64,000 bases of DNA from Streptomyces sp. NBC_01268 (GTDB lineage: Bacteria > Actinomycetota > Actinomycetes > Streptomycetales > Streptomycetaceae). Within the stretch, counting starts at the first letter, position 1; each line of letters begins with the position of its first letter. Position numbers and translations under genes: made by a program. The stretch covers positions 3,720,001 to 3,784,000 of the forward strand of contig NZ_CP108454.1 in the NCBI RefSeq assembly GCF_036240795.1. The letters are read 5' to 3'. The notes beneath the pieces were generated by a model. It saw nothing but the letters and a program-made list of their open reading frames with translations, was not told the origin of the DNA and did not search any database. This document shows positions 1 through 64,000 of this stretch, piece by piece.

Positions 1-986
1 AGGTCGGCGAGGGGTGCGGAGTCGGTGCGGGCCAGGGGCCTCGCCTGGGGGCCCCGGGGGGCGTGGCCGGGGGCGGGGGTGCCCTGGACGGTGACGCCGG
101 CGGCGCGCAGGAGGCCGGCGAAGGCGGTGGCGGTGTCGCCGGCCGGGTCGGCGGTGCGGGGCGCGGGTCCGCTGTGGCTGCCGTCGAGGCGGCCCTCGTC
201 GGTCATGAGGGCGCTGAGCGGGGCGAGGTTCTCGTTGGGGCCGATGGGGTGGAGCGCGGGGCCGCGGTAGAGGCTGGTGTCGTAGGTGAGCCGGACGGGG
301 CCGGAGGCGCCGCGGGTCTTGAGGGCGCGGGCGGTGGCGTCGGCGAGGGCCTTGAGGCGGGCCTTGTCGAGGGTGGGGTCGCCGCCGCCGACGAGGGTGA
401 CGGTGCGGCCGTCGGGGGTGCCCACGGTGGTGGTGCCGATGCGGTGGTCGGGGCCGAGGGCGGAGAGCGCGGCGGCCGCGGTGGCGATCTTGACGGTGGA
501 GGCGGGGGTCATCGGGGTGCCGGCGCCCTCCCCGTACAGCTGCCGGCCGGTGGTGGCGTCGACGACGGAGGCGGTGCGGAGCGGGCCGAGGCCGGGGTCG
601 GCGAGGAGCGGGACGAGGACGGCGGCCCAGTCGACGGGACGGGCGGGCCGGCCGGGGCGGTCGGGGGTGGTGGGGTCGCCCGTCCGGGTGGTCCGTGGGG
701 TGCCGGGGGCGTCCGTGGTGCCGGTGGCTCCGGTGGTCTCCGGGGCGCCGAGGGCGCGGAGCACTCCGGCGGCGCTCGGGGCGGGGGCGGGCGGGCGGGG
801 GACGGCGGGTCCGGGGGCTCCGGCGTGATGTACGCCACCCCTGAGGTCGGCGGCGGCCGCGCGGGCCCGCTCGGCCTTACGCTGACCGGAGTCCCACGGG
901 CCGGCCGCGGTCACCGCTCCGGCGGCCAGGGCCAGACCGAGCACGGCGGAGCCCGCCGCGAGCTGCCAGGTTCTCGGCTCCGGCAT
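1..986 (-). CDS. dacB: D-alanyl-D-alanine carboxypeptidase/endopeptidase (PBP4 type, peptidase S13), 3' part cut off by the window edge
   Basis: The minus-strand frame starts with ATG at 986 and runs open to base 1, so only the first 328 residues are present. An N-terminal hydrophobic stretch (about residues 7-28) is a signal peptide or anchor, followed by a Pro/Thr/Gly-rich linker to about residue 100. The penicillin-binding motif SxxK appears as S163-T-V-K166, with TP-A just before it, as in DacB/PBP4 enzymes that trim D-Ala from peptidoglycan outside the membrane. The SxN and KTG motifs would lie beyond the window. It diverges from ppa, an arrangement usual in Streptomyces. A GTG start could lie a few codons away, so the exact start is less sure than the family. 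Confidence 0.88.
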   Translation of the reverse strand, partial: MPEPRTWQLAAGSAVLGLALAAGAVTAAGPWDSGQRKAERARAAAADLRGGVHHAGAPGPAVPRPPAPAPSAAGVLRALGAPETTGATGTTDAPGTPRTTRTGDPTTPDRPGRPARPVDWAAVLVPLLADPGLGPLRTASVVDATTGRQLYGEGAGTPMTPASTVKIATAAAALSALGPDHRIGTTTVGTPDGRTVTLVGGGDPTLDKARLKALADATARALKTRGASGPVRLTYDTSLYRGPALHPIGPNENLAPLSALMTDEGRLDGSHSGPAPRTADPAGDTATAFAGLLRAAGVTVQGTPAPGHAPRGPQARPLARTDSAPLAD

Positions 987-1091
987 GTGATGACCAGCCC
1001 CTTTCGCGATCAAGACCGTGCGTGAGGGACACTTAACCACCGCGCGTCGTCGCGAGCATTGACATGTGTTGATTCAGGAGGAGATCCACCC

Positions 1092-1583
1092 GTGGAGTTC
1101 GACGTTCTCATCGAGATCCCCAAGGGATCGCGGAACAAGTACGAGGTCGACCACGAGACCGGTCGGATCCGCCTGGACCGCCGTCTCTTCACCTCGACCG
1201 CCTACCCGACGGACTACGGCTACGTCGAGAACACCCTCGGCGAGGACGGCGACCCGCTGGACGCGCTCGTCATCCTGGACGAGCCGACGTTCCCGGGCTG
1301 CCTCATCAAGTGCCGTGCCATCGGCATGTTCCGCATGACGGACGAGGCCGGCGGCGACGACAAGCTGCTGTGCGTCCCGGCGACGGACCCGCGCATGGAG
1401 CACCTGCGCGACATCCACCACGTCGCCGAGTTCGACCGCCTGGAGATCCAGCACTTCTTCGAGGTCTACAAGGACCTGGAGCCCGGCAAGTCCGTCGAGG
1501 GCGCCGACTGGGTCGGTCGCGCCGAGGCCGAGGAAGAGATCGAGAAGTCCTACGCTCGCGCCAAGGAGCAGGGCGGCCACTGA
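1092..1583 (+). CDS. ppa: Inorganic pyrophosphatase (family I, soluble)
   Basis: This 163-residue cytoplasmic enzyme hydrolyses pyrophosphate to two phosphates and pulls biosynthetic reactions forward. The family I signature is visible as E51-D-G-D-P-L-D57 followed by ALV, with the metal-binding aspartates in it, and the N-terminal [11 protein letters not shown] (residues 8-18) holds the conserved Lys and Arg. Length matches actinobacterial Ppa. The start is GTG at 1092, chosen because AGGAGGAG at 1076-1084 sits at good ribosome-binding distance; upstream in-frame codons would begin before that site. A strong hairpin follows at 1606, so the gene is probably monocistronic. Confidence 0.97.
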
Positions 1584-1605
1584 GCCCCTGTCCGGCTGAG
1601 CCTGT

Positions 1606-1641
1606 GAAGGGCGGTGCACCTGCTGAGGTGCGCCGCCCTTC
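1606..1641 (+). terminator. Rho-independent-like hairpin after ppa
   Basis: A 15-bp stem (GAAGGGCGGTGCACC against GGTGCGCCGCCCTTC, one mismatch) with a 6-base loop lies 22 bases after the ppa stop. No U-tract is present, as is common in Streptomyces. Confidence 0.8.
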
Positions 1642-1689
1642 GCGCGTTCATACTGGGCTGGACAGTGGCGTGATCAAGAGCCCCGTGGC

Positions 1690-3390
1690 GTGATCGTGCG
1701 GGTGCCCGGCCGGGAAGTGGGGGCGGAGACAGTGGTGGCGAAGCCGGACGGCCCGGAGGAGGCCCCGGAGGACCGGAAGCCGCCCTCGGACGAGGCGCGC
1801 AGCGCGTTCGCCCCGCCGCCCGGGGTCGAGCAGCCCGCGCCGCCGGAGGAGGAGCACCCGACCTCCGAGTTCGCCCTTCCGGAGGGGTTCGCGCCCCAGC
1901 CGCCCGCGGAGCAGGAAGGTTCCGCCTTCGCGCCGCCCTCGACGTACTCGGCGAAGGACAGCCCGCCGGCCTTCACGCCCGCGTACGGGGTGCCGCTGGT
2001 CCGGCTGGCGCACGACGCGCCCTGGCAGGACCGGATGCGGACGATGCTGCGGCTGCCGGTGGGTGAGCGGCCGGTGCCGGAGTCGCCGCGCAAGCAGGAC
2101 GAGACCGGGCCGCCGGTGCCGCGCGTGCTGGACCTGACCCTGCGCATCGGCGAGCTGCTGCTCGCGGGCGGCGAGGGGGCGGAGGACGTCGAGGCGGCGA
2201 TGTTCGCGATCTGCCGCGCCTACGGGCTCGACCGGTGCGAGCCGACGGTCACCTTCACGCTGCTGTCGATCACGTACCAGCCGTCGCTCGTGGACGACCC
2301 GGTCACGGCGAACCGCACGGTCCGGCGCCGGGGCACCGACTACACCCGGCTCGCGGCGGTCTACCAGCTGCTCGCGGACATCAACGCGGGGGCGCACGAG
2401 GTGACGCCCGAGGAGGCGTACCGGCGGCTCGCGGAGATACGGCGCAACCGGCACCCGTACCCGGGCTGGGTGCTGACGGCGGCGGCCGGGATGCTGGCCG
2501 GGGCGGCGTCGGTGCTGCTGGGCGGCGGTCCGACGGTGTTCTTCGTGGCGGCGCTGGGCGCGGTGCTGGGCGACCGGCTCGCGTGGCTGTGCGCGGGGCG
2601 GGGGCTGCCGGAGTTCTACCAGTTCCTGGTGGCGGCGATGCCGCCGGCGGCGATGGGGGTGGCGCTGACGCTGCTGCACGCCGATCTGCGGCCCTCGGCG
2701 GTCATCACGGGTGGCCTGTTCGCGCTGATCCCGGGGCGGGCGCTGGTGGCGGCCGTGCAGGACGGCCTGACCGGCTTCTACATCACGGCCTCGGCCCGGC
2801 TGCTGGAGGTCGGCTACTTCTTCGTGGCGATCGTGGTGGGCGTGCTGTCGGTGCTGTACCTGGCGGTGCAGTTCGGGGCGGAGCTGAACCCGGAGGGGGC
2901 GCTGCGGGCGGTCGAGCGGCCGGTGACGCAGACCGTGGCGTCGATGGTGCTGTGCGCGACCTTCGCGATCCTGCTGCAGCAGTCGCGGGCGACGGTGCTC
3001 TTCGCGACGCTGAACGGCGGCGTGGCCTGGGTGATCTACGCGTCGATCGCGGTGACGGCGGGCGGCTCGACGGTGATGGCGACGGCGGTGGCGGCGGGTC
3101 TGGTGGGCCTGTTCGGGCAGCTGATCGCCCGCTACCACCACACCTCGTCGCTGCCGTACGTGACGGCGGCGATCGGTCCGCTGCTGCCCGGTTCGGCGAC
3201 GTACTTCGGTGTGCTCGCGATCGCCCAGAACAACCTGGACGGGGGGTTCGCCTCGCTGGCGAAGGCGGCGGCCCTGGCCCTGGCGATCGCGATCGGGGTG
3301 AACCTGGGAAGCGAGCTGGCCCGCCTCTTCATGCAGGCGCCGGCCACGGCGGCGGCCCGCCGGGCGGCGAAGCGGACCAGGGGCTTCTAG
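1690..3390 (+). CDS. Threonine/serine exporter family membrane protein (ThrE-like)
   Basis: The 566-residue product has a Pro/Glu-rich, probably disordered N-terminal region (about residues 1-140) and then the ThrE fold: a cytoplasmic DUF1212-like part (LDLTLRIGELLLAGGEGAEDVE, given here as its start only) followed by roughly ten membrane segments from about residue 265 to the end. ThrE proteins export Thr and Ser; the substrate here is inferred from family only. In-frame GTG codons at 1690 and near 1735 are both possible starts and no strong ribosome-binding site decides between them, so the first tens of residues are uncertain. It is convergent with the dedA-type gene at 3508. Confidence 0.85.
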   Translation: MIVRVPGREVGAETVVAKPDGPEEAPEDRKPPSDEARSAFAPPPGVEQPAPPEEEHPTSEFALPEGFAPQPPAEQEGSAFAPPSTYSAKDSPPAFTPAYGVPLVRLAHDAPWQDRMRTMLRLPVGERPVPESPRKQDETGPPVPRVLDLTLRIGELLLAGGEGAEDVEAAMFAICRAYGLDRCEPTVTFTLLSITYQPSLVDDPVTANRTVRRRGTDYTRLAAVYQLLADINAGAHEVTPEEAYRRLAEIRRNRHPYPGWVLTAAAGMLAGAASVLLGGGPTVFFVAALGAVLGDRLAWLCAGRGLPEFYQFLVAAMPPAAMGVALTLLHADLRPSAVITGGLFALIPGRALVAAVQDGLTGFYITASARLLEVGYFFVAIVVGVLSVLYLAVQFGAELNPEGALRAVERPVTQTVASMVLCATFAILLQQSRATVLFATLNGGVAWVIYASIAVTAGGSTVMATAVAAGLVGLFGQLIARYHHTSSLPYVTAAIGPLLPGSATYFGVLAIAQNNLDGGFASLAKAAALALAIAIGVNLGSELARLFMQAPATAAARRAAKRTRGF

Positions 3391-3430
3391 AGCCTGTACG
3401 GCCCTGGAAGCCCCTGGTGGGTGTTGCCGG

Positions 3431-3490
3431 TGTACGCGGTGTACGCGGTGTGCGTCCGGCGTACGCGGTGTGCGTCCGGCGTACGCGGTG
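3431..3490. repeat. Short tandem repeat, 20-bp unit
   Basis: GTACGCGGTGTGCGTCCGGC occurs twice in perfect tandem (3441-3460, 3461-3480), flanked by half units GTACGCGGTG at 3481 and TGTACGCGGT at 3431. It lies between two convergent genes where a terminator would be expected. Confidence 0.9.
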
Positions 3491-3507
3491 GGCGGGTCGC
3501 CCGGCGG

Positions 3508-4212
3508 TCAGCGCTTGGCGTGGCGGCCGCGCTCGGCCGGGGGGTTCGGGGTGCCGGGGGCGTCGTGGCCGGTGTCCTGGCCCTGCTTCTTCTTCGACTG
3601 GGAGCGGGCCCGCAGGTACTCGATCACGATCGGGACGACGGAGATCAGCACGATCGCGACGAGGATCATCTCGATGTGCTTGTGCACGAAGTCGATCTTG
3701 CCGAGGGAGGCGCCGAGCAGGGTCACGCCGGCGCCCCACAGGAGGCCGCCGATGACGTTGAAGGTGATGAAGGAGCGGTAGTTCATCCGGCTCACACCGG
3801 CGATGATCGGCGTGAACGTGCGCACGATCGGCACGAAGCGGGCCAGGATCAGCGACTTCGGGCCGTGCTTCTCGAAGAACTCGTGCGCCTTCTCGACGTT
3901 CTCCTGCTTGAACAGCTTGGAGTCGGGGCGGCTGAAGAGGGCCGGGCCGACCTTGCGGCCGAACAGGTAGCCCACCTGGTCGCCGATGATCGCCGCGGCC
4001 ACCACCAGGGTGCACACCAGCCACAGCGGGCTGTCCAGCTTGCCCGTGGTGACGAGCAGGCCGGTGGTGAAGAGCAGCGAGTCACCCGGCAGGAAGAAGC
4101 CGATGAGGAGTCCGGACTCGGCGAAGACGATGACGAGGACGCCGATCAGACCGAAGGTCTGGATCAGGTAGTCCGGGTCGAGCCAGCTCGGACCGAGGGC
4201 AAGCGTGTTCAC
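3508..4212 (-). CDS. DedA family (SNARE-associated/VTT) integral membrane protein
   Basis: A 234-residue membrane protein of the DedA/VTT family, whose bacterial members act as lipid flippases and support membrane homeostasis. Visible family marks are the acidic re-entrant segment FAESGLLIGFFLPGDSLL (about residues 26-43), the motif GPxxLLxxRFxPxxRTFxPxxAG-type stretch near residue 120, where Arg and Pro residues are conserved, and several hydrophobic helices up to about residue 205. The tail is Lys/Gln-rich and polar. The start is GTG at 4212 with CAGGAG eight bases upstream. It is transcribed away from the YbjQ-type gene at 4454. Confidence 0.9.
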   Translation of the reverse strand: MNTLALGPSWLDPDYLIQTFGLIGVLVIVFAESGLLIGFFLPGDSLLFTTGLLVTTGKLDSPLWLVCTLVVAAAIIGDQVGYLFGRKVGPALFSRPDSKLFKQENVEKAHEFFEKHGPKSLILARFVPIVRTFTPIIAGVSRMNYRSFITFNVIGGLLWGAGVTLLGASLGKIDFVHKHIEMILVAIVLISVVPIVIEYLRARSQSKKKQGQDTGHDAPGTPNPPAERGRHAKR

Positions 4213-4453
4213 GGGTTCCGGGCTCCTGCGATCTGTGGGGGCGAGAAGGACGGGTTTCAGACAGGGCGACGCACAGGCGCGTCGAGGAGATTGTCGTACG
4301 GGACTGCCGCCCCAAGCTATCAACGCGGAGTGAACCCTCCGGGTTCCACCGTGCCCGCACGGCTCCGGGCGGCCCCGCGGCCCTCCGGACGCGTCCCTCC
4401 GGATGCGCCCCCGCGACGCGGCCCGCAGGCTGAGGGCCAGGAGGTGGATGCGG

Positions 4454-4822
4454 ATGAGCATCGACGAGTACGGCGGTGGCCAGGGGCCCCATTCGGACGT
4501 GCTGGTGGTCACGACGAACGACGTGCCCGGGTACGAGGTGCGCCAGGTGATCGGCGAGGTCTTCGGTCTGACGGTGCGTTCCCGGCATCTGGGCAGCCAG
4601 ATCGGCGCGGGCCTGAAGTCGATGATCGGCGGGGAGCTGAAGGGTCTGACGAAGACCCTGGTGCAGACCCGCAACCAGGCGATGGAGCGGCTGGTGGAGC
4701 AGGCGAAGGCGCGCGGCGCCAACGCGGTCCTGATGTTCCGCTTCGACGTCACGGAGGCCGCCGACGTGGGCACCGAGGTGTGCGCCTACGGCACCGCCGT
4801 GGTCATCGCGCCGCACGCCTGA
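4454..4822 (+). CDS. YbjQ/UPF0145 family protein
   Basis: A 122-residue cytoplasmic protein of the UPF0145 (YbjQ) family, sometimes labelled heavy-metal-binding. Family features are a V-TT-xx-PGY opening (residues 18-27), a central segment with ARGANAVLMFRFD, and a final G-TA-V beta strand. The function of the family is not established. ATG at 4454 is chosen over ATG at 4448 because CAGGAGG at 4437-4443 gives correct spacing only to the former. It ends just before a strong hairpin at 4823 that separates it from the convergent tipA. Confidence 0.85.
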   Translation: MSIDEYGGGQGPHSDVLVVTTNDVPGYEVRQVIGEVFGLTVRSRHLGSQIGAGLKSMIGGELKGLTKTLVQTRNQAMERLVEQAKARGANAVLMFRFDVTEAADVGTEVCAYGTAVVIAPHA

Positions 4823-4848
4823 GGCCCCTGGGCGCGCGCCCAGGGGCC
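4823..4848. terminator. Bidirectional hairpin between ybjQ-type gene and tipA
   Basis: GGCCCCTGGGC and GCCCAGGGGCC form a perfect 11-bp stem with a GCGC loop, seven bases before the tipA stop on the other strand. Confidence 0.8.
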
Positions 4849-4855
4849 CCGGGTC

Positions 4856-5617
4856 TCAGTCGGCGAGGCGGCGCGCGTTGGCGTGGATCGCGGCGCGCAG
4901 GTGCTCGGCGAGGCCCTCGTGGATCGAGTCGTAGAAGGCCCGGAAGTTCTCGTCGGAGACGTACATCTCGGCCAGGCCCTGGTGGATCTTCGGGTGGCAG
5001 TCGAAGAACCACGTGGTGATGTGCGCGCGGTGGGCCTCGGCGAGCTCCATGGCGGCCGGGGATCCGGGCGCCTCACCCGCGTCCATGAGGGCGCCGTAGG
5101 CGGTGCCCCAGGCGTCGATCTCCCCCTTCATGCGCTGCCAGTCGTCCTTGGTGTACGTGGCGACGCGGGCCTGCGTCTCCTCGTGGGTGTGGGTGCCGCC
5201 CCAGCGGCGGGCGGACTCCTCCGCGTACCGCTCGGGGTCCTTGTGGCCGAACACCTCGAACTTCTCCTCGGGCGTGAGGTTGATGCCCATGCGTCTCGCC
5301 TCCATGGCGTGCTCGACGGCCGCCGCCATCCTTCGCAGTTCCCCGATGCGCCCGGTCAGCAGCCGGTGCTGCCGCCGCAGGTGTTCCTGCGGGTCGGCGC
5401 GGGGGTCGTCGAGGAGGACGGCGACCTCTTCGAGGGGGAAGCCGAGCTCCCGGTAGAACAGGATCTGCTGCAGCCTGTCGAGGTCCGCGTCGACGTAGCG
5501 GCGGTGGCCCGCCGGGCTGCGTCCGCCGGGCGAGAGCAGCCCGATCGCGTCGTAGTGGTGCAGGGTGCGCACCGTGACCCCGGCGAAGCCGGCGACCTGT
5601 CCCACGGAGTGGCTCAT
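4856..5617 (-). CDS. tipA: MerR-family thiopeptide-responsive regulator TipA (TipAL/TipAS)
   Basis: The 253-residue length equals that of TipAL, the thiostrepton-induced MerR-type activator. Residues 5-75 are the winged HTH (GQVAGFAGVTVRTLHHYD), about 76-109 the dimerising helix, and 110-253 the drug-binding TipAS domain (MGINLTPEEKFEVFG onward). The only Cys, C207 in FFDCHPK, is the probable covalent attachment site for thiopeptides. Met110 (codon at 5290-5288) matches the internal start that yields the 144-residue TipAS drug sink in the known system. Its own MerR-type promoter with a long spacer lies just upstream. The protein activates its own transcription and increases tolerance to thiopeptides. 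Confidence 0.95.
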   Translation of the reverse strand: MSHSVGQVAGFAGVTVRTLHHYDAIGLLSPGGRSPAGHRRYVDADLDRLQQILFYRELGFPLEEVAVLLDDPRADPQEHLRRQHRLLTGRIGELRRMAAAVEHAMEARRMGINLTPEEKFEVFGHKDPERYAEESARRWGGTHTHEETQARVATYTKDDWQRMKGEIDAWGTAYGALMDAGEAPGSPAAMELAEAHRAHITTWFFDCHPKIHQGLAEMYVSDENFRAFYDSIHEGLAEHLRAAIHANARRLAD

Positions 5618-5654
5618 CGACTCCCCGCCCCTTCTCTGTGTCGGTTCGCGTGCC

Positions 5655-5685
5655 AGCCTCGGCCCTGACGCAACGTGAGGTGCAA
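5655..5685 (-). promoter_or_regulatory. tipA autoregulated MerR-type promoter and operator
   Basis: On the minus strand TTGCAC (5685-5680) and GAGGCT (5660-5655) are separated by 19 bp, the overlong spacer of MerR-activated promoters. The spacer carries the imperfect inverted repeat CCTCACG-TTG-CGTCAGG (5680-5664), closely resembling the described ptipA operator. Confidence 0.8.
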
Positions 5686-5753
5686 GCCGAATCCGTCCGA
5701 CTCCGCGGGCCCCTCAGGATGTTGTGTCGCTTTTGTCTACATATGGTGGGTCG

Positions 5754-7037
5754 GTGGCCACCGATACCCCCGCTGCCCCCGCCGCCCAGGCGCCCCACCG
5801 GATCCTGCTGCCCCAGATCCTGCCCGCCCTCGTGGTCGGCATCGCGTCGGCCCTGCTGTTCCTCGGCATCAGCGCGCTCGCCGAACAGCTCCAGCACGTC
5901 CTGTGGAACACCCTTCCGGACGCGCTCGGCATCGGTAACTACTCCTCGCTGTGGATGATCTCCACGCTCACCGCGACCGGCATCGCGGTCGGCCTCGTCG
6001 TCTGGAAGGTGTACGGGCACGCGGGCGGCGACCCGGCCGAGGGCGGGCTCGGCGGCCCGCCGATCTCCCCCGGGATCGTCCCCGGCCTGCTCCTCGCCAG
6101 CACCCTCTCGCTGGCCGGCGGCGTCAGCCTCGGTCCCGAGAACCCGACCATCGTCTCGGCCATCGCCCTCGCCTTCTGGGCGGGCACCAAGCTGCTGCCC
6201 GCCGTGCCCGGCCTCCTGTGGGTGTCGCTCGCCACCGCCGGCACCTTCGGCGCCCTGTTCGGCACCCCCGTGGCCGCCGCCCTCGTCCTCTCCGAGGCGC
6301 TCACCACCCACCCGGGCGAGGGCTCGCTGTGGGACCGGCTCTTCGCCCCGCTGATCGCTGCCGGGGCCGGGGCCATGACCACCCAGCTCCTCTCCGACCC
6401 CAGCTTCGACATCGGCCTTCCGCCCCTGGACGACCCCGGTGCCGGCGACCTCCTCGCCGCGATGGTCGTCGCCACCCTCGCCGCCGTCTTCGGCCTGCTC
6501 GCCTGCTACGCCTTCCCGTACGCCCACCGGGCCTTCACACGGCTGCGGCACCCCATGGTGATGCTGCCGCTCGGCGGGCTCGTGCTGGGCCTCCTCGGCG
6601 CGCTGGGCGGGCATCTGACGCTCTTCAAGGGCCTGGAGGAGACCAGGGAGCTCGCCGCCGGCATCGGCACCTTCGGCTCCGGCGAGCTGGCCAAGATGGC
6701 CGTGGTCAAGACCGTCGCCCTGCTCGTCGCCGCGGCCAGCGGCTTCCGCGGCGGCCGGGTCTTCCCGGCGGTCTTCATCGGCGCGGCGTTCGGTCTGTGC
6801 GCGCAGGCGCTCGTGCCCGAGATCCACCCGGCGGTGGCCGTCTCCGGCGCCGTCCTCGGCATCCTGCTCGCCACCACCCGGCAGGGCTGGGTGAGCCTCT
6901 TCGTGGCCGCCGTGCTCGCCTCCTCCCCCTCGATGGTCGCCGTGCTCTGCATCGCGATCCTGCCCGCCTGGCTGGTCGTCACCGGACGCCCGGTCCTGGA
7001 GCTCGACGAGCACGGCGAACCCCTCCGCAGCACCTGA
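5754..7037 (+). CDS. ClC-family voltage-gated chloride channel/antiporter-like protein
   Basis: A 427-residue protein with about ten hydrophobic segments. ClC selectivity signatures are recognisable: LGPENPT near residue 131, a variant of the GREGP loop that keeps the gating-type Glu, and FRGGRVFPAVFIGAAFG near residue 338, the GGxFxPxLxxGAxxG motif. It should move chloride (possibly in exchange for protons) across the cytoplasmic membrane. GTG 5754 is taken as start; GTG 5724 in the same frame is an alternative, but a TACATA -10-like hexamer at 5738 would then lie inside the gene. Glutamate decarboxylase follows after 53 bases, probably in one operon. Confidence 0.85.
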   Translation: MATDTPAAPAAQAPHRILLPQILPALVVGIASALLFLGISALAEQLQHVLWNTLPDALGIGNYSSLWMISTLTATGIAVGLVVWKVYGHAGGDPAEGGLGGPPISPGIVPGLLLASTLSLAGGVSLGPENPTIVSAIALAFWAGTKLLPAVPGLLWVSLATAGTFGALFGTPVAAALVLSEALTTHPGEGSLWDRLFAPLIAAGAGAMTTQLLSDPSFDIGLPPLDDPGAGDLLAAMVVATLAAVFGLLACYAFPYAHRAFTRLRHPMVMLPLGGLVLGLLGALGGHLTLFKGLEETRELAAGIGTFGSGELAKMAVVKTVALLVAAASGFRGGRVFPAVFIGAAFGLCAQALVPEIHPAVAVSGAVLGILLATTRQGWVSLFVAAVLASSPSMVAVLCIAILPAWLVVTGRPVLELDEHGEPLRST

Positions 7038-7090
7038 TCCCCCGGCCCTCCTGCACCCCCTCCCCCCACCCCGCGAAGCAAGGAGCCACC

Positions 7091-8509
7091 GTGGCACTGC
7101 ACAAGGGACCCGCAGAGCAGGAGACCGAGCACCACCGCCGGCTCTCCCTGAACCCCTTCTACGGCGAGGCCAACCCGGTCAGCGGCATGACCGAGGCACC
7201 GCCCCGCCACCGGCTGCCCGACGGGCCGCTGGCCCCCATGAGCGCTTACCAGCTCGTCCACGACGAGCTGATGCTCGACGGCAACTCGCGCCTCAACCTG
7301 GCCACCTTCGTCACCACCTGGATGGAGCCGCAGGCCGGGGTCCTGATGGCGGAGTGCCGCGACAAGAACATGATCGACAAGGACGAGTATCCGCGCACCG
7401 CCGAACTGGAGCGCCGCTGCGTCTCGATGCTCGCGCACCTGTGGAACGCCCCCGACCCGTCCGCCACCGTCGGCTGCTCCACCACCGGCTCCAGCGAGGC
7501 CTGCATGCTCGCCGGCATCGCCCTCAAGCGCCGCTGGACCAACCGGAACGCCGACCGCTACCGGGGCGGCGCCCGCCCCAACCTGGTGATGGGCATCAAC
7601 GTCCAGGTCTGCTGGGAGAAGTTCTGCAACTTCTGGGAGGTCGAGCCCCGCCTCGTCCCCATGGACGGCGAACGCTTCCACCTCGACGCCGAGACCGCCG
7701 CCGCGCTCTGCGACGAGAACACCATCGGCGTCGTCGCCGTCCTCGGCTCCACCTTCGACGGCTCCTACGAGCCCGTCGCCGACATCTGCGCCGCCCTCGA
7801 CGCCCTCCAGGAGCGCACCGGGCTCGACATCCCCGTCCACGTGGACGGGGCCTCCGGCGCCATGGTCGCGCCCTTCGTCGACGAGGACCTGGTGTGGGAC
7901 TTCCGGCTGCCCCGGGTCTCCTCGATCAACACCTCGGGCCACAAGTACGGGCTCGTCTACCCGGGCGTCGGCTGGGCGCTGTGGCGCTCACCCACCGAGC
8001 TCCCCGAGGAGCTGGTCTTCCGGGTCAACTACCTGGGCGGCGACATGCCCACCTTCGCCCTCAACTTCTCACGGCCGGGCGCCCAGGTGGTCGCGCAGTA
8101 CTACACGTTCCTCCGGCTGGGCCGGGAGGGCTACCGGGCGGTCCAGCAGACCAGCCGGGACGTCGCCCGGGGGCTGGCCGAACGGATCGACGCACTGGGC
8201 GACTTCCGGCTGCTGACCCGCGGCGACGCGCTGCCCGTCTTCGCCTTCACCACCGCGCCCGACGTCACCAACTTCGACGTCTTCGACGTCTCCCGGCGCC
8301 TGCGCGAGAGCGGCTGGCTCGTGCCCGCCTACACCTTCCCCGCCAACCGCGAGGACCTGTCCGTGCTGCGGATCGTCTGCCGCAACGGCTTCTCCGCCGA
8401 CCTGGCGGGCCTCCTCACCGAGGAACTGGACCGGATCATGCCCGAACTCCGCCGTCAGTCCCAGCCGCTCACCCGCGACAAGCAGGCGGCGACGTCCTTC
8501 CACCACTGA
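7091..8509 (+). CDS. gadB: Glutamate decarboxylase (PLP-dependent)
   Basis: The 472-residue enzyme converts L-glutamate to GABA and CO2 while consuming a cytoplasmic proton. PLP-dependent group II decarboxylase features are clear: STTGSSEACMLAG near residue 137 (phosphate pocket), HVDGASG near 257 with the Asp contacting the pyridine nitrogen, and the Schiff-base lysine K285 in TSGHKYG. The N-terminal LNPFYGEAN motif is typical of Gad proteins. GTG 7091 is the start, six bases after AAGGAG. Being second in a likely operon with a ClC protein, it suggests an acid-resistance pair of the kind known in enterobacteria. Confidence 0.95.
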   Translation: MALHKGPAEQETEHHRRLSLNPFYGEANPVSGMTEAPPRHRLPDGPLAPMSAYQLVHDELMLDGNSRLNLATFVTTWMEPQAGVLMAECRDKNMIDKDEYPRTAELERRCVSMLAHLWNAPDPSATVGCSTTGSSEACMLAGIALKRRWTNRNADRYRGGARPNLVMGINVQVCWEKFCNFWEVEPRLVPMDGERFHLDAETAAALCDENTIGVVAVLGSTFDGSYEPVADICAALDALQERTGLDIPVHVDGASGAMVAPFVDEDLVWDFRLPRVSSINTSGHKYGLVYPGVGWALWRSPTELPEELVFRVNYLGGDMPTFALNFSRPGAQVVAQYYTFLRLGREGYRAVQQTSRDVARGLAERIDALGDFRLLTRGDALPVFAFTTAPDVTNFDVFDVSRRLRESGWLVPAYTFPANREDLSVLRIVCRNGFSADLAGLLTEELDRIMPELRRQSQPLTRDKQAATSFHH

Positions 8510-8528
8510 CCGGGCCGCCCGGCGCGGC

Positions 8529-8557
8529 GGGGCCGGGGCCGACCGCGCCCCGGCCCC
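8529..8557. terminator. Hairpin between convergent gadB and ABC permease genes
   Basis: GGGGCCGGGG and CCCCGGCCCC form a perfect 10-bp stem with a 9-base loop, between stops at 8509 (+) and 8563 (-). Confidence 0.75.
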
Positions 8558-8562
8558 CTCGG

Positions 8563-9327
8563 CTACCTCCCGAGACGGCCGAACCTCCGTACCGCCAGAG
8601 GCAGGAAGACCGCGAGCAGGACCAGCGGCCACGCCACCGCGACGCCGGTCCAGCCCGGTTCGCCGCCCGGGCCGCCGAGCAGCTCCCGGACCGCGGTCGC
8701 CGTCGCGGACATCGGGTTCCACTCGACGACCGCGCCCAGCCAACCCGGCATGGACGCGGGCGCGGCGAAGGCGTTGGAGAGGAAGCCGAACGGCCAGACC
8801 AGGATCTGCACCGCCTGGACCAGCTCGGCGCGGCCCGCGAGCAGGGCCAGGTGGATGCCGATCCAGAGCATCGCGAACCGCAGCAGGAGCAGCAGTCCCA
8901 TCGCCCCGAGGAACGCGCCGCCGGAGCCGTGCGTCCGCCAGCCGATCGCGTGGCCGACGCCGACCATCAGGAGCAGTCCGACGCCCGACTGGAGCATGTC
9001 GGCGGACGCCCGCCCCACGAGCACCGCGCCGTCGGCCATCGGCATCGAACGGAACCGGTCGATCACGCCCTTGTCGAGGTCGCGCGTCACCGCCGTCATC
9101 GTGCCTTCGAGACCGAAGACCATGGTCAGGGTGAGCATGCCCGGCACGAGGAAGTCGACGTAGTCGCCCTCGACGGCCCGCCCGCCGCCGACCAGGTAGC
9201 CGAACATCAGCAGCATCATGACCGGGAAGACCAGGCCGACGACGACCTGGACGGGCTGCCGCGCCCAGTGCGCCAGCTCCCGCCGGGTCATGGTCCAGCA
9301 GTCGCTCGTCACGTACGCCGCGCTCAT
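8563..9327 (-). CDS. ABC-2 type transporter permease (DrrB-like)
   Basis: This 254-residue permease has six predicted membrane helices (first near residues 28-48, last near 228-246) and the ABC-2 signature around [24 protein letters not shown], of which the Glu and the RDL-x-G motif are typical of drug exporters such as DrrB. It should form the membrane channel driven by the ATPase encoded immediately upstream; the two genes overlap by four bases (ATGA), so they are translationally coupled. The pair lies downstream of a PadR regulator, which fits a multidrug or metabolite exporter induced by its substrate. The real substrate is unknown. Confidence 0.9.
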
Positions 9328-10286
9328 GCCGCCACCTCCGTCGGGGCCCCGGTCCGCGGGCCGGTCAGGTGCAGGAAGACCTCGTCCAGCGTCGGCCGGC
9401 GCAGGGCGACGTCCTCCGCCTCGATCCCCGCCGCCTCCAGGGCCCGCACGGTCTCGGCGAGCGAGGCCATCCGGTCCCGTACGGGGGCGCTGATCCGCCG
9501 CCGGTCCCGGTCGACGTCCGCCTCCCCCGGCCCGAACGGCAGCACCCGCACCGCCTCGTCGAGCCGTGCCCCGTCCCGTACGACCACGTCGATCCTGTCC
9601 CGGCCCGCGCGGGACTTGAGCGCGTCGGGGGTGCCGTCGGCGACCACCCGGCCCCGGTCGACCACCGAGATCCGGTCGGCGAGCCGGTCCGCCTCCTCCA
9701 GGTACTGGGTCGTGAGCAGCACCGTCGTGCCGCCGCCGACCAGGGAGCGCACCGCGTCCCAGACCTCGGCCCGGCCGCGCGGGTCGAGACCGGTGGTCGG
9801 CTCGTCCAGGAACAGCACCTCCGGCTCGGTGATCAGGGCGGCGGCCAGGTCGAGCCGGCGCCGCATGCCGCCGCTGTACGTCCGCACGGCCTTGGTGCCG
9901 GTGTCGGCGAGGCCGAAGCGCTCCAGGAGCTCGTCCGCCCGCCCTCCGGCGCGGCGGGCGCCCAGGTGGTGCAGGCGCGCGAACATCTCCAGGTTCTGCC
10001 GCCCGGACAGCTCCTCGTCGAGCGCCGCGTGCTGGCCGAGCAGCCCGATCCGGCGCCGCACCTCGCCGGCCTGCCGCCGCACGTCGAACCCGGCCACCCG
10101 CACCGACCCCTCGTCGTGGCGGAGCAGGGTGGCCAGGACCCGCACGGCCGTGGTCTTGCCGGCGCCGTTGGGGCCCAGCAGGCCGTGCACCGTGGCGCCC
10201 CGCACGGCCAGGTCGAGGCCGTCCAGGGCGGGTTCGCCGCCGTACCGCTTCCGTGCGCCCTCCACGAGGATCGCGTCGCCGTCCAT
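9324..10286 (-). CDS. ABC transporter ATP-binding protein (DrrA family)
   Basis: A 320-residue ATPase with Walker [10 protein letters not shown] (about residue 37), Q-loop, signature [12 protein letters not shown] (about residue 138), Walker [13 protein letters not shown] and the switch-region His replaced by Q in [11 protein letters not shown], as is usual for DrrA proteins. A C-terminal extension of about 90 residues after the nucleotide-binding fold (to ... [14 protein letters not shown]) is characteristic of this family. ATG 10286 is preferred to GTG 10292 because AAGGGG is then correctly spaced. The promoter region upstream holds two copies of the PadR-type palindrome. Confidence 0.93.
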
Positions 10287-10301
10287 CGACACCCCTTCAG
10301 G

Positions 10302-10317
10302 TAGTCAAGTTTGACCA
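10302..10317. promoter_or_regulatory. PadR-type operator 1
   Basis: TAGTCAA-GT-TTGACCA, a near-perfect 16-bp palindrome 15 bases upstream of the ABC ATPase start. It matches the two other sites at 10354 and 11049. Confidence 0.75.
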
Positions 10318-10353
10318 GTCGCTCGCGGCGGAGGTTATGCCCTGCCGGGCAGC

Positions 10354-10369
10354 TAGTCAAACTTGATTA
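10354..10369. promoter_or_regulatory. PadR-type operator 2
   Basis: TAGTCAA-AC-TTGATTA, a second palindrome of the same pattern, 37 bp upstream of site 1 in the interval between the padR-type gene and the ABC operon. Confidence 0.75.
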
Positions 10370-10412
10370 GGGGGGCCTCCGGACGCCGCCGCTATGCGGC
10401 GCGGGGCCCGCG

Positions 10413-11027
10413 TCACTCCGCATACGGGTTCTCCTCGCCCTCCGCCAGCACGCCCACGAAGGGGTCGCCCTCCCCCGCGAACACGTACGCCCCGGCCTCG
10501 ATCCGCTCGATCAGGCCGAGCGTCCACGCGCGCCCCGCGTCGGCGGAGTGGACCCAGAGGTGCATGATCTCCCCGATGTGGCCGAGCTGCTCCGGCCCGC
10601 CCTCGGGGGTGTAGTACTCGGTGACCGAGGTCCGCCACGCGTCCAGGCCCCGCAGCCGCTCCCGCAGCAGCCCCACCGCCTCCGCGCGCGGCAGGTCCAC
10701 GATGAAGCCGATGCCCGCCGACAGGACGTCCATCTGCTGGTCGTAGGTGGAGACCGCCCCGCGCAGCAGGCGCAGGTACTCCTCGCGGCCGGCGTCCGTG
10801 ATCTCGTACTCGACCCGCGGCGGACCGCCCGCGGTGCTGGGCGCGATCTCGTCGGCGCGCAGCAGTCCCTGCTTCGCCATCTGCTTGAGCGCGTGGTAGA
10901 TCGAGCCCGGCTTGGCGTGGGACCACTCGTGCGCGCCCCAGTACTCCAGGTCGTTGCGCACCTGGTAGCCGTGGGCGCGGCCGTGCTGCTTGACCGCGCC
11001 CAGGACGAGAAGACGGATCGCCGACAT
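10413..11027 (-). CDS. PadR family transcriptional regulator
   Basis: The 204-residue protein has an N-terminal PadR winged helix (LLVLGAVKQHGRAHGYQVRN, then KPGSIYHALKQMAKQGLL and the wing near residue 60) and a C-terminal helical dimerisation domain of the Vir_act_alpha_C kind. PadR proteins repress efflux genes until a ligand binds. ATG 11027 follows GGAGG with correct spacing; an in-frame GTG further up would remove that site. The gene is first in a minus-strand set with the ABC exporter, and an operator-like palindrome sits 22 bp before its own start, so autorepression plus repression of the exporter is the simplest reading. Confidence 0.9.
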   Translation of the reverse strand: MSAIRLLVLGAVKQHGRAHGYQVRNDLEYWGAHEWSHAKPGSIYHALKQMAKQGLLRADEIAPSTAGGPPRVEYEITDAGREEYLRLLRGAVSTYDQQMDVLSAGIGFIVDLPRAEAVGLLRERLRGLDAWRTSVTEYYTPEGGPEQLGHIGEIMHLWVHSADAGRAWTLGLIERIEAGAYVFAGEGDPFVGVLAEGEENPYAE

Positions 11028-11048
11028 CCCACGGACCTCCCTACTCAC

Positions 11049-11064
11049 TGGTCAACTTTGACCA
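11049..11064. promoter_or_regulatory. PadR-type operator 3 (autoregulatory)
   Basis: TGGTCAA-CT-TTGACCA, a perfect palindrome 22 bp upstream of the padR-type start, same consensus as the sites at 10302 and 10354. Confidence 0.8.
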
Positions 11065-11080
11065 GGGTAGGGCGAGCGGC

Positions 11081-11620
11081 TCAGCCCTGGCGCTCCAGGG
11101 CGATCAGGTCGAAGGAGCCCTTGCCGTCCAGGGACTCCCGGATGACGTCCGCGTGGCCCGCGTGCCGGCCCATCTCCTGGACCAGGTGCAGCAGCATCCA
11201 GCGGACCGAGACCCGGCCGTTCTCGGGGAACCAGGGCGCCGGCGGCAGCGGGAAGACGTCGTCCAGGCTGGGCACGCTCCGGACGAACTCCTCGGTCTCC
11301 TTGGCCACACCCTCCCAGAAGGCGACGATCTCCGGGATCGTCTCGCCGTCGACGAGCCGGAAGCCCTCGCCCCAGGTGCTCTCGTCGCGCTGCCGCTCGT
11401 TCGGGCGCTGCTGGGCGAGCCGGAGCCAGTTCAGCTCGACCTCGGCGACGTGCTTGATCAGTCCGGACAGGCTGAGCTCGCTCGCGCTCGGGCGGCTCGC
11501 CGCCTGCTCCTCCGTGAGGCCGTAGGAGGCCCGGACGAGCGCCTCGCGCTGCGACTGCACGAAGTTCAGGAACGCGCCCCGCTCGTCACCCTGCTGCTCC
11601 GCGGGAACAAGAGCCACCAT
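11081..11620 (-). CDS. DinB/DUF664 family putative metal-dependent protein
   Basis: A 179-residue four-helix-bundle protein of the DinB-like superfamily. The three-His metal site is recognisable: H57 in IKHVAEVEL and the pair in EMGRHAGHADVIRE near residues 153-157. Actinobacterial members include thiol-dependent enzymes that use mycothiol, and others of unknown role, so no substrate is assigned. ATG 11620 is chosen because GGAGGG lies nine bases upstream. A 9-bp inverted repeat (11639-11670) lies in the promoter region, suggesting control by a dimeric repressor. Confidence 0.85.
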   Translation of the reverse strand: MVALVPAEQQGDERGAFLNFVQSQREALVRASYGLTEEQAASRPSASELSLSGLIKHVAEVELNWLRLAQQRPNERQRDESTWGEGFRLVDGETIPEIVAFWEGVAKETEEFVRSVPSLDDVFPLPPAPWFPENGRVSVRWMLLHLVQEMGRHAGHADVIRESLDGKGSFDLIALERQG

Positions 11621-11638
11621 GATGTCCACCCTCCGTAG

Positions 11639-11703
11639 GTTGGTCGGCTTTCCCTCCGACACCGACCAACTTACGGGCCATCTAGGTCAGATGATGTCCT
11701 AGA
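11639..11703. promoter_or_regulatory. Two inverted repeats upstream of the DinB-type gene
   Basis: GTTGGTCGG (11639-11647) and CCGACCAAC (11662-11670) are perfect complements around a 14-base spacer. A second pair, TCTAGG (11681-11686) and CCTAGA (11698-11703), follows. Both fit dimeric repressor sites; the binding protein is not known. Confidence 0.5.
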
Positions 11704-11712
11704 CGCGGCCGC

Positions 11713-13182
11713 CTAGAAGGGGAAACGGCTGCGGCTGTACTGGATCGAGATCCACTTCTGGGTGGTGAAGGCCTCGATCATCGCCTCGCCGTTGAGCCGC
11801 CCGATGCCGGAGCGCTTCTCGCCGCCGAAGGGGACGATCGGCTCGTCGTGCACGGTGCCGTCGTTGATGTGGATCATGCCGGTGTGGATGCGCTTCGCGA
11901 TCCGCACACCCCGCTCGATGTCACCCGTGTGGACGGCGCCGCTGAGCCCGTACGGGGTGTCGTTGGCGATCCGTACGGCCTCGTCCTCGCCGTCGAACGG
12001 GACGATCAGGGCCACCGGGCCGAAGATCTCCTGGCCGAGCACCGGCGCGTCGGCGGCGATGCCGGTGAGGACGGAGGGCGACACGACGTTGCCCTCGACC
12101 GCGCCGCGCAGCAGCGCGGTCGCGCCGGCCTCGACCGTCTGGTCGACGAGCGCCGACACGGCCTCCGCCTGCTGGGAGTTGATGAGCGGGCCGATGTGGG
12201 TGGCGGGGTCGGCCGGGTCGCCGACCCGCAGGGTCTTCACCTTCGCCACGAACTTCTCGCTGAACTCCGGCTCCAGCCGGCGATCCACCAGGATGCGGTT
12301 GGCGGCCATGCACACCTGGCCCTGGTGCACGAAGCGGCTGAAGACGGCGGCGTCCACGGCGTAGTCGAGGTCGGCGTCGTCGAGGACGATCAGGGCGCTG
12401 TTGCCGCCGAGTTCGAGCACGGCGTGCTTGAAGTTCTGCGCGCAGACGGTGGCGACGTGCCGGCCGACCCCGTCGGAGCCGGTGAAGGAGATGACCTTCG
12501 GGACCGGGTGGGTCAGCAGCGCGTCGCCGATCTCGGCGATGTCGGTGACGACGACGTTGAGCAGGCCGGCCGGCAGACCGGCCTCCTCCAGGACCTTGGC
12601 GACGAGGGTGCCGCCGCAGATCGGGGTGTTCTGGTGGGGCTTGAGGACGACGCCGTTGCCGAGGGCGAGGGCCGGGGCGACCGACTTGATCGACAGCAGG
12701 AAGGGGAAGTTGAACGGCGAGATGACGCCGACGACCCCGACCGGCAGACGGTAGACCCGGTTCTCCTTGCCGTCCACCGGCGAGGGCAGGATGCGGCCCT
12801 CGGGACGCAGCGACAGCTGGATCGCCTCGCGCAGGAACTCCTTGGCCAGGTGCAGCTCGAAGGCGGCCTTGAGGCGGGTGCCGCCGAGCTCGGCGACGAT
12901 CGCCTCGGCGATCTCCTCCTCGCTGTCCTCGACGATCCGCAGCGCCCGCTCGAAGACGAGCCGGCGGCTGTACGGGTTGGTCTGCGCCCACTCGGCCTGG
13001 GCCCGCTCGGCGGCCCGGTAGGCCTGGTCGACCTCGGCCGCGGTCGCGATGGTGATCGAGGCCAGCTTCTCCCCGGTGTACGGGTTGAAGTCGATGATGT
13101 CCCAGGAGCCGCTGCCGGGCTTCCACTCGCCGTCGATGTACTGGTGGGCCAGTTCGGTGAAGCCGGAGAAGACAGACGACAT
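11713..13182 (-). CDS. NAD(P)-dependent aldehyde dehydrogenase (benzaldehyde/vanillin dehydrogenase-like)
   Basis: The 489-residue enzyme has the complete aldehyde dehydrogenase active site: N158 in SPFNFP, the general base E257 in LELGGNS and the nucleophile C291 in GQVCMAANR, plus the Rossmann motif FTGSDGVG (about 233-240) and the GPV/EIFGP segment near residue 390. It oxidises aldehydes to acids; the sequence style resembles aromatic aldehyde dehydrogenases, but the substrate is inferred. ATG 13182 with AAGGGG upstream is chosen over a TTG two codons earlier. A 10-bp direct repeat at 13237-13262 lies in its promoter region. Confidence 0.92.
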   Translation of the reverse strand: MSSVFSGFTELAHQYIDGEWKPGSGSWDIIDFNPYTGEKLASITIATAAEVDQAYRAAERAQAEWAQTNPYSRRLVFERALRIVEDSEEEIAEAIVAELGGTRLKAAFELHLAKEFLREAIQLSLRPEGRILPSPVDGKENRVYRLPVGVVGVISPFNFPFLLSIKSVAPALALGNGVVLKPHQNTPICGGTLVAKVLEEAGLPAGLLNVVVTDIAEIGDALLTHPVPKVISFTGSDGVGRHVATVCAQNFKHAVLELGGNSALIVLDDADLDYAVDAAVFSRFVHQGQVCMAANRILVDRRLEPEFSEKFVAKVKTLRVGDPADPATHIGPLINSQQAEAVSALVDQTVEAGATALLRGAVEGNVVSPSVLTGIAADAPVLGQEIFGPVALIVPFDGEDEAVRIANDTPYGLSGAVHTGDIERGVRIAKRIHTGMIHINDGTVHDEPIVPFGGEKRSGIGRLNGEAMIEAFTTQKWISIQYSRSRFPF

Positions 13183-13236
13183 GAACAAGACCCCTTACCC
13201 GCTGCGGCGGACGTCGGCACGGACGAACGCGTCGGT

Positions 13237-13262
13237 GACGCACTGACCCACAGACGCACTGA
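13237..13262. promoter_or_regulatory. Direct repeat upstream of the aldehyde dehydrogenase gene
   Basis: GACGCACTGA occurs at 13237-13246 and again at 13253-13262, a 16-bp offset, followed by TGACGT-rich sequence. It may be a regulator site for the gene starting at 13182, or the end of the neighbouring transcript; function not shown. Confidence 0.35.
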
Positions 13263-13285
13263 TGTCACGTCATCGTACTGACGTA

Positions 13286-14158
13286 TCAGGAGAGTTGGAG
13301 GAGTCCCCGCAGAAGGTCGCGGCTTTCTGCCGGGTCGGGGCTGTCCCCGCGCAGGCGCTCCATCACCCGCGCGTACTGCGCGACCTCCTCGCGCTTGTCC
13401 AGGTAGAGGGCGCTGGTCAGCTGTTCCAGGTACACGACGTCCGAGAGGTCGGACTCGGGGAAGCTCAGCATGGTGAACGCGCCGCTCTCGCCCGCGTGGC
13501 CGCCGAAGCTGAAGGGCATGACCTGGAGCGTGACGTTGGGGTGCTCCGAGATCTCGATGAGGTGCCTCAACTGCCCCCGCATGACGGACCGGTCGCCGTA
13601 CGGGCGGCGCAGCGCGGCCTCGTCGAGCACGGCGTGGAACTGCGGGGCGCGCTCGGAGACCAGGACCTTCTGGCGCTCCAGGCGCAGCGCGACCCGGCGG
13701 TCGATCTCGGCGCGCGGGGCGCCGGGCATGCCGCGGGTGACGACGGCGTGGGCGTAGGCCTCGGTCTGCAACAGGCCGTGGATGAACTGCACCTCGTAGA
13801 TGCGGATGAGGGAAGCGGCGCCTTCGAGGCCGATGTAGGTCTGGAACCAGCCGGGCAGGACGTCGCCGAAGCTGTGCCACCAGCCGGCCACGTTCGCCTC
13901 GCGGGCCAGGCCGAGGAGCGAACCGCGCTCGGTCTCGTCGCCGACCCCGTAGAGGGTGAGCAGATCCTCGACGTCCCGGGCCTTGAAGCTCACCCTTCCC
14001 AACTCCATACGGCTGATCTTGGATTCGGACGCGCGGATCGAATAGCCGGCCGCTTCCCGGGTGATGCCGCGCGATTCACGCAACCGCCTCAACTGGGAGC
14101 CCAGCAGGATGCGGCGCACCACGCTCCCGCTCGCCCCGCTCGATTCGCCTGCCGTCAC
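13286..14158 (-). CDS. XRE-family regulator with DUF5753 (WhiJ-like)
   Basis: A 290-residue protein: Cro/CI-type HTH at about residues 15-75 (LRRLRESRGITREAAGYSIR, recognition segment SESKISRMELG) followed by the DUF5753 ligand/partner domain from about residue 100 to the end. Such proteins in Streptomyces (WhiJ type) work with small DUF397 proteins and often with RsbW-like ATPases to control development and antibiotic production; both partners are encoded next door. GTG 14158 has GGGGAGG about ten bases upstream. The 19-bp element found before both partner genes is a candidate binding site for this protein. Confidence 0.9.
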   Translation of the reverse strand: MTAGESSGASGSVVRRILLGSQLRRLRESRGITREAAGYSIRASESKISRMELGRVSFKARDVEDLLTLYGVGDETERGSLLGLAREANVAGWWHSFGDVLPGWFQTYIGLEGAASLIRIYEVQFIHGLLQTEAYAHAVVTRGMPGAPRAEIDRRVALRLERQKVLVSERAPQFHAVLDEAALRRPYGDRSVMRGQLRHLIEISEHPNVTLQVMPFSFGGHAGESGAFTMLSFPESDLSDVVYLEQLTSALYLDKREEVAQYARVMERLRGDSPDPAESRDLLRGLLQLS

Positions 14159-14507
14159 GGCTCAAGCCTCCCCATCACGGTGCTCCCGCCCCTCAAGATC
14201 AATCTGGATCAATCCGATGCCGAGCCCCCGTCGAGCCCCGGATTCTGCCACTAAACGCTTCAGCGCGTACACATTCGATTACGGATAGGGGGCGGGTTCC
14301 GGGCAGCGGGGTCACCCGTCCGGGGCGACTTATGCACAGATTCGGCACGTGGACGGACAGGTCCGGCGCGTGCACGTGCATCTGCCCTTGCATCCCCACC
14401 GCGCATTCGGAACCATGGAGCCCGCACAGCCGTGTACTCGCGCGTGCTGCCGCACCGTTGTCGCACCAGTTGTCGCACCACAGTCGCGATTCCCGGGAGT
14501 GCCTCGC
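14159..14507. other. Intergenic region between the divergent XRE and ATPase genes
   Basis: No convincing gene is present in these 349 bases. It must hold two divergent promoters. Its clearest signal is the palindromic element at 14367-14385; a related TTATGCACAGA lies near 14331. Confidence 0.6.
14367..14385 (+). promoter_or_regulatory. Shared 19-bp palindrome-containing element, copy 1
   Basis: CGCGTGCACGTGCATCTGC, with TGCACGTGCA a perfect 10-bp palindrome. An exact copy in reverse orientation occurs at 15404-15422 before the DUF397 gene. Sequence just downstream (TTGCATC) is also partly conserved. Relative to the ATPase gene it lies about 130 bp upstream. Confidence 0.75.
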
Positions 14508-15011
14508 ATGGGACCGAATGGATCGACCATGCTCGAGCCGTTACGGCAGGGTCTCCCGCCGATCGATCCCGCGGCCGTCTCCAACTCCGCCTCCTGCGCC
14601 CTGCCGCCCCGCTACGAAGCGGTGCGCGGCGCGCGGAAGTTCACCAGCCGGACGCTCACCAACTGGGATCTCGCGGACCGGTTCGACGACGTGGCCCTCG
14701 TCGTCTCGGAGCTCGTCACCAACGCGCTGCGGCACGCGGTGCCGGCGGACTCGGGCACGGCGTACGAGGAAGGCCTGAATCCACCCGTTCGCCTGCACCT
14801 CATGCGCTGGGCCTCACGTCTCGTGTGCGCCGTGCGCGACCCCAGCCAGGAGAGCCCGGAGGCGCGCGAGGGCGGCGAGGACTTCGCCGCCGAGTCGGGC
14901 CGGGGGCTGTTCCTGGTGGAGTCCTTCAGTGACAGCTGGGGCTGGCACCCGCTGGCGGGCACGCTGCACGGCAAGGTCGTGTGGGCGCTGTTCCGGCTGG
15001 GGCCGGAGTAG
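14508..15011 (+). CDS. RsbW-like ATP-binding protein (HATPase_c, serine kinase-like)
   Basis: The 167-residue protein has a GHKL ATPase fold. The N box is ALVVSELVTNALRHA near residue 66, and the G2-type box is ESGRGLFLVESFSD near residue 130. Proteins of this kind either act as anti-sigma kinases or are partners in XRE-DUF5753/DUF397 gene sets; which applies here cannot be told. ATG 14508 is selected since GGGAG sits eight bases upstream; longer N-terminal forms from ATG 14415 would be Cys/Pro rich and unlike the family. A strong hairpin separates it from the convergent DUF397 gene. Confidence 0.88.
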   Translation: MGPNGSTMLEPLRQGLPPIDPAAVSNSASCALPPRYEAVRGARKFTSRTLTNWDLADRFDDVALVVSELVTNALRHAVPADSGTAYEEGLNPPVRLHLMRWASRLVCAVRDPSQESPEAREGGEDFAAESGRGLFLVESFSDSWGWHPLAGTLHGKVVWALFRLGPE

Positions 15012-15026
15012 CGGTGAGGAACGGGG

Positions 15027-15060
15027 GAGGGCCCCGGTGGCAGTCGCCACCGGGGCCCTC
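15027..15060. terminator. Strong bidirectional hairpin
   Basis: GAGGGCCCCGGTGGC and GCCACCGGGGCCCTC form a perfect 15-bp stem with an AGTC loop between the convergent ATPase and DUF397 genes. Confidence 0.85.
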
Positions 15061-15085
15061 TCGTACGTCCGGGTCGGCCCCGTCC

Positions 15086-15328
15086 TCACACCAGGTGGTC
15101 GAACTCCCCGTCCTTGACGCCCGCCAGCAGGGCCTCTATCTCCGCGGGCGTGTAGACGAGCGCGGGGCCGTCGGGGAACCGCGAGTTGCGGACGGCGACC
15201 TCGCCGCCCGGCAGCTTGGCGAACTCGACGCAGGAGCCCTGGGAGTTGCTGTGCCGACTCTTCTGCCACACGACACCACGAAGCTCCGTGGCCGCCATGC
15301 CGTTGTACGCGTGATGCGCGTGGTGCAC
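15086..15328 (-). CDS. DUF397 domain-containing small protein
   Basis: An 80-residue protein with the complete DUF397 core: W21-Q-KSRHSNSQGSCVEFA, then VAVRNSRFPDGPALVYTPAEIEALL. In Streptomyces such proteins pair with XRE-DUF5753 regulators, probably as antagonists or co-factors. GTG 15328 is the start, with GGGGAG six bases upstream; Met at 15298 is an internal alternative. His-rich residues 2-7 precede the domain. The promoter region has the same 19-bp element as that of the ATPase gene, in the same orientation relative to transcription, suggesting shared control. Confidence 0.9.
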   Translation of the reverse strand: MHHAHHAYNGMAATELRGVVWQKSRHSNSQGSCVEFAKLPGGEVAVRNSRFPDGPALVYTPAEIEALLAGVKDGEFDHLV

Positions 15329-15403
15329 TGGTAGCTCCCCGAGATGCTTGGTGCATGTGTCAACTTCCTCGGATCATAGCTGCGTTCATATACCGATGCA
15401 TGA

Positions 15404-15422
15404 GCAGATGCACGTGCACGCG
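15404..15422 (-). promoter_or_regulatory. Shared 19-bp palindrome-containing element, copy 2
   Basis: Read on the minus strand this is identical at all 19 positions to the element at 14367-14385, followed by a similarly spaced TGCATC. It lies about 85 bp upstream of the DUF397 start. Confidence 0.75.
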
Positions 15423-15512
15423 GGGTGGCGTATCGACTACGCGACTGTACGTAGAATGACTTGACGGCAGGTCAGGCGGTTCCCGTGCCCGGGCGCCCGT
15501 TCGGCCGGGTCC

Positions 15513-17570
15513 TCAGCGCCGCGACGCCTCCGTCAGCGCGAGCGACAGGTCGTCCAGCGCCTCCAGGAGCAGCGGGGCGCCCTTGCGCAGCAGGAAGTGG
15601 TCCGGCGCCCCCTCCCCCGCGGCCCACGCCCCGACCGTCTCCCGCAGCTCGTCCCAGCGCGGCACCTTGCGCTCCCGGACCGCCTTCGCGCCCCGCTCCG
15701 TGCAGCGGCGCAGCGCCTCCGCCAGGGCCGCGGCCTCCGGGACGGGCGGTGCGCCGCGCTCGGGCAGATGGGCCTCCAGGAGCATGGCGACCCGGCCGAG
15801 CTGGGCCAGCGCGTCCCCGGCCTCGTCCGCCGCCGCGTGCGACAGGCCCCGGTGGCGGACCGGCTCGTGGGTGGCCCGGGCCAGCCCCTCCTGCCAGGCG
15901 ATCCGGGCGGTCCGGGTGCCGAGCAGCGCCTCGCGCACGTCGGGGCAGGAGGGCCCGGCGGGGTCGGCGTAGCGGGCGACGACGGCGGCCGCGTACCGTC
16001 CGTCGGCCACCAGCCAGTCCGCGAGCCGGCCGCGCAGCCGCGGCGTCTCCCAGGCCGGGTAGACCGCGTACGAGAGCATCGCGAGGACGCCGCCGAGGAG
16101 GGTCAGCAGGACGCGGTCGCGGATGGTCTGGGAGAGGCCCCCGCCGGCCATGCCGAGCAGGAAGACGACGTACGCGGCGACGAAGACCTGGCTCATCGCG
16201 TAGCCCGTGCGCATCAGCAGGTACATCCCGAACGCGCACAGCACCGCGAGCACCGCCGAGCCGTACGCGCCCGGGTGCGCGGCCTGCACGATCCCCGACG
16301 CGAGGGTGACCCCGACGAGGGTGCCGCCGAAGCGGGCGACGGAACGCGCGTACGTCTGCGTGAAGTCCGGGCGCATCACCATCACCGAGGCCATCGGCGC
16401 CCAGTAGCCGTGCCCCAGGGGCAGGGCCGTGCCGATCAGGTAGCCGGCGCAGGCGACCGCCGTGACCCGGACCGCGTGGCGCAGGATCGGCGACTCGTGG
16501 CGCAGCTCGGCGCGCATCCTCGCGAGCGCCACCGGCACGAGCGCGACCAGGGTCGGGCGGCTGCGGGCCTCGGCGGCCGTCTCCGTGCGGGGCTCGGCGG
16601 TCTCCATCACGTCGCCGAGCAGCGCGGCGAGCCGGGTGGCGGCCCGGCGGGGCGCGCCCGTGAGGATCGCGCCGGTGTCCGGGGTGCGCAGCGCGGCGAC
16701 GGCCGCGGGCGGCAGCTCGACCGGTTCGCCGTGCCGGATGGCGTGCGCGGCGGCGTCCAGCACCTCGCCCGCCGCGGCCAGCAGCTCGCGCACCCGGTCC
16801 CGCTGCGGGCCCTCGGCGGGCGCGCCGACGGCCGGGTCGGCGAGGGAGGCGAGCACCGGCCGGATCCGCTCGGCCAGACCGCGGGCCCCGTGCAGTTCGG
16901 CGGGGCGGCGGCGGGCCTGGCGCGGGGTGACGGCGGCGGCGCTGCGGGCCGTCATCAGCGGGACGGGGTCGAAGGAGGCGATCGGGTCGTGGCGCAGCCG
17001 CCGGGCGTAGTCGGCCTCCGCCGCGAGCGCGTCGGCGAGCGCGTCGCGCTGGGCGCCCCACCGGCGCACGGGCAGGGCGACGATCAGCGCGGCCTGCACG
17101 AGACCGCCCACGGCGATCATCGCGGCGTGTCCGGCGGCGGTGGCGACGGAGGTCGGCAGGGTGACCGTGACCAGCATGATCGCCACGTTGGAGGAGGCGA
17201 TGATGCCGACGGTCGGCCCGACGGCCCAGGCCAGGCCCGCGAGGAAGGTCCACACGGCGAGCAGCATCAGGAAGGGCACCGTGTGGGAGGCGGTGAGATA
17301 GCCGAGGAAGGTCGAGACGGCGAGGCTCGCGCCGGAGGCCAGCGCGAGGGTGGGGCGGGGGCGGTACGAGCGCTGGAAGGTCGCGATCGCCGCCTGGAAC
17401 GCGCCGAACGCGGACGACGCCGCCACCGCGGGCCCGAACAGCGCCAGCGACACCCCCACGACGAGCGCCAGCCCCAGCGCCCCGCGCGCGGCCACGGCGG
17501 GCTCCAGCCGCCGCCGCTCGACGGAGAGCCCCGAGCGCGCGGTCTCCTTCAGCGCCCGGAGCCAGCTCAT
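15513..17570 (-). CDS. FUSC family (aromatic acid exporter/YccS-like) membrane protein
   Basis: A 685-residue protein with two blocks of membrane helices, at about residues 28-165 and 365-500, each followed by a soluble helical region. This duplicated layout is that of the FUSC/YccS/AaeB families, linked to export of aromatic acids such as fusaric acid. The second block has the conserved GHGYWAPMASVMVMRPDF segment (about 400-418). No membrane-fusion partner is encoded beside it, as usual in Gram-positive bacteria. ATG 17570 starts a frame with no upstream in-frame alternative of note. Substrate is not known. Confidence 0.85.
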   Translation of the reverse strand: MSWLRALKETARSGLSVERRRLEPAVAARGALGLALVVGVSLALFGPAVAASSAFGAFQAAIATFQRSYRPRPTLALASGASLAVSTFLGYLTASHTVPFLMLLAVWTFLAGLAWAVGPTVGIIASSNVAIMLVTVTLPTSVATAAGHAAMIAVGGLVQAALIVALPVRRWGAQRDALADALAAEADYARRLRHDPIASFDPVPLMTARSAAAVTPRQARRRPAELHGARGLAERIRPVLASLADPAVGAPAEGPQRDRVRELLAAAGEVLDAAAHAIRHGEPVELPPAAVAALRTPDTGAILTGAPRRAATRLAALLGDVMETAEPRTETAAEARSRPTLVALVPVALARMRAELRHESPILRHAVRVTAVACAGYLIGTALPLGHGYWAPMASVMVMRPDFTQTYARSVARFGGTLVGVTLASGIVQAAHPGAYGSAVLAVLCAFGMYLLMRTGYAMSQVFVAAYVVFLLGMAGGGLSQTIRDRVLLTLLGGVLAMLSYAVYPAWETPRLRGRLADWLVADGRYAAAVVARYADPAGPSCPDVREALLGTRTARIAWQEGLARATHEPVRHRGLSHAAADEAGDALAQLGRVAMLLEAHLPERGAPPVPEAAALAEALRRCTERGAKAVRERKVPRWDELRETVGAWAAGEGAPDHFLLRKGAPLLLEALDDLSLALTEASRR

Positions 17571-17692
17571 GGGGCGAGCCTAGCCGCGATGGGGGGCGAA
17601 ACGGGCATTCGGGGGCAAGGCGGGGAGCGGCGGGGTCGCGGGCCGGCGGGGGACGGCGCCCGCCGGGCCCGGCCCCGTTCCCCGACCGTGCC

Positions 17693-18934
17693 TCAGCGGA
17701 TCTCGCCCCGCGGCGGCGACCCCAGGCCCGCCCGGTCCGCCGCCGTCGTGCCGTGGGTCCAGCCGTCCTCGTCCCAGGCGGCTCGGACCCTGCTGGTGCG
17801 GGTCTCGGGGAAGAGCTCGTCCGTGCGGGCGGTGACCGCGACCTCGCGGGTGGCGAGGGCGGGGAGGAGCGTCGGGGCCTCGGCGGCCACGCGGCGGGAG
17901 GTGGCGGAGAGGCGGGCGCCGAGGCGGTTCGCGTAGGCGAGGAGGAAGGACTGGCGGAAGGACTTGGTGCGCTTGCGGCCGCCGGCCCGCTGCTCCGCCT
18001 CCGCCCGGGTCATCGCGGCCGTGCCCTGCACGAGCAACGAGGTGTAGAGCAGCTCCACCGGGTCCAGGTCGGCCTCGAAGCCGACGACCGTCGAGAAGCC
18101 GAGCCCCTCGTTCCACACCGCCCGGCAGTGGTTCGCCGTCGCCACCGCGTCCAGCAGGATCGCCTTCGCCTGCTCGTACGGCGCGTCGACACCGATCCGG
18201 AGCGCCCCCGGCGTCTCCGGCGAGGGCGCGCCCGCCGCGAGGGTCGCCTCGTCGAGGCTGTGGCGGGCCATCAGCTCCTGGGCCTTGGCGGTCAGCGCCT
18301 CGGCCTCCTCCGCGTACGTCGTCGCCTCGGCCTTCGCGAGCAGCGCGCGGATCCGGCCCAGCGTCTTGGGCTCGCCCGCGACGGGTGGCGGCAGGACCTC
18401 GCCCGGCACCGGGCCGACCGCGTCGAGGCGGGGCAGCCGGACGAGGAGCCGGTACAGCTCCAGGACGCCCGTGGCGTACGAGAAGCGGTCGGCGGTCCAG
18501 CCGGCCGGTTCGAGCGCGTCGAGCTGGGCCTGCCAGCGGTGCGGGAGGCGTTCGTAGCGGGCCGTCTCCGCGCGGACGAGGCCGGAGAGGAGCCGGACGT
18601 GCTCCTCGGCCAGGTCGCGGCGGGCCAGGCGGACGAGGTCGGCGGGCTGCCAGCCGCGCTCCCACAGGGAGCGGACGAACTCCGCGCCGCGCCGGGCCAG
18701 TTCGGCGTCGGCGCCGGGGGCGGCGGCGAGCAGGGAGGCCGCGGTGTCCAGGGCCCTGTCGTCGTTCCCGTACAGCGCCTTGAGGGCCTCCTCGACGACG
18801 CGGACGGCCTCGCCCGTACCGTCGCCGGCGGAGCCGGTACGGGTGCCGGTCCCGTTGCCGGTGCCGTTGCCGGTCCGGGCGCCCGGACCGGGGCCGGTGT
18901 CCGCGCCGCCGCGCCTGCCGGTGCCTCTGCTCAT
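17693..18934 (-). CDS. DUF2786 domain-containing protein
   Basis: A 413-residue protein. Residues 10-38 are a low-complexity Gly/Thr run encoded by degenerate GGTACC/GGTGCC-type DNA repeats. DUF2786 is visible around residue 200 as KTLGRIRALLAKAE, then EEAEALTAKAQELMARHSL. A basic C-terminal half follows (RKRTKSFRQSFLLAYANRL near 315). The domain also occurs in phage and SprT-like proteins, but its role is unknown. ATG 18934 is chosen because GGAGG lies eight bases upstream; an in-frame start at 18997 lacks this. It diverges from the ABC gene at 19093. Confidence 0.82.
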   Translation of the reverse strand: MSRGTGRRGGADTGPGPGARTGNGTGNGTGTRTGSAGDGTGEAVRVVEEALKALYGNDDRALDTAASLLAAAPGADAELARRGAEFVRSLWERGWQPADLVRLARRDLAEEHVRLLSGLVRAETARYERLPHRWQAQLDALEPAGWTADRFSYATGVLELYRLLVRLPRLDAVGPVPGEVLPPPVAGEPKTLGRIRALLAKAEATTYAEEAEALTAKAQELMARHSLDEATLAAGAPSPETPGALRIGVDAPYEQAKAILLDAVATANHCRAVWNEGLGFSTVVGFEADLDPVELLYTSLLVQGTAAMTRAEAEQRAGGRKRTKSFRQSFLLAYANRLGARLSATSRRVAAEAPTLLPALATREVAVTARTDELFPETRTSRVRAAWDEDGWTHGTTAADRAGLGSPPRGEIR

Positions 18935-19092
18935 GCCGGGTGCCTCCTCGACCGCACTGCGCCTCGCTCCTCCACACCCTGTGTGTCCCCTCGCCATCGT
19001 CCCAGGTCGCCGTCGGGGGTAGGGCCGGCCCTACCCCCAAGGCGCCCTCCTGGGGGCGTGATCCGGGACGGCGCGGACGGTTGGCTTGGTCC

Positions 19093-19830
19093 ATGACCTC
19101 CTACGCCGTCCGGCTCCGCGGCCTGCGCCGCCACCACCGAGACGTCCGCGCCCTCGACGGCGTCGACCTCGACTTCCCCACCGGCAGCTTCACCGCCGTG
19201 ATGGGCCCCTCCGGCTCCGGAAAGTCCACGCTGCTCCAGTGCGCGGCCGGCCTGGACCGGCCCACGGCCGGAACGGTCGAGGTCGGCGGGATCGCCCTGG
19301 AGGGCCTGAGCGAGCGGAGGCGCACGCTGCTGCGCCGGGACCGGATCGGCTTCGTCTTCCAGTCGTTCAACCTGCTGCCCTCGCTGACCGCCGCCCAGAA
19401 CGTGGCCCTGCCCCTGCTGCTCGCCGGCCGCCGGCCGTCCCGGGCCCGGGTGCGCGAGGCCCTCGACCGGGTGGGCCTCGCGGGGCGCGAGCGGCACCGG
19501 CCGGGCGAACTGTCCGGCGGCCAGCAGCAGCGGGTCGCGCTGGCCCGCGCGCTGATCACCGCTCCCGCCGTCCTGTTCGGCGACGAACCGACCGGCGCGC
19601 TCGACTCCACGACCGGCCGCGAGGTCATGGACATGCTGCGCGGGCTCGTCGACCACGACGGGCAGACCCTCGTCATGGTCACCCACGACCCGGCGGCCGC
19701 GGCCCGCGCGGACCGGGTGGTCTTCCTGGTCGACGGCCGCGTGCGCGGCGAACTGCACGCGCCCACGGCGGAGTCGGTCGCGGGGCGGATGGCCGGACTG
19801 GAGACCGTGACGGGAGGCCGCTCGTGCTGA
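19093..19830 (+). CDS. ABC transporter ATP-binding protein (LolD/MacB-like)
   Basis: A 245-residue ATPase with Walker A GPSGSGKST (about residues 38-46), Q-loop FVFQSFNLLPSLTAAQNV, signature LSGGQQQRVALARAL and Walker B VLFGDEPTGALD, followed by the H-loop MVTHDP. The LTAAQNVALPL segment is typical of the LolD/FtsE/MacB group, which works with FtsX-type permeases; such a permease gene overlaps the end of this one by seven bases. ATG 19093 has only a weak ribosome-binding site. The pair may be mechanotransmission machinery for an envelope process or export; no regulator gene is adjacent. Confidence 0.93.
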   Translation: MTSYAVRLRGLRRHHRDVRALDGVDLDFPTGSFTAVMGPSGSGKSTLLQCAAGLDRPTAGTVEVGGIALEGLSERRRTLLRRDRIGFVFQSFNLLPSLTAAQNVALPLLLAGRRPSRARVREALDRVGLAGRERHRPGELSGGQQQRVALARALITAPAVLFGDEPTGALDSTTGREVMDMLRGLVDHDGQTLVMVTHDPAAAARADRVVFLVDGRVRGELHAPTAESVAGRMAGLETVTGGRSC

Positions 19831-21914
19831 CCGTCCTCGTCGCCGGGCTGCGGGCCCGCTGGGCGTCCTTCCTCGGCGGGTTCCTCGCGCTCGGGCTCGG
19901 GGTGGGGCTGCTCGTCGTCATGGGGCTGGGGCTGGCCGCCACCGCGCACGCGCCCGAGCGGGCCCCGCAGCGATTCGCGTCCTCGCCCGTCGTCGTGCAG
20001 GGTCAGGACCGGCTCTCCGCCGAGGTGCGGCGCGGGCCGGGGACGGCCGTCGTCGACGTGCCGCTCGACCGTCCACAGCCTGTGGACACCGAACTCCTGC
20101 GCGAGCTGCGCGCCCGCTGGACCGTCACCGTCTCCGGCGGACCGGACGCCGTCGGGGTCGACGCCCCCGCCGACGAGGTCCGGGCCCTGACCGACGGGCG
20201 GGCCCGGGTGCTCACGGGCGCCGAGCGGCGGCTCGCCGACCCCGACGCGGGCCGCGACGCGCAGGCACTCGTCACCCTCAACGCCCTGCTCGGCACGGCG
20301 GGCGGGGTCACCGCCTTCGTCTCCGTCTTCGTCGTCGCCTCCACCTTCGCCTTCGCGGTCGCGCTGCGCGGCCGCGAGTACGGACTGCTGCGCACCGCCG
20401 GCGCCACCCCCGGGCAGCTGCGGCGGACGCTGCTCGCCGAGGCGGCCTGCGTCGGCGTCCTCGCCTCGGCGGCCGGGTGTCTGCTCGGCGCGGCCGGCGC
20501 ACCGTGGCTCGCCCGGGCCCTGGTGGACGGCGGGGTGGCCCCGGACTGGTTCACGATCGGGAGCGGCGACGTGACCTGGCCGTTCCCCGTCGCGTTCGGG
20601 ACGGGGGTGACGGTCGCCCTCGCGGGCGCCTTCGCCGCCTCCCGCCGGGCCGGACGGACCGGCCCGGCCGCCGCGCTCCGCGAGGCGGACGTCGACGCGG
20701 ACGTCCTCCCCCTCGGCCGGGCGCTGCTCGGCGCGGGTCTGCTGCTCGGCGGCCTGGGCCTGCTGGCGTGGACGTGCGCGACGGAGCCGTCCGAACTCCT
20801 GAAGCGCAAGACGTACGTCACCCAGCCCATGCTCCTGATCACCGGCGCCGCCCTGCTCGCCCCGCTCCTCGTCCGCCCCGCCGCCCGGGCGCTGCGGCTG
20901 CCGGGGGCGGTCGGGACGCTCGTACGGGAGAACGGCGCGGCCGCCGTCCGCCGGACCGCCGCGGTCGCCGCCCCGGTCCTGGTGACGGTCGCCCTCACCG
21001 GCACCCTGCTCGGCTCGGCGGCGACCGTGGCCGGCGCGCGGGCGGCGGAGGCGCGGGCGCAGACGGGCGCCGCGTACGTCACGACGGGCACCGGGCTGCC
21101 CCGCTCCGGGCCCGGGTCCGCCACCGGCGCGACCTCCGTCTTCGTACGGGACGGGGCGGAGGCCCTGGTCAAGTACGGGGCGCGGGCCGTGGCCGACCCC
21201 GCCGCCTGGGCCTCGTACGCCCGGCTGCCGGTCGTCGCGGGCGACCCGCGCGACCTGGACGACCGGTCGATCGTCGTCACCGAGGAGTTCGAGCGGCACA
21301 GGGTCGGCGAGCCGGTGGAGGTGTGGACGGCGGACGGCCGGGGGCCGGTGCGGCTGCGGGTCGCCGCGGTGCTCGCGCGCGGGACCGGGGACAACGGACC
21401 CTATGTGACCTGGGCGAACGCCCCGGGCGCGACCGTGGACCGGATCGACGCCGACCGGCCCGCGCCCGTCCACGGCGGGACCGTCCGCACCGCGGACGCC
21501 TGGGCGGCGGCGGCCTTCCCCGGTGCTGCCGCGAGCACCCCGCAGACCCGCCTCGGCCTGCTCCTGGTGCTCGGCATCGCCGTCCTCTACACGGTGATCG
21601 CCCTCGCCAACACGCTGCTCATGGCGACCTCCGTGCGCGGGCGGGAACTGGCCTCGCTGCGGCTGGCCGGTGCCACCCGGGCGCAGGTCCTGCGGGTGGT
21701 CGCGGGCGAGACCCTGCTGGCCGTCGGCATCGGCGCGGTGCTGGGCCTGGCCGTCGCCGCGGTCTGCCTCGCCGGCCTGGGGGCCGGACTCGCGGCGCTC
21801 TCCGCACCGGTCGCGCTCGCGGTTCCGTGGGCGCAGGCGGGCGCCGTGGCGGGGGTGTGCGCGGTGGTGGCGACGGCTGCCTCGGCGCTCCCCGCGTGGC
21901 GGCTCTCGCGCTGA
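19824..21914 (+). CDS. FtsX-like ABC permease (MacB-type, two FtsX domains)
   Basis: The 696-residue permease has a first helix near residues 18-40, an extracellular region, three helices at about 155-275, a second helix cluster near 300-400, another extracellular region and a final FtsX domain at about 575-690. The FtsX marks LRTAGATPGQLRRTLLAEA and LRLAGATRAQVLRVVAGE appear in the two repeats. GTG 19824 overlaps the ATPase stop and has GGGAGG seven bases upstream, so the two proteins are translationally coupled and should form one complex. A good terminator follows at 21937. Confidence 0.92.
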   Translation: MLTVLVAGLRARWASFLGGFLALGLGVGLLVVMGLGLAATAHAPERAPQRFASSPVVVQGQDRLSAEVRRGPGTAVVDVPLDRPQPVDTELLRELRARWTVTVSGGPDAVGVDAPADEVRALTDGRARVLTGAERRLADPDAGRDAQALVTLNALLGTAGGVTAFVSVFVVASTFAFAVALRGREYGLLRTAGATPGQLRRTLLAEAACVGVLASAAGCLLGAAGAPWLARALVDGGVAPDWFTIGSGDVTWPFPVAFGTGVTVALAGAFAASRRAGRTGPAAALREADVDADVLPLGRALLGAGLLLGGLGLLAWTCATEPSELLKRKTYVTQPMLLITGAALLAPLLVRPAARALRLPGAVGTLVRENGAAAVRRTAAVAAPVLVTVALTGTLLGSAATVAGARAAEARAQTGAAYVTTGTGLPRSGPGSATGATSVFVRDGAEALVKYGARAVADPAAWASYARLPVVAGDPRDLDDRSIVVTEEFERHRVGEPVEVWTADGRGPVRLRVAAVLARGTGDNGPYVTWANAPGATVDRIDADRPAPVHGGTVRTADAWAAAAFPGAAASTPQTRLGLLLVLGIAVLYTVIALANTLLMATSVRGRELASLRLAGATRAQVLRVVAGETLLAVGIGAVLGLAVAAVCLAGLGAGLAALSAPVALAVPWAQAGAVAGVCAVVATAASALPAWRLSR

Positions 21915-21936
21915 CGGGAGAGGCTGGGGAGTCGGG

Positions 21937-21977
21937 ACGGGACAGGGACCGGGGTCGGAGCCGGGTCCCTGTCCCGT
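21937..21977 (+). terminator. Hairpin after the FtsX-type permease gene
   Basis: ACGGGACAGGGACC and GGTCCCTGTCCCGT form a perfect 14-bp stem with a 13-base loop, 22 bases past the stop. Confidence 0.85.
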
Positions 21978-22122
21978 GCCGTCCGGCGGGGCCGCACCCC
22001 CGTGTCGTCCCCCTCCGGTTCCAGGCGGCCCCGTGGCCGCGGAGCCGCGTCTGTCAGTGCGGGCGGGTAGGTTTTCGGACGTCGGTCCGGTGTGCGGGCC
22101 GTCGAACGGGGGGACTGTGCAC

Positions 22123-22599
22123 ATGCATCTGCGGGCTGCCGCGATGTCCGAGATCCTGGACGACCACGCCTGGCTCGAAGCCTTCATGTCGAGAGCCTGG
22201 GAGCACCACCAGGTGGAGTGCGCGGCGGGGGTCGCCGACTCGATCGAGAAGGACTTCGGCCTGGTCCACGAGCTCTACGCGGCGAGCACCGACGTGGCCG
22301 GGTGGCTGCCGGTCTTCGGCGGCAGACAGCCGGCCGGGGCACCCGGTGACGCCGTCCCGGACCCACCGCTGCTCCTCCTCGAACCGGCCGAGGTCCGCGC
22401 CGCCGCCGCGTTCCTCGCGGACGTCCCCTTCGACGAACTGTGGGAGGTGACGGGCGCCAAGATCCTCGCCTCCTTCGGGCCCGGCTGGGCCGAGGCCCTG
22501 GTCCTGGAGATCTTCCGGGGCCATCACCGGGACCTGCGGGCGTTCTACGGGCGGGCGGCGGCGGCCGGACACACGGTGGTCAAGGCGGGCTGGTTCTGA
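22123..22599 (+). CDS. Uncharacterised protein, DUF1877-like
   Basis: A 158-residue soluble protein without membrane segments. A LEPAEVRAAAAFLADVPFDELW stretch (middle, about 90-110) and the final LRAFYGRAAAAGHTVVK are reminiscent of DUF1877 (YfbM) proteins, which have no established function; the match is by eye and tentative. ATG 22123 follows a G-rich ribosome-binding stretch at 22108-22113 with nine-base spacing; GTG 22117 and ATG 22144 are alternatives. It is a single gene between two hairpins and is convergent with the oxidoreductase gene at 22697. Confidence 0.55.
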   Translation: MHLRAAAMSEILDDHAWLEAFMSRAWEHHQVECAAGVADSIEKDFGLVHELYAASTDVAGWLPVFGGRQPAGAPGDAVPDPPLLLLEPAEVRAAAAFLADVPFDELWEVTGAKILASFGPGWAEALVLEIFRGHHRDLRAFYGRAAAAGHTVVKAGWF

Positions 22600-22640
22600 G
22601 CCGCCGCGACGCGCCCCGGGGCGCGCGCTGGAAGGGCGAT

Positions 22641-22676
22641 CCCCACGGGGTGCGCCTTGGAGGGGTCCCCGTGGGG
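22641..22676. terminator. Hairpin between convergent genes
   Basis: CCCCACGGGG (22641-22650) pairs perfectly with CCCCGTGGGG (22667-22676). A second self-complementary GCGCCCCGGGGCGC lies at 22611-22624. Confidence 0.65.
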
Positions 22677-22696
22677 TGCTCCCCGCGGGGTGCTCC

Positions 22697-23614
22697 CTAG
22701 AGCAGGATCACCAGCTTGCCGCGGACGTGCCCCGACTCGCTGAGCTCCTGGGCGCGGGCCGCCTCCTTCAGGGGGAAGGTCTCCGCGAGGTCGAGGCGCA
22801 GCCGGCCGTCGGCCACCAGGGCGGCCAGCTCCGTGAGGAGGCGGCGCGCGACGGTCTCCTCGACGGTGACGCCGGAGAAGACGATGCCGTGCTCGTGGGC
22901 GTCCGGGGCGGCGATGGTCACGATGCGGGACTTCTCGCCGCCGAGCAGCTCGACGGAGACCGGCAGGGTGTCGTGCCCGGCCGCGTCGAAGACCGCGTCG
23001 ACGCCCTGCGGGGCGGCCTCGCGGACCCGGTCCGCGAGGCCCTCGCCGTAGGTCACGGGGGTCACGCCGAGCCCGCGCAGGAAGGCGTGGTTGCGCTCCG
23101 AGGCCGTGCCGATCACCGTCACGCCCGCCGCGACGGCCAGCTGCGCGGCCACCGCGCCCACGGCACCTGCGGCGCCGTGCAGGAGCAGCGTCTCGCCCGC
23201 GGCGACGTCCAGCAGGTCGAGGACCCGCCGCGCGGTCTCGCCGGCGACGGGGATGCTCGCGGCCTGCTCCCAGGAGAGGGCGGCGGGCTTGGGGGCGATG
23301 GTCCCGGCCAGGGCGTACTCGGCGTAGGCGCCGGTCTTCGTCCAGCCGAACACCTCGTCGCCGACGCGCACTCCGGTCACGCCCTCGCCGAGCGCGTCGA
23401 CGGTGCCCGCGAACTCCAGGCCGGGGACGGCGGGGAAGGTCGTCGGGTAGAACTCCTCGACCCAGCCGTAACGGCGCTTCCAGTCCACCGGGTTGACGCC
23501 GACGGCCGCCACCTTGACCCGCACCTCGCCCGCGCCGGGCTCGGGCACGGCCACGGCCGACTCGTGACGCAGGACCTCGTGGCCGCCGAACTCCCCGTAC
23601 ACGATCGCTTCCAT
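22697..23614 (-). CDS. NADP-dependent quinone/alkenal oxidoreductase (MDR superfamily)
   Basis: A 305-residue medium-chain dehydrogenase/reductase without the zinc-binding residues. The N-terminal catalytic fold has the VAAVGVNPVDWK motif and the nucleotide-binding fold has LLHGAAGAVGAVAAQLA near residue 140, as in zeta-crystallin-like quinone oxidoreductases. It probably reduces quinones or activated alkenes with NADPH. It diverges from the ATPase-LuxR gene at 23773, with about 158 bp between the starts, so that regulator may control it. The ribosome-binding site before ATG 23614 is close (GGGGAG), and no other start fits better. Confidence 0.88.
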   Translation of the reverse strand: MEAIVYGEFGGHEVLRHESAVAVPEPGAGEVRVKVAAVGVNPVDWKRRYGWVEEFYPTTFPAVPGLEFAGTVDALGEGVTGVRVGDEVFGWTKTGAYAEYALAGTIAPKPAALSWEQAASIPVAGETARRVLDLLDVAAGETLLLHGAAGAVGAVAAQLAVAAGVTVIGTASERNHAFLRGLGVTPVTYGEGLADRVREAAPQGVDAVFDAAGHDTLPVSVELLGGEKSRIVTIAAPDAHEHGIVFSGVTVEETVARRLLTELAALVADGRLRLDLAETFPLKEAARAQELSESGHVRGKLVILL

Positions 23615-23772
23615 GACTCCCCGTCTCCCTGCTCCGGATCCGTCTTCGGTGATCCGGAGGAGTGCGTTGTGATCCGTTCCGATGGATCCAGCATCCGTCC
23701 CGGACCACCCCCGCCCCGCCGTCCGAACGGACAGTCCCACCTGACCGAAAGGACGGCCGTACGCTTGCCCCC

Positions 23773-25029
23773 ATGGAACTGACCGCCACCAGCGCCCTGT
23801 TGGCCGCCCACGACGTCATCCGGCAGCCGCTGGGCGAGATCCTGCCGCGCCTCTCCGAGGTCCTGGAGCCGCTGATCCCGCACCGCGCCGCGGTCGAACT
23901 GTCCACGCACTGCGCGCACTCGCCCTTCAAGCGGAGCGGCGGCGCCGAGCTGCCGTTCACCGCCGCCGAGCTCACCCCGCTGCTCGCCGCCGGAATCCCC
24001 GGCGAGCCCTGGCAGGGGCCCGCATGGGTCGGCGGGGCCGAGCGGGAGGTGGTCGCGGTACGGAGCGACGCCACGCCCCGCGGGTCGGTCCTCGTCCTCG
24101 TACGGGAGGAGGGCGCCGAGCCGGCCGGCGCACCCGAACTCGCCCTGGCGCAGGCCCTGTGGGACCTGGTGACCAGCCACTTCGACCGGTTCGCGAGCGA
24201 GGCCGTGCCGGACGCCCTGGCCCGGTCGCGGACGGCGGCGGACACCCGGGCGCGGGTGACCGCCGAACTCACCACCGCGCACGCCGCCGCGCTCTCCGGG
24301 CTCCTCGGGGTGCTGCGCAGCCGCGCCCTGGACGACTCCGCCGCCCGCGCGACCGCCACCGACCTGGCCGTGTCGTCCCTGATCGAGCTGCGGGCCGAGT
24401 CCCAGCGGGACAGGTCGGTCGCCGAGGAACCCGCCCTGGAGGCCTTCGCCCGCCTCTCCGACGTGCTGCGCCCGATGCTGCGGCACAGCCCCGTACGCCT
24501 CGAACTCGGCCCGCCGGAGTCGGTCCGCACCCTGCCCGCCGACGTCGCGCACGGCACGCGGGCCATCGTCCGTGCGCTGCTCCTGATCGTCCTGGAGCAG
24601 GAGGCCGTCTCCCGGGTGCACGTCGGCTGGACGCTGACGGAGCACGAACTGCGGGCCACCGTGCGGGACGACGGGCCGGGGCTGCTCGACGCCTGCCCGC
24701 TCGGCGCGGGCAGCGTCACCGACCGCCTGGAGGTGCTCGGCGGGCGCCTGGAGCTGGACGCCGTGCCCGGCTGGGGCACCACCCTCACCGCGACCGTGCC
24801 GCTCGCCACACCGGACGCCCCGGCCGCCGCGATGAGCCCGCTGACCGGGCTCGGGGAGCGCGAGGTGGAGGTGCTGACCCACCTGGCGCTCGGGCACCGC
24901 AACCGGCAGATCGCGCAGGAACTGCACATCAGCGAGTCCACGGTGAAGTTCCACGTCGCCAACATCCTGAACAAGCTGGGCGTCGGCTCCCGGGGCGAGG
25001 CCGCGGCCCTCTTCCACAAGGCAGCCTGA
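23773..25029 (+). CDS. LuxR-family regulator fused to a histidine-kinase-like ATPase domain
   Basis: A 418-residue hybrid. Residues 1-130 look like a small sensory domain with no clear match. Residues 150-205 form a helical stretch where a kinase dimerisation helix would be, but no phospho-accepting His motif is evident. An HATPase-type domain follows, with VRDDGPGLLD near residue 300 and GTTLTATVPL near 338. Residues 355-418 are a NarL/LuxR HTH (LGEREVEVLTHLALGHRNRQIA then SESTVKFHVANILNKLG). It thus joins ATP-binding and DNA-binding in one chain and has no separate response regulator nearby. Possible target: the divergent oxidoreductase gene. Confidence 0.82.
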   Translation: MELTATSALLAAHDVIRQPLGEILPRLSEVLEPLIPHRAAVELSTHCAHSPFKRSGGAELPFTAAELTPLLAAGIPGEPWQGPAWVGGAEREVVAVRSDATPRGSVLVLVREEGAEPAGAPELALAQALWDLVTSHFDRFASEAVPDALARSRTAADTRARVTAELTTAHAAALSGLLGVLRSRALDDSAARATATDLAVSSLIELRAESQRDRSVAEEPALEAFARLSDVLRPMLRHSPVRLELGPPESVRTLPADVAHGTRAIVRALLLIVLEQEAVSRVHVGWTLTEHELRATVRDDGPGLLDACPLGAGSVTDRLEVLGGRLELDAVPGWGTTLTATVPLATPDAPAAAMSPLTGLGEREVEVLTHLALGHRNRQIAQELHISESTVKFHVANILNKLGVGSRGEAAALFHKAA

Positions 25030-25076
25030 ACCGGGAGGCACGACGGGACCGGGCGGCGCGGGCCGCCTCCCGGTGA

Positions 25077-25099
25077 TTGTCAGTGGCGGGTGCCAGACT
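25077..25099 (+). promoter_or_regulatory. RecA-independent DNA-damage (PafBC/RecA-NDp type) promoter
   Basis: TTGTCAGTG (25077-25085), 8 bp, then CAGACT (25094-25099) agree with the motif TTGTCAGTG-N8-TAnnnT except for the first base of the -10 part. The next start codon, GTG 25107, lies seven bases beyond it, so the transcript is probably leaderless. Confidence 0.75.
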
Positions 25100-25106
25100 C
25101 GCACTC

Positions 25107-26798
25107 GTGACCGAAAGGTGGGCACTCGCGCCCGAGCCGGAGGGGGACGGGGCGCTGCTCGTCGCCCTCGGGCCCGACGGACTGCCCGCCGGTGAGGTGC
25201 GGCGCGAGCCGGACCTGGTGGCGGCCGTCCGCTCCCGCCCGGACGTCGCCCGCTGGGTCTGGCGCGCCACCTCCGAGGTGTATCCGCGTCTGCTCGCCGC
25301 CGGCGTCCGCGTCGAGCGGTGCTACGACGTCGAGGTGGCCGAACAGCTCCTCCTCGGCCACGAGGGACGGCTCGGCGAGCCCCGCTCGGCCGCCGCCGCC
25401 TGGGCCCGCCTGCGGAACGCGCCGGTGCCGCCCGACCCGCCGCCGCGCGCCGCCGAACCCGGCTCGCAGGACTCCCTCTTCGAGCCGGTGGCGGCCGCCC
25501 GACTCCCCTTCGAGGCGCTGCTCGACGTGTACGCGGAGCAGCAGCGGCGCCACGACCGGGCCGAGCACCCGGGGCGGATGCGGCTGCTCACCGCCGCCGA
25601 GTCCGCGGGCATGCTGGTCGCCGCCGAGATGCACCGGGCCGGGCTGCCCTGGCGGGCCGACGTGCACCGGGAGGTGCTGCGCGGACTGCTCGGCGAGCGG
25701 TACGCGGGCGGCGGCGAGCCGCGCCGCCTCACGGAGCTGGCCGACGAGGTGTCCGCCGCGTTCGGGCACCGGGTGCGGCCCGACCTGCCCGCCGACGTGG
25801 TGCGGGCCTTCGCGCGGGCCGGGATCCGGGTGCGGTCCACCCGGCGCTGGGAGCTGGAGGAGCTCGACCACCCGGCGGTCGCGCCCCTCATCGCGTACAA
25901 GAAGCTCTACCGGATCTGGACCGCGCACGGCTGGTCCTGGCTGGCCGACTGGGTGCGCGACGGGCGCTTCCGCCCGGAGTACCAGCCGGGCGGCACGGTC
26001 ACCGGACGCTGGACCACCAACGGCGGCGGCGCGCTGCAGATCCCCAAGGTGATCCGGCAGGCCGTGGTCGCCGACGAGGGCTGGCGGCTGGTGGTCGCCG
26101 ACGCCGACCAGATGGAGCCGCGGGTGCTGGCCGCGATCTCCCGCGACCCCGGCCTGATGGAGGTCGCGGGACACCCCGACGACCTGTACACCCGGCTCTC
26201 CGACCGGGCCTTCTCCGGCGACCGCGACCACGCCAAGCTGGCGCTGCTCGGCGCGGTCTACGGGCAGACCAGCGGCGACGGCCTGAAGAACCTGGCCGCG
26301 CTGCGCCGCCGCTTCCCGCGCGCCGTGGCGTACGTGGACGACGCGGCGAAGGCCGGCGAGGAGGGCCGGCTGGTGCGCACCTGGCTGGGCCGCACCAGCC
26401 CGAAGGCGGCGGGCGGCGGCGAGGACGAGGAGGCGGGTCTGCCGCAGGCCACCGCCGCCGCGGAGGACGCTCCCGAGCAGTACGTGCCGGGGTACGCGTC
26501 GACCGACGCGCGCGCCCGGGGCCGCTTCACGCGCAACTTCGTGGTCCAGGGCAGCGCCGCCGAGTGGGCCCTGCTGATGCTGGCATCCCTGCGCCGCGCC
26601 ACCGCCGGGATGCGGGCCGAGCTGGTCTTCTTCCAGCACGACGAGGTGATCGTGCACTGCCCGGCCGAGGAGGCGGCGGCGGTCACGGAGGCGATCCGCG
26701 CGGCGGGCGACGAGGCGGGGCGGATCGCGTTCGGGGAGACGCCGGTGCGGTTCCCGTTCACGACGGCGACGGTGGAGCGGTATTCGGAGGCGAAGTGA
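25107..26798 (+). CDS. Pol I-like DNA polymerase (bifunctional 3'-5' exonuclease/DNA polymerase type)
   Basis: The 563-residue protein is a family A DNA polymerase. The first 190 residues are exonuclease-like but lack a clear set of catalytic acids. The polymerase core has motif A as VVADADQMEPRVLA (about 340), motif B as HAKLALLGAVYGQTSGDG (about 380) and motif C as FFQHDEVIVHC (about 515), including the Asp-Glu pair. Motif A has QMEPR where Pol I has QIELR. GTG 25107 is chosen because an earlier in-frame GTG (25083) would fall inside the damage-type promoter. The promoter suggests induction by DNA damage and a role in repair synthesis. Confidence 0.87.
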   Translation: MTERWALAPEPEGDGALLVALGPDGLPAGEVRREPDLVAAVRSRPDVARWVWRATSEVYPRLLAAGVRVERCYDVEVAEQLLLGHEGRLGEPRSAAAAWARLRNAPVPPDPPPRAAEPGSQDSLFEPVAAARLPFEALLDVYAEQQRRHDRAEHPGRMRLLTAAESAGMLVAAEMHRAGLPWRADVHREVLRGLLGERYAGGGEPRRLTELADEVSAAFGHRVRPDLPADVVRAFARAGIRVRSTRRWELEELDHPAVAPLIAYKKLYRIWTAHGWSWLADWVRDGRFRPEYQPGGTVTGRWTTNGGGALQIPKVIRQAVVADEGWRLVVADADQMEPRVLAAISRDPGLMEVAGHPDDLYTRLSDRAFSGDRDHAKLALLGAVYGQTSGDGLKNLAALRRRFPRAVAYVDDAAKAGEEGRLVRTWLGRTSPKAAGGGEDEEAGLPQATAAAEDAPEQYVPGYASTDARARGRFTRNFVVQGSAAEWALLMLASLRRATAGMRAELVFFQHDEVIVHCPAEEAAAVTEAIRAAGDEAGRIAFGETPVRFPFTTATVERYSEAK

Positions 26799-26824
26799 GG
26801 CGGATCGGGAGAGGTGAAGACGGA

Positions 26825-26846
26825 CCGGGCCTCCGCCGAGGCCCGG
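26825..26846. terminator. Bidirectional hairpin
   Basis: CCGGGCCTC and GAGGCCCGG form a perfect 9-bp stem with a CGCC loop between convergent genes ending at 26798 and 26863. Confidence 0.75.
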
Positions 26847-26862
26847 CCCGTCGCTCAGGGGG

Positions 26863-28176
26863 TCACTTCGCGGTCAGCGCGCGCCACTTCGGGCTCAGCG
26901 CGATCGCCTTCATCTGCTGCGTCGTCAGCGCCGGCTCGGGGCGCGTCGCCGCATCGTGCTGGGTGCCGGAATTGAACGCGGAGACGACGACCCGGAAGTC
27001 GTCGAGGCCCAGGGTGTCGGCGCCCCACCAGACGACGCCCTGGCCGCCCTTCTCGCCCGGCTGCTCGAACAGCTTCACCCGCGTGCCGTCGGCCTCGGTG
27101 GTGACGTCGGAGCCGCCGAAGACGTCGTTGCGGATGCCCGTCATGCCCGGCTGGACGTTGATCTGGACGAGGCTCCGGCCCTTGCCGTCGTCGACGACCA
27201 GGTAGCCGTACCCGCCCTCGCCGCCCCTGCCGACGACCCGGAGGCCCTGGCCCTTGGGCAGCAGCGAGCGCAGGGTGGCCTGGACGGCGGCGGCGCTCGG
27301 CTCGTGGGTCTCCGGGGTCGTGGTGGAGCCGCCGGGCTTGGTCTGCGGAGGCGGCAGCTGCTCAAGGAGCGGACGCCAGCCGGCCGCCGTGACCAGGCTC
27401 TTCAGCTGCGTCGCGGAGAACGGGGGGTTCTCACGGGTGATCGGGGAGTCCTTCTCGGCCGCCGCGTTGTACTCGCTCGCGTCGACGATGAAGCCCTCCT
27501 TGGTCTGCAGCAGCGCCCGCCAGTTCTTGGTCTCCACGCGCTTGTCGGGGTACTCATACCCCTCGACGATCAGCAGCCGGGAGCCGCCGGGCAGCTTCTC
27601 CGTGACGCAGCGGTCGTAGGGGACGGCGACCTTGTCCGGGCAGCTCATCTGGTCCGCCGACCAGGCGCCGTCGGCGCGGTAGAGGCCGACGGAGACGGCC
27701 GCCTTGCCCTTGCCGTCGTCGTAGACGGCGGTGACGGCCTGGCCACTGCCGTCCGGGTCCTGGATCTCCCAGGTCCCGGGCGGGGTGTTGGCCTTGAGGA
27801 CGGCGGCGAGATCGGCGACGGGGATCCGCGGCTCGTCACCGCGCTTCGGACCCGGCTGCTCGGCCTTGCCGCTGCCGCCGGGCTTCGGAGCCGCCGCCAC
27901 CGAGGCGCCGCCCACGCCGCCCACGGCGTCCACGTCCATGCCGCCGAGCACCGAGCCGCCGTACGCCCCGCCCAGGGCGATCCCGGCGAGGGCCAGGACG
28001 CCGCCGGTCATGGCGAGGCGGCGGCGCAGCATGCGGCGGCGGCCCCGGGTGAGGCCGCCCGAGGCCAGCTCGCGGCGGTCGTCGGGGCCGAAGCCGTCGC
28101 CGGTGCGGCGCAGGACCGCGCCCAGTTCCTCCTCGAATCGTGCGTTCGTCACGTCGTTCTCTTCGTGCTGGGGCAT
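26863..28176 (-). CDS. Single-pass membrane protein encoded behind a SigE-family sigma factor (possible anti-sigma or sensor)
   Basis: A 437-residue protein with a short cytoplasmic N-terminus (about 1-50, ending in a basic RGRRRMLRRRLAMT run), one membrane helix at about 53-75, a Gly/Pro/Lys-rich linker and a large extracytoplasmic region with no domain I recognise. Being the next gene after an ECF-type sigma factor, with this topology, suggests an anti-sigma or accessory role, but no zinc-binding HxxxCxxC motif is present. ATG 28176 is used; GTG 28152 (VTNARFEEELG) with GAAGAG before it is equally plausible. A hairpin ends the unit at 26825. Confidence 0.75.
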   Translation of the reverse strand: MPQHEENDVTNARFEEELGAVLRRTGDGFGPDDRRELASGGLTRGRRRMLRRRLAMTGGVLALAGIALGGAYGGSVLGGMDVDAVGGVGGASVAAAPKPGGSGKAEQPGPKRGDEPRIPVADLAAVLKANTPPGTWEIQDPDGSGQAVTAVYDDGKGKAAVSVGLYRADGAWSADQMSCPDKVAVPYDRCVTEKLPGGSRLLIVEGYEYPDKRVETKNWRALLQTKEGFIVDASEYNAAAEKDSPITRENPPFSATQLKSLVTAAGWRPLLEQLPPPQTKPGGSTTTPETHEPSAAAVQATLRSLLPKGQGLRVVGRGGEGGYGYLVVDDGKGRSLVQINVQPGMTGIRNDVFGGSDVTTEADGTRVKLFEQPGEKGGQGVVWWGADTLGLDDFRVVVSAFNSGTQHDAATRPEPALTTQQMKAIALSPKWRALTAK

Positions 28177-28226
28177 GGCGGGATCACCGTCTCCGGTTCA
28201 TGGGTCGGGAAAGGTCTGTGGGCCGG

Positions 28227-28736
28227 TCAGCGGGTGGCGAACTCGCTGATGCTGCCGCCGAGCCGCCGGCGCAGCGTGGCCAGGGCGCGGGTGGAGCGGG
28301 TGCGGACCGCCGCCGAGCTGACGTGCAGGGCGTCGGCCGTCTCCTCGACGCTGCGGTCCTCCCAGTACCGCAGCACGACCACCGCGCGGTCCTTGGGGGC
28401 GAGCTGGGCCAGGGCGTCGAGCAGGGCGATCCGCAGGGCGGGGTCCTCGCCGGTGTCCGGAGCCCGGTCGGGCAGCTCGCCGAGGGGGCGCTCGGTGGCC
28501 GAGCGGCGTCTGCGGTGGCTGAGGAAGCCGCGTACGAGGACGGTCTGTGCGTACCCGGCCGGGTTGCCGCTTCGGGTCATGCGCCCCCAGTGGACGTACA
28601 TCCGGCCGAGCGTGTCCTGCACCAGGTCCTCGGCGAGATGGGTGTCTCCGCTGGTCAGCAGGCATGCCGAGCGGAACAGGTGGCCCGAACGGGCGGCGGC
28701 GAACTCCAGGAACTCGTCCGCGCGGGACTGTCTCAT
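28227..28736 (-). CDS. SigE-family ECF RNA polymerase sigma factor
   Basis: A 169-residue ECF sigma factor of the actinobacterial SigE group. Region 2 is FLEFAAARSGHLFRSACLL to VQDTLGRMYVHWGRM (about residues 7-55), with the core-binding helix AEDLVQDTL, and region 4 is LAQLAPKDRAVVVLRYWED then VEETADALHVSSAAVRTRSTRAL (about 105-155). It should direct a small regulon, probably including its own operon with the membrane protein gene downstream, 50 bases away. ATG 28736 with an AAGGGGGG stretch upstream is preferred over ATG 28790. It diverges from the DUF6479 gene. Confidence 0.9.
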   Translation of the reverse strand: MRQSRADEFLEFAAARSGHLFRSACLLTSGDTHLAEDLVQDTLGRMYVHWGRMTRSGNPAGYAQTVLVRGFLSHRRRRSATERPLGELPDRAPDTGEDPALRIALLDALAQLAPKDRAVVVLRYWEDRSVEETADALHVSSAAVRTRSTRALATLRRRLGGSISEFATR

Positions 28737-28871
28737 GTCCCCCCTTCCGTCGCGTGTCGTGTTCGCTGTCGGTGCGCTTACACACCACATACGCGATGGG
28801 CCCCGGGAAATGTTTCAGAACCGGATTCCCCTCGCAGGACGAAACGGTGCAAAAGGGGGTATCCCTGGAGT

Positions 28872-29264
28872 ATGAACACTTTCCTCGTGGGTTCCGCCCA
28901 GGTCACCACGGCGGCCGGTGTCTGGCAGTCCGGTCTCGCCCAGGTCCTCGGCGGGCTGGTCGTGGTCGTCGTCCTCATCGGCGCCTTCGTGCTCGGCATG
29001 CGCCTCAAGGACCGCGAGTCGCGTCCGCCCGCTCCGGAGGAGCAGCCACACCGCCCGGAGACCGACGCCCTGCCCGGTGAGATGTCCGAGTACCGCAGGC
29101 CCGCGGAGATGCCGCAGACCGACGGAGAACACCGGCTCATGCCGTACCAGCTCAAGGACGCCGGCACCGAGACCTCCCCCGACCCCCCGAGCGAGGAGAA
29201 GCGCAAGTGGGGCGGCATCTCCAGCGGCGGCTTCGGCAGCGGCGGGACGGGACACGGCGACTGA
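28872..29264 (+). CDS. DUF6479 family membrane protein
   Basis: A 130-residue protein with one membrane helix (about 24-46, VLGGLVVVVVLIGAFVLGMRL), then a charged cytoplasmic tail ending in KRKWGGISSGGFGSGGTGHGD, written here only to its Gly-rich end. The helix-LKDRE junction and the WGGISSGGFG motif are typical of DUF6479, an actinobacterial family of unknown role. GGAG lies very close to ATG 28872, with an AAGGGGG stretch further up. The next gene starts two bases after its stop, so the two are likely co-translated. Confidence 0.82.
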   Translation: MNTFLVGSAQVTTAAGVWQSGLAQVLGGLVVVVVLIGAFVLGMRLKDRESRPPAPEEQPHRPETDALPGEMSEYRRPAEMPQTDGEHRLMPYQLKDAGTETSPDPPSEEKRKWGGISSGGFGSGGTGHGD

Positions 29265-29266
29265 CC

Positions 29267-29713
29267 GTGGACGCCCACGCCATGGGCACCGGTACGCGGC
29301 CGCGCGCGGTCGCGTACCGCCTGCTCGGCTCCGACACCGAAGCCGACGCGGCCCTGCGGGAGGCGGAGCGCGGCGCCGGGCCCGGCGCGCCCGCCCCCGC
29401 CCCGGCCGGCGCGCCCACGCCCGCCCTGTCCGTCCTGGTCCGGGTCTGCCTGGCCCGGCTGCGGGAGCGCGAGGCGGCGTGGAGCGGGCCGGAGCCGGGG
29501 CCGCTGGGCGCCGGGCCCGGCGAGGAGGCCGTCCTGGACGCCCTGCCGCCGGCCGAGCGCGTCGCGTACGTGCTGCACGACGACTTCGGCGTCCCCGTCG
29601 ACGAGATCGCCGCGGCCATGGGGCTCACCCCGGCCGCCACCCGGCAGCTGGCCGCCCGCGCCCGGCGCCGGGTCGCGGAGAGCGACGAGATGCCCGAGCG
29701 GGACCCGGCCTGA
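29267..29713 (+). CDS. Sigma-70 region 4-only protein (SigJ/ECF41-like fragment)
   Basis: A 148-residue protein whose second half (about 90-140) is a clear sigma region 4: LPPAERVAYVLHDDFGVPVDEIAAAMGLTPAATRQLAARARRRV is the style of SigJ/ECF41 factors. Region 2, needed to melt promoter DNA, is not recognisable; residues 1-85 are Ala/Pro/Gly-rich with only a short RAVAYRLLGS remnant. It may be a decayed sigma factor or a regulatory protein that competes for promoter or core binding. GTG 29267 starts two bases after the DUF6479 stop; ATG 29282 is an alternative. Confidence 0.72.
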   Translation: MDAHAMGTGTRPRAVAYRLLGSDTEADAALREAERGAGPGAPAPAPAGAPTPALSVLVRVCLARLREREAAWSGPEPGPLGAGPGEEAVLDALPPAERVAYVLHDDFGVPVDEIAAAMGLTPAATRQLAARARRRVAESDEMPERDPA

Positions 29714-29721
29714 CGCACGGA

Positions 29722-29821
29722 AGACCGGACCCGGCCCGACACACGAGTCCCGGACCCCGCCTGGCACCCGAAACCCGGACCCCGCCTGACACACGCATCC
29801 CGGCCCCGCCTCACGCGCGGA
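29722..29821. repeat. Degenerate tandem repeat, four 25-bp units
   Basis: CGGACCC (or CGGCCCC) recurs at 29726, 29751, 29776 and 29801, exactly 25 bp apart, within similar units containing GCCTGACACACG. It lies between a gene end and a strong terminator. Confidence 0.8.
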
Positions 29822-29824
29822 ACG

Positions 29825-29867
29825 CCACAGGGCCTGTCCCCCCGGTCCGGGGGGACAGGCCCTGTGG
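29825..29867. terminator. Very strong bidirectional terminator
   Basis: A perfect 19-bp stem, CCACAGGGCCTGTCCCCCC against its complement, with a 5-base loop. It separates the plus-strand sigma-like gene from the minus-strand biosynthetic cluster ending at 29873. Confidence 0.9.
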
Positions 29868-29872
29868 TGCGT

Positions 29873-30073
29873 TCACGCCGCGGGTACGGCGCCGGTCGCC
29901 CAGCGGGTGAGCACCCGCTGTCTGCCGCTGCCGGCCGTGGCCTCGGCCAGTTCGGTCAGGAAGCGGCCGACCTCGCCGTCACCGCGGACGACGGAGACGA
30001 TGCGACAGCCGCGGGTGATCACGACGGTGCCGTTGGCGCGGTGTTCGTAGCCGAAGGGGCGGGCGGGGTGCAT
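29873..30073 (-). CDS. Small uncharacterised protein coupled to the antiporter gene
   Basis: A 66-residue soluble protein (starts MHPARPFGYEHRANGTVVI). ATG 30073 overlaps the antiporter stop (TGATG), so it is translated by coupling and belongs to the same operon. It has one Cys (C23) and a basic/aliphatic composition; I recognise no family. A short beta-rich first half and a helical second half (VGRFLTELAEATAG) can be guessed. Position as last gene of a biosynthetic operon may mean an accessory to the antiporter. A strong hairpin follows within six bases. Confidence 0.65.
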   Translation of the reverse strand: MHPARPFGYEHRANGTVVITRGCRIVSVVRGDGEVGRFLTELAEATAGSGRQRVLTRWATGAVPAA

Positions 30074-31368
30074 CAGGCGGCTCCGATCTTTTCCTTGGCC
30101 GGGGTGCCGGTGAGCGCGGCGAGGTCCGGTTCGGGCGTCGGGCCGCCCACGCCGAGCAGGCGCAGGATCGGGCCCGCCATGGCCGTGGTGACCAGGGCCA
30201 TCAGGACCATCATGGTGAACAGCTCCGGCCCGATCAGGCCCAGTTGGCGGCCGATGCCGAGGATGACGATCTCGGTGAGGCCGCGGGTGTTCATCAGCGT
30301 GCCGAAGGCCCCCGCGTCCCGCCAGCTCATCCCGGAGAACCGGGCCGGGATCGCGGCGCCCGCGAACTTGCCGACCACCGCGGCGACCAGCACGAGGAGC
30401 AGGGCCGCGAGGCCGGACCAGCCGAGCCCGCCGACGTCGACGGAGAGGCCGGTGACCACGAAGAAGACCGGCAGGAGCAGGGAGGAGACCTTCTCCAGCG
30501 GCACCTCGATCAGCCGGTGCAGCTCGGCGTCCCGCTCGCCCGCACCCTGCCTCGGCATGATCAGGCCGAAGGCGAAGGCGCCGAAGATGGCGTGGATGCC
30601 GACCCACGAGGTGGCGTAGGCGGAGAGCAGCACACCGGCCGCCACGACGGCGAGCCGGCCGCTGCCGGACCAGCGCAGCACCTTGTGCAGCAGCGGCCGT
30701 ACGACGAGGAGCATCGCCGCCGCGTACGCCGCCGTCCACGCCAGGACCTCGAAGAACCCGCCGGTGCCGCCGGAGCCGGCCATCGCGACGACCAGGACCA
30801 GCACGCACCAGGCGACCACGTCACCGGCCGCGGCGCAGGCCATGGCGGTGGTGCCGACCCGGGTGGCGCCGAGGTTCTGGTCCCGGATGATCCGGGCGAG
30901 CACCGGGAACGCGGTGATCGAGAAGGCGGTGGCCAGGTAGAGCACGAACATGTCCTGGCCCACCCCGGCGGGTGCCAGCGAGTCGTACAGCAGCGCCGCC
31001 GCGCCGGCACCCACCGCGAAGGGGACGGCCATCGCGAGGACGGCCGTGGAGCCGACCGAGGCGGTGCGGCCGCGCAGCTTGCCCAGGTCGAGCTCCCAGC
31101 CGGCCAGGAACATGAAGAGCGCGAGGCCGACCTGGGAGACGGCCGACAGCATCGGCCGGGCCTCGGGCGGGAAGATCAGCTCGGGCAGGTTCCCCGGCAG
31201 CAGCCCCAGCAGACTGGGCCCCAGCATCAGTCCGGCGGCGATCTCCGCCACCACGGGCGGCTGGTGGATCCGCCGTGCGAGCCGGACCATGACGGCCCCG
31301 ACCAGCAGGACGATCGCCACGTCGGCCAGGACCACCGCGTCGATCGGTACAGCATGGGACGCTGCCAT
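30073..31368 (-). CDS. Cation:proton antiporter (CPA2/KefB-like, NapA type)
   Basis: A 431-residue membrane protein with about 12-13 helices. CPA2 marks include GLMLGPSLLGLLP (about 48-60), the unwound-helix and ion-binding region ATAFSITAFPVLARII followed by AGDVVAWCVL (Asp in helix 5-6 region, about 175-185), and GLTEIVILGIG near 365. Similar antiporters occur in several actinobacterial antibiotic clusters, where they are thought to aid export or pH homeostasis. No C-terminal TrkA domain is present. ATG 31368 has GGGGGAGAG upstream. It sits 35 bases after the arginine-hydroxylase-like gene in one operon. Confidence 0.88.
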   Translation of the reverse strand: MAASHAVPIDAVVLADVAIVLLVGAVMVRLARRIHQPPVVAEIAAGLMLGPSLLGLLPGNLPELIFPPEARPMLSAVSQVGLALFMFLAGWELDLGKLRGRTASVGSTAVLAMAVPFAVGAGAAALLYDSLAPAGVGQDMFVLYLATAFSITAFPVLARIIRDQNLGATRVGTTAMACAAAGDVVAWCVLVLVVAMAGSGGTGGFFEVLAWTAAYAAAMLLVVRPLLHKVLRWSGSGRLAVVAAGVLLSAYATSWVGIHAIFGAFAFGLIMPRQGAGERDAELHRLIEVPLEKVSSLLLPVFFVVTGLSVDVGGLGWSGLAALLLVLVAAVVGKFAGAAIPARFSGMSWRDAGAFGTLMNTRGLTEIVILGIGRQLGLIGPELFTMMVLMALVTTAMAGPILRLLGVGGPTPEPDLAALTGTPAKEKIGAA

Positions 31369-31403
31369 CGCGTCTCTCCCCCTCTGCTTCTACTCCTGGT
31401 GGA

Positions 31404-32426
31404 TCAGATCAGGACACGGCCGGCGGCGGTGTCCCGGGTCTCCCGCGACTTGCGCAGGTCACGGGTGATGATCGCCTTCTGGAGCCAGCGGTCCGTGCCG
31501 TCGTAGCGGGCGGTGAAGGCCTTGCGGCCGTGCACGGCGAGGTAGTTGTCGACGACGAGCAGCGTGCCGGCCTCGACCACCACGTCCCGGGTGGCCCGCT
31601 CCAGCTCGGCGACGAGCTCCTTCAGGGCCTGTTCGGCGACCGAGTCACCGTCGACGCACCGCATGAAGAAGGGGTCGATCCGCAGGTACGGGGAGTCGGG
31701 GGCGCCGAAGAGGACGGCGACCGGCTCCGGGGTCTCGCGCATGGCCCGCATCCGGAGCAGCCCCGGGTGGTCGGGCTGCTGGACGGCAAGCTGACGCAGG
31801 TGCTCGTCATCCGGAAGGATGTAGAAGCGGGGCTCGGACAGCGCCTTCCGGGTCTCCGCGCTGAGGGTCACGTCACGGATGGAGGCGACGGTGGTCGGCA
31901 CCCGGTCGTGGTTGCGGATTCCGAAAAGGGCCAGATAGTCACAGCGGTACGGGTGGAATCCGTCCTCGGTGTGCCATTCCAGCAGGACATCGCTGCCGTG
32001 ACCGCTCTGCTCGTTCTCCTCGCCGGCGATCGGCAGCACATTCTGGATCATCCGGCCGGACTGCAGGGTGGGCCAGCTGAATATCTCGCCAAGGCATTTC
32101 CCGATGAGCGAGAGGAAGATTTCCTCGCGCCGGGTGTTCAGCGAGGAGGCGGCGTCCGACCAGTTACCGGGAGTAGGCCCGACACCCTGATCGTCGACGT
32201 CGAATCCCCGGATCTTGAATGCGGCGGCCGGGTCGTCACGGCGGAACTCCGCGAGGAACTTCCGCAGCCCCACGGGCAGCCGGCCGGTCAGCTCCCAGGC
32301 CTCGTCGTGGAAGCGCGGGTGGCCCGGGTCGCAGTCCGCCTGCTTCAGTTCGGCGATCAGCGCGTCCAGGTGGGCGACTTCGTCGGTGGACAAGTCGTAG
32401 TGGAGTACGCCCTGGTCAATGGTCAC
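31404..32426 (-). CDS. Fe(II)/2-oxoglutarate-dependent arginine hydroxylase (VioC/clavaminate synthase-like)
   Basis: A 340-residue non-haem iron oxygenase. The facial triad is H152-T-E154 (in EWHTEDGFHPYRCDY) and H299 (in NYLAVHGRKAF), with R313 (TDRW) in position to bind 2-oxoglutarate. Glu in the HxE motif, rather than Asp, and the HPYRCDYLALFGIRN context are typical of the clavaminate synthase-like group that includes VioC and relatives acting on free arginine or arginine-derived amino acids, usually at C3. I infer hydroxylation of arginine or a similar amino acid for the cluster's peptide. GTG 32426 has GAGAGGG upstream. It follows the small secreted-peptide gene by 51 bases. Confidence 0.87.
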   Translation of the reverse strand: MTIDQGVLHYDLSTDEVAHLDALIAELKQADCDPGHPRFHDEAWELTGRLPVGLRKFLAEFRRDDPAAAFKIRGFDVDDQGVGPTPGNWSDAASSLNTRREEIFLSLIGKCLGEIFSWPTLQSGRMIQNVLPIAGEENEQSGHGSDVLLEWHTEDGFHPYRCDYLALFGIRNHDRVPTTVASIRDVTLSAETRKALSEPRFYILPDDEHLRQLAVQQPDHPGLLRMRAMRETPEPVAVLFGAPDSPYLRIDPFFMRCVDGDSVAEQALKELVAELERATRDVVVEAGTLLVVDNYLAVHGRKAFTARYDGTDRWLQKAIITRDLRKSRETRDTAAGRVLI

Positions 32427-32477
32427 GGGAATTCGCCCTCTCTGGCATGGTGGGTAGGGGCCGTGGGCGGCCCTGGG

Positions 32478-32627
32478 CTAGTCCCAGCCCCAGCTGTCGC
32501 CGCTGTCGGTCACGCTCGTCTTGCTCGTGTGCAGGGTGTCCGCGGCCTGCGCGGCGGAGGCGCTCATCACCGTCGCCGAGAGGGCCACGGCGCACGAGAC
32601 CAGGTAGACAAAAGCCTTGCGTCGCAT
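32478..32627 (-). CDS. Small secreted peptide precursor
   Basis: A 49-residue protein: basic start MRRK, hydrophobic core FVYLVSCAVALSATVMS and an A-x-A-type cleavage site (AAQA then AD), giving a 21-residue mature peptide that ends in DSGDSWGWD. A lipobox-like LVSC at residues 9-12 is too close to the N-terminus to be likely. It is the first gene behind the shared cluster promoter, about 99 bases after the predicted start of transcription, and leads the oxygenase/antiporter operon. Mature part is rich in Ser, Thr and Asp. Role unknown: signal, structural wall peptide or vestigial leader. Confidence 0.7.
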   Translation of the reverse strand: MRRKAFVYLVSCAVALSATVMSASAAQAADTLHTSKTSVTDSGDSWGWD

Positions 32628-32733
32628 TTCTCTTACCGTCCGATTCCCTCGAAGTGGCTTGTGGCTTACTCGATTTAGCCCGACAGAGGTTTGTGACCTG
32701 CCGTCGTTGAGTAATCTGCCAGGGGCCGAACGG

Positions 32734-32784
32734 GCGCTACAAGAAGTTCGGTTGGCACCAAGGTGCACTGGCTGCAAGTGGCCA
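32734..32784 (-). promoter_or_regulatory. Cluster promoter element, copy 2 (before the secreted-peptide operon)
   Basis: Read on the minus strand: a conserved activator-like block (32784-32762, with CCACTTGCAG then CCAGTGCACC, an imperfect 11-bp direct repeat), TTGGTG as -35 (32761-32756), 16 bp, and TAGCGC as -10 (32739-32734). Thirty-one of 32 bases at 32753-32784 match the copy at 51137-51168. Confidence 0.8.
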
Positions 32785-32828
32785 CATCCGCCGCCCTTGG
32801 CCGAGAAGCGGGTGTGGCCGGACCACCA

Positions 32829-33953
32829 TCAGAAGGCCTTACGGTGTTTCCCGCCGCGCTTGCGCTCGTACATCTCACGCCCCGCGGCCTCGCGTCGGCG
32901 CCATTCACGGCCGAGCTCGGCGCGCAGCCGGGCGTCGGTGCGCGAGGCGATCCAGGCGCTTTCGCGCAGCAGTTTGCGGTAACTCTCGAACCGGCGGTGC
33001 GAGAGGGTGCCGTCCTCGACGGCGGCGAGGACCGCGCAGCCGGGTTCGGCGTGGTGTTCACAGTTGTGGAAGCGGCAGCGGGCGGCCAGTTCCTCGATCT
33101 CGGCGAAGACCTGGGTGAGGCCGTCGTTCGCCTCCCAGAGGCCGACCCCGCGCAGCCCGGGGGTGTCGATGAGCAGGCCGCCGGACGGCAGCGGCAGCAG
33201 ATCGCGGGTGGTGGTGGTGTGCCGGCCCTTGCCGTCACTGCCGCGCACCTCCCCCGACTCCTGCTCCTCGGTCCCCAGCAGGGCGTTGACCAGCGTGGAC
33301 TTGCCGACGCCCGACTGGCCGAGCAGGGCCGAGGTCCGACCGGCCAGGGCCCCGGCGAGAGCGTCCAGGCCGTACCCGTCGAAGGCGCTGACGGGGAACA
33401 CCTCCGCTCCGGGGCCGGCCTCGGCGACATCGGCCACGAGGTGGGTGATGTCGGGGACGAGGTCGGTCTTGGTCAGCACGACCAGGGGCTGGGCGCCGCT
33501 GGACCAGGCGAGGGAGAGGAAGCGTTCCAGCCGCCCGAGGTCCAGCTCGACGGCGAGCGAGACCGCGATGACGGCCAGGTCGATGTTGGCGGCGAGCACC
33601 TGGCCTTCGGAGCGGGCCGAGGAGGTGGAGCGGGTGAAGCGGGTGCGGCGGGGCAGCAGCGCCCGGACGACCGGGCCACCGCCGGTGGCGGGGGCCGCCT
33701 CGACGGCCGCCCAGTCCCCGGTGCAGGGCGCGGTGGTGGGGTCGGCGCCGAGCACGGGCCCGGTGTCGGCGCGTAACGGCGCCACGGGCGCCGCGGCGTC
33801 GGCCCTGGTGGCGGCGACCGCCTCGCAGCGGCCGCGGTCGACCCGTACGACCCGGGCCGGGACGAGCCCGGCTCCGGCGTGCGGGGCGAACGCGTCCGCC
33901 CAGTCGGAATCCCAGCCGTAGGAGGCGAGTGTCGGTTCAAAGGCGCTGGTCAC
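32829..33953 (-). CDS. rsgA: Ribosome small subunit-dependent GTPase A (RsgA/YjeQ)
   Basis: A 374-residue circularly permuted GTPase. An OB-like N-terminal part is followed by the GTPase motifs in the permuted order: G4 LTKTDLV, then G1 GQSGVGKST (about 225), the switch with RGSDGKGRHTTTT, and G3 DTPGLR, and a C-terminal zinc finger with C-x-H...C (RFHNCEHHAEPGCAV). RsgA helps late maturation of the 30S subunit. GTG 33953 overlaps the phosphopantetheinyl transferase stop (GTGA), so this housekeeping-type gene is translationally coupled to the biosynthetic operon. Why it lies here is unclear; a self-protection role is possible. Confidence 0.92.
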   Translation of the reverse strand: MTSAFEPTLASYGWDSDWADAFAPHAGAGLVPARVVRVDRGRCEAVAATRADAAAPVAPLRADTGPVLGADPTTAPCTGDWAAVEAAPATGGGPVVRALLPRRTRFTRSTSSARSEGQVLAANIDLAVIAVSLAVELDLGRLERFLSLAWSSGAQPLVVLTKTDLVPDITHLVADVAEAGPGAEVFPVSAFDGYGLDALAGALAGRTSALLGQSGVGKSTLVNALLGTEEQESGEVRGSDGKGRHTTTTRDLLPLPSGGLLIDTPGLRGVGLWEANDGLTQVFAEIEELAARCRFHNCEHHAEPGCAVLAAVEDGTLSHRRFESYRKLLRESAWIASRTDARLRAELGREWRRREAAGREMYERKRGGKHRKAF

Positions 33954-34657
33954 AGCGGTCCCCTCGATCGATGGTGCGGATCGGGGCCATTGTCGGGCCG
34001 CCGTACGGTCGTGGCCGTGAGGACCAGACCGTCCTTGACGAGAAACCCTCCTTCGAACCCGGTCAGCCGTACGCCGTCCACCACCGGCCCCTCGACGAGG
34101 AGCCGGGCGGTGAAGGTCGAGGTGCGCGGCTGGAAGGAGACGGTGGCCTCCTTGAAGTCCAGCCACCGGCCGGTCAGCGGCGACCAGGCCTTGAAGACGC
34201 TCTCCTTCGCGCTGAACAGGGCCCGGTCCCAGTGCACGTCCGGCCGGACCGCGGCCAGTTCGGCGAGGTGGGCCCGCTCCTGCTCGCCGGTGACCAGGTG
34301 CAGCACCCCGGTCCGGTCGAGCGCGGCGTGCGGTTCGGCGTCGAAGCCGAGCGCCGCCAGCTCCGTGGCACGGGCCACGGCCGCCGCCCGGTAGCCGGCG
34401 CAGTGGGTGATGCTCCCGACGATCCCGGCCGGCCACCGCGGGGCCCGGGAGGCCTCGTACGGGATGGCGACGGGGGCCACGCCGAGTCCGCCGAGGGCCC
34501 GCCGGGCGCAGGCCCGGGCGGTGGTGAACTCGCGGCGCCGCGCGGGGACGGCACGGGCGAGCAGGTGCTCCTCGCCCGGGAAGGGGACCGGCACCCCGGC
34601 CGGGTCGCCGAACGCTTCCGCGGTCGCGACCGGCCGGGGCAGCAGTTCCTCGATCAT
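33950..34657 (-). CDS. 4'-phosphopantetheinyl transferase (EntD/Sfp superfamily)
   Basis: A 235-residue enzyme that moves phosphopantetheine from CoA to the Ser of carrier domains, needed to activate the four PCP domains of this cluster. Motifs are GSITHCAGYRAAAVA (about 80), the magnesium-binding FDAEPH (about 107) and FSAKESVFKAW (about 155), as in EntD-type transferases. ATG 34657 begins five bases after the preceding stop; its ribosome-binding site is weak, so coupling to the YqcI/YcgG gene is likely. It overlaps rsgA by four bases. An integral cluster gene by position and function. Confidence 0.93.
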   Translation of the reverse strand: MIEELLPRPVATAEAFGDPAGVPVPFPGEEHLLARAVPARRREFTTARACARRALGGLGVAPVAIPYEASRAPRWPAGIVGSITHCAGYRAAAVARATELAALGFDAEPHAALDRTGVLHLVTGEQERAHLAELAAVRPDVHWDRALFSAKESVFKAWSPLTGRWLDFKEATVSFQPRTSTFTARLLVEGPVVDGVRLTGFEGGFLVKDGLVLTATTVRRPDNGPDPHHRSRGPL

Positions 34658-34662
34658 CGGAG

Positions 34663-35340
34663 CTAGCCGGCCTTCCGCAGCTCGACCTTCGGACGCGGGG
34701 CCTGCTCTGCCAGCGCCGTCAGCGCCGTCACGGTCGCCGCGTCCTCCCACCACCGGACGGGGCGGTCGATCGGGTCGATCGGCATGACGGACTTGAACAT
34801 GTCGTTCTCGAGGTTGGCCAGCTCCGCGTCGTACGGCTTGCCGGTCGCCTTGAACGCCCGCTGGATGCGGACCCGGCGGCGGTCGATCAGCTCGGCGTTC
34901 CGCTCGAAGGTGGAGGCCGGCTGGAGCAGGAAGTAGGTCTGCGGGCTGCCGAAGTTGTACCGCGGCGAGTGCTCCGGGTAGCAGGGCGCGAAGGAGACGA
35001 CGAAGAAGCGCTCGCCGCCGATCATCGCGTACCAGGTCTCGTCCGGATCCGGGTCGTCCTGGATGTACACCGACGGATAGAGGTCGCACAGGGCCTCGAA
35101 GAAGCGCCGGGTGAGACGGATCAGGGCCGGCAGGGTGGCACCGAGCTCCGGGTCCTCGAAGGTGAGCAGCATGCCGTCGAGCTCCCGCTCGCGCGCCGAG
35201 GCGAAGAACTCCTCGATGGTGTCGCGGTGTTCGCGCAGTCCGGCCTCGACGTCCCTGCCGGGGACGCTGACCGGGGTGCCCATACGGGACGGCTTGGCGA
35301 AGGGACAGTGGGTCGTCCGGACGATCTGGTCGAAACTCAT
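34663..35340 (-). CDS. YqcI/YcgG family haem-dependent N-hydroxylase (GntA-like)
   Basis: A 225-residue soluble protein. CPFAKPSRMG near residue 12 and VSFAPCYPEHSPRYNFG near 115 are marks of the YqcI/YcgG family. The one characterised group, GntA of guanitoxin biosynthesis, is a haem-dependent enzyme that N-hydroxylates a guanidine. By that precedent this protein may hydroxylate nitrogen on an arginine-type building block, in line with the VioC-like enzyme of the second operon. The conserved Cys and His residues include candidates for haem ligation. It starts seven bases after the MFS gene, with GAGG before ATG 35340. Confidence 0.78.
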   Translation of the reverse strand: MSFDQIVRTTHCPFAKPSRMGTPVSVPGRDVEAGLREHRDTIEEFFASARERELDGMLLTFEDPELGATLPALIRLTRRFFEALCDLYPSVYIQDDPDPDETWYAMIGGERFFVVSFAPCYPEHSPRYNFGSPQTYFLLQPASTFERNAELIDRRRVRIQRAFKATGKPYDAELANLENDMFKSVMPIDPIDRPVRWWEDAATVTALTALAEQAPRPKVELRKAG

Positions 35341-35347
35341 GCTGACC

Positions 35348-36604
35348 TCACAGCTTCACTTTCTGCGGTTCGGTGACGGGTGCGGAGGCGCGGCAGCCGA
35401 GCACGTAGAACCACCAGCCGAGGACGACCAGGGCGATCAGCGCGGCGAACATCGCGGCCGGGGAGGCGTGCACGAGGAGGAAGCCACAGATGATCGGACC
35501 GATCGCGACCCCGATGTGGACGAGGTTCTGCGCACCGAAGTAGCTGCCGCGGAGGTTCGCGGGAGCGATGTTGTCGATGAACATGTACTCGGCGGGGACC
35601 ACGATGACCTCGCCGATCGTGAAGACCACGATCGCCGCGACGATGATCCACACCTCGGTGGAGAGCGCCATGCCGACCAGGCCGAGGACGAAGGCCCCGG
35701 TGCCCCACGTGAGCCAGCGCAGCAGGGTCTTCTCCTTGAGCCGGCTGCCGATGACGTACTGGGTGGAGATCACGACGATCGCGTTGGCGGCCGAGATGTA
35801 CGCGACGAGCCGGTAGGCGCTGTCACGGGACTCGACCAGGACCAGGTACTGGGACATGTAGGTCAGCAGCGGCCCGTAGACCACGATGCTGAGGATGCCG
35901 CCGAGGGTGAACAGGCCGAGCCGGCGGTCGGCCCGCATGACCCGCAGCACCTCGCGGAAGTTCATCGACTCGTCGGAGTCGGAGGACTCCTCGGCGCCCT
36001 CGGCGCCCTTCGCCCCGGCCGGGCCTCCCGTGAACAGCCTGCGGAAGATCACCAGCGGCAGCAGGGCCGCGAAGATGACGCCGGCCGCGAGCCAGAACGG
36101 GCCTCCGGTGCCGGCCTTGACGGTGAACACGCCCAGGAAGGGGCCGACGGCCGCGCCGATGTTCTGCAGCGAGTAGCGCAGCGAGAACACCTTGGCGCGG
36201 TTCTCCGAGGGCAGCAGGTCGGCGAGGAGCGCGTTGGCGGCGACGCTCATCGAGGAGGAGGCCGTGTTGGCCACCAGCAGCAGGCCGATGACCAGGACCG
36301 GGGAGTCCAGGAAGGGCAGCACGCCGTACAGGCCGGTGAGCAGCACGTCCAGGACGATCATGAAGTCGACCTTGACGAACCGGTCGGCGAGGTAGCCGCC
36401 GTAGACGCTCACCATGGTGCCGACCAGCAGGCAGACACCGAGGACGTAGCCGACGGTGGCGCCGTCCATGCCGAGCGAGTCGTTCAGGTAGATCGGCAGA
36501 TAGGCGAGGATGCCGAAGAAGCTGATGGCGCGCGCCATCGCGCAGAGCAGCATGATCCGTACGGCGGTGGGCAGTTCGCGGATCAGCTGGACGAAGTTCT
36601 TCAT
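35348..36604 (-). CDS. Major facilitator superfamily exporter
   Basis: A 418-residue transporter with 12 predicted helices in two halves separated by an acidic loop ([12 protein letters not shown], about 200-212). MFS marks are [14 protein letters not shown] (motif A region, about 67-80) and [28 protein letters not shown] (about 120-147). It probably exports the cluster's peptide and so gives self-resistance. Its ATG at 36604 overlaps the stop of the large NRPS gene by four bases, so the two are translationally coupled. No regulator sits beside it. Confidence 0.93.
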
Positions 36605-39600
36605 GCCCGAGCCTCCCCCGCGATGGTCTCGATGATCTCGATGAGCGTTTCCTTGACGAATTCGATCTTCTTCTCGTCGAAGAGATCGGGATGGTGGCCG
36701 AAGAGCAGTTCCAGGCGCTCTCCGGGGATCACGGTGATGCCGAGCGGGTAGTGCGAGACGCCCTTGGCGCCGTCGGTGCGCTCGCTCGCGCGCAGCCCGC
36801 CGAGGTCGGCGGCGTCGTCCTCCTGGTCGGGGTAGTTCTGGAAAACGTAGTACGAGTCGAACAGCTCGCCCGTACCGGCCAGGCGCTGGATCTCGGTGAG
36901 ACCCAGGTGGCGGTGGGGGAAGACGTCGAGCTGGGCGGACTGCACCCGGGTCAGGGTGGTCCGCAGCGGCTCGCCGGCCTCGGCGCGCACCCGCAGCGGC
37001 ACGGTGTTGATGAGCAGGCCCACGACGGACTCGATGCCGTCGATCTCGGCCGGCCGCTCGGAGACCGTGGTGCCGAAGACGACGTCCTCCGTCCCGGTGA
37101 GCCGCCCGAGGAGCAGGCCCCAGGCGGTCTGCACGGCCGTGTTGAGGGTGATCCCGAGGCGGGCGCAGGCCCGCTCCAGGTCCCGGGTCAGCTCGGCCGG
37201 CAGCACCGCGCTCGTCGTCCGGGGCAGCACGTGGGAGGCGAGCCCCGGGGTGCCGACACGGGTCGGGCCGGCGAGCCCGTCGAGGTAGGCCTGCCAGGCC
37301 GTGACGGCCTCCGCCGCGTCCTGACCGGCCAGCCAGGCCAGATAGGCGCGGTACGGGGTGACCGGCGGCAGCGCCTCGCCGCGGCCCGCGTACAGCTCGA
37401 ACAGGTCGTGCCAGACGACCGGCATGGACCAGCCGTCGAGCAGGATGTGGTGGTCGGCGACGAGGAGTTCGTGCCGGGTGGCGGCGTAGCGGATCAGGCT
37501 GAAGCGGAGCATCGGCCCGTGCGCCAGGTCGAAGCGCAGCCGCGCGTCCTCGGCGACGATCCGGTCCCGCTCGACCTGCTGGTCGGCGGGCGGCAGTCCG
37601 GTCAGGTCGTGCAGCCGCCACGGCACCTCGACGGTCGAGCGGACGACCTGGACCGGGTTCTCCAGGCCGCGGACGGCGAAGGAGGCCCGCAGGTTGGCGT
37701 GGCGCATGAGCAGCCCGTGGGCGGCGGCGCGCAGCCGCTCGGCGTCGAGCGGCCCCTCCAGGTCGAAGACGGTCTGCCCCTGGTAGGGGTCGTCGTCGTG
37801 CTCGGGGTCGGCGGAGGCGCTGACGTGGAGCAGCAGGCCCTGCTGGAGCGGGGCGAGCGGCAGCACGTCGGCGAGGCCGGGATAGGTCCGCTCCAGCTCG
37901 GTGAGCGCGGACTGCTTGAGCGGCAGCAGGGTGATGTCGGAGGGGGTGAGCCCGCCGAGCTCGGGGTGGGCGGTGAGGCCCGCGAGGGCTGCGAGCAGCT
38001 GCTCGAAGCGGTCGGCGAGGGCGCCGACCTCCGCCGCGCCGAACAGACCCGTGTCCCAGCTCCAGCGGACCCCCGCCGAGACGCCGTCGGCGCCGGGCCG
38101 CACCTCCACGAGCAGCGCGTACCGGGCCGCCGCGTCGCCCGGCTCGCCGAAGCCGTACCGGAAGGCGACCCGGGACGGGCCGAACTCCGCGTTGGTCGCC
38201 GCGAGTTCCGCGTGGTTGCGGCCCTCGGACGGGGTCTGGCGGACCTGCTCCTTGACGCGCTTGAGGGCGCGGGCGAGGCCCTTCGGGTCGGTCAGCGCCC
38301 GGTCGATGCCGGCCAGGCCCGGGGTCAGCTTGACCGGGTACGGGGCCGGGACCGGGTCCGTCGCCAGGTCGACGCGGAGCGCTGACTGGGCGGCCGGCAG
38401 CCGCCGGGCACGCCACTCGATGAGGGCGGGCGCGAACGCGGCGAGCGCGATGTGCTCGGGCGCGGCGTGGAAGATCCCGGGCAGCGCGCCGAGCAGCGCG
38501 CCGGCCGCCTCCTCGTCGAGGCTCCGGTCGAACGCGGCGTGTTCCAGGGCCGGTTCGCCGTACGACGGGTCGGGGGTCTCCAGGGTCTTCAGCCAGTGCG
38601 GCAGCTCGGTCGCGGCGACCGCGGCCGGGTCGACCGCCTCGGCTGCCTGCGCGGCGCGGGCGATCAGCGCCTCCACGGTCTGGTGCTGGAAGACGTCGCG
38701 CGGGGTGATGACGAAGCCCTCCGCGCGGGCCCTGCTGACCAGCTGGATGGAGCGGATCGAGTCGCCGCCCAGGTCGAAGAACTGGTCGTCGACGCCGACC
38801 GTCTCCAGGCCCAGGACCTCCGCGAACAGCCGGGCGAGGGTGATCTCCCGCTCGGTGCGCGGCGGCCGGACGGCCCGCGAGGTGAAGTCGGGGGCGGGCA
38901 GCCTGCGGGTGTCCAGCTTGCCGTTCGGGGTGAGCGGCAGCCGGTCGAGGAGCACGACCGCCGCGGGCACCATGTGCTCGGGCAGCTGCCTGGCCGCGTG
39001 CCGGCGGACCTCCAGGGCCAGCTTGCGGGTGTGCTCCTCGGCGCGCGGGTCGTTGCCGTGCGCGTACAGGCCGCGGCCCTCGGCGGGCGCGTGCCGGAAG
39101 ACGTCGGTGAGCCAGGGCGCACCGGCCCGCTCCGGCCCGATGAGGACCGCGTCGAACAGGTCGCCGTCGGCGGCGTCGGTCCAGGTGAGCCGGGCCTCGT
39201 AGCCGAACTCGGCGGCCAGCGCGTGCAGGGCCTCCGGGTCGGTGCCGGGCCGCTCCACGGGGACCAGGGTGCGGACGGCGGCCGTGCTCTCGGTGCGGAT
39301 GCGCCGGGCGGTGAGCACCTCGGCGGCGACCCGCCGGTTGGGGATGCCGGTGACGCGCAGCAGACCGGGCCGCCCGTCCGCCAGGTGCGCGCGCAGCGCC
39401 TCGGGCCCGTCCCAGGCCAGCTCGGCGGCGCCGGCGACGGAGACCAGCTCGGCGCCCCGCTTGTGCAGCACGACCTCGTAGCGGAAGTCCGTCAGCTCGT
39501 TGCTGTGGTGACCGCGCTTGAGCTGGATGTCGACGCCCGCGACCTCCGGGACCTCCTCGCCGATCCGGCTGAAGAAGGCCGGGTCCAGGAGGAGTTCGCT

Positions 39601-42600
39601 CTCCAGGGCCATGGTGTGCTCGACCAGCTCGCGCACCACCCCGGCCTGCTCGTCCGCGTGCGCCCCGCCGTGCAGGGCGATCGCGGTGAGGAAGGGGTGG
39701 AGCAGTCCGAGGTGCCGGATGTCGCCGAGGAAGATCCGGCCGCCGGGCTCCAGGAGATCCATGGCCTGCCGGATCACGTCGATCAGGTAGGGGACGCTCG
39801 GGAAGTACTGGGCGACGGAGTTGATGACGACGGTGTCGTAGCGGTGGCCCGCGAGGTCGCCGATCTCGTGGCCGGCGAGGCTGCGCAGCATGATCCGGTC
39901 GCGCAGCTCCTCGGAGGCGGCCGCCCGGTTGCCCAGGGTCTGGATGAGCGAGGGCGAGAAGTCGACGCCGGTGTAGTGGTCGACGTGCGGGGCGACCTTC
40001 CACAGGATGAGACCGGAGCCGACGCCGACCTCCAGGACGCGGCGCGGCTTCAGGTCGAGGATGCGGGTGATGGTGGCGTCCTGCCACTCGCGCATCTCGT
40101 CCAGCGGAATCGGCCCGTTGTCGTAGCTGCTGTTCCAGCCGGTGAAGTCCTGCTCGACGCCCAGGTCCTCCTGCTCGCTGTACCCCTGCTCGTGGATCTC
40201 CTGCCACTTGTCGACGTGCTCGATGTCCTCGGCGAGGTCGTGCGCCCGCTCCTCGCCGCTCCTCGCCACGACGTAGCCGATGAGCTGCTTGTGGTCGGGG
40301 GTGTCCTCGCGGACGACGACGACGGACTGGGCGACGTCGTCGTGGGTGTCGAGGACGGCCTCGATCTCGCCGAGCTCGATCCGCATGCCCCGGATCTTGA
40401 CCTGGTCGTCCGCGCGGCCGACGAAGTCCACGACGCCCTCGCCCGAGGGCAGGGTGCGCCACTTGGCGAGGTCGCCGGTGCGGTACATCCGGCCGCCGGG
40501 CTCCCCGTACGGGCAGGCCACGAAGCGCTCGGAGGTCAGGCCGGGCCGGTTGAGGTAGCCGCGGGCCAGGCCGTGACCCGCGATGTACAGCTCGCCGACG
40601 ACACCCGGCGGAACGGGCCGCAGGGCCGCGTCGAGCACGTACACGCGGGTGTTGTGCAGCGGACGGCCGACCGGCACCGAGTCGGCCTCGAAGGCGCTCC
40701 CGGCGTCGCCGACCCGCCAGTACAGCGTGTCGACGGTCGCCTCGGTCGGACCGTACGCGTTGATCATCGTCCGGCCGCGCGACCAGGTCGCGGCGAGCCC
40801 CGGCGGGCAGGCCTCGCCGGCCACCATGATGTGCGGGACCGCGGCCAGCGCGTCCTGGGCCATCGAGCCCAGGATCGTCGGCGAGAAGGTGATGTGCGTC
40901 GGCCGGTGGCGGGCGGTCAGCGCGCGCTGGCGGTCCGGCGACAGCAACTCCTCCGGCGAGGTGAGGATGACGGCCGCGCCCGAGAGCAGGGTGCAGCACA
41001 TCTCGCAGAAGGTCGGGTCGAAGTTGATCGACGAGAACTGCAGGAAGCGGGAGCCGGCGTCCAGGCCGAACCGCTCGATGTAGCTGCGGGCCAGGTTGGG
41101 GATGCCCCGGTGGGTGACGGCCACGCCCTTGGGGCGGCCCGTCGAGCCCGAGGTGTAGATGACGTACGCCAGGTCACCGGCGCGCAGCGGCGCGCGCCGC
41201 TCGGCGTCGGTCGGGGCGTGCTCCGGGCGCGCGTCGAGCTCCGCCCGTACGGACGGGTCGTCGAGTTCGAGCCGGACCACGTCCCGGGCCTCGGCGGGCA
41301 GCTTGGCGAGGACGTCGCCGGTGGTGATCAGGACCCGCGGGCGGGTGTCCTCGACCATGAACGCCAGGCGCTCCGGCGGGTAGTCGGGGTCGAGCGGCAG
41401 GTAGACGCCGCCGGCCTTGAGGATGCCGAGCAGGCTCGCCAGCAGGTCGGGCGAGCGGCGCAGCGACAGGCCCACGACGTCGTCCCGGCCGACGCCCCGC
41501 CCGATCAGCCAGTGCGCGACCCGGTTGGCGCGCCGGTCGAGCTCGGCGTAGCTCAGCTCGGTGTCCTCGTGGACGAGGGCGAGCGCGTCGGGGGTCCGCG
41601 CGACCTGCGCCTCGAAGAGGGTGGGGAAGGTGGCGTCGGGCAGGTCGAGCGCGGTCGCGTTCCAGCCGTCGAGGACGGTGTCCCGCTCCTCGACGTCGAG
41701 CAGGTCGATGGAGTCCAGGCGCCGCGCGGGATCGGCGGCGACCAGGTCGAGGACGCGCAGCAGGTAGCGGGAGAAGCGCTCGACGGTGGCCCGGTCGAAC
41801 AGGTCGGTGGCGTACTCGATCTCGCCGCGCAGGCCGTCCGGGCGGCCCGCCCGGTCGAAGCGCTCGGTGAGCTCGACCGTCAGGTCGAACTTGGCGGTCC
41901 GGGTCGGCACCGTCTCGTGGACGGCGTCGAGCCCGGGCAGCCGCCAGTCGGGCTCCACGTTGTTCTGGAGCACCAGCATCACCTGGAACAGCGGGTGGTG
42001 GCTGGTGGTGCGGGCCGGGTTGAGGACCTCCACCAGGTACTCGAACGGCAGGTCCTGGTGGTCGTAGGCGGCCAGGTTCGACTCGTTGACGCGCGCCAGC
42101 AGTTCGGTGAAGGCCGGGTTGCCGGAGGTGTCGGTGCGCAGCACCAGCGTGTTGACGAAGAAGCCGACGAGCTCGTCGAGCGCGCTGTCGGCGCGGCCCG
42201 CGAGCGGCGAGCCGAGCGGGATGTCGCTGCCCGCGCCCAGCTTGCTCAGCATGGTCGCGGTGGCGGCCTGGAGCACCATGAAGAGGCTGGCCCGCTCGCG
42301 CTGGGCCAGCGCCTGCAGCCGCTCGGTCAGCTCCGCGCCGACCTCGAAGGGCACGACGTCGCCGCGGAAGGTGGCGAGCGCCGGGCGCGGCCGGTCGGTG
42401 GGCAGGTCGAGCAGCTCGGGCGCGCCGGCCAGCCGCTCGCGCCAGTAGGCGAGCTGCCGGGACATGGCCGAGTCGGGGTCGTCGGTGGAGCCGAGCAGCT
42501 CGCGCTGCCACAGCGTGTAGTCGGCGTACTGGACGCCCAGCGGCGCCACGTCCGGCCCGGCGCCGCGCAGGGCCGCCTCGTACGCCTCGCACAGGTCCTT

Positions 42601-44856
42601 GACCAGCGGGGCGAGCGACCAGCCGTCGGACGCGATGTGGTGGATGCAGAGCAGCAGGACGTGCGCGTCGGGGCCGGTGCGGAACAGGTCGACGCGGGTG
42701 GGGATCTCCGCCGACAGGTCGAAGAGGTGTCCGGCGGCCTTGTCGACGGCGGCCTGCACCTCCGCCTCGGCGACCTCGTGGACCGCGATCTCGACCCGGG
42801 CCTCGGCGGCCGGCACCACGATCTGCTCGGCGCCCTCGGGGCCCTCGCCGAAGTAGGTGCGCAGGCTCTCGTGCCGGGCGACCAGGTGGTCCACGGCCTT
42901 GCGCAGGGCGTCCGTGTCGAGCGCGCCGGTGAGGCGGACCGCGATCGGCAGGTTGTAGGTGGTGCTGGGGCCCTCCAGGCGGTGCAGGAACCACAGCCGC
43001 CCCTGCGCGTACGAGACGGGCAGGTGCGCGCCGCGCTCCCGCACGCCGGGCGCGGGCCGGGCCGGGGCGCCCGCGTCGAGGCGGAGCGCGAGGGCGGCCG
43101 GGGTGCGCTCCTCGAAGACGGCGCGGAGGGGGAGTTCGACGCCGAGCTCGGCGCGGACCCGGGCCACCAGGCGGGTGGCGAGCAGCGAGTTGCCGCCCAG
43201 GTCGAAGAAGGCGTCGTCGGCGCCGACCCGGTCGACGCGCAGCACCTCGCCGAAGAGCGCGGCCAGCGCCCGCTCGCCCTCGGTGCCGGGCGCGCGGTAC
43301 GAGGCGGAGGTGCCGAACTCCAGCGGCGGCAGGGCCTTGCGGTCGACCTTGCCGGCCGGGGTGAGCGGGAAGCGGTCCAGGACCGCGACTCCGGCCGGGA
43401 CCATGTGCTCGGGCAGCCAGGCGGCGAGCGCGGCGCGCAGCGCGCCCGGCTCGGGGCGGTGGCCTGCGGCGGGCACCACGTAGCCGGCCAGGTGCGTGGC
43501 GCCGGGGCCGTCGTCCTCGCGGACCACGACCCGGGCCTGCGCGACCTCGGGCAGGCGGCGCAGCGCCTCCTCGATCTCGCCGAGCTCGATGCGGTAGCCG
43601 CGGATCTTGACCTGCTCGTCGACGCGGCCGAGGAAGTCGAGGGCGCCGTCCGGGCGGCGCCGCACGACGTCGCCGGTGCGGTACATGCGGGCGCCGGGGG
43701 TGTCGCCGAACGGGCAGGCGACGAAGCGCTCGGCGGTCAGGCCGGGACGCCCGTGGTAGCCGCGGGCCAGGCCGTCGCCGGACAGGTACAGCTCGCCGGG
43801 CTCGCCGTCGGCGACCGGCCGCAGCCGCTCGTCGAGGACGTGGACGCCGGTGTTCCACAGGGGGTGGCCGATGGTGACGGGCTCGCCCGCGCGGACCGGC
43901 GCGACCAGCGACCAGATGGTGGTCTCGGTCGGGCCGTACAGGTTCCACACCTCGGCGTGCCCGTCGGCCGCGAGGAAGTCGGCGAGGTCCTGCGGCAGCG
44001 CCTCGCCGCCGCACAGCAGGCGGATGCCCGCCGGGAGTTCGGCCGGCGACCAGCCCGCCTCGCGCAGCAGCTGCCACAGCGCCGGGGTGCCCTGGACCAG
44101 GGTCGGCGCGGCCTCGGCGAGCCGGCGGCGCAGCGCGGCGCCGTCCACGGCGGTCTCCCGGGGCACCAGGTGCAGGGTGGCCCCGTTGACCAGCGGCAGG
44201 TAGAGCTCCAGGCCCGCGATGTCGAAGGAGATCGGGGTCGTCGACAGGACCGTGTCGGCCTCGCCCACCCCGTACCGGTCCGACATGAAGGCGAGGAAGT
44301 TCGCCAGCGAGCGGTGGGTGACGACGACGCCCTTGGGGCGGCCGGTCGAGCCGGAGGTGTAGATCGTGTACGCGCCCTGGCCGGGCCCGGTGGAGCGGCC
44401 CGTCGGGTCGGTGCCGGGCTCGCCGGCCTCGTCGCCCGGGTACAGCCGGGCGGTGCCCTCGGCCACCGGGCCGAGGCCCGGCTCGACGGCCGGGGTGGTG
44501 ATCAGGGCGCGGGGGCGGGCGTCGGCCGTCATGTAGGCCAGCCGCTCGCTCGGGTAGCCCGGGTCGAGCGGCAGGTACATCGCGCCTGCCTTGAGGGTGC
44601 CCAGCAGCGCGGCGACCAGCTCCGGCGAGGACGGCAGCGCGACGGCGACGGTGTCGCCGGGGCCGATGCCGAGGCCGCCGAGCCGGTGCGCGATCCGGTT
44701 GGCGCGGGCGTCGAGCTGCGCGTACGTCAGCTCGGTGGTGCCGTCGGTGACGGCGACGGCGGCCGGGACGCGGACGGCCGTCGCCTCGAAGCGGCCGACG
44801 AGGCCGTCGGCCCACGGGGCGGCGGCGCCCGCGGAGTGCTCCAGCTGTGCGGTCAT
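36601..44856 (-). CDS. Nonribosomal peptide synthetase, A-T-C-A(MT)-T-truncated E-C
   Basis: 2751 residues. A1 (about 20-505) reads D-I-L-Q-L-G-L-I-W-K at the ten specificity positions, a glycine code. T1 has S557 in GGNSLL. C1 (about 610-1060) has H739-H740-IASDG. A2 (about 1085-1530 and 1950-2000) reads D-P-C-F-M-A-A-V-D-K, for which I know no assignment; a methyltransferase with VLEVGVGSG near 1605 is inserted before A10. T2 has S2033 in GGDSIRS. Residues about 2065-2310 resemble only the second half of an epimerisation domain. C2 (about 2315-2745) has intact H2469-H-ILLDG and an LPLAPLQQG start like DCL domains. There is no terminal T or TE; those are on a separate protein. ATG 44856 overlaps the MbtH stop. 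Confidence 0.95.
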
Positions 44857-45092
44857 GAGTGCAGGTCCTGTCCGGTGGTCGCGGCCGGCGCGAGGGCCGT
44901 CCAGTGCTCCTCGACGTACCCGAGGCAGGCCGTGCGCGTCCCGGGGCCGAACGCGGCCTCCCAGCCGGCCGGCACCTCGGCGACATCGGGCCACAGCGAG
45001 TGCTCGCCGGCGGCGTTGGTCAGGACGCGGTAGACGCCCGACTCGTTCTCGAACGGGTTGGTCGCCTCGTCCGTCTGCTGTGCCTTGCCCAT
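44853..45092 (-). CDS. MbtH-like NRPS chaperone
   Basis: A 79-residue protein with the MbtH signature [24 protein letters not shown] then [10 protein letters not shown] and [14 protein letters not shown] (three conserved Trp residues W34, W44, W65 approximately), given in parts. MbtH proteins bind adenylation domains and are needed for their folding or activity; this one probably serves A1 and A2 of the large NRPS, whose start codon overlaps its stop, and perhaps the Thr-activating A domain. ATG 45092 has TGAGGA just upstream. Confidence 0.95.
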
Positions 45093-45097
45093 GGTCC

Positions 45098-46183
45098 TCA
45101 GCCCTCGCCCACGAAGTCGTCGATGCGCGCGGCGATCTCGACCGCGTCGGTCATGCAGAGCTTCACGCCGTACGAGTCGGAGTCCATGACCTCGGCGGTC
45201 AGCTCCCCGGTGATCGCCGCGCGCCACTGCTCGAAGGTCTCGTTGTCCTTGGCGAGCAGCATCAGCGCGTCCACGTCCAGCGGCTCGGGACGGTAGGTCT
45301 CCAGGGCCCGCGCGGTGGTGCGGAAGGCCCGGTAGACGCGCTCGGCGAAGCGGGTCGCGCCGCCGCCCCGCGCCGCGGCCTCGGCGCCGAACAGCACCGC
45401 CGCCACCTCCGCGTACACCTTCTCGTGCTCGGCGTCTGCCGGGTCGAGCGCCGGGTGCTCGGTGTGCGGGGCGATGAGCCGCAGCATGTCGTAGCGGTAG
45501 TCGACCAGCCGGACCTGCTCGGTGCCGGGCTCCTCCGCGCCGGTGCGGGAGCCGTCCAGGTAGCCGTCGACGATCACCAGCTTCCGCAGGCCCAGGCCGC
45601 GCTCCTCCGCGATGCGGGCGATCTCGTAGCCGATCACGCCGCCCGCGCAGGCACCCACCAGGTGGAAGTCGTCCTCGCCGAACTCGTCCTCGATCAGGTC
45701 CGCGTACTGCTGGGCCAGCTCCCGCATGTCGTCGGGGACGGACACGTCGCTGATGTGCGGGGACTGGATCCCGTAGCAGGCGCGGTCGGCGCCGAGCAGC
45801 CGCACCAGGTGCCCGTAGCCGTCGACCAGGCCGGTGCCCGGGTGGATGAAGACCAGCGGGGTGTGCGCGCCCTGGTTGCTCATGCGGATCATGGAGCGCT
45901 CGGTGGGCGCGGCCTGCAGGATCGCCTTGTTGGCGCACAGCTTGCTGAGGGTGCGGTACCGCAGCAGGTCGCCCATGTTCAGGGACCAGCCGAGCCGCTG
46001 GTTGATCTGCTCGATGGTGACCAGGGCCAGGAGGGAGTCGCCCCCGGTCGCGAAGAAGTCGTCGTCGAGCCCGACGTCCTCCCGGTCCAGCGTGGTCTTC
46101 CAGATCTCGACGAGGGTCTGCTCCACCAGGCTCTGGCCCGGCGTGACCTCGGACTCCTCGATGGTTGTCTGCCGAGCACTCAC
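45098..46183 (-). CDS. PCP-thioesterase didomain with a Cys nucleophile
   Basis: A 361-residue protein. Residues 15-90 are a carrier domain with S50 in GGDSLLA. Residues 105-361 are a type I thioesterase fold starting [14 protein letters not shown]. The nucleophile elbow is VGACAGG with C179 in place of the usual Ser, and the acid is probably in IVDGYLDG. No His is found in the last 80 residues, where the catalytic His is normally placed, so the mechanism may differ. The free PCP complements the NRPS, which ends in a C domain, and is the likely acceptor of the residue carried over by the SyrC-like protein. GTG 46183 has GAGAG upstream. Confidence 0.88.
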
Positions 46184-46263
46184 AGCGGAACTCTCACTTT
46201 CGTCGCTAAGGACAGCTATGGGGGGCGGGGCGGGCGGGGCCGGTGGGCCCGCTGGGGGGCGGG

Positions 46264-47046
46264 CTACGCCCACCCGCCCGTGAAGGGGATGACGTCGCCG
46301 GTGAGGAAGTCGGCGGAGCCGCTGGTCAGGAAGACCACCAGGTCGCCGATCTCGCGGGCGGTGCCGAGGCGGCCGGCCGGCAGCAGGCCGCGGAGCTTCT
46401 CCCGGCCCTCGTCCGTCGCCCACGCCTCCGGCGGGTAATAGGTCTCGGACTCAAGGAAGTTGGGGGCGACCGCGTGCACGACGACCCCGTGCGGGGCGAG
46501 TTCGCGGGCCGCGGCCTGCGCGTACACGGAGGCCGCGGCACGCAGCGAGCTGTAGACCGAGAAGCCGTGCTCGGGCCGCTGCGGGGCGGCCGAGGTCAGC
46601 ACCACGATGTGGCCGCTCCCCCGCCGCTTCATGTGCGCGGCGGCCTTGCCGAGGACGGCCGCCGGGGTGACGAGCAGGGCTTCGGCGGCCCGCCGCAGCT
46701 CGGCCGCGTCGGGCTGGTCGACGGGCTGGAAGCGGGCCGGGTAGACGTCGTTGCTGACCAGCACGTCGAGCCGGCCGTACCGCTTCACCGCCTGCCCGAC
46801 CGCCCCGGCCGGGGTCTTGGCGTCACTCGCGACGGCGCCGTCCCGGGTGTCCTCGAAGGCGGCCCTGGCGGCCTCGTCGAGGAAGTCGTCGTCCTGGCAG
46901 AACACCGTGTACCCGGCCTTGCGCAGCGCCTCGACCGCGCCGGGCCCGGCGTAGCGCGTCGCCTGCGTGACCAGGGCGACGCGCTCCGCCGGGGCGGCCG
47001 TGCGGGAGCCGGGGGGACCGGCGGCGGAAGGGGTGTCCGCGCTCAC
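46264..47046 (-). CDS. Halohydrin dehalogenase-like protein (SDR fold, cofactor-independent type)
   Basis: A 260-residue protein of short-chain dehydrogenase fold. The NAD(P) motif TGxxxGxG is replaced by T27-QATR-Y32-A-G34, fitting the halohydrin dehalogenase motif T-x4-(F/Y)-x-G that makes a halide pocket. The catalytic set is S152-x12-Y165-x3-R169, with Arg in place of the SDR Lys, also diagnostic. Other HheC-like stretches are LDVLVSNDVY, FQPVD, MKRRGSGHI and RLGT-REIGDLVVFL. Such enzymes close vicinal haloalcohols to epoxides and release halide. Beside a Thr chlorinase, 4-chlorothreonine is the obvious substrate. GTG 47046 overlaps the SyrC-like stop (GTGA). No homologue in an NRPS cluster is known to me. 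Confidence 0.87.
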   Translation of the reverse strand: MSADTPSAAGPPGSRTAAPAERVALVTQATRYAGPGAVEALRKAGYTVFCQDDDFLDEAARAAFEDTRDGAVASDAKTPAGAVGQAVKRYGRLDVLVSNDVYPARFQPVDQPDAAELRRAAEALLVTPAAVLGKAAAHMKRRGSGHIVVLTSAAPQRPEHGFSVYSSLRAAASVYAQAAARELAPHGVVVHAVAPNFLESETYYPPEAWATDEGREKLRGLLPAGRLGTAREIGDLVVFLTSGSADFLTGDVIPFTGGWA

Positions 47047-48221
47047 GCGCCACCGCCGATGAACTCCCGCAGCATCGTGTAGACCTCGGGGTCCGGGATC
47101 AGGATGTCGTGGTGGGTCCCCGACTCCCGCTCCTCGACCCGGGCCTCGCCCCGCACCAGGTCGCCGAAGTGGCGGGCCGTGTCGGGGTGGGTCATCCGGT
47201 CCGTGCTGCTCGTGGCGATGAGCACCCGCTGGGTGATCGCCCGGGCCGCCTCGTTCGCGTCGTACGCCATGAGCGCGTAGTTCTGCTTCGCGTACCGGTG
47301 GAACAGCTCCACGTCCCCGTACGGGTAGAGGATGAACGGCGCCAGCCGCGGCTCCACGCCGAACAGCATGTTGGGGTCGAGGAAGAGGCTCAGCGTGCTC
47401 CGGGCCCGCTCGACGCCGGCCGCGGCGGTGGCGAGCACGCTCTGGAACTGCTTCTGGAACGGGGTGCGCATGACGCCCGCGCCGAAGTTCAGGTCGGGGT
47501 GGAGCACCGTGAGGGTCTCCACCCGGTCGCCGAACGCGGCGGCCGCGGCGACGCCGACCGGCGCCCCGCCGCAGATCCCGACCAGGTGGGCCCGGGTGAT
47601 CCCGTACTCCGTGAGCAGCGCGCCCATCAGGGCGGTCTCCTCGTCGAAGTCGCCCGCCGGGGTGTCGAGGCCGCGCCAGTCGCCGAACAGGTACGGGTTC
47701 TCGTAGGTGACGACGAGCCGGCCGTCGGGTCCCGAGGACAGCTCCTCCAGCCAGGGCCGGAACAGCGTGGCCGGCACGCCGGAGGGCAGGATCAGGACGA
47801 TCGCCTCCTCGCCGGCCGGTCCCGCGGAGAAGGCCTCGAAGGCGGGTACGCCCGCGGCCTCGATCCGGCGCCGGCCCGGGAGGGCGGCGAGTCCGGACGG
47901 GCCCGCCGCGAGGTCCTCCGGTTGCCCCGAGCTCTCGGCGACGGGACGCCAGCTGCCCAGCTCCAGGTCGACATAGGTGCTGAGGGCGACCTCCAGGGCG
48001 GACGGCTGCTGGGGTGCGGTGGCCTCGAACCACGGGACGACCAGGCCGTACGCGTCGCCGACGGCGGCCAGGACCTCGTTGCACCGGGCCGCCTCGGCCG
48101 CGGAGTACTCCTCCGTGGCCCGCTCGCCGGCCGGGAAGACCCGCAGGGTCTTCGACGACGCGGCGAGCAGCGGCTGGCACAGTTCGAGGACCTCGACCAC
48201 GCTCAGGGTCTTGGTGGTCAT
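47043..48221 (-). CDS. SyrC-like aminoacyltransferase (alpha/beta-hydrolase fold, Cys nucleophile)
   Basis: A 392-residue alpha/beta-hydrolase-fold protein with nucleophile elbow LVGICGGA (C217) and an Asp/His pair likely in TSSTDRM and GTHHDIL near 330 and 370. In syringomycin biosynthesis SyrC has this build and shuttles 4-chlorothreonine from the free carrier SyrB1 to the last carrier domain of SyrE through a Cys thioester; CmaE does the same for coronamic acid precursors. By analogy this protein connects the A-PCP protein to the PCP-TE protein. It starts one base before the halogenase stop and overlaps the dehalogenase gene, so all are made together. Confidence 0.86.
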   Translation of the reverse strand: MTTKTLSVVEVLELCQPLLAASSKTLRVFPAGERATEEYSAAEAARCNEVLAAVGDAYGLVVPWFEATAPQQPSALEVALSTYVDLELGSWRPVAESSGQPEDLAAGPSGLAALPGRRRIEAAGVPAFEAFSAGPAGEEAIVLILPSGVPATLFRPWLEELSSGPDGRLVVTYENPYLFGDWRGLDTPAGDFDEETALMGALLTEYGITRAHLVGICGGAPVGVAAAAAFGDRVETLTVLHPDLNFGAGVMRTPFQKQFQSVLATAAAGVERARSTLSLFLDPNMLFGVEPRLAPFILYPYGDVELFHRYAKQNYALMAYDANEAARAITQRVLIATSSTDRMTHPDTARHFGDLVRGEARVEERESGTHHDILIPDPEVYTMLREFIGGGA

Positions 48222-48222
48222 G

Positions 48223-49155
48223 TCAGAACTTCTTCCCCCGGGTGGTCTCCGTGACCATGCGGTTGTCGGCGTTGTTGTTCTCTCCGCTGACCAGGACGGA
48301 GCCGTAGCGCTCCAGGCTGATCCGGCCGCCGTACTCCTCGATGTGCTCGCTGTCCGGGTAGACCGTGACCGTGGACGGCACGTAGCGGGAGGCGAAGCCC
48401 ATCCGCATCTCGTTGGTCTTGCCCTCGTGCGGGTGCGAGGCGTGCATCAGCGTCGACCAGAAGATGATGAACTGGCCCGGCCGCATGACCTGCGAGACGG
48501 CCTGGTCCTCGTCCGGCGTCCAGTTCGGGTCCTTCTGGAGCTGGCGGTAGTCGTAGCCGAAGAAGCCGCGGCGGACGCCGTCCTTGTCGACCGAGTTGAT
48601 CGAGTTCGGGTCGTAGTGCATCCGCTTGGTCTCGTCGTAGTTCATCGACTCGTGCGTGCCGGGGATGAACTGCAGGCAGCCGTTCTCGACGGCGGCCTCG
48701 GTGAACGCCGACCAGACGGTGATGGTGCCGCCGAAGTCGGAGTTGTCCGGCCACAGGATCTGCGGGGTGCCCGAGGCGTTGGCGAAGGTGTCCGCCTGGT
48801 GCCAGTCGGTGCCCTCGTCACCCGGGTGCTTCGGGAAGAACTCGGTGCGCCAGCAGATGACGTCCGGGCCCAGGATGGAGTTCACCCGGTCGACGATCTC
48901 GGCCCGCCCGATGTGGGAGGCGAGGAAGTCGTTGTCGAGGTGACGGTCGTAGTTGGAGATGTTGGTGGCGCCGGCCAGCGCGTCGTCCGGGTACACGGCG
49001 TCGCTGCGGTCCAGCAGCTGGAGCCGGGTCTTGCGCCACTGCGCCTTCATCTCCTCCGGCGTGTAGAGCGTGAACGGGCCGATGAAGCCCTGCCGGTGGA
49101 ACTGCGCGAGCTCCTCCTCGGAGAGGGCGAACGTCTTCTTGGCTTCGGTGGTCAT
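48223..49155 (-). CDS. Fe(II)/2-oxoglutarate-dependent halogenase (SyrB2-like)
   Basis: A 310-residue enzyme that reads as a close SyrB2 relative along its length ([43 protein letters not shown]). The decisive feature is H119-Q-A121: Ala replaces the iron-binding Asp/Glu of hydroxylases, opening the site for chloride. H238 (LMHASH) is the second ligand and R257 holds 2-oxoglutarate. SyrB2 chlorinates C4 of Thr bound to a carrier domain; a Thr-loading A-PCP gene lies immediately upstream, with an 11-base gap and AGGAGACC before ATG 49155. Product predicted: 4-chloro-L-threonyl-S-PCP. Confidence 0.95.
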
Positions 49156-49166
49156 GTCCAGGTCTC

Positions 49167-50981
49167 CTAGCGGGAGGTGAGGGCGAGCTGGTTCTTGACG
49201 GCGGCGGCGAGGGCGGCGATGTTCGCGCCCTCGGCGAGCGTTCCGACGTTGAGGCTCAGCCGGTAGCGGTCGTTGACGACGCTGAGCATGTGGATCAGGG
49301 AGAACGAGGTGCCGCCGAGGTCGAAGAACTCGTCGCCGTCGGCGATCGCGGCCGCGTCACCGGTGCCGAGGACCTCGGCCCAGATGCCGCGCAGGGCGTC
49401 CTCCACGGAACCGCCGGCCGCGCTCTGCTCGCGGGCGCTGTCGGCGGCCTCGGCGAGCCGGAGCTCCAGGCGCTTGCGCAGGACGCTCTCGTCCAGCTTG
49501 CCGTTGACGGTGACCGGGAGTTCGTCGAGGGCGAGGTACGTGGAGGGCGCCATGTACGCGGGCAGCGCGGCGGCGACGGCCTCCTTCAGCTCCGCGGCGA
49601 GGGCCTCGGCGTCCGTGCCGGCCTCGACGACCGGGTAGGCCACCAGACGCGGGTCGCCGGAGCCGAAGTCGGCGACGAGGACGACCGCGTCGCGGACGGC
49701 GGGGTGCTGCTCCAGGACGGTCTCGATCTCGCCCGGCTCCACGCGGTAGCCGCGGATCTTGACCTGGCGGTCGGCGCGGCCCGCGTAGGCGAACTGGCCC
49801 GGGGCGGTCTGCACGCCGCGGTCGCCGGAGTCGTACCAGCGCTCGGTGGAGCCGTCGGCCAGGGTCCGCTCGACGAAGCGCTCGGCCGTCAGCTCCGGGT
49901 GGCCCAGGTAGCCGCGGGCGACACCGGCGCCGGCCACGTGCAGCCCGCCCTCGGCACCGATCGGCAGCTCCGCGCCCGACTCGTCGAGGACGGCGAGCCG
50001 CAGGTCGGCGATGGGGCGGCCGATGAGGCTGTCGCCCTCGCCGGCCAGGTCGGCCTCGGAGATGACCTTCCAGGTGACGTGCACCGTGGTCTCGGTGATG
50101 CCGTACATGTTGACGAGCGCCGGCGTCTCGATGCCGTGGCGCTCCACCCACGGCTTGAGCGAGCGGTAGTCCAGCTTCTCGCCGCCGAAGATCACGTACC
50201 GCAGGTCCAGCGGCCGGCCCTCGTCGACGCCGATCAGGTTGCGGAAGGCCGAAGGCGTCTGGTTGAGCACCGTGACGCGCTCGCGGCGCAGCAGCGTGAG
50301 GAAGGCCTGCGGGTCGCGGGCGGTGTCGCGGTCGACGATCACCAGGCGGCCGCCGAAGAACAGCGCGCCCCAGATCTCCCACACGGAGAAGTCGAAGGCG
50401 GTGGAGTGGAAGTTGGTCCACACGTCGGTCTCGTCGAACGCGAAGACCGGCGCGGTGGCGGTGAACAGCCGGACCGCGTTGCGGTGTTCGATCTCGACGC
50501 CCTTGGGCTCGCCCGTCGAGCCGGAGGTGAAGATGACGTACGCGAGGCTCTCGGCGTCCGCACCCTGGTGCCCGGCCGGCGCCTCGGCGACGGCCTCGGG
50601 CAGCGCGTCCACCCGGACGACCCGACGGTCCTCGACGAGGGAGGCGGTCGCGGCGTGGGCGACGACCAGACCGGAGTCGCAGTGGCCGAGCACGAACTCG
50701 CGCCGCTCGGCCGGGTAGGCGGGGTCGACCGGCACGTAACCGGCCCCGGCCTTCAGGATGCCGAGCAGACCGACGACGAGCTCGGCACCCCGCTCGACGC
50801 AGAGCCCGACCCGCTGGTCCCGCCCCGCGCCCGCGGCCCGCAGCGCCCCGGCGAGCCGCTCGGCCCGCTCGTCCAGCTCGCGGTAGGTGAGCTGGGTACG
50901 GCCGTCGGTGACGGCGACGGATTCCGGGAAACGGGAGGCGGTCCGCTCGAAGTTCTCGTGGAGGGTGACACCGGGTTTCAT
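49167..50981 (-). CDS. Stand-alone adenylation-PCP didomain for L-threonine (SyrB1-like)
   Basis: A 604-residue A-PCP protein. Core motifs include [16 protein letters not shown] (A3), YGITETT (A5), YDSGDRG (A7) and NGKLDE (A10). The specificity positions read D-F-W-N-I-G-M-V-H-K, exactly the standard threonine code. The carrier domain near residues 530-600 has the pantetheine Ser in [11 protein letters not shown]. No C domain is present, so this is a loading platform for tailoring, as SyrB1 is for SyrB2. It is the first gene of the main operon; its ATG at 50981 lies about 127 bases after the predicted transcription start. Confidence 0.95.
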
Positions 50982-51116
50982 TGGACGGAATACCTTTCCC
51001 AGAAATGAACGAGGGCAGGGAGGACAGCGGAATACGCAGGTGGAGTGCGCGGGTGAATGCGCGGGTGGAATTCGGCGGGACTCGCTGGCCTTCTCGAATG
51101 TGTCAGGCCCCGGAGG

Positions 51117-51168
51117 GCCCTACAAGGGATGCGCGGTGGCACCAAGGTGCAGTGGCTGCAAGTGGCCA
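51117..51168 (-). promoter_or_regulatory. Cluster promoter element, copy 1 (before the main NRPS operon)
   Basis: On the minus strand: activator-like block 51168-51146, TTGGTG (51145-51140), 17 bp, TAGGGC (51122-51117). GCACCAAGGTGC inside it (plus strand 51140-51151) is a perfect 12-bp palindrome overlapping the -35. Copy 2 is at 32734-32784. Confidence 0.8.
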
Positions 51169-51193
51169 GGGGGCGCCGGCGGGCGCCGCGGGC

Positions 51194-51508
51194 TCAGAGC
51201 GGGAGCCCGGCGTCCTCGACGACGGAGACGACGCCATGACAGAGCCCGATGTCCCGGCCCTCCCGGGGAACCCGCAGCTCGACCCGGACCCGGCCGCCGG
51301 GTGGCGGCCGCAGGAGCAGGTGCTGCACGGCGGCGAGGACCCCGGTGCCGGCCTCGGGGGCGGAGCCGGCGGAGACGTAGAAGACCGTCCGGTAGACGTG
51401 CTCCACGTGGCATCTGGAGACCTGGGGGACCACCCGGGCAAGATCGTCGAGATCGATCCGCGCCTGCCCGAATTCACCGGGCGGGAGGTCGAGATGGATG
51501 GCGTACAT
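51194..51508 (-). CDS. Small uncharacterised protein at the cluster edge
   Basis: A 104-residue soluble protein starting MYAIHLDLPPGEFGQARID, with a middle part RCHVEHVYRTVFYVSAG and a C-terminal beta-rich region with two more short strands. I recognise no family. It lies between the LuxR-type regulator and the main operon, in the same direction, and ends just upstream of the cluster promoter element. The ribosome-binding site before ATG 51508 is weak. A hairpin (51577) and a perfect 9-bp inverted repeat (51621) lie before it, so it probably has its own promoter. Confidence 0.6.
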   Translation of the reverse strand: MYAIHLDLPPGEFGQARIDLDDLARVVPQVSRCHVEHVYRTVFYVSAGSAPEAGTGVLAAVQHLLLRPPPGGRVRVELRVPREGRDIGLCHGVVSVVEDAGLPL

Positions 51509-51576
51509 GGCAGAGAGAATCCCAGCCGCATACCGGACTTCGGCACGTTCTCCGGGGCAGCTTGATGCCATGGCAG

Positions 51577-51609
51577 CAAAGGGCCCACCGATATCCGGTG
51601 AGCCCTTTG
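51577..51609 (-). terminator. Hairpin after the LuxR-type regulator gene
   Basis: CAAAGGGCCCACCG and CGGTGAGCCCTTTG pair over 14 bp with one mismatch and an ATATC loop, 42 bases past the regulator stop. Confidence 0.75.
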
Positions 51610-51620
51610 TAATGTCCGGA

Positions 51621-51643
51621 CCGTATACGACGGACGTATACGG
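51621..51643. promoter_or_regulatory. Perfect inverted repeat with GTATAC arms
   Basis: CCGTATACG and CGTATACGG are exact complements around ACGGA. Each arm itself contains the palindrome CGTATACG. It lies between the regulator stop and the gene at 51508, where an operator for that gene could be. Confidence 0.6.
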
Positions 51644-51651
51644 CGAGAGGG

Positions 51652-52689
51652 TCAGAGCCAGCCGGCCCGTTCGGCCAGCACACCGGTCTCGAACCGGCTG
51701 CGGGCGCCGAGGCGTTGGGAGATGGTGGACATCATGCGGCGGGTGGTGCGGAGCGAGAGCCCCAGCTTGCGGGCGGCGACCTCGTCGGTGTGCCCCTTCT
51801 GCAGCAGCCGGAGCAGCTCGATCTCCTGCTGGGTGGGCTCGTCGGCGGCGGGCTGCTGCTTGCCGTGCAGCGGGGCGGCGCTCTCCCAGACCATCTCGAA
51901 GAGGGCGAGGAGGGCGGTGACGACCCCGGGGGCGCGGAGGATGACCGCTCCGGCCCGGGTGTCCTCGGGGCTGACCGGGAGGAGCGCCACGGACCGGTCG
52001 GCGATCAGCATGCGCAGCGGCAGCGAGGGCGTGGTCCTGATCTCGCCGCCCAGTTCGGAGAGCCAGCGGGCGTACTCGGTGGTGGCCCGGTCGTTGCGGA
52101 CGCTGTCGAGGTAGATGGTGCGCAGTTTCACGCCGGCGGCCAGGGTCTGCTCGTCGAGCGGACGGCTGGCCTCCAGCGCCTCGGGGCTCTGGGCGCCGCC
52201 GGGCATGAAGGCCAGGATCTCGGAGTCGGCGTGCCGGGCGAGTTCGGACAGCCGGGCGCGCACCTCGTTGACGCCCTCCAGCTGCTCCAGACCGGCATTG
52301 CCGTGCCGGGCGCGCTGCGAGGCGTAGATCGCGGTGAGTTCGGCGGTGGCGGCCCGTACGGCGGCCAACTCCAGCTGCTGTGAATGGATTTCGGTTTCCC
52401 GCCGGTGAATGTAGGCGGCGAGGCCCACCTCCGGACTTATCGGAGCGACGTCCGTGGCGTCCTTGGCGGGGTAGAGCATGGACAGTTCCGCGAGTTTGTC
52501 CAGACAGCCGCGGACGGTCGATTCGGCCGCCCCCAGCTCCGCGGCGATCTCGGCGATCCCCCACCGCGGTTGGGTGATCACGAGCCGGTAGACGTCGACA
52601 CAGGTCTCGTCCTGCCCGATCAGCGACGCCAGCGACGAGAGCCCGGCACCTTGGCGCGTCCCTCCGCAAGGGTCGGCGAAGCCCCCCAT
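51652..52689 (-). CDS. LuxR-type HTH transcriptional regulator (with N-terminal winged-helix part)
   Basis: A 345-residue regulator. Residues 25-85 look like a TrmB-type winged helix (VYRLVITQPRWGIAEIAAELGAAESTVRGCLDKLAEL, quoted only to show the fold in part), a middle coiled and alpha/beta region follows, and residues 283-340 are a LuxR HTH (EIELLRLLQKGHTDEVAARKLGLSLRT). Similar orphan regulators often control secondary-metabolite genes. Its location at the head of the cluster makes it the candidate activator of both promoter copies. ATG 52689 has GAAGG seven bases upstream; ATG 52707 and 52728 are other in-frame options. Confidence 0.82.
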   Translation of the reverse strand: MGGFADPCGGTRQGAGLSSLASLIGQDETCVDVYRLVITQPRWGIAEIAAELGAAESTVRGCLDKLAELSMLYPAKDATDVAPISPEVGLAAYIHRRETEIHSQQLELAAVRAATAELTAIYASQRARHGNAGLEQLEGVNEVRARLSELARHADSEILAFMPGGAQSPEALEASRPLDEQTLAAGVKLRTIYLDSVRNDRATTEYARWLSELGGEIRTTPSLPLRMLIADRSVALLPVSPEDTRAGAVILRAPGVVTALLALFEMVWESAAPLHGKQQPAADEPTQQEIELLRLLQKGHTDEVAARKLGLSLRTTRRMMSTISQRLGARSRFETGVLAERAGWL

Positions 52690-52966
52690 TTTCTCACCTT
52701 CAGTCATCGGGTCGATCTTTCGAACCATTTGATCGCCCCGAATCAGTCGGCCCCGGAGTGGTCATTTCCGGCGAGAAGTTCAGGGCACCCTTTCGGGTGA
52801 GTGACATTACAGGACGAGGGCACTACTGGATACTGCGTCAAAACGAGGTTTAGAAACCGGTACCTCGGGAACCGCCCGGCGAATGATGAAAAATAAATGA
52901 ACGTCAGCCGGGGTGACGGCGGGCACGGTGATCGCGGTTCGCCCCACGGTTTCGGGGCGCCACGCA
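52690..52966. other. Intergenic region upstream of the LuxR-type regulator
   Basis: No gene is visible. It contains the regulator's promoter. Nested palindromes occur at 52844-52867: GGTTT-AG-AAACC (52847-52858) inside CGAGGT ... ACCTCG. A regulator or autoregulator site is possible. Confidence 0.45.
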
Positions 52967-52999
52967 AGGTCCTTCCCGGCCGGGGACCGGGAAGGACCT
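52967..52999. terminator. Hairpin marking the cluster's upstream boundary
   Basis: AGGTCCTTCCCGG and CCGGGAAGGACCT form a perfect 13-bp stem with a 7-base loop, 43 bases past the stop of the PPOX-fold gene (minus strand). Confidence 0.8.
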
Positions 53000-53041
53000 G
53001 ACAACGGTCCGGGCAAGAACCGGACAGCGGCCGGGAAGGGA

Positions 53042-53713
53042 CTACGCCTCCCCCCGCTCCTGCCCCAGGACGCGCCCCGCCCTCTCGGCGACGTGCGCGG
53101 GTGGCTCGATCCCGACGGGCAGTACGGGATCGGGGACGGGCGCGCCGAAGCGGGTGACGACCGGCAGGACGCCCGCCCACAGCCCCAGCTCGGCGTCGGG
53201 CGAGTCCCCGTCGTCCGGAGGGCCGTCGGCGACCTTGACGGAGGCCTCGGTGAGGTCGAGCGCGACGAGGGAGGTCGCGGCGAGCTCCTTGCGGCTGGGC
53301 TGCCGGGCGTACTCCCACTGCCCCGGCGTCGACTGCTCGGTGAGGGCGCGCAGCCCCCTCAGCTTCTCGTCGGGGTCCGTGACGACGCGCGGGACCCCGT
53401 AGATCATCGCGCAGCGGTAGTTCACCCCGTGCTCGAACACGGACCGGGCGAGCACCAGCCCGTCCACATGGGTCACGGTGACGCAGACGACCCCGTCGGG
53501 CGCCTGCACGAGACTGCGGCTCGCGACGGACCCGTGCACGTAGAACGTGTCGCCCTCGACGCCGTACACGGTCGGCACGACCATCGGCGCGCCGTCCACG
53601 ACCACCCCCAGGTGGCAGAGGAACCCGGCGGCGAGCACCGCGTCCAGGTCCTCCCGCCGATGGCTCCCGTTGTGCCGCATCCGCCGCAACCGCGTCCGTT
53701 CGGTGGCCTCCAC
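53042..53713 (-). CDS. Pyridoxamine 5'-phosphate oxidase-fold (FMN-binding split barrel) protein
   Basis: A 223-residue protein with the split-barrel core: GFLCHLGVVVDGAPMVVPTVYG (about 35-56), DTFYVHGSVASRSL, VCVTVTHVDGLVLARSVFEHGVNYRCAMIYG. This arrangement is typical of actinobacterial flavin or F420-binding proteins annotated as pyridoxamine phosphate oxidase family. The real substrate is unknown. GTG 53713 (VEATERTRLRR) is chosen for the GGGGAGGGG site six bases upstream. It is a single gene ending at the hairpin at 52967. Confidence 0.87.
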   Translation of the reverse strand: MEATERTRLRRMRHNGSHRREDLDAVLAAGFLCHLGVVVDGAPMVVPTVYGVEGDTFYVHGSVASRSLVQAPDGVVCVTVTHVDGLVLARSVFEHGVNYRCAMIYGVPRVVTDPDEKLRGLRALTEQSTPGQWEYARQPSRKELAATSLVALDLTEASVKVADGPPDDGDSPDAELGLWAGVLPVVTRFGAPVPDPVLPVGIEPPAHVAERAGRVLGQERGEA

Positions 53714-53860
53714 GCCGTTCCCCTCCCCCTCGCCGCCCTGTCGGGCCGGCTCCTTCGCGATCTTCCCGCGAGTGCGATCAAACCCCGCCGGGGCGAGAAT
53801 GAACAGTGCGGACATCACACGTCCCGGCGGCCTCCTCTGCCGCCGACAAGGAGGACGACC

Positions 53861-54265
53861 ATGGACTATCCCCTCCTGAACATGTTCTGGACGATCATGT
53901 GGGTCTTTCTCTGGGTCCTCTGGTTCATGTTGCTCTTCCGCATCATCGGAGACATCTTCCGCGACGACGGCATGAGCGGCTGGGGCAAGGCGGGCTGGAC
54001 CGCCTTGGTCGTCCTGCTTCCGTTCCTGGGCTGCTTCGTCTACCTCATCGCCCGTGGCAAGGACATGGGCATGCGGGAGATGCAGCGCGCCCGCAGCAAC
54101 GAGCAGGAGTTCCAGGAGTACATCCGCGCCGCCGCCACCGCGAACGAACAACCGCCCGGCGCCGGCCACGCCGACCAGCTGGCGAAGCTGGCCGAGCTGA
54201 AGGACCGCGGCGCCATCACGCCCGAGGAGTACGCGCGGGCGAAGGAGAAGGTCCTGTCCGGCTGA
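53861..54265 (+). CDS. Membrane protein with PLDc_N-like segment and SHOCT domain
   Basis: A 134-residue protein with two hydrophobic helices (about 8-28 and 45-65, joined by RIIGDIFRDDGMSGWGKAGW), a PLD-nuclease N-terminal-like pattern, and a C-terminal SHOCT motif (LAKLAELKDRGAITPEEYARAKEKVL). SHOCT is a short oligomerisation segment. AAGGAGG at 53848-53854 gives a very good start at ATG 53861. It opens a four-gene plus-strand set of small proteins, likely one operon, which may respond to envelope or general stress; that role is an inference from similar sets. Confidence 0.85.
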   Translation: MDYPLLNMFWTIMWVFLWVLWFMLLFRIIGDIFRDDGMSGWGKAGWTALVVLLPFLGCFVYLIARGKDMGMREMQRARSNEQEFQEYIRAAATANEQPPGAGHADQLAKLAELKDRGAITPEEYARAKEKVLSG

Positions 54266-54284
54266 GGAGGAGGCGAGGGGGCCC

Positions 54285-54704
54285 ATGGACGTGGGACCTG
54301 TCGAATACGTCGTCATCGCGTTCCCGGGAAACCGCTTCCGCGGCGAGATCGCCCCGGAGCTGAGGAACCTCGTGGCGAGCGGCACCGTACGGATCCTCGA
54401 CCTGACCTTCATCAAGAAGGAGTCCGACGGATCGGTCTCGTACGTCGAACTCGACGCGCTGGACCCGACGGAGGCGTCGGTCTTCGACGACATCGACGGC
54501 GAGATCGGCGGCCTGTTCAGCGATCAGGACCTGGCCCTGATCGCCGAGGAACTCGCACCGGACTCGTCGGCCGCGGTCCTGCTGTGGGAGGACACCTGGG
54601 CGGCCGGCATCACCGGCGCGATCCGCAGGGCGGGCGGTGAACTCCTCGCCCACGAGCGCATCCCCGCCGAAGCGGTGGAGCGCGCCTACGAAGACGCCGC
54701 CTGA
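54285..54704 (+). CDS. DUF6325 family protein
   Basis: A 139-residue acidic cytoplasmic protein of the DUF6325 (DUF1269-like) family: GPVEYVVIAFPGNRFRGEIAPEL at the start, RILDLTFIKKESDGSV, and the later SSAAVLLWEDTWAAGI and E-RIP-EAV. Its biochemical role is not known. It starts 19 bases after the SHOCT gene with GGAGGAGG upstream, and is followed after 19 bases by another SHOCT gene, so the four genes from 53861 to 55454 are probably co-transcribed. Confidence 0.83.
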   Translation: MDVGPVEYVVIAFPGNRFRGEIAPELRNLVASGTVRILDLTFIKKESDGSVSYVELDALDPTEASVFDDIDGEIGGLFSDQDLALIAEELAPDSSAAVLLWEDTWAAGITGAIRRAGGELLAHERIPAEAVERAYEDAA

Positions 54705-54723
54705 CGAGAAGAGGGTGAGGACC

Positions 54724-55011
54724 ATGCTGGGTCGCGGTCTCCGGCGCGCGGGACGCCCCGGACTGATCGGAGTGGCGGCACGATCGGCCGTCGCGGCCGG
54801 CACGGCCACCGCGGTCTCCCACCGCGTGGCCCACCGCGAGGCCGAACGAGCGGCACCCGCCCCGCCGGCGGAGCCGATGCCGGCCCCGGAACCGGAGCTG
54901 CTCACGGACGAAGCCATCAGCAGCCTGGAACGGCTGGGAAAGCTCCACGCCCAGGGCGTGCTGTCGGACGAGGAATTCGCCCTCGGAAAGGACCGGATTC
55001 TCAGGCGCTGA
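54724..55011 (+). CDS. Small SHOCT-domain protein
   Basis: A 95-residue protein. The N-terminal part (about 1-45) is basic with an Ala/Val-rich stretch that may touch the membrane; a Pro/Ala/Glu linker follows, and residues 62-95 are a SHOCT motif (ISSLERLGKLHAQGVLSDEEFALGKDRIL, partial). It matches small actinobacterial proteins often encoded beside DUF6325. GGTGAGG lies just before ATG 54724. With two SHOCT proteins in one operon, they may co-oligomerise. Confidence 0.82.
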   Translation: MLGRGLRRAGRPGLIGVAARSAVAAGTATAVSHRVAHREAERAAPAPPAEPMPAPEPELLTDEAISSLERLGKLHAQGVLSDEEFALGKDRILRR

Positions 55012-55040
55012 AGCGCCGGTCACCGAAGAAGGAGCAGGCC

Positions 55041-55454
55041 ATGACCGAGCAAACGAGGGCGGCGAGGACGACCGCCGAGAAATGGGCGTCGGGGGGCACC
55101 CTCTTCGGAGGTGTCGTGCTGAGCGTCGTCGGCGTCCTGGACATCTTCCAGGGAATTGCGGCGATCGCGAAGGACGACGTCTACACCCGCGTCGGCGACT
55201 ACGTCTTCAAATTCGACCTCACCGCCTGGGGCTGGATCCACCTGATCCTCGGCATCCTCGCCGTCCTCGTAGGCCTGGGCCTCCTGAGGGGCATGAGCTG
55301 GGCCCGCGCCGCCGGCATCTTCATCGCCGCCCTCACGATCATCACCAACTTCATGTGGCTCCCCTACACCCCCTGGTGGGCCCTGATCCTGATCGGCGTC
55401 TCCATCTTCGTCATCTGGTCCCTGTGCAAGGACTGGGGACACGAACACGGCTGA
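55041..55454 (+). CDS. Four-helix membrane protein (DUF7144-like)
   Basis: A 137-residue integral membrane protein with four helices at about 20-45, 65-83, 90-108 and 113-130. The segments LDIFQGIAAIAKDD, WGWIHLILGILAVLVGLGLL and FMWLPYTPWWALILIGVSIFVIWSL are typical of the DUF7144 group. Function unknown. AGAAGGAG lies before ATG 55041. It is the last gene of the four-gene set and is followed by a perfect terminator hairpin at 55475. Confidence 0.84.
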   Translation: MTEQTRAARTTAEKWASGGTLFGGVVLSVVGVLDIFQGIAAIAKDDVYTRVGDYVFKFDLTAWGWIHLILGILAVLVGLGLLRGMSWARAAGIFIAALTIITNFMWLPYTPWWALILIGVSIFVIWSLCKDWGHEHG

Positions 55455-55474
55455 CCCTGTCCCGGGAAAGGCAC

Positions 55475-55506
55475 GGACGCCTCGGCGACACATCGCCGAG
55501 GCGTCC
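55475..55506 (+). terminator. Perfect terminator hairpin
   Basis: GGACGCCTCGGCGA and TCGCCGAGGCGTCC form a 14-bp stem with a CACA loop, 20 bases after the stop at 55454. Confidence 0.9.
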
Positions 55507-55705
55507 GCGGTCATCCCGGGAGGGCGGCTTCCCGGAGCCCGATGAAAGCCAACCGAATTCCCCTCGGAATCGGAAGGGGATCAGATCCCGCACCTCCCGG
55601 ACAGCATGGGGCGGGCCCGATCCCGCTGAGCTCAGCGTACTGTTTCGGCCCCCCGGCACCTTGGACGCCAGAGCAGGGCTGCATGCTCCGGGACGTCACC
55701 CGCGA

Positions 55706-56716
55706 TCAGCTCAGCGTCTCCTCGCGGCGTCCCATAGCGGCCGCACCGGGTACGACGAGCAGCTTGCCGGTGGTACGCCGCGCCTCCAGATCGCTGTGGG
55801 CCTGGGCGGCCTCGGACAATGCGTAGCGGCCCGTTACGGTGACCTCAAGGGCCTTGGAGCGCACCCACTCGAACACATCGGCGGCCCGTCGGAGCAGTTC
55901 GGACCGATCGGCGATGTAGTCCCCGAGGCTGGGCCGGATCAGGGTCAGCGAACCGCCGTGGGCGAGCCGGATCGGATCAAACGGCGGCACGGCACCACTC
56001 GCCGCGCCGAAGAGCACGAGATGGCCGCGGGTTCGCAGGCTGGCGAGGCTCGCATCGAAGGTGTGCGCGCCGACGCCGTCGAAGACAACCGGCAGTCCCT
56101 GACCGCCGTTGAGCCGCCTCACCTCGGCTGCGAGATCGTCGACTGCGGAGGAAAGGATCACCTCAGCGGCCCCGGCACGCTTCGCCAGCTCGGCCTTCGC
56201 CGTGGTCGACGTCGTGCCGATCACCCTGCCGCCGAGATGGGTGATGAGCTGGGTCAAAAGCAGCCCCATGCCGCCGGCAGCCGCATGCACGAGCACCGTG
56301 TCGCCCCCCTGAACCGGGTAGGCGTCCTTGACGAGATAGTGCGCGGTCATGCCTTGGAGGAGCACGGCGGCGGCTGTCTCGAAGCCGATGTCGTCGGGCA
56401 GCGGCACCAGCCGGGAGGAGTCCACGACGGCCCGCTCGGCATACGTGCCGGGAATCTCCACCCAACCGACCCGGTCCCCGACCGCGACGTCCGCGACGCC
56501 GGGTCCGACTTCGACGACCGTGCCGGCGCCCTCAGCACCCGGGGTGAAGGGCAGCGGGAGGCTGTACCGGCCTTCGCGGTGGTAGACGTCGAGGAAGTTG
56601 ACCCCGGATGCGGCGACCTCCACGACCGCCTCGCCCGGGCCCGGCCGCGGCAGGTCCACCTCGGCCTCCTGCAGCACCTCGGGACCGCCCACTTCGTACA
56701 CCTGAATCGCTCGCAT
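55706..56716 (-). CDS. NADPH:quinone oxidoreductase (QOR, zeta-crystallin-like)
   Basis: A 336-residue MDR enzyme without zinc ligands. The catalytic fold has ASGVNFLDVYHREGRY (about 38-52), and the coenzyme fold has VLVHAAAGGMGLLLTQL (about 142-158), with the QOR marks GMTAHYL and VFDGVGAHTF. It reduces quinones by one or two electrons with NADPH. ATG 56716 follows GGAGGG closely. It is 60 percent or so alike in pattern, not in detail, to the MDR gene at 22697 and is a separate family member. G+C content is a little lower than its neighbours, which fits the integrase remnant next to it. Confidence 0.92.
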   Translation of the reverse strand: MRAIQVYEVGGPEVLQEAEVDLPRPGPGEAVVEVAASGVNFLDVYHREGRYSLPLPFTPGAEGAGTVVEVGPGVADVAVGDRVGWVEIPGTYAERAVVDSSRLVPLPDDIGFETAAAVLLQGMTAHYLVKDAYPVQGGDTVLVHAAAGGMGLLLTQLITHLGGRVIGTTSTTAKAELAKRAGAAEVILSSAVDDLAAEVRRLNGGQGLPVVFDGVGAHTFDASLASLRTRGHLVLFGAASGAVPPFDPIRLAHGGSLTLIRPSLGDYIADRSELLRRAADVFEWVRSKALEVTVTGRYALSEAAQAHSDLEARRTTGKLLVVPGAAAMGRREETLS

Positions 56717-56935
56717 GACCCTCCAATAACGGTTCGTCCCCGACCAACCCCGTTGATGGCGATCCGATTCCCGGCTCCTGCTACGGCTCACGCGACTGGC
56801 GCGACAGCGTGGCGGCGGCCGGGATCACCCGCGAACGAACCCGGCCCTACCGGCCCCAGACTCGGCGGAGTTGTTGCTGACGACAGCCACACGTCGCCCC
56901 GACTCGCGTGCCGCCGCCCCACCGCCGGCACGATC

Positions 56936-57205
56936 CCGAACGAACTCGGGGTGGACCTCGGAAGCGGCTGGACGACCGCAGTGACGATCATGGAGATCCT
57001 GCGGCACACCCAGGTGACCCGGACCCGCCGGCACGTGAAGGGCCGGTCCGAGCAGTCCCGCGACGCCATGAGGCGGAGGGGAGACGCGTTCATGCCGCAG
57101 ATCCGGCCGGACGCACTGGAGGCCCCTCCGGGCCGAACTGAGACCCCAACGGAGACCACGGACACCCGGGCCGCCCGCTCCAAGCTCCGTCGTCACGTCC
57201 GCTGA
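56936..57205 (+). pseudogene. Tyrosine integrase C-terminal remnant
   Basis: The frame ending at 57205 has VTIMEILRHTQVTRTRRHV followed by DAMRRRGDAFM, recalling the C-terminus of phage and plasmid integrases (MEILGHSQ..T...Y.HV ... DAARRMGEAL). The His-x-x-Arg box region and the catalytic Tyr (an Arg or His here, in RTRRHV) are missing, and upstream sequence is degraded, so it cannot be active. It ends 48 bases from the 3' end of tRNA-Thr, the usual integration site for such elements, so an integrated element was probably lost from here. Confidence 0.65.
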
Positions 57206-57211
57206 AACACA

Positions 57212-57246
57212 AAACCCCAGGTCACGGCGAGTGAGTCCTGGGGTTT
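57212..57246 (-). terminator. Hairpin after tRNA-Thr
   Basis: AAACCCCAGG (57212-57221) pairs with CCTGGGGTTT (57237-57246), extended by TCAC/GTGA, just beyond the tRNA 3' end on the minus strand. Confidence 0.75.
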
Positions 57247-57252
57247 CGCTGA

Positions 57253-57325
57253 GCCGCCTTCGGGATTCGAACCCGAGACCTACGCATTACGAGTGCGTTG
57301 CTCTGGCCAACTGAGCTAAGGCGGC
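57253..57325 (-). tRNA. tRNA-Thr, anticodon CGU
   Basis: The minus strand folds as a 73-base cloverleaf: acceptor GCCGCCT/AGGCGGC, D arm GCTC...GAGC, anticodon arm ACGCA-CTCGTAA-TGCGT with anticodon CGT, variable AGGTC, and T arm CGGG-TTCGAAT-CCCG. It reads ACG threonine codons. CCA is not encoded. Confidence 0.96.
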
Positions 57326-57421
57326 AAGCTGTGCGGTCCCATGGTGGGTGCAGCAGCGTCGCCAAGTCTACACAGTTTCCAGGGGTGCTCCGACCAGGGG
57401 CGGAGCGAGGGCGTGAGGGGG

Positions 57422-58966
57422 TTAGGAGCAGCGCTTTCCGGCGGTGGGGGCGGTGCCTTCCAGGAGGTACGTGTTGATCGCCGTGTCGATGCAGTCGCTG
57501 CCGCGGCCGTACGCGGTGTGGCCGTCGCCCTCGTAGGTGAGGAGGGTGCCCGAGGAGAGCTGGGCGGCCAGGGAGCGGGCCCACTTGTAGGGGGTGGCCG
57601 GGTCGCGGGTGGTGCCGACGACGACGATCGGGGGTGCGCCCTCGGCGGTGATGCGGTGGGGGCGGCCGCTGGCGGGGGTGGGCCAGTAGGTGCAGTTCAG
57701 GGCGGCCCAGGCGAGGCCGCGGCCGAAGACCGGCGAGGCCTGCTCGAAGGACGGCACCGCCTTCTCGGCGGCCTCGGGGCCCGAGAAGGCCGGCGGGAGG
57801 TCCAGGCAGTTCACGGCGGCGTTGGCGGACATCAGGTTCGCGTACGAGCCGTCCGCCTCCCGCTCGTAGTAGCTGTCGGCCAGCGCGAGCAGCGGCGCGC
57901 CGTCCCCGCCGATCGCCCGGGTCAGCGCCTCCCGCAGTTGCGGCCACGCGGCCTCGTCGTACATCGCGGCGATGACGCCGGTCGTCGCCAGCGACTCGCC
58001 GAGCGGCCGACTCTCCCCCGTCGGCACCGGCTTCGCGTCCACGTCGCGGAAGAAGCGCTGCAGTGCCGCCGTGGCCGCGGGGACGGACTCCGTGCCGAGC
58101 GGGCAGTCCCGCTGCCGGACGCAGTCCGCGGCGAAGGCCTTGAACGCGGTCTCGAAGCCGCCCGTCTGGTCGCGGTTCAGGTCCACCGCCGACAACGACG
58201 GGTCCATCGCCCCGTCGAGGACGAGCCGCCCCGCCTTGTCGGGGAACAGCTCCGCGTACGTCGCCCCCAGGAACGTGCCGTACGACGCCCCCACGTAGGT
58301 GAGCTTCCGGTCGCCGAGCACCTCCCGCACCACGTCCATGTCCCGCGCCGCCGCCACGGTGGAGACGTGCGGCAGCACCCGGCCCGAGCGCTTCTCGCAG
58401 GCCGTCGCGAACTCCTTGAACGCGGCTTCGAGCGCGCGCGTCTCCGCGGCGTCGTCGGGGGTCTGGTCCACCTGCGTGAACGCGTCCATCCGCGGGCCCG
58501 TCAGACACTCCACCGGCTCGCTGCGGGCCACGCCCCTCGGGTCGACGCCCACGATGTCGTAGCGGGCCCGGACCGGGGCCGGGTAGCCGATGCCCGCGTA
58601 CCCCTGGAGGTAGCCGACCGCCGAGCCGCCCGGGCCGCCCGGGTTGACCAGCAGCGAACCGAGCCGCTTGCCGGGGCCCGTCGCCCGCACCCGGGACACC
58701 GCCAGCTTCACGTCGCCCGCCTCGGGCTTCGCGTAGTCGAGCGGGACGAGCACGGTGCCGCACTGGAAGTCCGCCACACCGCACGCGCGCCAGGACACCT
58801 TCTGCCCGTAGTACTTCTGCAGGGCCGTCGCACCCGCCGCACCCGACCCCGTCCCGCCGGACGAGGCCGGCGCGGCGGCGTCGCTGCCGCCCGTGCAGCC
58901 GGAGAGGATCAGACCGGCGGCCGCGAGGGCCGTGGCGGAGATGCGGAACAGGCGCCTGGAATCCAT
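57422..58966 (-). CDS. Secreted lipoprotein alpha/beta-hydrolase (tripeptidyl aminopeptidase-like, S33)
   Basis: A 514-residue protein with a lipoprotein signal peptide (LILSGC, Cys24 lipobox), a Ser/Gly linker, then an S33 peptidase fold: VNPGGPGGSAVGYL (oxyanion), nucleophile GASYGTFLG (about 230), late Asp in TTRDPATPY and His in GDGHTAYG (about 485). The paired cysteines and the TAP-like C-terminal part are those of SlpD/SlpE and tripeptidyl aminopeptidases, which trim peptides outside the cell. ATG 58966 is the start. It lies between holB and tRNA-Thr, a common local order in Streptomyces. Confidence 0.9.
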   Translation of the reverse strand: MDSRRLFRISATALAAAGLILSGCTGGSDAAAPASSGGTGSGAAGATALQKYYGQKVSWRACGVADFQCGTVLVPLDYAKPEAGDVKLAVSRVRATGPGKRLGSLLVNPGGPGGSAVGYLQGYAGIGYPAPVRARYDIVGVDPRGVARSEPVECLTGPRMDAFTQVDQTPDDAAETRALEAAFKEFATACEKRSGRVLPHVSTVAAARDMDVVREVLGDRKLTYVGASYGTFLGATYAELFPDKAGRLVLDGAMDPSLSAVDLNRDQTGGFETAFKAFAADCVRQRDCPLGTESVPAATAALQRFFRDVDAKPVPTGESRPLGESLATTGVIAAMYDEAAWPQLREALTRAIGGDGAPLLALADSYYEREADGSYANLMSANAAVNCLDLPPAFSGPEAAEKAVPSFEQASPVFGRGLAWAALNCTYWPTPASGRPHRITAEGAPPIVVVGTTRDPATPYKWARSLAAQLSSGTLLTYEGDGHTAYGRGSDCIDTAINTYLLEGTAPTAGKRCS

Positions 58967-59045
58967 TCCCGGAGCGTATCGGGACGGGTACGCACCGTGT
59001 CCAATCCCCGGGGGCGCCGAGGTCACCGGGGCGCCGGACCGGGAC

Positions 59046-60248
59046 TCAGTCCCGCAGCTCCATCGTCATCGCCTCCACCGCCAGCAGCGGCGCCACGTTC
59101 CGGTCGAGGGCCGCACGGCACGCCAGCACCGCCTCGATCCGGCGCAGCGTCCGCTCCGGTGTCGTGTCGCGGGCGATCGTCTCCAGCGCGTCGCGCACGT
59201 CCTCGTTGGCGAGCGGGCTCGCCGCGCGCAGCTGCACCGCCAGCACGTCGCGGTAGAAGCCGGTCAGGTCGGTGAGCGCGAGGTCCAGGCTGTCGCGCTG
59301 CGTCCTCGTCCGCCGCCGCTTCTGCCGGTCCTCCAGCTCCTTCATCGCCCCGGCCGTGCCCCGCGGCATCCGGCCGCCCTGCACCGCGCCGAGCGCCGCC
59401 TTCAGCTCCTCGGTCTCCTTGACGTCGACCTCCTCCGCGACCTGCTTCGCGTCCTCGGCCGCCGCGTCGACCAGCTCCTGCGCCGCGCGCAGACCGCCGC
59501 CCACGTCGCCCACCCTCATCGGCAGCTTCAGCACCACCGCGCGGCGGGCGCGCGCCCGCTCGTCGGTGGCGAGGCGCCGGGCCCGGTCGATGTGCCCCTG
59601 CGTGGCCCGCGCCGCCGCCTGCGCCACCTCCGGCTCGATGCCGTCCCGGCGGATCAGCAGGTCGGCGACCGCCTGCACCGACGGGGTGCTCAGCGTCAGG
59701 TGCCGGCAGCGGGACCGGATCGTGGGCAGCACGTCCTCCAGCGAGGGCGCGCACAGCAGCCAGACCGTCCGCGGCGCGGGCTCCTCCACCGCCTTCAGCA
59801 GCACGTTGGCCGCGCCCTCGGTCAGCCGGTCGGCGTCCTCCAGGACGATGACCTGCCAGCGGCGGCCGGCCGGCGACAGCTGGGCGCGCCGGACCAGGTC
59901 GCGGGTCTCCTTCACACCGATCGAGAGCAGATCCGTGCGGACCACCTCGACGTCGGCGTGGGTGCCGATCAGGGCCGTGTGACACCCGTCGCAGAAGCCG
60001 CAGCCCGGCGCCCCGCCCAGCGCCCGGTCCGGGCTCACGCACTGCAGGGCAGCCGCGAACGCCCGCGCCGCGGTGTCCCGGCCGGACCCCGGAGGGCCCG
60101 TGAACAGCCAGGCGTGCGTCATCTTCGAGGCCTCGGGAGCGGGCTCGCCGGCGGCCTGGGCGGTCACGAGCACGTCGGCGTCCCGCGCGGCTGCCGCGAG
60201 CTGCTCCTCCACGCGCGCCTGTCCCACCAGGTCGTCCCATACGGCCAT
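59046..60248 (-). CDS. holB: DNA polymerase III subunit delta'
   Basis: The 400-residue clamp-loader subunit loads the beta clamp with tau and delta. It has an AAA+ N-terminal domain with FTGPPGSGRDT (P-loop with Arg where a Lys is usual, as in inactive delta'), a zinc module C-x2-C-x2-C (GCGFCDGCHTA), Walker B-like VIVLEDADRL and sensor/SRC motif SRCRHL. A long helical C-terminal region with a Lys/Arg-rich insert (DRQKRRRTRTQRD) follows. ATG 60248 has GGAGGGG upstream. In other Streptomyces tmk usually precedes holB; here the upstream 500 bases hold repeats and a small membrane gene instead. Confidence 0.93.
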   Translation of the reverse strand: MAVWDDLVGQARVEEQLAAAARDADVLVTAQAAGEPAPEASKMTHAWLFTGPPGSGRDTAARAFAAALQCVSPDRALGGAPGCGFCDGCHTALIGTHADVEVVRTDLLSIGVKETRDLVRRAQLSPAGRRWQVIVLEDADRLTEGAANVLLKAVEEPAPRTVWLLCAPSLEDVLPTIRSRCRHLTLSTPSVQAVADLLIRRDGIEPEVAQAAARATQGHIDRARRLATDERARARRAVVLKLPMRVGDVGGGLRAAQELVDAAAEDAKQVAEEVDVKETEELKAALGAVQGGRMPRGTAGAMKELEDRQKRRRTRTQRDSLDLALTDLTGFYRDVLAVQLRAASPLANEDVRDALETIARDTTPERTLRRIEAVLACRAALDRNVAPLLAVEAMTMELRD

Positions 60249-60311
60249 GTCTGCAGCCCCTCCTCGTCCCCCCTCACGTACGTCTCCCATTGTGGGGCAC
60301 GGCACCGACAG

Positions 60312-60368
60312 CCCGACCTGACCCGGCCTGACCTGACCCGACCCGACCTGACCTGACACGACCAGACC
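60312..60368. repeat. Pentameric CCTGA/CCCGA repeat tract
   Basis: Runs of CCTGA and CCCGA in tandem (for example CCTGACCTGACCCGACCCGA) fill the space between holB and the small membrane gene. Confidence 0.8.
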
Positions 60369-60389
60369 GGAGCGAGCCCGGCCGACCGG

Positions 60390-60569
60390 TCAGGCCCGCT
60401 CCTCCGCCCGGGACCGGGTCAGCCACAGGCCCACGCCCGCGCCGAGGGCGACCGTGCCCGTACCGACGCTCGCGGCGATCTCGGTGGCTCCGGTGTAGCC
60501 GGAGAAGCTGGTGACGAAGACGTTGGCGACGACACCGACGGCGAGCAGGAGCCAGAGCAGGGGCCTCAT
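60390..60569 (-). CDS. Small two-helix membrane protein
   Basis: A 59-residue protein with two hydrophobic helices (about 3-22 and 31-50) joined by a short polar loop (SGYTGATE) and a charged tail RSRAEERA. GGAGG six bases before ATG 60569 is a good start signal. No known family is recognised. It has its own short transcript between holB and the divergent two-component system and might be a sensor-associated or toxin-like membrane peptide; there is no evidence for either. Confidence 0.65.
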   Translation of the reverse strand: MRPLLWLLLAVGVVANVFVTSFSGYTGATEIAASVGTGTVALGAGVGLWLTRSRAEERA

Positions 60570-60753
60570 GAGGAACCTCCAGGAGGAAGGGGATCGGGGT
60601 GGAGGGGCGGGAAGGAGCGGGTCGCTCCCCTGCCTCTCCGGTACGTCTTCGATACTCCCCGTCCCGGCCCGCCCGCACAGCCGTGCCCGCCCCCGGACCG
60701 GTGGTGTAGCCCGCTCCACCGTCCCACCCCCGCGCGTCGCCTAGCCTGAACCC

Positions 60754-62025
60754 ATGCGCGAGTCGATCAAGGATGCGGCGAAGGCGACGCTCCACCTCCT
60801 CCTCGGAGCGGCCGTCGCCCTCCTCTGCTACCTGATGATCGGCGTCGTCCTCTTCACCGGATTCCTCACGCTTACCGTCATCGGCGCCGGCGTGCTGCCG
60901 GAGAGCGTCCTGCTGCTGCGCCGCCTCGCGGGCTGGGAGCGCCGCCGTACGGCCGCGCGTTCCGGGGCGCCGGTCCCGGAGGCGTACCTGCCGCTCGAAG
61001 GCCCCCTCCCCGAGCGGGTGCGCACGGCCGTCGCCGACCCGTCCACCGTCGGGGACCTGCGGTGGATGGTGGCGCAGCTCCTGTACGGCATGGTCCTCCT
61101 GTACGGGGCGATGGTGCTGTGGGCCCCGGCCCTGCTCGTCGACGGCGTCTGGACCGGTCTCGCGGGCCGCCGCCCGGTGCTGCTGCCGCTGATCGGCCGG
61201 CTCGCCGACCGGGAGGCCGGCTGGTCGCGGACCCTGCTCACCCCCGGCCCCTCGACCGCTCGCGACGCCGCGCTGGCCGCCCGCATCGAGCAGCTGACCG
61301 CGACCCGGGCGGGCGCGGTCGCCGCGCACGGCGCGGAACTGCGGCGCATCGAACGCGACCTGCACGACGGAGCCCAGGCCCGGCTCGTGGCGCTCTCCAT
61401 GCGCATCGGGCTCGCCCGCCGGGCGTACGACTCCGACCCGGCGGCCGCCCGCAGGCTGCTCGACGACGCCCAGGACCAGGCCGAGGAGGCGCTGGCCGAA
61501 CTCCGGCACGTGGTGCGGGGCATCCACCCGCCGATCCTGACCGACCGCGGCCTGACCGGCGCCGTCCGGGCCCTCGCGGCGAGCAGCGGCCTGGAGGTGA
61601 CGGTGTCGGTGACCCCCGACGCCGACACCCCGGCCGCCTCCCCGGCCACGCACCCGACCGAGCACCCGACCGAGCACCCGGCCGGCAGCCCGAGCGGCCC
61701 GGCCGGGGCCGGCACAGCGCCCGACACCCCCCGCGCCCCCGCCGCCGTCGAGGCCGCCGCCTACTTCGCCGTCGCCGAGGCCCTCACCAACGCCGCCAAG
61801 CACAGCGGCGCCACGCACGCCTCCGTCCTGCTCGCCCGCACCCCCACGGGTCTGCGCGCCGCCGTGCGGGACGAGGGCCGCGGCGGTGCCGAGGGACGCG
61901 AGGGTGCGGGGTCCGGGCTGCTCGGGCTGCGGCGCCGGGTCGCCGCGCTCGACGGGACCGTACGTCTGACCAGCCCCGTCGGGGGCCCGACCGTGATCGA
62001 AGTGGAGCTTCCGTGCGTGTGGTGA
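60754..62025 (+). CDS. NarL-family sensor histidine kinase
   Basis: A 423-residue membrane kinase: four hydrophobic segments in the first 145 residues, a sensor of the Sensor_3-like type, then HisKA_3 with H204 in RIERDLHDGAQARL, and an HATPase domain with VAEALTNAAKHS (N box, about 340) and RDEGRGG...SGLLGLRRRV (G boxes). A low-complexity Pro/Thr/His/Ser insert (repeats of HPTE) lies between the two. It should autophosphorylate and pass phosphate to the regulator encoded next, which overlaps its end by 13 bases. Confidence 0.93.
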   Translation: MRESIKDAAKATLHLLLGAAVALLCYLMIGVVLFTGFLTLTVIGAGVLPESVLLLRRLAGWERRRTAARSGAPVPEAYLPLEGPLPERVRTAVADPSTVGDLRWMVAQLLYGMVLLYGAMVLWAPALLVDGVWTGLAGRRPVLLPLIGRLADREAGWSRTLLTPGPSTARDAALAARIEQLTATRAGAVAAHGAELRRIERDLHDGAQARLVALSMRIGLARRAYDSDPAAARRLLDDAQDQAEEALAELRHVVRGIHPPILTDRGLTGAVRALAASSGLEVTVSVTPDADTPAASPATHPTEHPTEHPAGSPSGPAGAGTAPDTPRAPAAVEAAAYFAVAEALTNAAKHSGATHASVLLARTPTGLRAAVRDEGRGGAEGREGAGSGLLGLRRRVAALDGTVRLTSPVGGPTVIEVELPCVW

Positions 62026-62654
62026 TCGCCGAGGACAACGCCCTCCTCCGGGAGGGGCTCGTCCTCCTGCTGACCTCTGCGGGACACGAGGTGGCGGGGG
62101 TGGCGGCGACCGGCCCCGAGATCCTTCCGCTGCTCCTGGGGCAGCGGCCCGACGTGGCCGTCCTCGACGTCCGGCTGCCGCCCGGATTCCGCGACGAGGG
62201 CCTGCGCGCGGCGCTCGCCGCCCGCGCCGAACTCCCGGACCTGCCGGTCCTCGTGCTGTCGCAGTACGTGGAGGAGACCTACGCCGCCGAGCTGCTCGGC
62301 GGCGGCGCGCGGGGCGTCGGCTACCTGCTGAAGGACCGGGTGGGCCGGGTCGACGAGTTCCTGGACGCCCTGGACCGGGTCGCCGCGGGCGGCACGGCGC
62401 TCGACCCCGAGGTCGTCACCGAACTGATGGCCCGGCGCCGCGACGACCCGCTGGACTCGCTGACCCCGCGCGAACGCGAGTGCCTCGAGCTGATGGCGCA
62501 GGGCCACGACAACACGACGATCGCCCGCTCGATGGTGGTGACCGAGCGGGCCGTGCACAAGCACGTCGGCAACGTCTTCGCGAAGCTGGCCCTGCCCCCG
62601 AGCGACAGCGGCCACCGCCGGGTGCTCGCCGTCCTCGCGTACCTCAACGCCTAG
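62013..62654 (+). CDS. NarL/FixJ-family response regulator
   Basis: A 213-residue response regulator. The receiver domain has D7/D8 (AEDN), phospho-acceptor D52 in VLDVRLPP, a conserved Ser in LVLSQYVE and K108 in LLKDR. A LuxR-type HTH occupies about 147-205 (LTPRERECLELMAQGHDNTTIARSMVVTERAVHKHVGNVFAKL, parts only). GTG 62013 with GGAG six bases upstream starts inside the kinase gene, so both proteins are made together. Target genes are unknown; the ABC permease on the other strand is a possible neighbour target. Confidence 0.93.
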   Translation: MRVVIAEDNALLREGLVLLLTSAGHEVAGVAATGPEILPLLLGQRPDVAVLDVRLPPGFRDEGLRAALAARAELPDLPVLVLSQYVEETYAAELLGGGARGVGYLLKDRVGRVDEFLDALDRVAAGGTALDPEVVTELMARRRDDPLDSLTPRERECLELMAQGHDNTTIARSMVVTERAVHKHVGNVFAKLALPPSDSGHRRVLAVLAYLNA

Positions 62655-62740
62655 AGACCGGCCCCGCTTGGAGCCCGGCCACGCCTGGAGACTGCCAGGC
62701 CTGGAGCCCGGCCCCGCCTCGGCACAGCCAGGCTCAGCCG

Positions 62741-62768
62741 CCCGACCACCCGACCACCCGACCGCCCG
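62741..62768. repeat. Short tandem repeat CCCGACCA
   Basis: CCCGACCA repeats three times (third as CCCGACCG), preceded from 62677 by degenerate CTGGAGCCCGGCC units, between convergent gene ends. Confidence 0.75.
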
Positions 62769-62770
62769 CC

Positions 62771-64000
62771 TCAGCGGCGCCCGACGGGGCTCAGGAACAC
62801 CGTCCCCGCGTACGTCGTGAGGATCACCGTCCCCGCGATCAGCGCGGCCTGGAGCGGCGGCAGGTACGGCGGTCCGCCGGTCAGCGCCCAGCTGAGCGCG
62901 GCCAGCGGGAGCGCCGCGACGACGCCGCCGATCACGAGTCCGGTCCCGGCCAGGAACGCCGCCTCCAGGCGCAGCATGCGGCGCAGTTGGCGGCGGGAGG
63001 CGCCGACCTGGTGGAGCAGGCCGAGTTCGCCCCGGCGGCCGGCGGCGGCGAGGGCGAGGGTGCTCAGGACGGAGAGCACCGTGAGCGCGCCGATCGCGGC
63101 GACGACGCCCGCCGACACCAGACCGCTCGCCTCGGCCTCGTCCGGGACCACCTGTTCGGGCTCGGGAGCGGGCCGGGCCCCGGCGACGGCGGCCCCTCCC
63201 GGGCCCGCCACGAGGACGCGCACGGGGCGCGGATCCGTCATGTGCGCGGCGAGTTCGGCGCGCGGCAGCAGGAACTCGCCCAGTGCGAGGGACCGTTCGT
63301 AGACGGCGACCACCGCGAGCCGCCGCAGCGCCCCGTCGCCGAAGCGCAGCTCGACCGTCGCACCGGGCCGCACGTCGAGGGAGTCGGCCCGGTCCGCGCC
63401 GACGGCGACCGTACCGGGGCGGGCGAGCCCCGCGAGGTCCCCGGCGACGACACCCGGATCGAGCGTCCCTGCCAGCCCCTCGGCGTCCACGCCCAGCACG
63501 GGCAGCCGGTCGAGCCGGGGCGAACCCGCCTCGGTGCGGGCCAGGACGACCGTGGACCGCACCAGGCCGGTCGCGGCCGTGACACCGGGCACCCGGCGCA
63601 CGTCGGCCACGCTGACACCGACGGCACCGCGGCCATCGCGGGCATCGCGGTCATCGCGGGCACCGGCGGCGCCGCTCACCCCCGCACCGTCCCCCTCGAC
63701 CGCGTAGTCCGCCACCATCGCCTCCCGCGCCTGCGCCGCACCGGCCCGCTCCATCGTGGCGCCCGCCGCGAGCTGCACGGTCGCGAAGGCGCTGACCAGG
63801 ACGACCGGGACCAGCGCGGCCCCGAGCCGGCGCGAGTGCGCGACCGCGCCGGCCGCCACCAGCCGCCCCGGCGCGCCGCCGCAGCGGCGCAGCACCGGCC
63901 CCAGCACCCGCATGGCCGCAGCCGCGAGCCACGGGCCGAGCAGTGCGCACCCGGCCACGAGCGTCACGGTCGCCGCTCCGGCCGCCGCACCCGCGGCCTG
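62771..64000 (-). CDS. FtsX-like ABC transporter permease, 5' part cut off by the window edge
   Basis: The frame is open to the right edge, so the N-terminus is missing. The 409 visible residues hold a membrane region near the start, an extracytoplasmic domain, then an FtsX domain with three helices near the end (SAGVVAAIGALTVLSVLSTLALAAAGRRGELGLLHQVGASRRQLRRML, in part). RRGELGLLHQVGASRRQ is the typical cytoplasmic loop of FtsX/MacB permeases. A partner ATPase is expected outside the window. An internal GTG at 63967 should not be taken as the start, because homologous-looking sequence continues upstream of it. Confidence 0.85.
   Translation of the reverse strand, partial: QAAGAAAGAATVTLVAGCALLGPWLAAAAMRVLGPVLRRCGGAPGRLVAAGAVAHSRRLGAALVPVVLVSAFATVQLAAGATMERAGAAQAREAMVADYAVEGDGAGVSGAAGARDDRDARDGRGAVGVSVADVRRVPGVTAATGLVRSTVVLARTEAGSPRLDRLPVLGVDAEGLAGTLDPGVVAGDLAGLARPGTVAVGADRADSLDVRPGATVELRFGDGALRRLAVVAVYERSLALGEFLLPRAELAAHMTDPRPVRVLVAGPGGAAVAGARPAPEPEQVVPDEAEASGLVSAGVVAAIGALTVLSVLSTLALAAAGRRGELGLLHQVGASRRQLRRMLRLEAAFLAGTGLVIGGVVAALPLAALSWALTGGPPYLPPLQAALIAGTVILTTYAGTVFLSPVGRR

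What the first reader, a model, noticed from the sequence alone, without database searches (positions are those of the whole stretch)
46264..50981. Predicted cryptic chlorination route: threonine to 4-chlorothreonine to epoxide
Four consecutive genes encode a Thr-code A-PCP protein, a SyrB2-like halogenase with HxA, a SyrC-like transferase and the halohydrin dehalogenase. 4-Chlorothreonine carries OH and Cl on adjacent carbons, the substrate class of the last enzyme. The expected product is a 2-amino-3,4-epoxybutanoyl (oxiranylglycine) residue, an electrophilic warhead, or a product of opening the epoxide by another nucleophile. Cryptic halogenation is known for cyclopropane formation (coronamic acid), but by a different enzyme type.
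Basis: partly seen in the sequence, partly recalled or inferred. Interest (0 to 1): 0.95.

Follow-up and report, generated by a model that had tools for sequence, protein, structure and literature searches.

The report
Chlorinate-then-dechlorinate epoxide gene cassette
A soil bacterium seems to put chlorine on the amino acid threonine only to remove it again with an enzyme until now known mainly from pollutant breakdown, leaving a reactive epoxide in a small peptide; if proven, it would give that enzyme family a natural biosynthetic job.

Summary
The four genes are there as described. They start a tightly packed minus-strand operon: Thr-code A-PCP, SyrB2-type halogenase, SyrC-like Cys acyltransferase, halohydrin dehalogenase (HHDH), then PCP-TE, MbtH, a two-module NRPS ending in a C domain without its own PCP, and an exporter. 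The HHDH meets both family motifs, lacks the SDR cofactor motif, and its predicted fold is closest to HheC/HheA. The HHDH shows purifying selection and falls in a clade that holds all 15 halogenase-linked rows and none of 77 unlinked ones. Best reading: Thr-PCP to 4-Cl-Thr-PCP to an oxiranylglycine residue, probably in a Gly-(Arg-type)-epoxide tripeptide. Product, timing and fate of the epoxide are inferred. The route has a genetic precedent, largimycin, whose epoxide also comes from cryptic Thr chlorination; the enzyme there is unknown and its authors found no HHDH homologue. New here is a dedicated, conserved HHDH inside a biosynthetic cassette, which offers a natural function for the family.

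The parts
49167..50981 (-). A-PCP didomain (604 aa), predicted Thr-activating; SyrB1/Thr1-like
   Evidence: Pfam AMP-binding + PP-binding; DFWN[IV]GMVH by eye in 5 of 5 clusters; Thr1 5n9w/5n9x 386 bits
48223..49155 (-). SyrB2-type Fe(II)/2-oxoglutarate halogenase (310 aa); H119, A121, H238, R257
   Evidence: SyrB2 2fct 527 bits; TIGR01762 above cutoff; residues
47043..48221 (-). SyrC-like alpha/beta-hydrolase, presumed aminoacyl shuttle, with Cys nucleophile motif GICGG (392 aa)
   Evidence: weak Abhydrolase_1 match below cutoff; G-[IV]-C-G-G in 5 of 5 clusters; SyrC role described in PMC8949500
46264..47046 (-). halohydrin dehalogenase (260 aa, GTG start); T27-x4-Y32-x-G34 and S152-x12-Y165-x3-R169
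45098..46213 (-). PCP-TE didomain (371 aa; start chosen here), presumed acceptor of the chlorothreonyl or epoxide residue; TE has GACAG (Cys) in place of GxSxG
   Evidence: Pfam PP-binding + Thioesterase; alignment
44853..45092 (-). MbtH-like protein
   Evidence: Pfam MbtH
36601..44856 (-). NRPS (2751 aa): A1-PCP-C-A2(with methyltransferase insert)-PCP-C; terminal C domain HHILLDG has no PCP of its own
   Evidence: Pfam, motifs and A-domain positions in five clusters
35348..36604 (-). MFS transporter, presumed exporter
   Evidence: Pfam MFS_1; present in the other four clusters
34663..35340 (-). YqcI/YcgG-like protein, accessory, in the Streptomyces-type clusters only
   Evidence: Pfam 20.6 bits, below cutoff 27; synteny
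33950..34663 (-). phosphopantetheinyl transferase (not found in the S. galbus cluster)
31404..32426 (-). arginine beta-hydroxylase-family Fe/2OG oxygenase, accessory, in the Streptomyces-type clusters only
   Evidence: NCBIfam GntD 407 bits over cutoff 345; PDB L-arginine beta-hydroxylases and CmnC; synteny
51652..52728 (-). LuxR-type (GerE) regulator upstream of the operon
   Evidence: Pfam GerE; present in G310, G385 and S. galbus clusters

Best explanation
This is a biosynthetic cassette for a cryptic chlorination that makes an epoxide. The A-PCP protein activates L-Thr. The SyrB2-type halogenase replaces a C4 hydrogen by chlorine on the PCP-bound Thr. The SyrC-like protein carries the residue to the PCP of the PCP-TE protein, where the terminal C domain of the NRPS joins it to a dipeptide (predicted Gly plus an arginine-type, possibly N-methylated, residue). 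At a step not yet placed, the HHDH lets the C3 hydroxyl displace chloride, giving a 2-amino-3,4-epoxybutanoyl (oxiranylglycine) residue, and the product is exported. Shown by sequence: gene identities, active-site residues, gene order and conservation. Inferred: substrate of the HHDH, timing, peptide sequence, survival of the epoxide.
Against: No metabolite or enzyme assay of this cluster was found. HHDH reactions are reversible and open epoxides too. An aminoacyl epoxide thioester might cyclise or be attacked, so the epoxide could be an intermediate. The TE has a Cys nucleophile in 4 of 5 clusters and seems to lack the usual His in three (by eye), so release is unclear. 38 of the 40 other genomes with such halogenases have no HHDH at E<=1e-25, so chlorothreonine is often the end point or is handled otherwise. 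10 of the 15 'linked' rows rest on equal contig lengths.
Confidence: 0.8

Rival explanations
1. The epoxide is only an intermediate: the HHDH, or an internal nucleophile (amide or amine N, a hydroxyl of the Arg-type residue, water), opens it, so the final residue is a 4-substituted Thr, a ring or a diol. This differs from the best explanation only in the last step.
For: HHDHs open epoxides with azide, cyanide, nitrite, cyanate and others. Some largimycin mutants show a C-19 hydroxy group instead of the epoxide. A hydroxylase of the arginine beta-hydroxylase family sits in the Streptomyces-type clusters.
Against: No gene for an unusual small nucleophile and no epoxide hydrolase was recognised among the cluster proteins scanned. 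The SyrC-like protein is of the alpha/beta-hydrolase kind and has a chance-level match to a Cif-like protein (E 0.089), but its nucleophile is Cys, as expected of a shuttle.
Confidence: 0.3
2. The SDR-like protein is a reductase or dehydrogenase, not a dehalogenase, and the product keeps 4-chlorothreonine.
Against: No SDR motif 1 or 2; Tyr32 stands in the glycine-rich cofactor loop and Arg169 in place of Lys; the ten best PDB sequence matches and the 11 best structural entries are dehalogenases.
Confidence: 0.05
3. The HHDH is a protection or editing enzyme that destroys free 4-chlorothreonine (or mischlorinated residues), while the product keeps chlorine.
For: Free 4-chlorothreonine is bioactive (recalled). 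HHDHs are presumed to serve detoxification and degradation of haloalcohols (PMC11536340).
Against: It would make an electrophilic amino acid, with no epoxide hydrolase recognised alongside. 38 of 40 other genomes with the halogenase lack an HHDH. Gene order places it inside the assembly-line genes in two phyla.
Confidence: 0.1
4. The Cys thioesterase closes a beta-lactone on the Thr hydroxyl, as in obafluorin, and the chlorine or epoxide chemistry competes with it.
For: GxCxG TE motif, which promotes beta-lactone closure in ObiF (PMC6668435), in 4 of 5 clusters.
Against: P. umsongensis has GxSxG; the triad His seems absent in three of the Streptomyces-type TEs; a beta-lactone would use up the hydroxyl that the HHDH needs.
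Confidence: 0.05

Closest known systems
Largimycin (lrg) pathway of Streptomyces argillaceus
   Same: Discrete proteins load, chlorinate and transfer Thr; chlorine is absent from the product and an epoxide stands in its place; halogenase knockout gives the plain Thr side chain (PMC9396626, outline and passages).
   Different: Large NRPS-PKS; authors report no HHDH homologue in that genome, and the dehalogenating enzyme was still unnamed in the 2026 passages seen (PMC13200230). Here an A/C-type HHDH is part of the operon.
Syringomycin SyrB1/SyrB2/SyrC plus last SyrE module C-T-TE
   Same: Same split last module: A-T, halogenase, shuttle, and an A-less C plus T-TE acceptor (PMC8949500, passage).
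   Different: Syringomycin keeps the chlorine (recalled). Here C and T-TE are on separate proteins, an HHDH is added, and the peptide is predicted to be far shorter.
Halohydrin dehalogenases HheC / HheA
   Same: Fold, both motifs, Ser-Tyr-Arg triad, halide-site residues.
   Different: 35-39% identical; sits in a biosynthetic operon; HheC lies in an operon with an epoxide hydrolase.
Pseudomonas umsongensis HHDH (Xue et al. 2018; title only, in a reference list)
   Same: Very probably the cassette gene: the type-strain genome has one close match (288 bits, 57%), the next is 59.5 bits.
   Different: Described as a biocatalyst; whether its cluster was noticed was not seen, and that the strain carries the same gene was not checked.
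4-Chlorothreonine pathway with Thr1 (Streptomyces sp. OH-5093)
   Same: Thr1-type adenylation.
   Different: End product is the chlorinated amino acid (recalled).

Membership tests
Halohydrin dehalogenase (HHDH) | Motif 1 T-X4-F/Y-X-G | tested here: met
   TQATRYAG, T27-G34; 15 of 15 linked rows; definition from PMC11976700
Halohydrin dehalogenase (HHDH) | Motif 2 S-X12-Y-X3-R | tested here: met
   S152, Y165, R169; 15 of 15 linked rows
Halohydrin dehalogenase (HHDH) | No glycine-rich NAD(P) motif | tested here: met
   SDR motifs 1 and 2 absent; control of 29 paralogues: 0 with either HHDH motif, 24 with SDR motif 1, 25 with SDR motif 2
Halohydrin dehalogenase (HHDH) | Fold closest to known HHDHs | tested here: met
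   A/C-type HHDHs first; G-type HHDHs rank among ordinary SDRs
Halohydrin dehalogenase (HHDH) | Halide release from a vicinal haloalcohol without cofactor | not testable with these tools
   needs assay; probable precedent in P. umsongensis seen as a title only
SyrB2-type carrier-protein-dependent halogenase | HxA facial site plus distal His and 2OG-binding Arg | tested here: met
   H119-Q-A121, H238, R257 aligned to SyrB2 (their roles in SyrB2 recalled)
SyrB2-type carrier-protein-dependent halogenase | TIGR01762 above curated cutoff | tested here: met
   486.9 against 226.3 bits
SyrB2-type carrier-protein-dependent halogenase | Acts on Thr bound to a partner A-PCP | not testable with these tools
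   partner A-PCP with Thr code is adjacent
SyrC-type aminoacyl shuttle | alpha/beta-hydrolase fold with Cys nucleophile | tested here: inconclusive
   G-[IV]-C-G-G in 5 of 5 but only a sub-cutoff Pfam match; not compared with SyrC itself
Cryptic-chlorination epoxide pathway (largimycin type) | Product carries epoxide and no chlorine | not testable with these tools
   no metabolite data

The most novel reading that the evidence does not exclude
A whole clade of halohydrin dehalogenases, found in Streptomyces, Pseudomonas and other bacteria, evolved as biosynthetic epoxide-forming enzymes that act on 4-chlorothreonine in short NRPS cassettes; the warhead is an oxiranylglycine in a Gly-(N-methyl, hydroxylated Arg-type)-epoxide tripeptide.
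Probability: 0.6. Interest if true: 0.85.

Novelty: new variant of a known kind. Interest (0 to 1): 0.78.

Why it matters
The natural role of HHDHs is open: a 2016 review says other physiological functions cannot be excluded, because only two known HHDH genes lie in an operon with an epoxide hydrolase (PMC4989007, passage), and the largimycin authors regarded known HHDHs as restricted to enzymes that degrade xenobiotics. A conserved HHDH between a Thr halogenase and its assembly line gives a specific natural substrate to test. It also offers an enzyme type for the step that the largimycin logic leaves open, and a genome-mining handle (SyrB2 + HHDH) for peptides with an epoxide warhead.

Tried and rejected
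Ordinary SDR reductase: rejected by motifs and nearest structures. Chance neighbourhood: rejected by synteny in four other genomes and two phyla. First version of the paralogue control took the best local tblastn frame, gave SDR motif 1 in 10 and motif 2 in 22 of 29, and three rows (L155, L159, L162) were probably read in a wrong frame; repeated with the coordinates, which is the version cited. An acidic residue at the HheC W139 position as a marker for binding the substrate amine: Glu in 13 of 15 linked but also in 26 of 77 unlinked rows, and the alignment slips there in many unlinked rows, so dropped. Halogenase tree: the linked halogenases are not a perfect clade, as one Pseudomonas row of unknown context (P0212, sister of P. 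umsongensis) lies inside; 2 changes, support of that 16-row set 89/73. HHDH tree: a short search with SH-aLRT only; 19 distant rows (P0046-P0064) and P0001 were left out, 2 of 79 unlinked loci were dropped for short matches, and HheC is a long branch whose exact place is not used. RsgA copy as self-resistance gene: three copies pass the cutoff in this genome, so only noted. Literature: ten searches of an open-access library listed no paper that I recognised as describing an HHDH in such a cluster; subscription papers are mostly not held and only listings were seen for most, so absence in print is not shown.
Full report
What is there. The window lies in an 8.5 Mb single-contig genome, C1:3720001-3784000. 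On the minus strand, from 50981 down to 35348, eight genes follow one another with gaps of at most 50 bases or 4-base overlaps: A-PCP, halogenase, SyrC-like, HHDH, PCP-TE, MbtH, NRPS, MFS transporter (the PCP-TE start is my choice). The HHDH starts with GTG inside the end of the SyrC-like gene, so the longer ORF in the raw list overstates it.

The halogenase. It matches SyrB2 (2fct) at 527 bits and CytC3 at 419 bits over nearly its full length, and passes NCBIfam's chlorinating-enzyme model. H119, A121 (where a hydroxylase would have a carboxylate), H238 and R257 align with SyrB2 (roles recalled). Its partner A-PCP has the Thr code by eye and resembles Thr1.

Conservation. A scan of 84,980 species genomes gave 123 relatives, of which the best 80 were kept. 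Two loci carry the halogenase, S. galbus and P. umsongensis, and these have the highest HHDH identity (66 and 57%). The other 78 (at most 52%) show none by tblastn at E<=1e-10, though many loci are cut by contig ends. In a sample of 392 genomes of the window's genus, 41 have the halogenase at E<=1e-60, 34 of them at 60% identity or more and 7 at 40-43%. Four have an HHDH at E<=1e-25: the own genome, G310 and G385 beside the halogenase, and G142 (44%), with no cassette gene in its 3.7 kb locus. Of 398 genomes of the genus of P. umsongensis, only that one has an HHDH at this level. The eight core genes keep their order in all five clusters. P. umsongensis has one additional gene between HHDH and PCP-TE, and the accessory genes were not found in its 50 kb stretch.

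Evolution. Ten of 28 database relatives at 55% or more share the exact longest-contig length with one of the 120 listed halogenase hits of 2128, read here as linkage; the strain name agrees too for Streptomyces sp. NPDC047971 and S. monticola. With the five clusters read this gives 15 linked rows, some of them close kin. In the HHDH tree of 127 rows one branch (SH-aLRT 100) sets apart 32 rows: 15 linked, 17 of unknown context, 0 of 77 unlinked. In the halogenase tree all 15 lie in a set of 16; the 27 halogenases from genomes without HHDH that were fetched and used all lie outside (16 further matches got no locus and were not used). dN/dS of the HHDH, by my own script, is 0.12 against G310 and 0.22 against G385, the lowest of the five genes compared.

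How it probably works. In syringomycin the last module is split: SyrB1 (A-T), SyrB2, SyrC and the A-less C-T-TE end of SyrE (PMC8949500, passage). Here the NRPS ends in a C domain with an intact HHILLDG and no PCP behind it, and the PCP-TE is a separate protein, so the same logic fits. A1 reads DILQLGLIW (Gly by recall) and A2 DPCTMAAVD (no code known to me), by eye and unchanged in five clusters. The Streptomyces-type clusters have an arginine beta-hydroxylase relative and P. umsongensis a distant relative of an arginine hydroxylase, far below cutoff. This suggests, no more, that residue 2 is arginine-derived. A methyltransferase insert in A2 suggests N-methylation. The third residue would be 4-Cl-Thr, turned to oxiranylglycine by the HHDH. 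HheC takes ethyl 4-chloro-3-hydroxybutyrate, which differs from a 4-Cl-Thr ester only by the amino group (PMC4989007, passages).

Against the reading. No chemistry is shown. The TE's Cys nucleophile and apparently missing His leave chain release open. The HHDH could act on the PCP-bound residue, the peptide or the released product; in largimycin, dehalogenation is now placed before off-loading (PMC13200230, passages). The epoxide may be consumed. Most genomes with the halogenase manage without an HHDH (38 of 40 others).

Comparison with what is known. Cryptic Thr chlorination leading to an epoxide is published for largimycin (PMC9396626), with no HHDH homologue in that genome and the enzyme unidentified. 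A reference title shows that a P. umsongensis HHDH has been expressed and used in epoxide ring opening; the type strain has one close HHDH, in this cassette. So activity in this clade may already be known without its context, which I could not check.

Noticed in passing
31404-32426 (-): Arginine beta-hydroxylase-family oxygenase (GntD model 407 bits over cutoff 345) kept with the cluster in G310, G385 and S. galbus; hints that the second residue is arginine-derived.
   Followed up: partly
45098-46213 (-): TE with GACAG (Cys nucleophile) and, by eye, Ser where P. umsongensis has the usual triad His; G310 and S. galbus alike. Release mechanism unclear.
   Followed up: partly
32829-33950 (-): RsgA-type ribosome GTPase travelling with the cluster in G310, G385 and S. 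galbus; one of three copies over cutoff in this genome; might be self-resistance.
   Followed up: partly
34663-35340 (-): YqcI/YcgG-like protein (sub-cutoff), kept with the Streptomyces-type clusters; some relatives are N-oxygenases by recall.
   Followed up: no
L127:9370-10257 (P. umsongensis): Membrane desaturase-like gene, distantly like the arginine hydroxylase GntB (63 bits, cutoff 380), between HHDH and PCP-TE.
   Followed up: partly
L086-L112: SyrB2-type halogenases in genomes without any close HHDH; 12 of these 27 loci also show a SyrC-like neighbour at 27-34% identity: candidate chlorothreonine or largimycin-like clusters.
   Followed up: no
36601-44856 (-), about residues 2075-2310 of the NRPS: Stretch between PCP2 and the last C domain without a Pfam match of its own; by eye like the C-terminal lobe of an epimerisation domain, possibly a remnant.
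   Followed up: no
P0127: A 96% identical partial halogenase of Streptomyces platensis subsp. clarensis is named 'chemotaxis protein CheX' in public records, an apparent misannotation.
   Followed up: no
L118 (G142): An HHDH relative (44%) in the window's genus with no cassette gene in its 3.7 kb locus.
   Followed up: no
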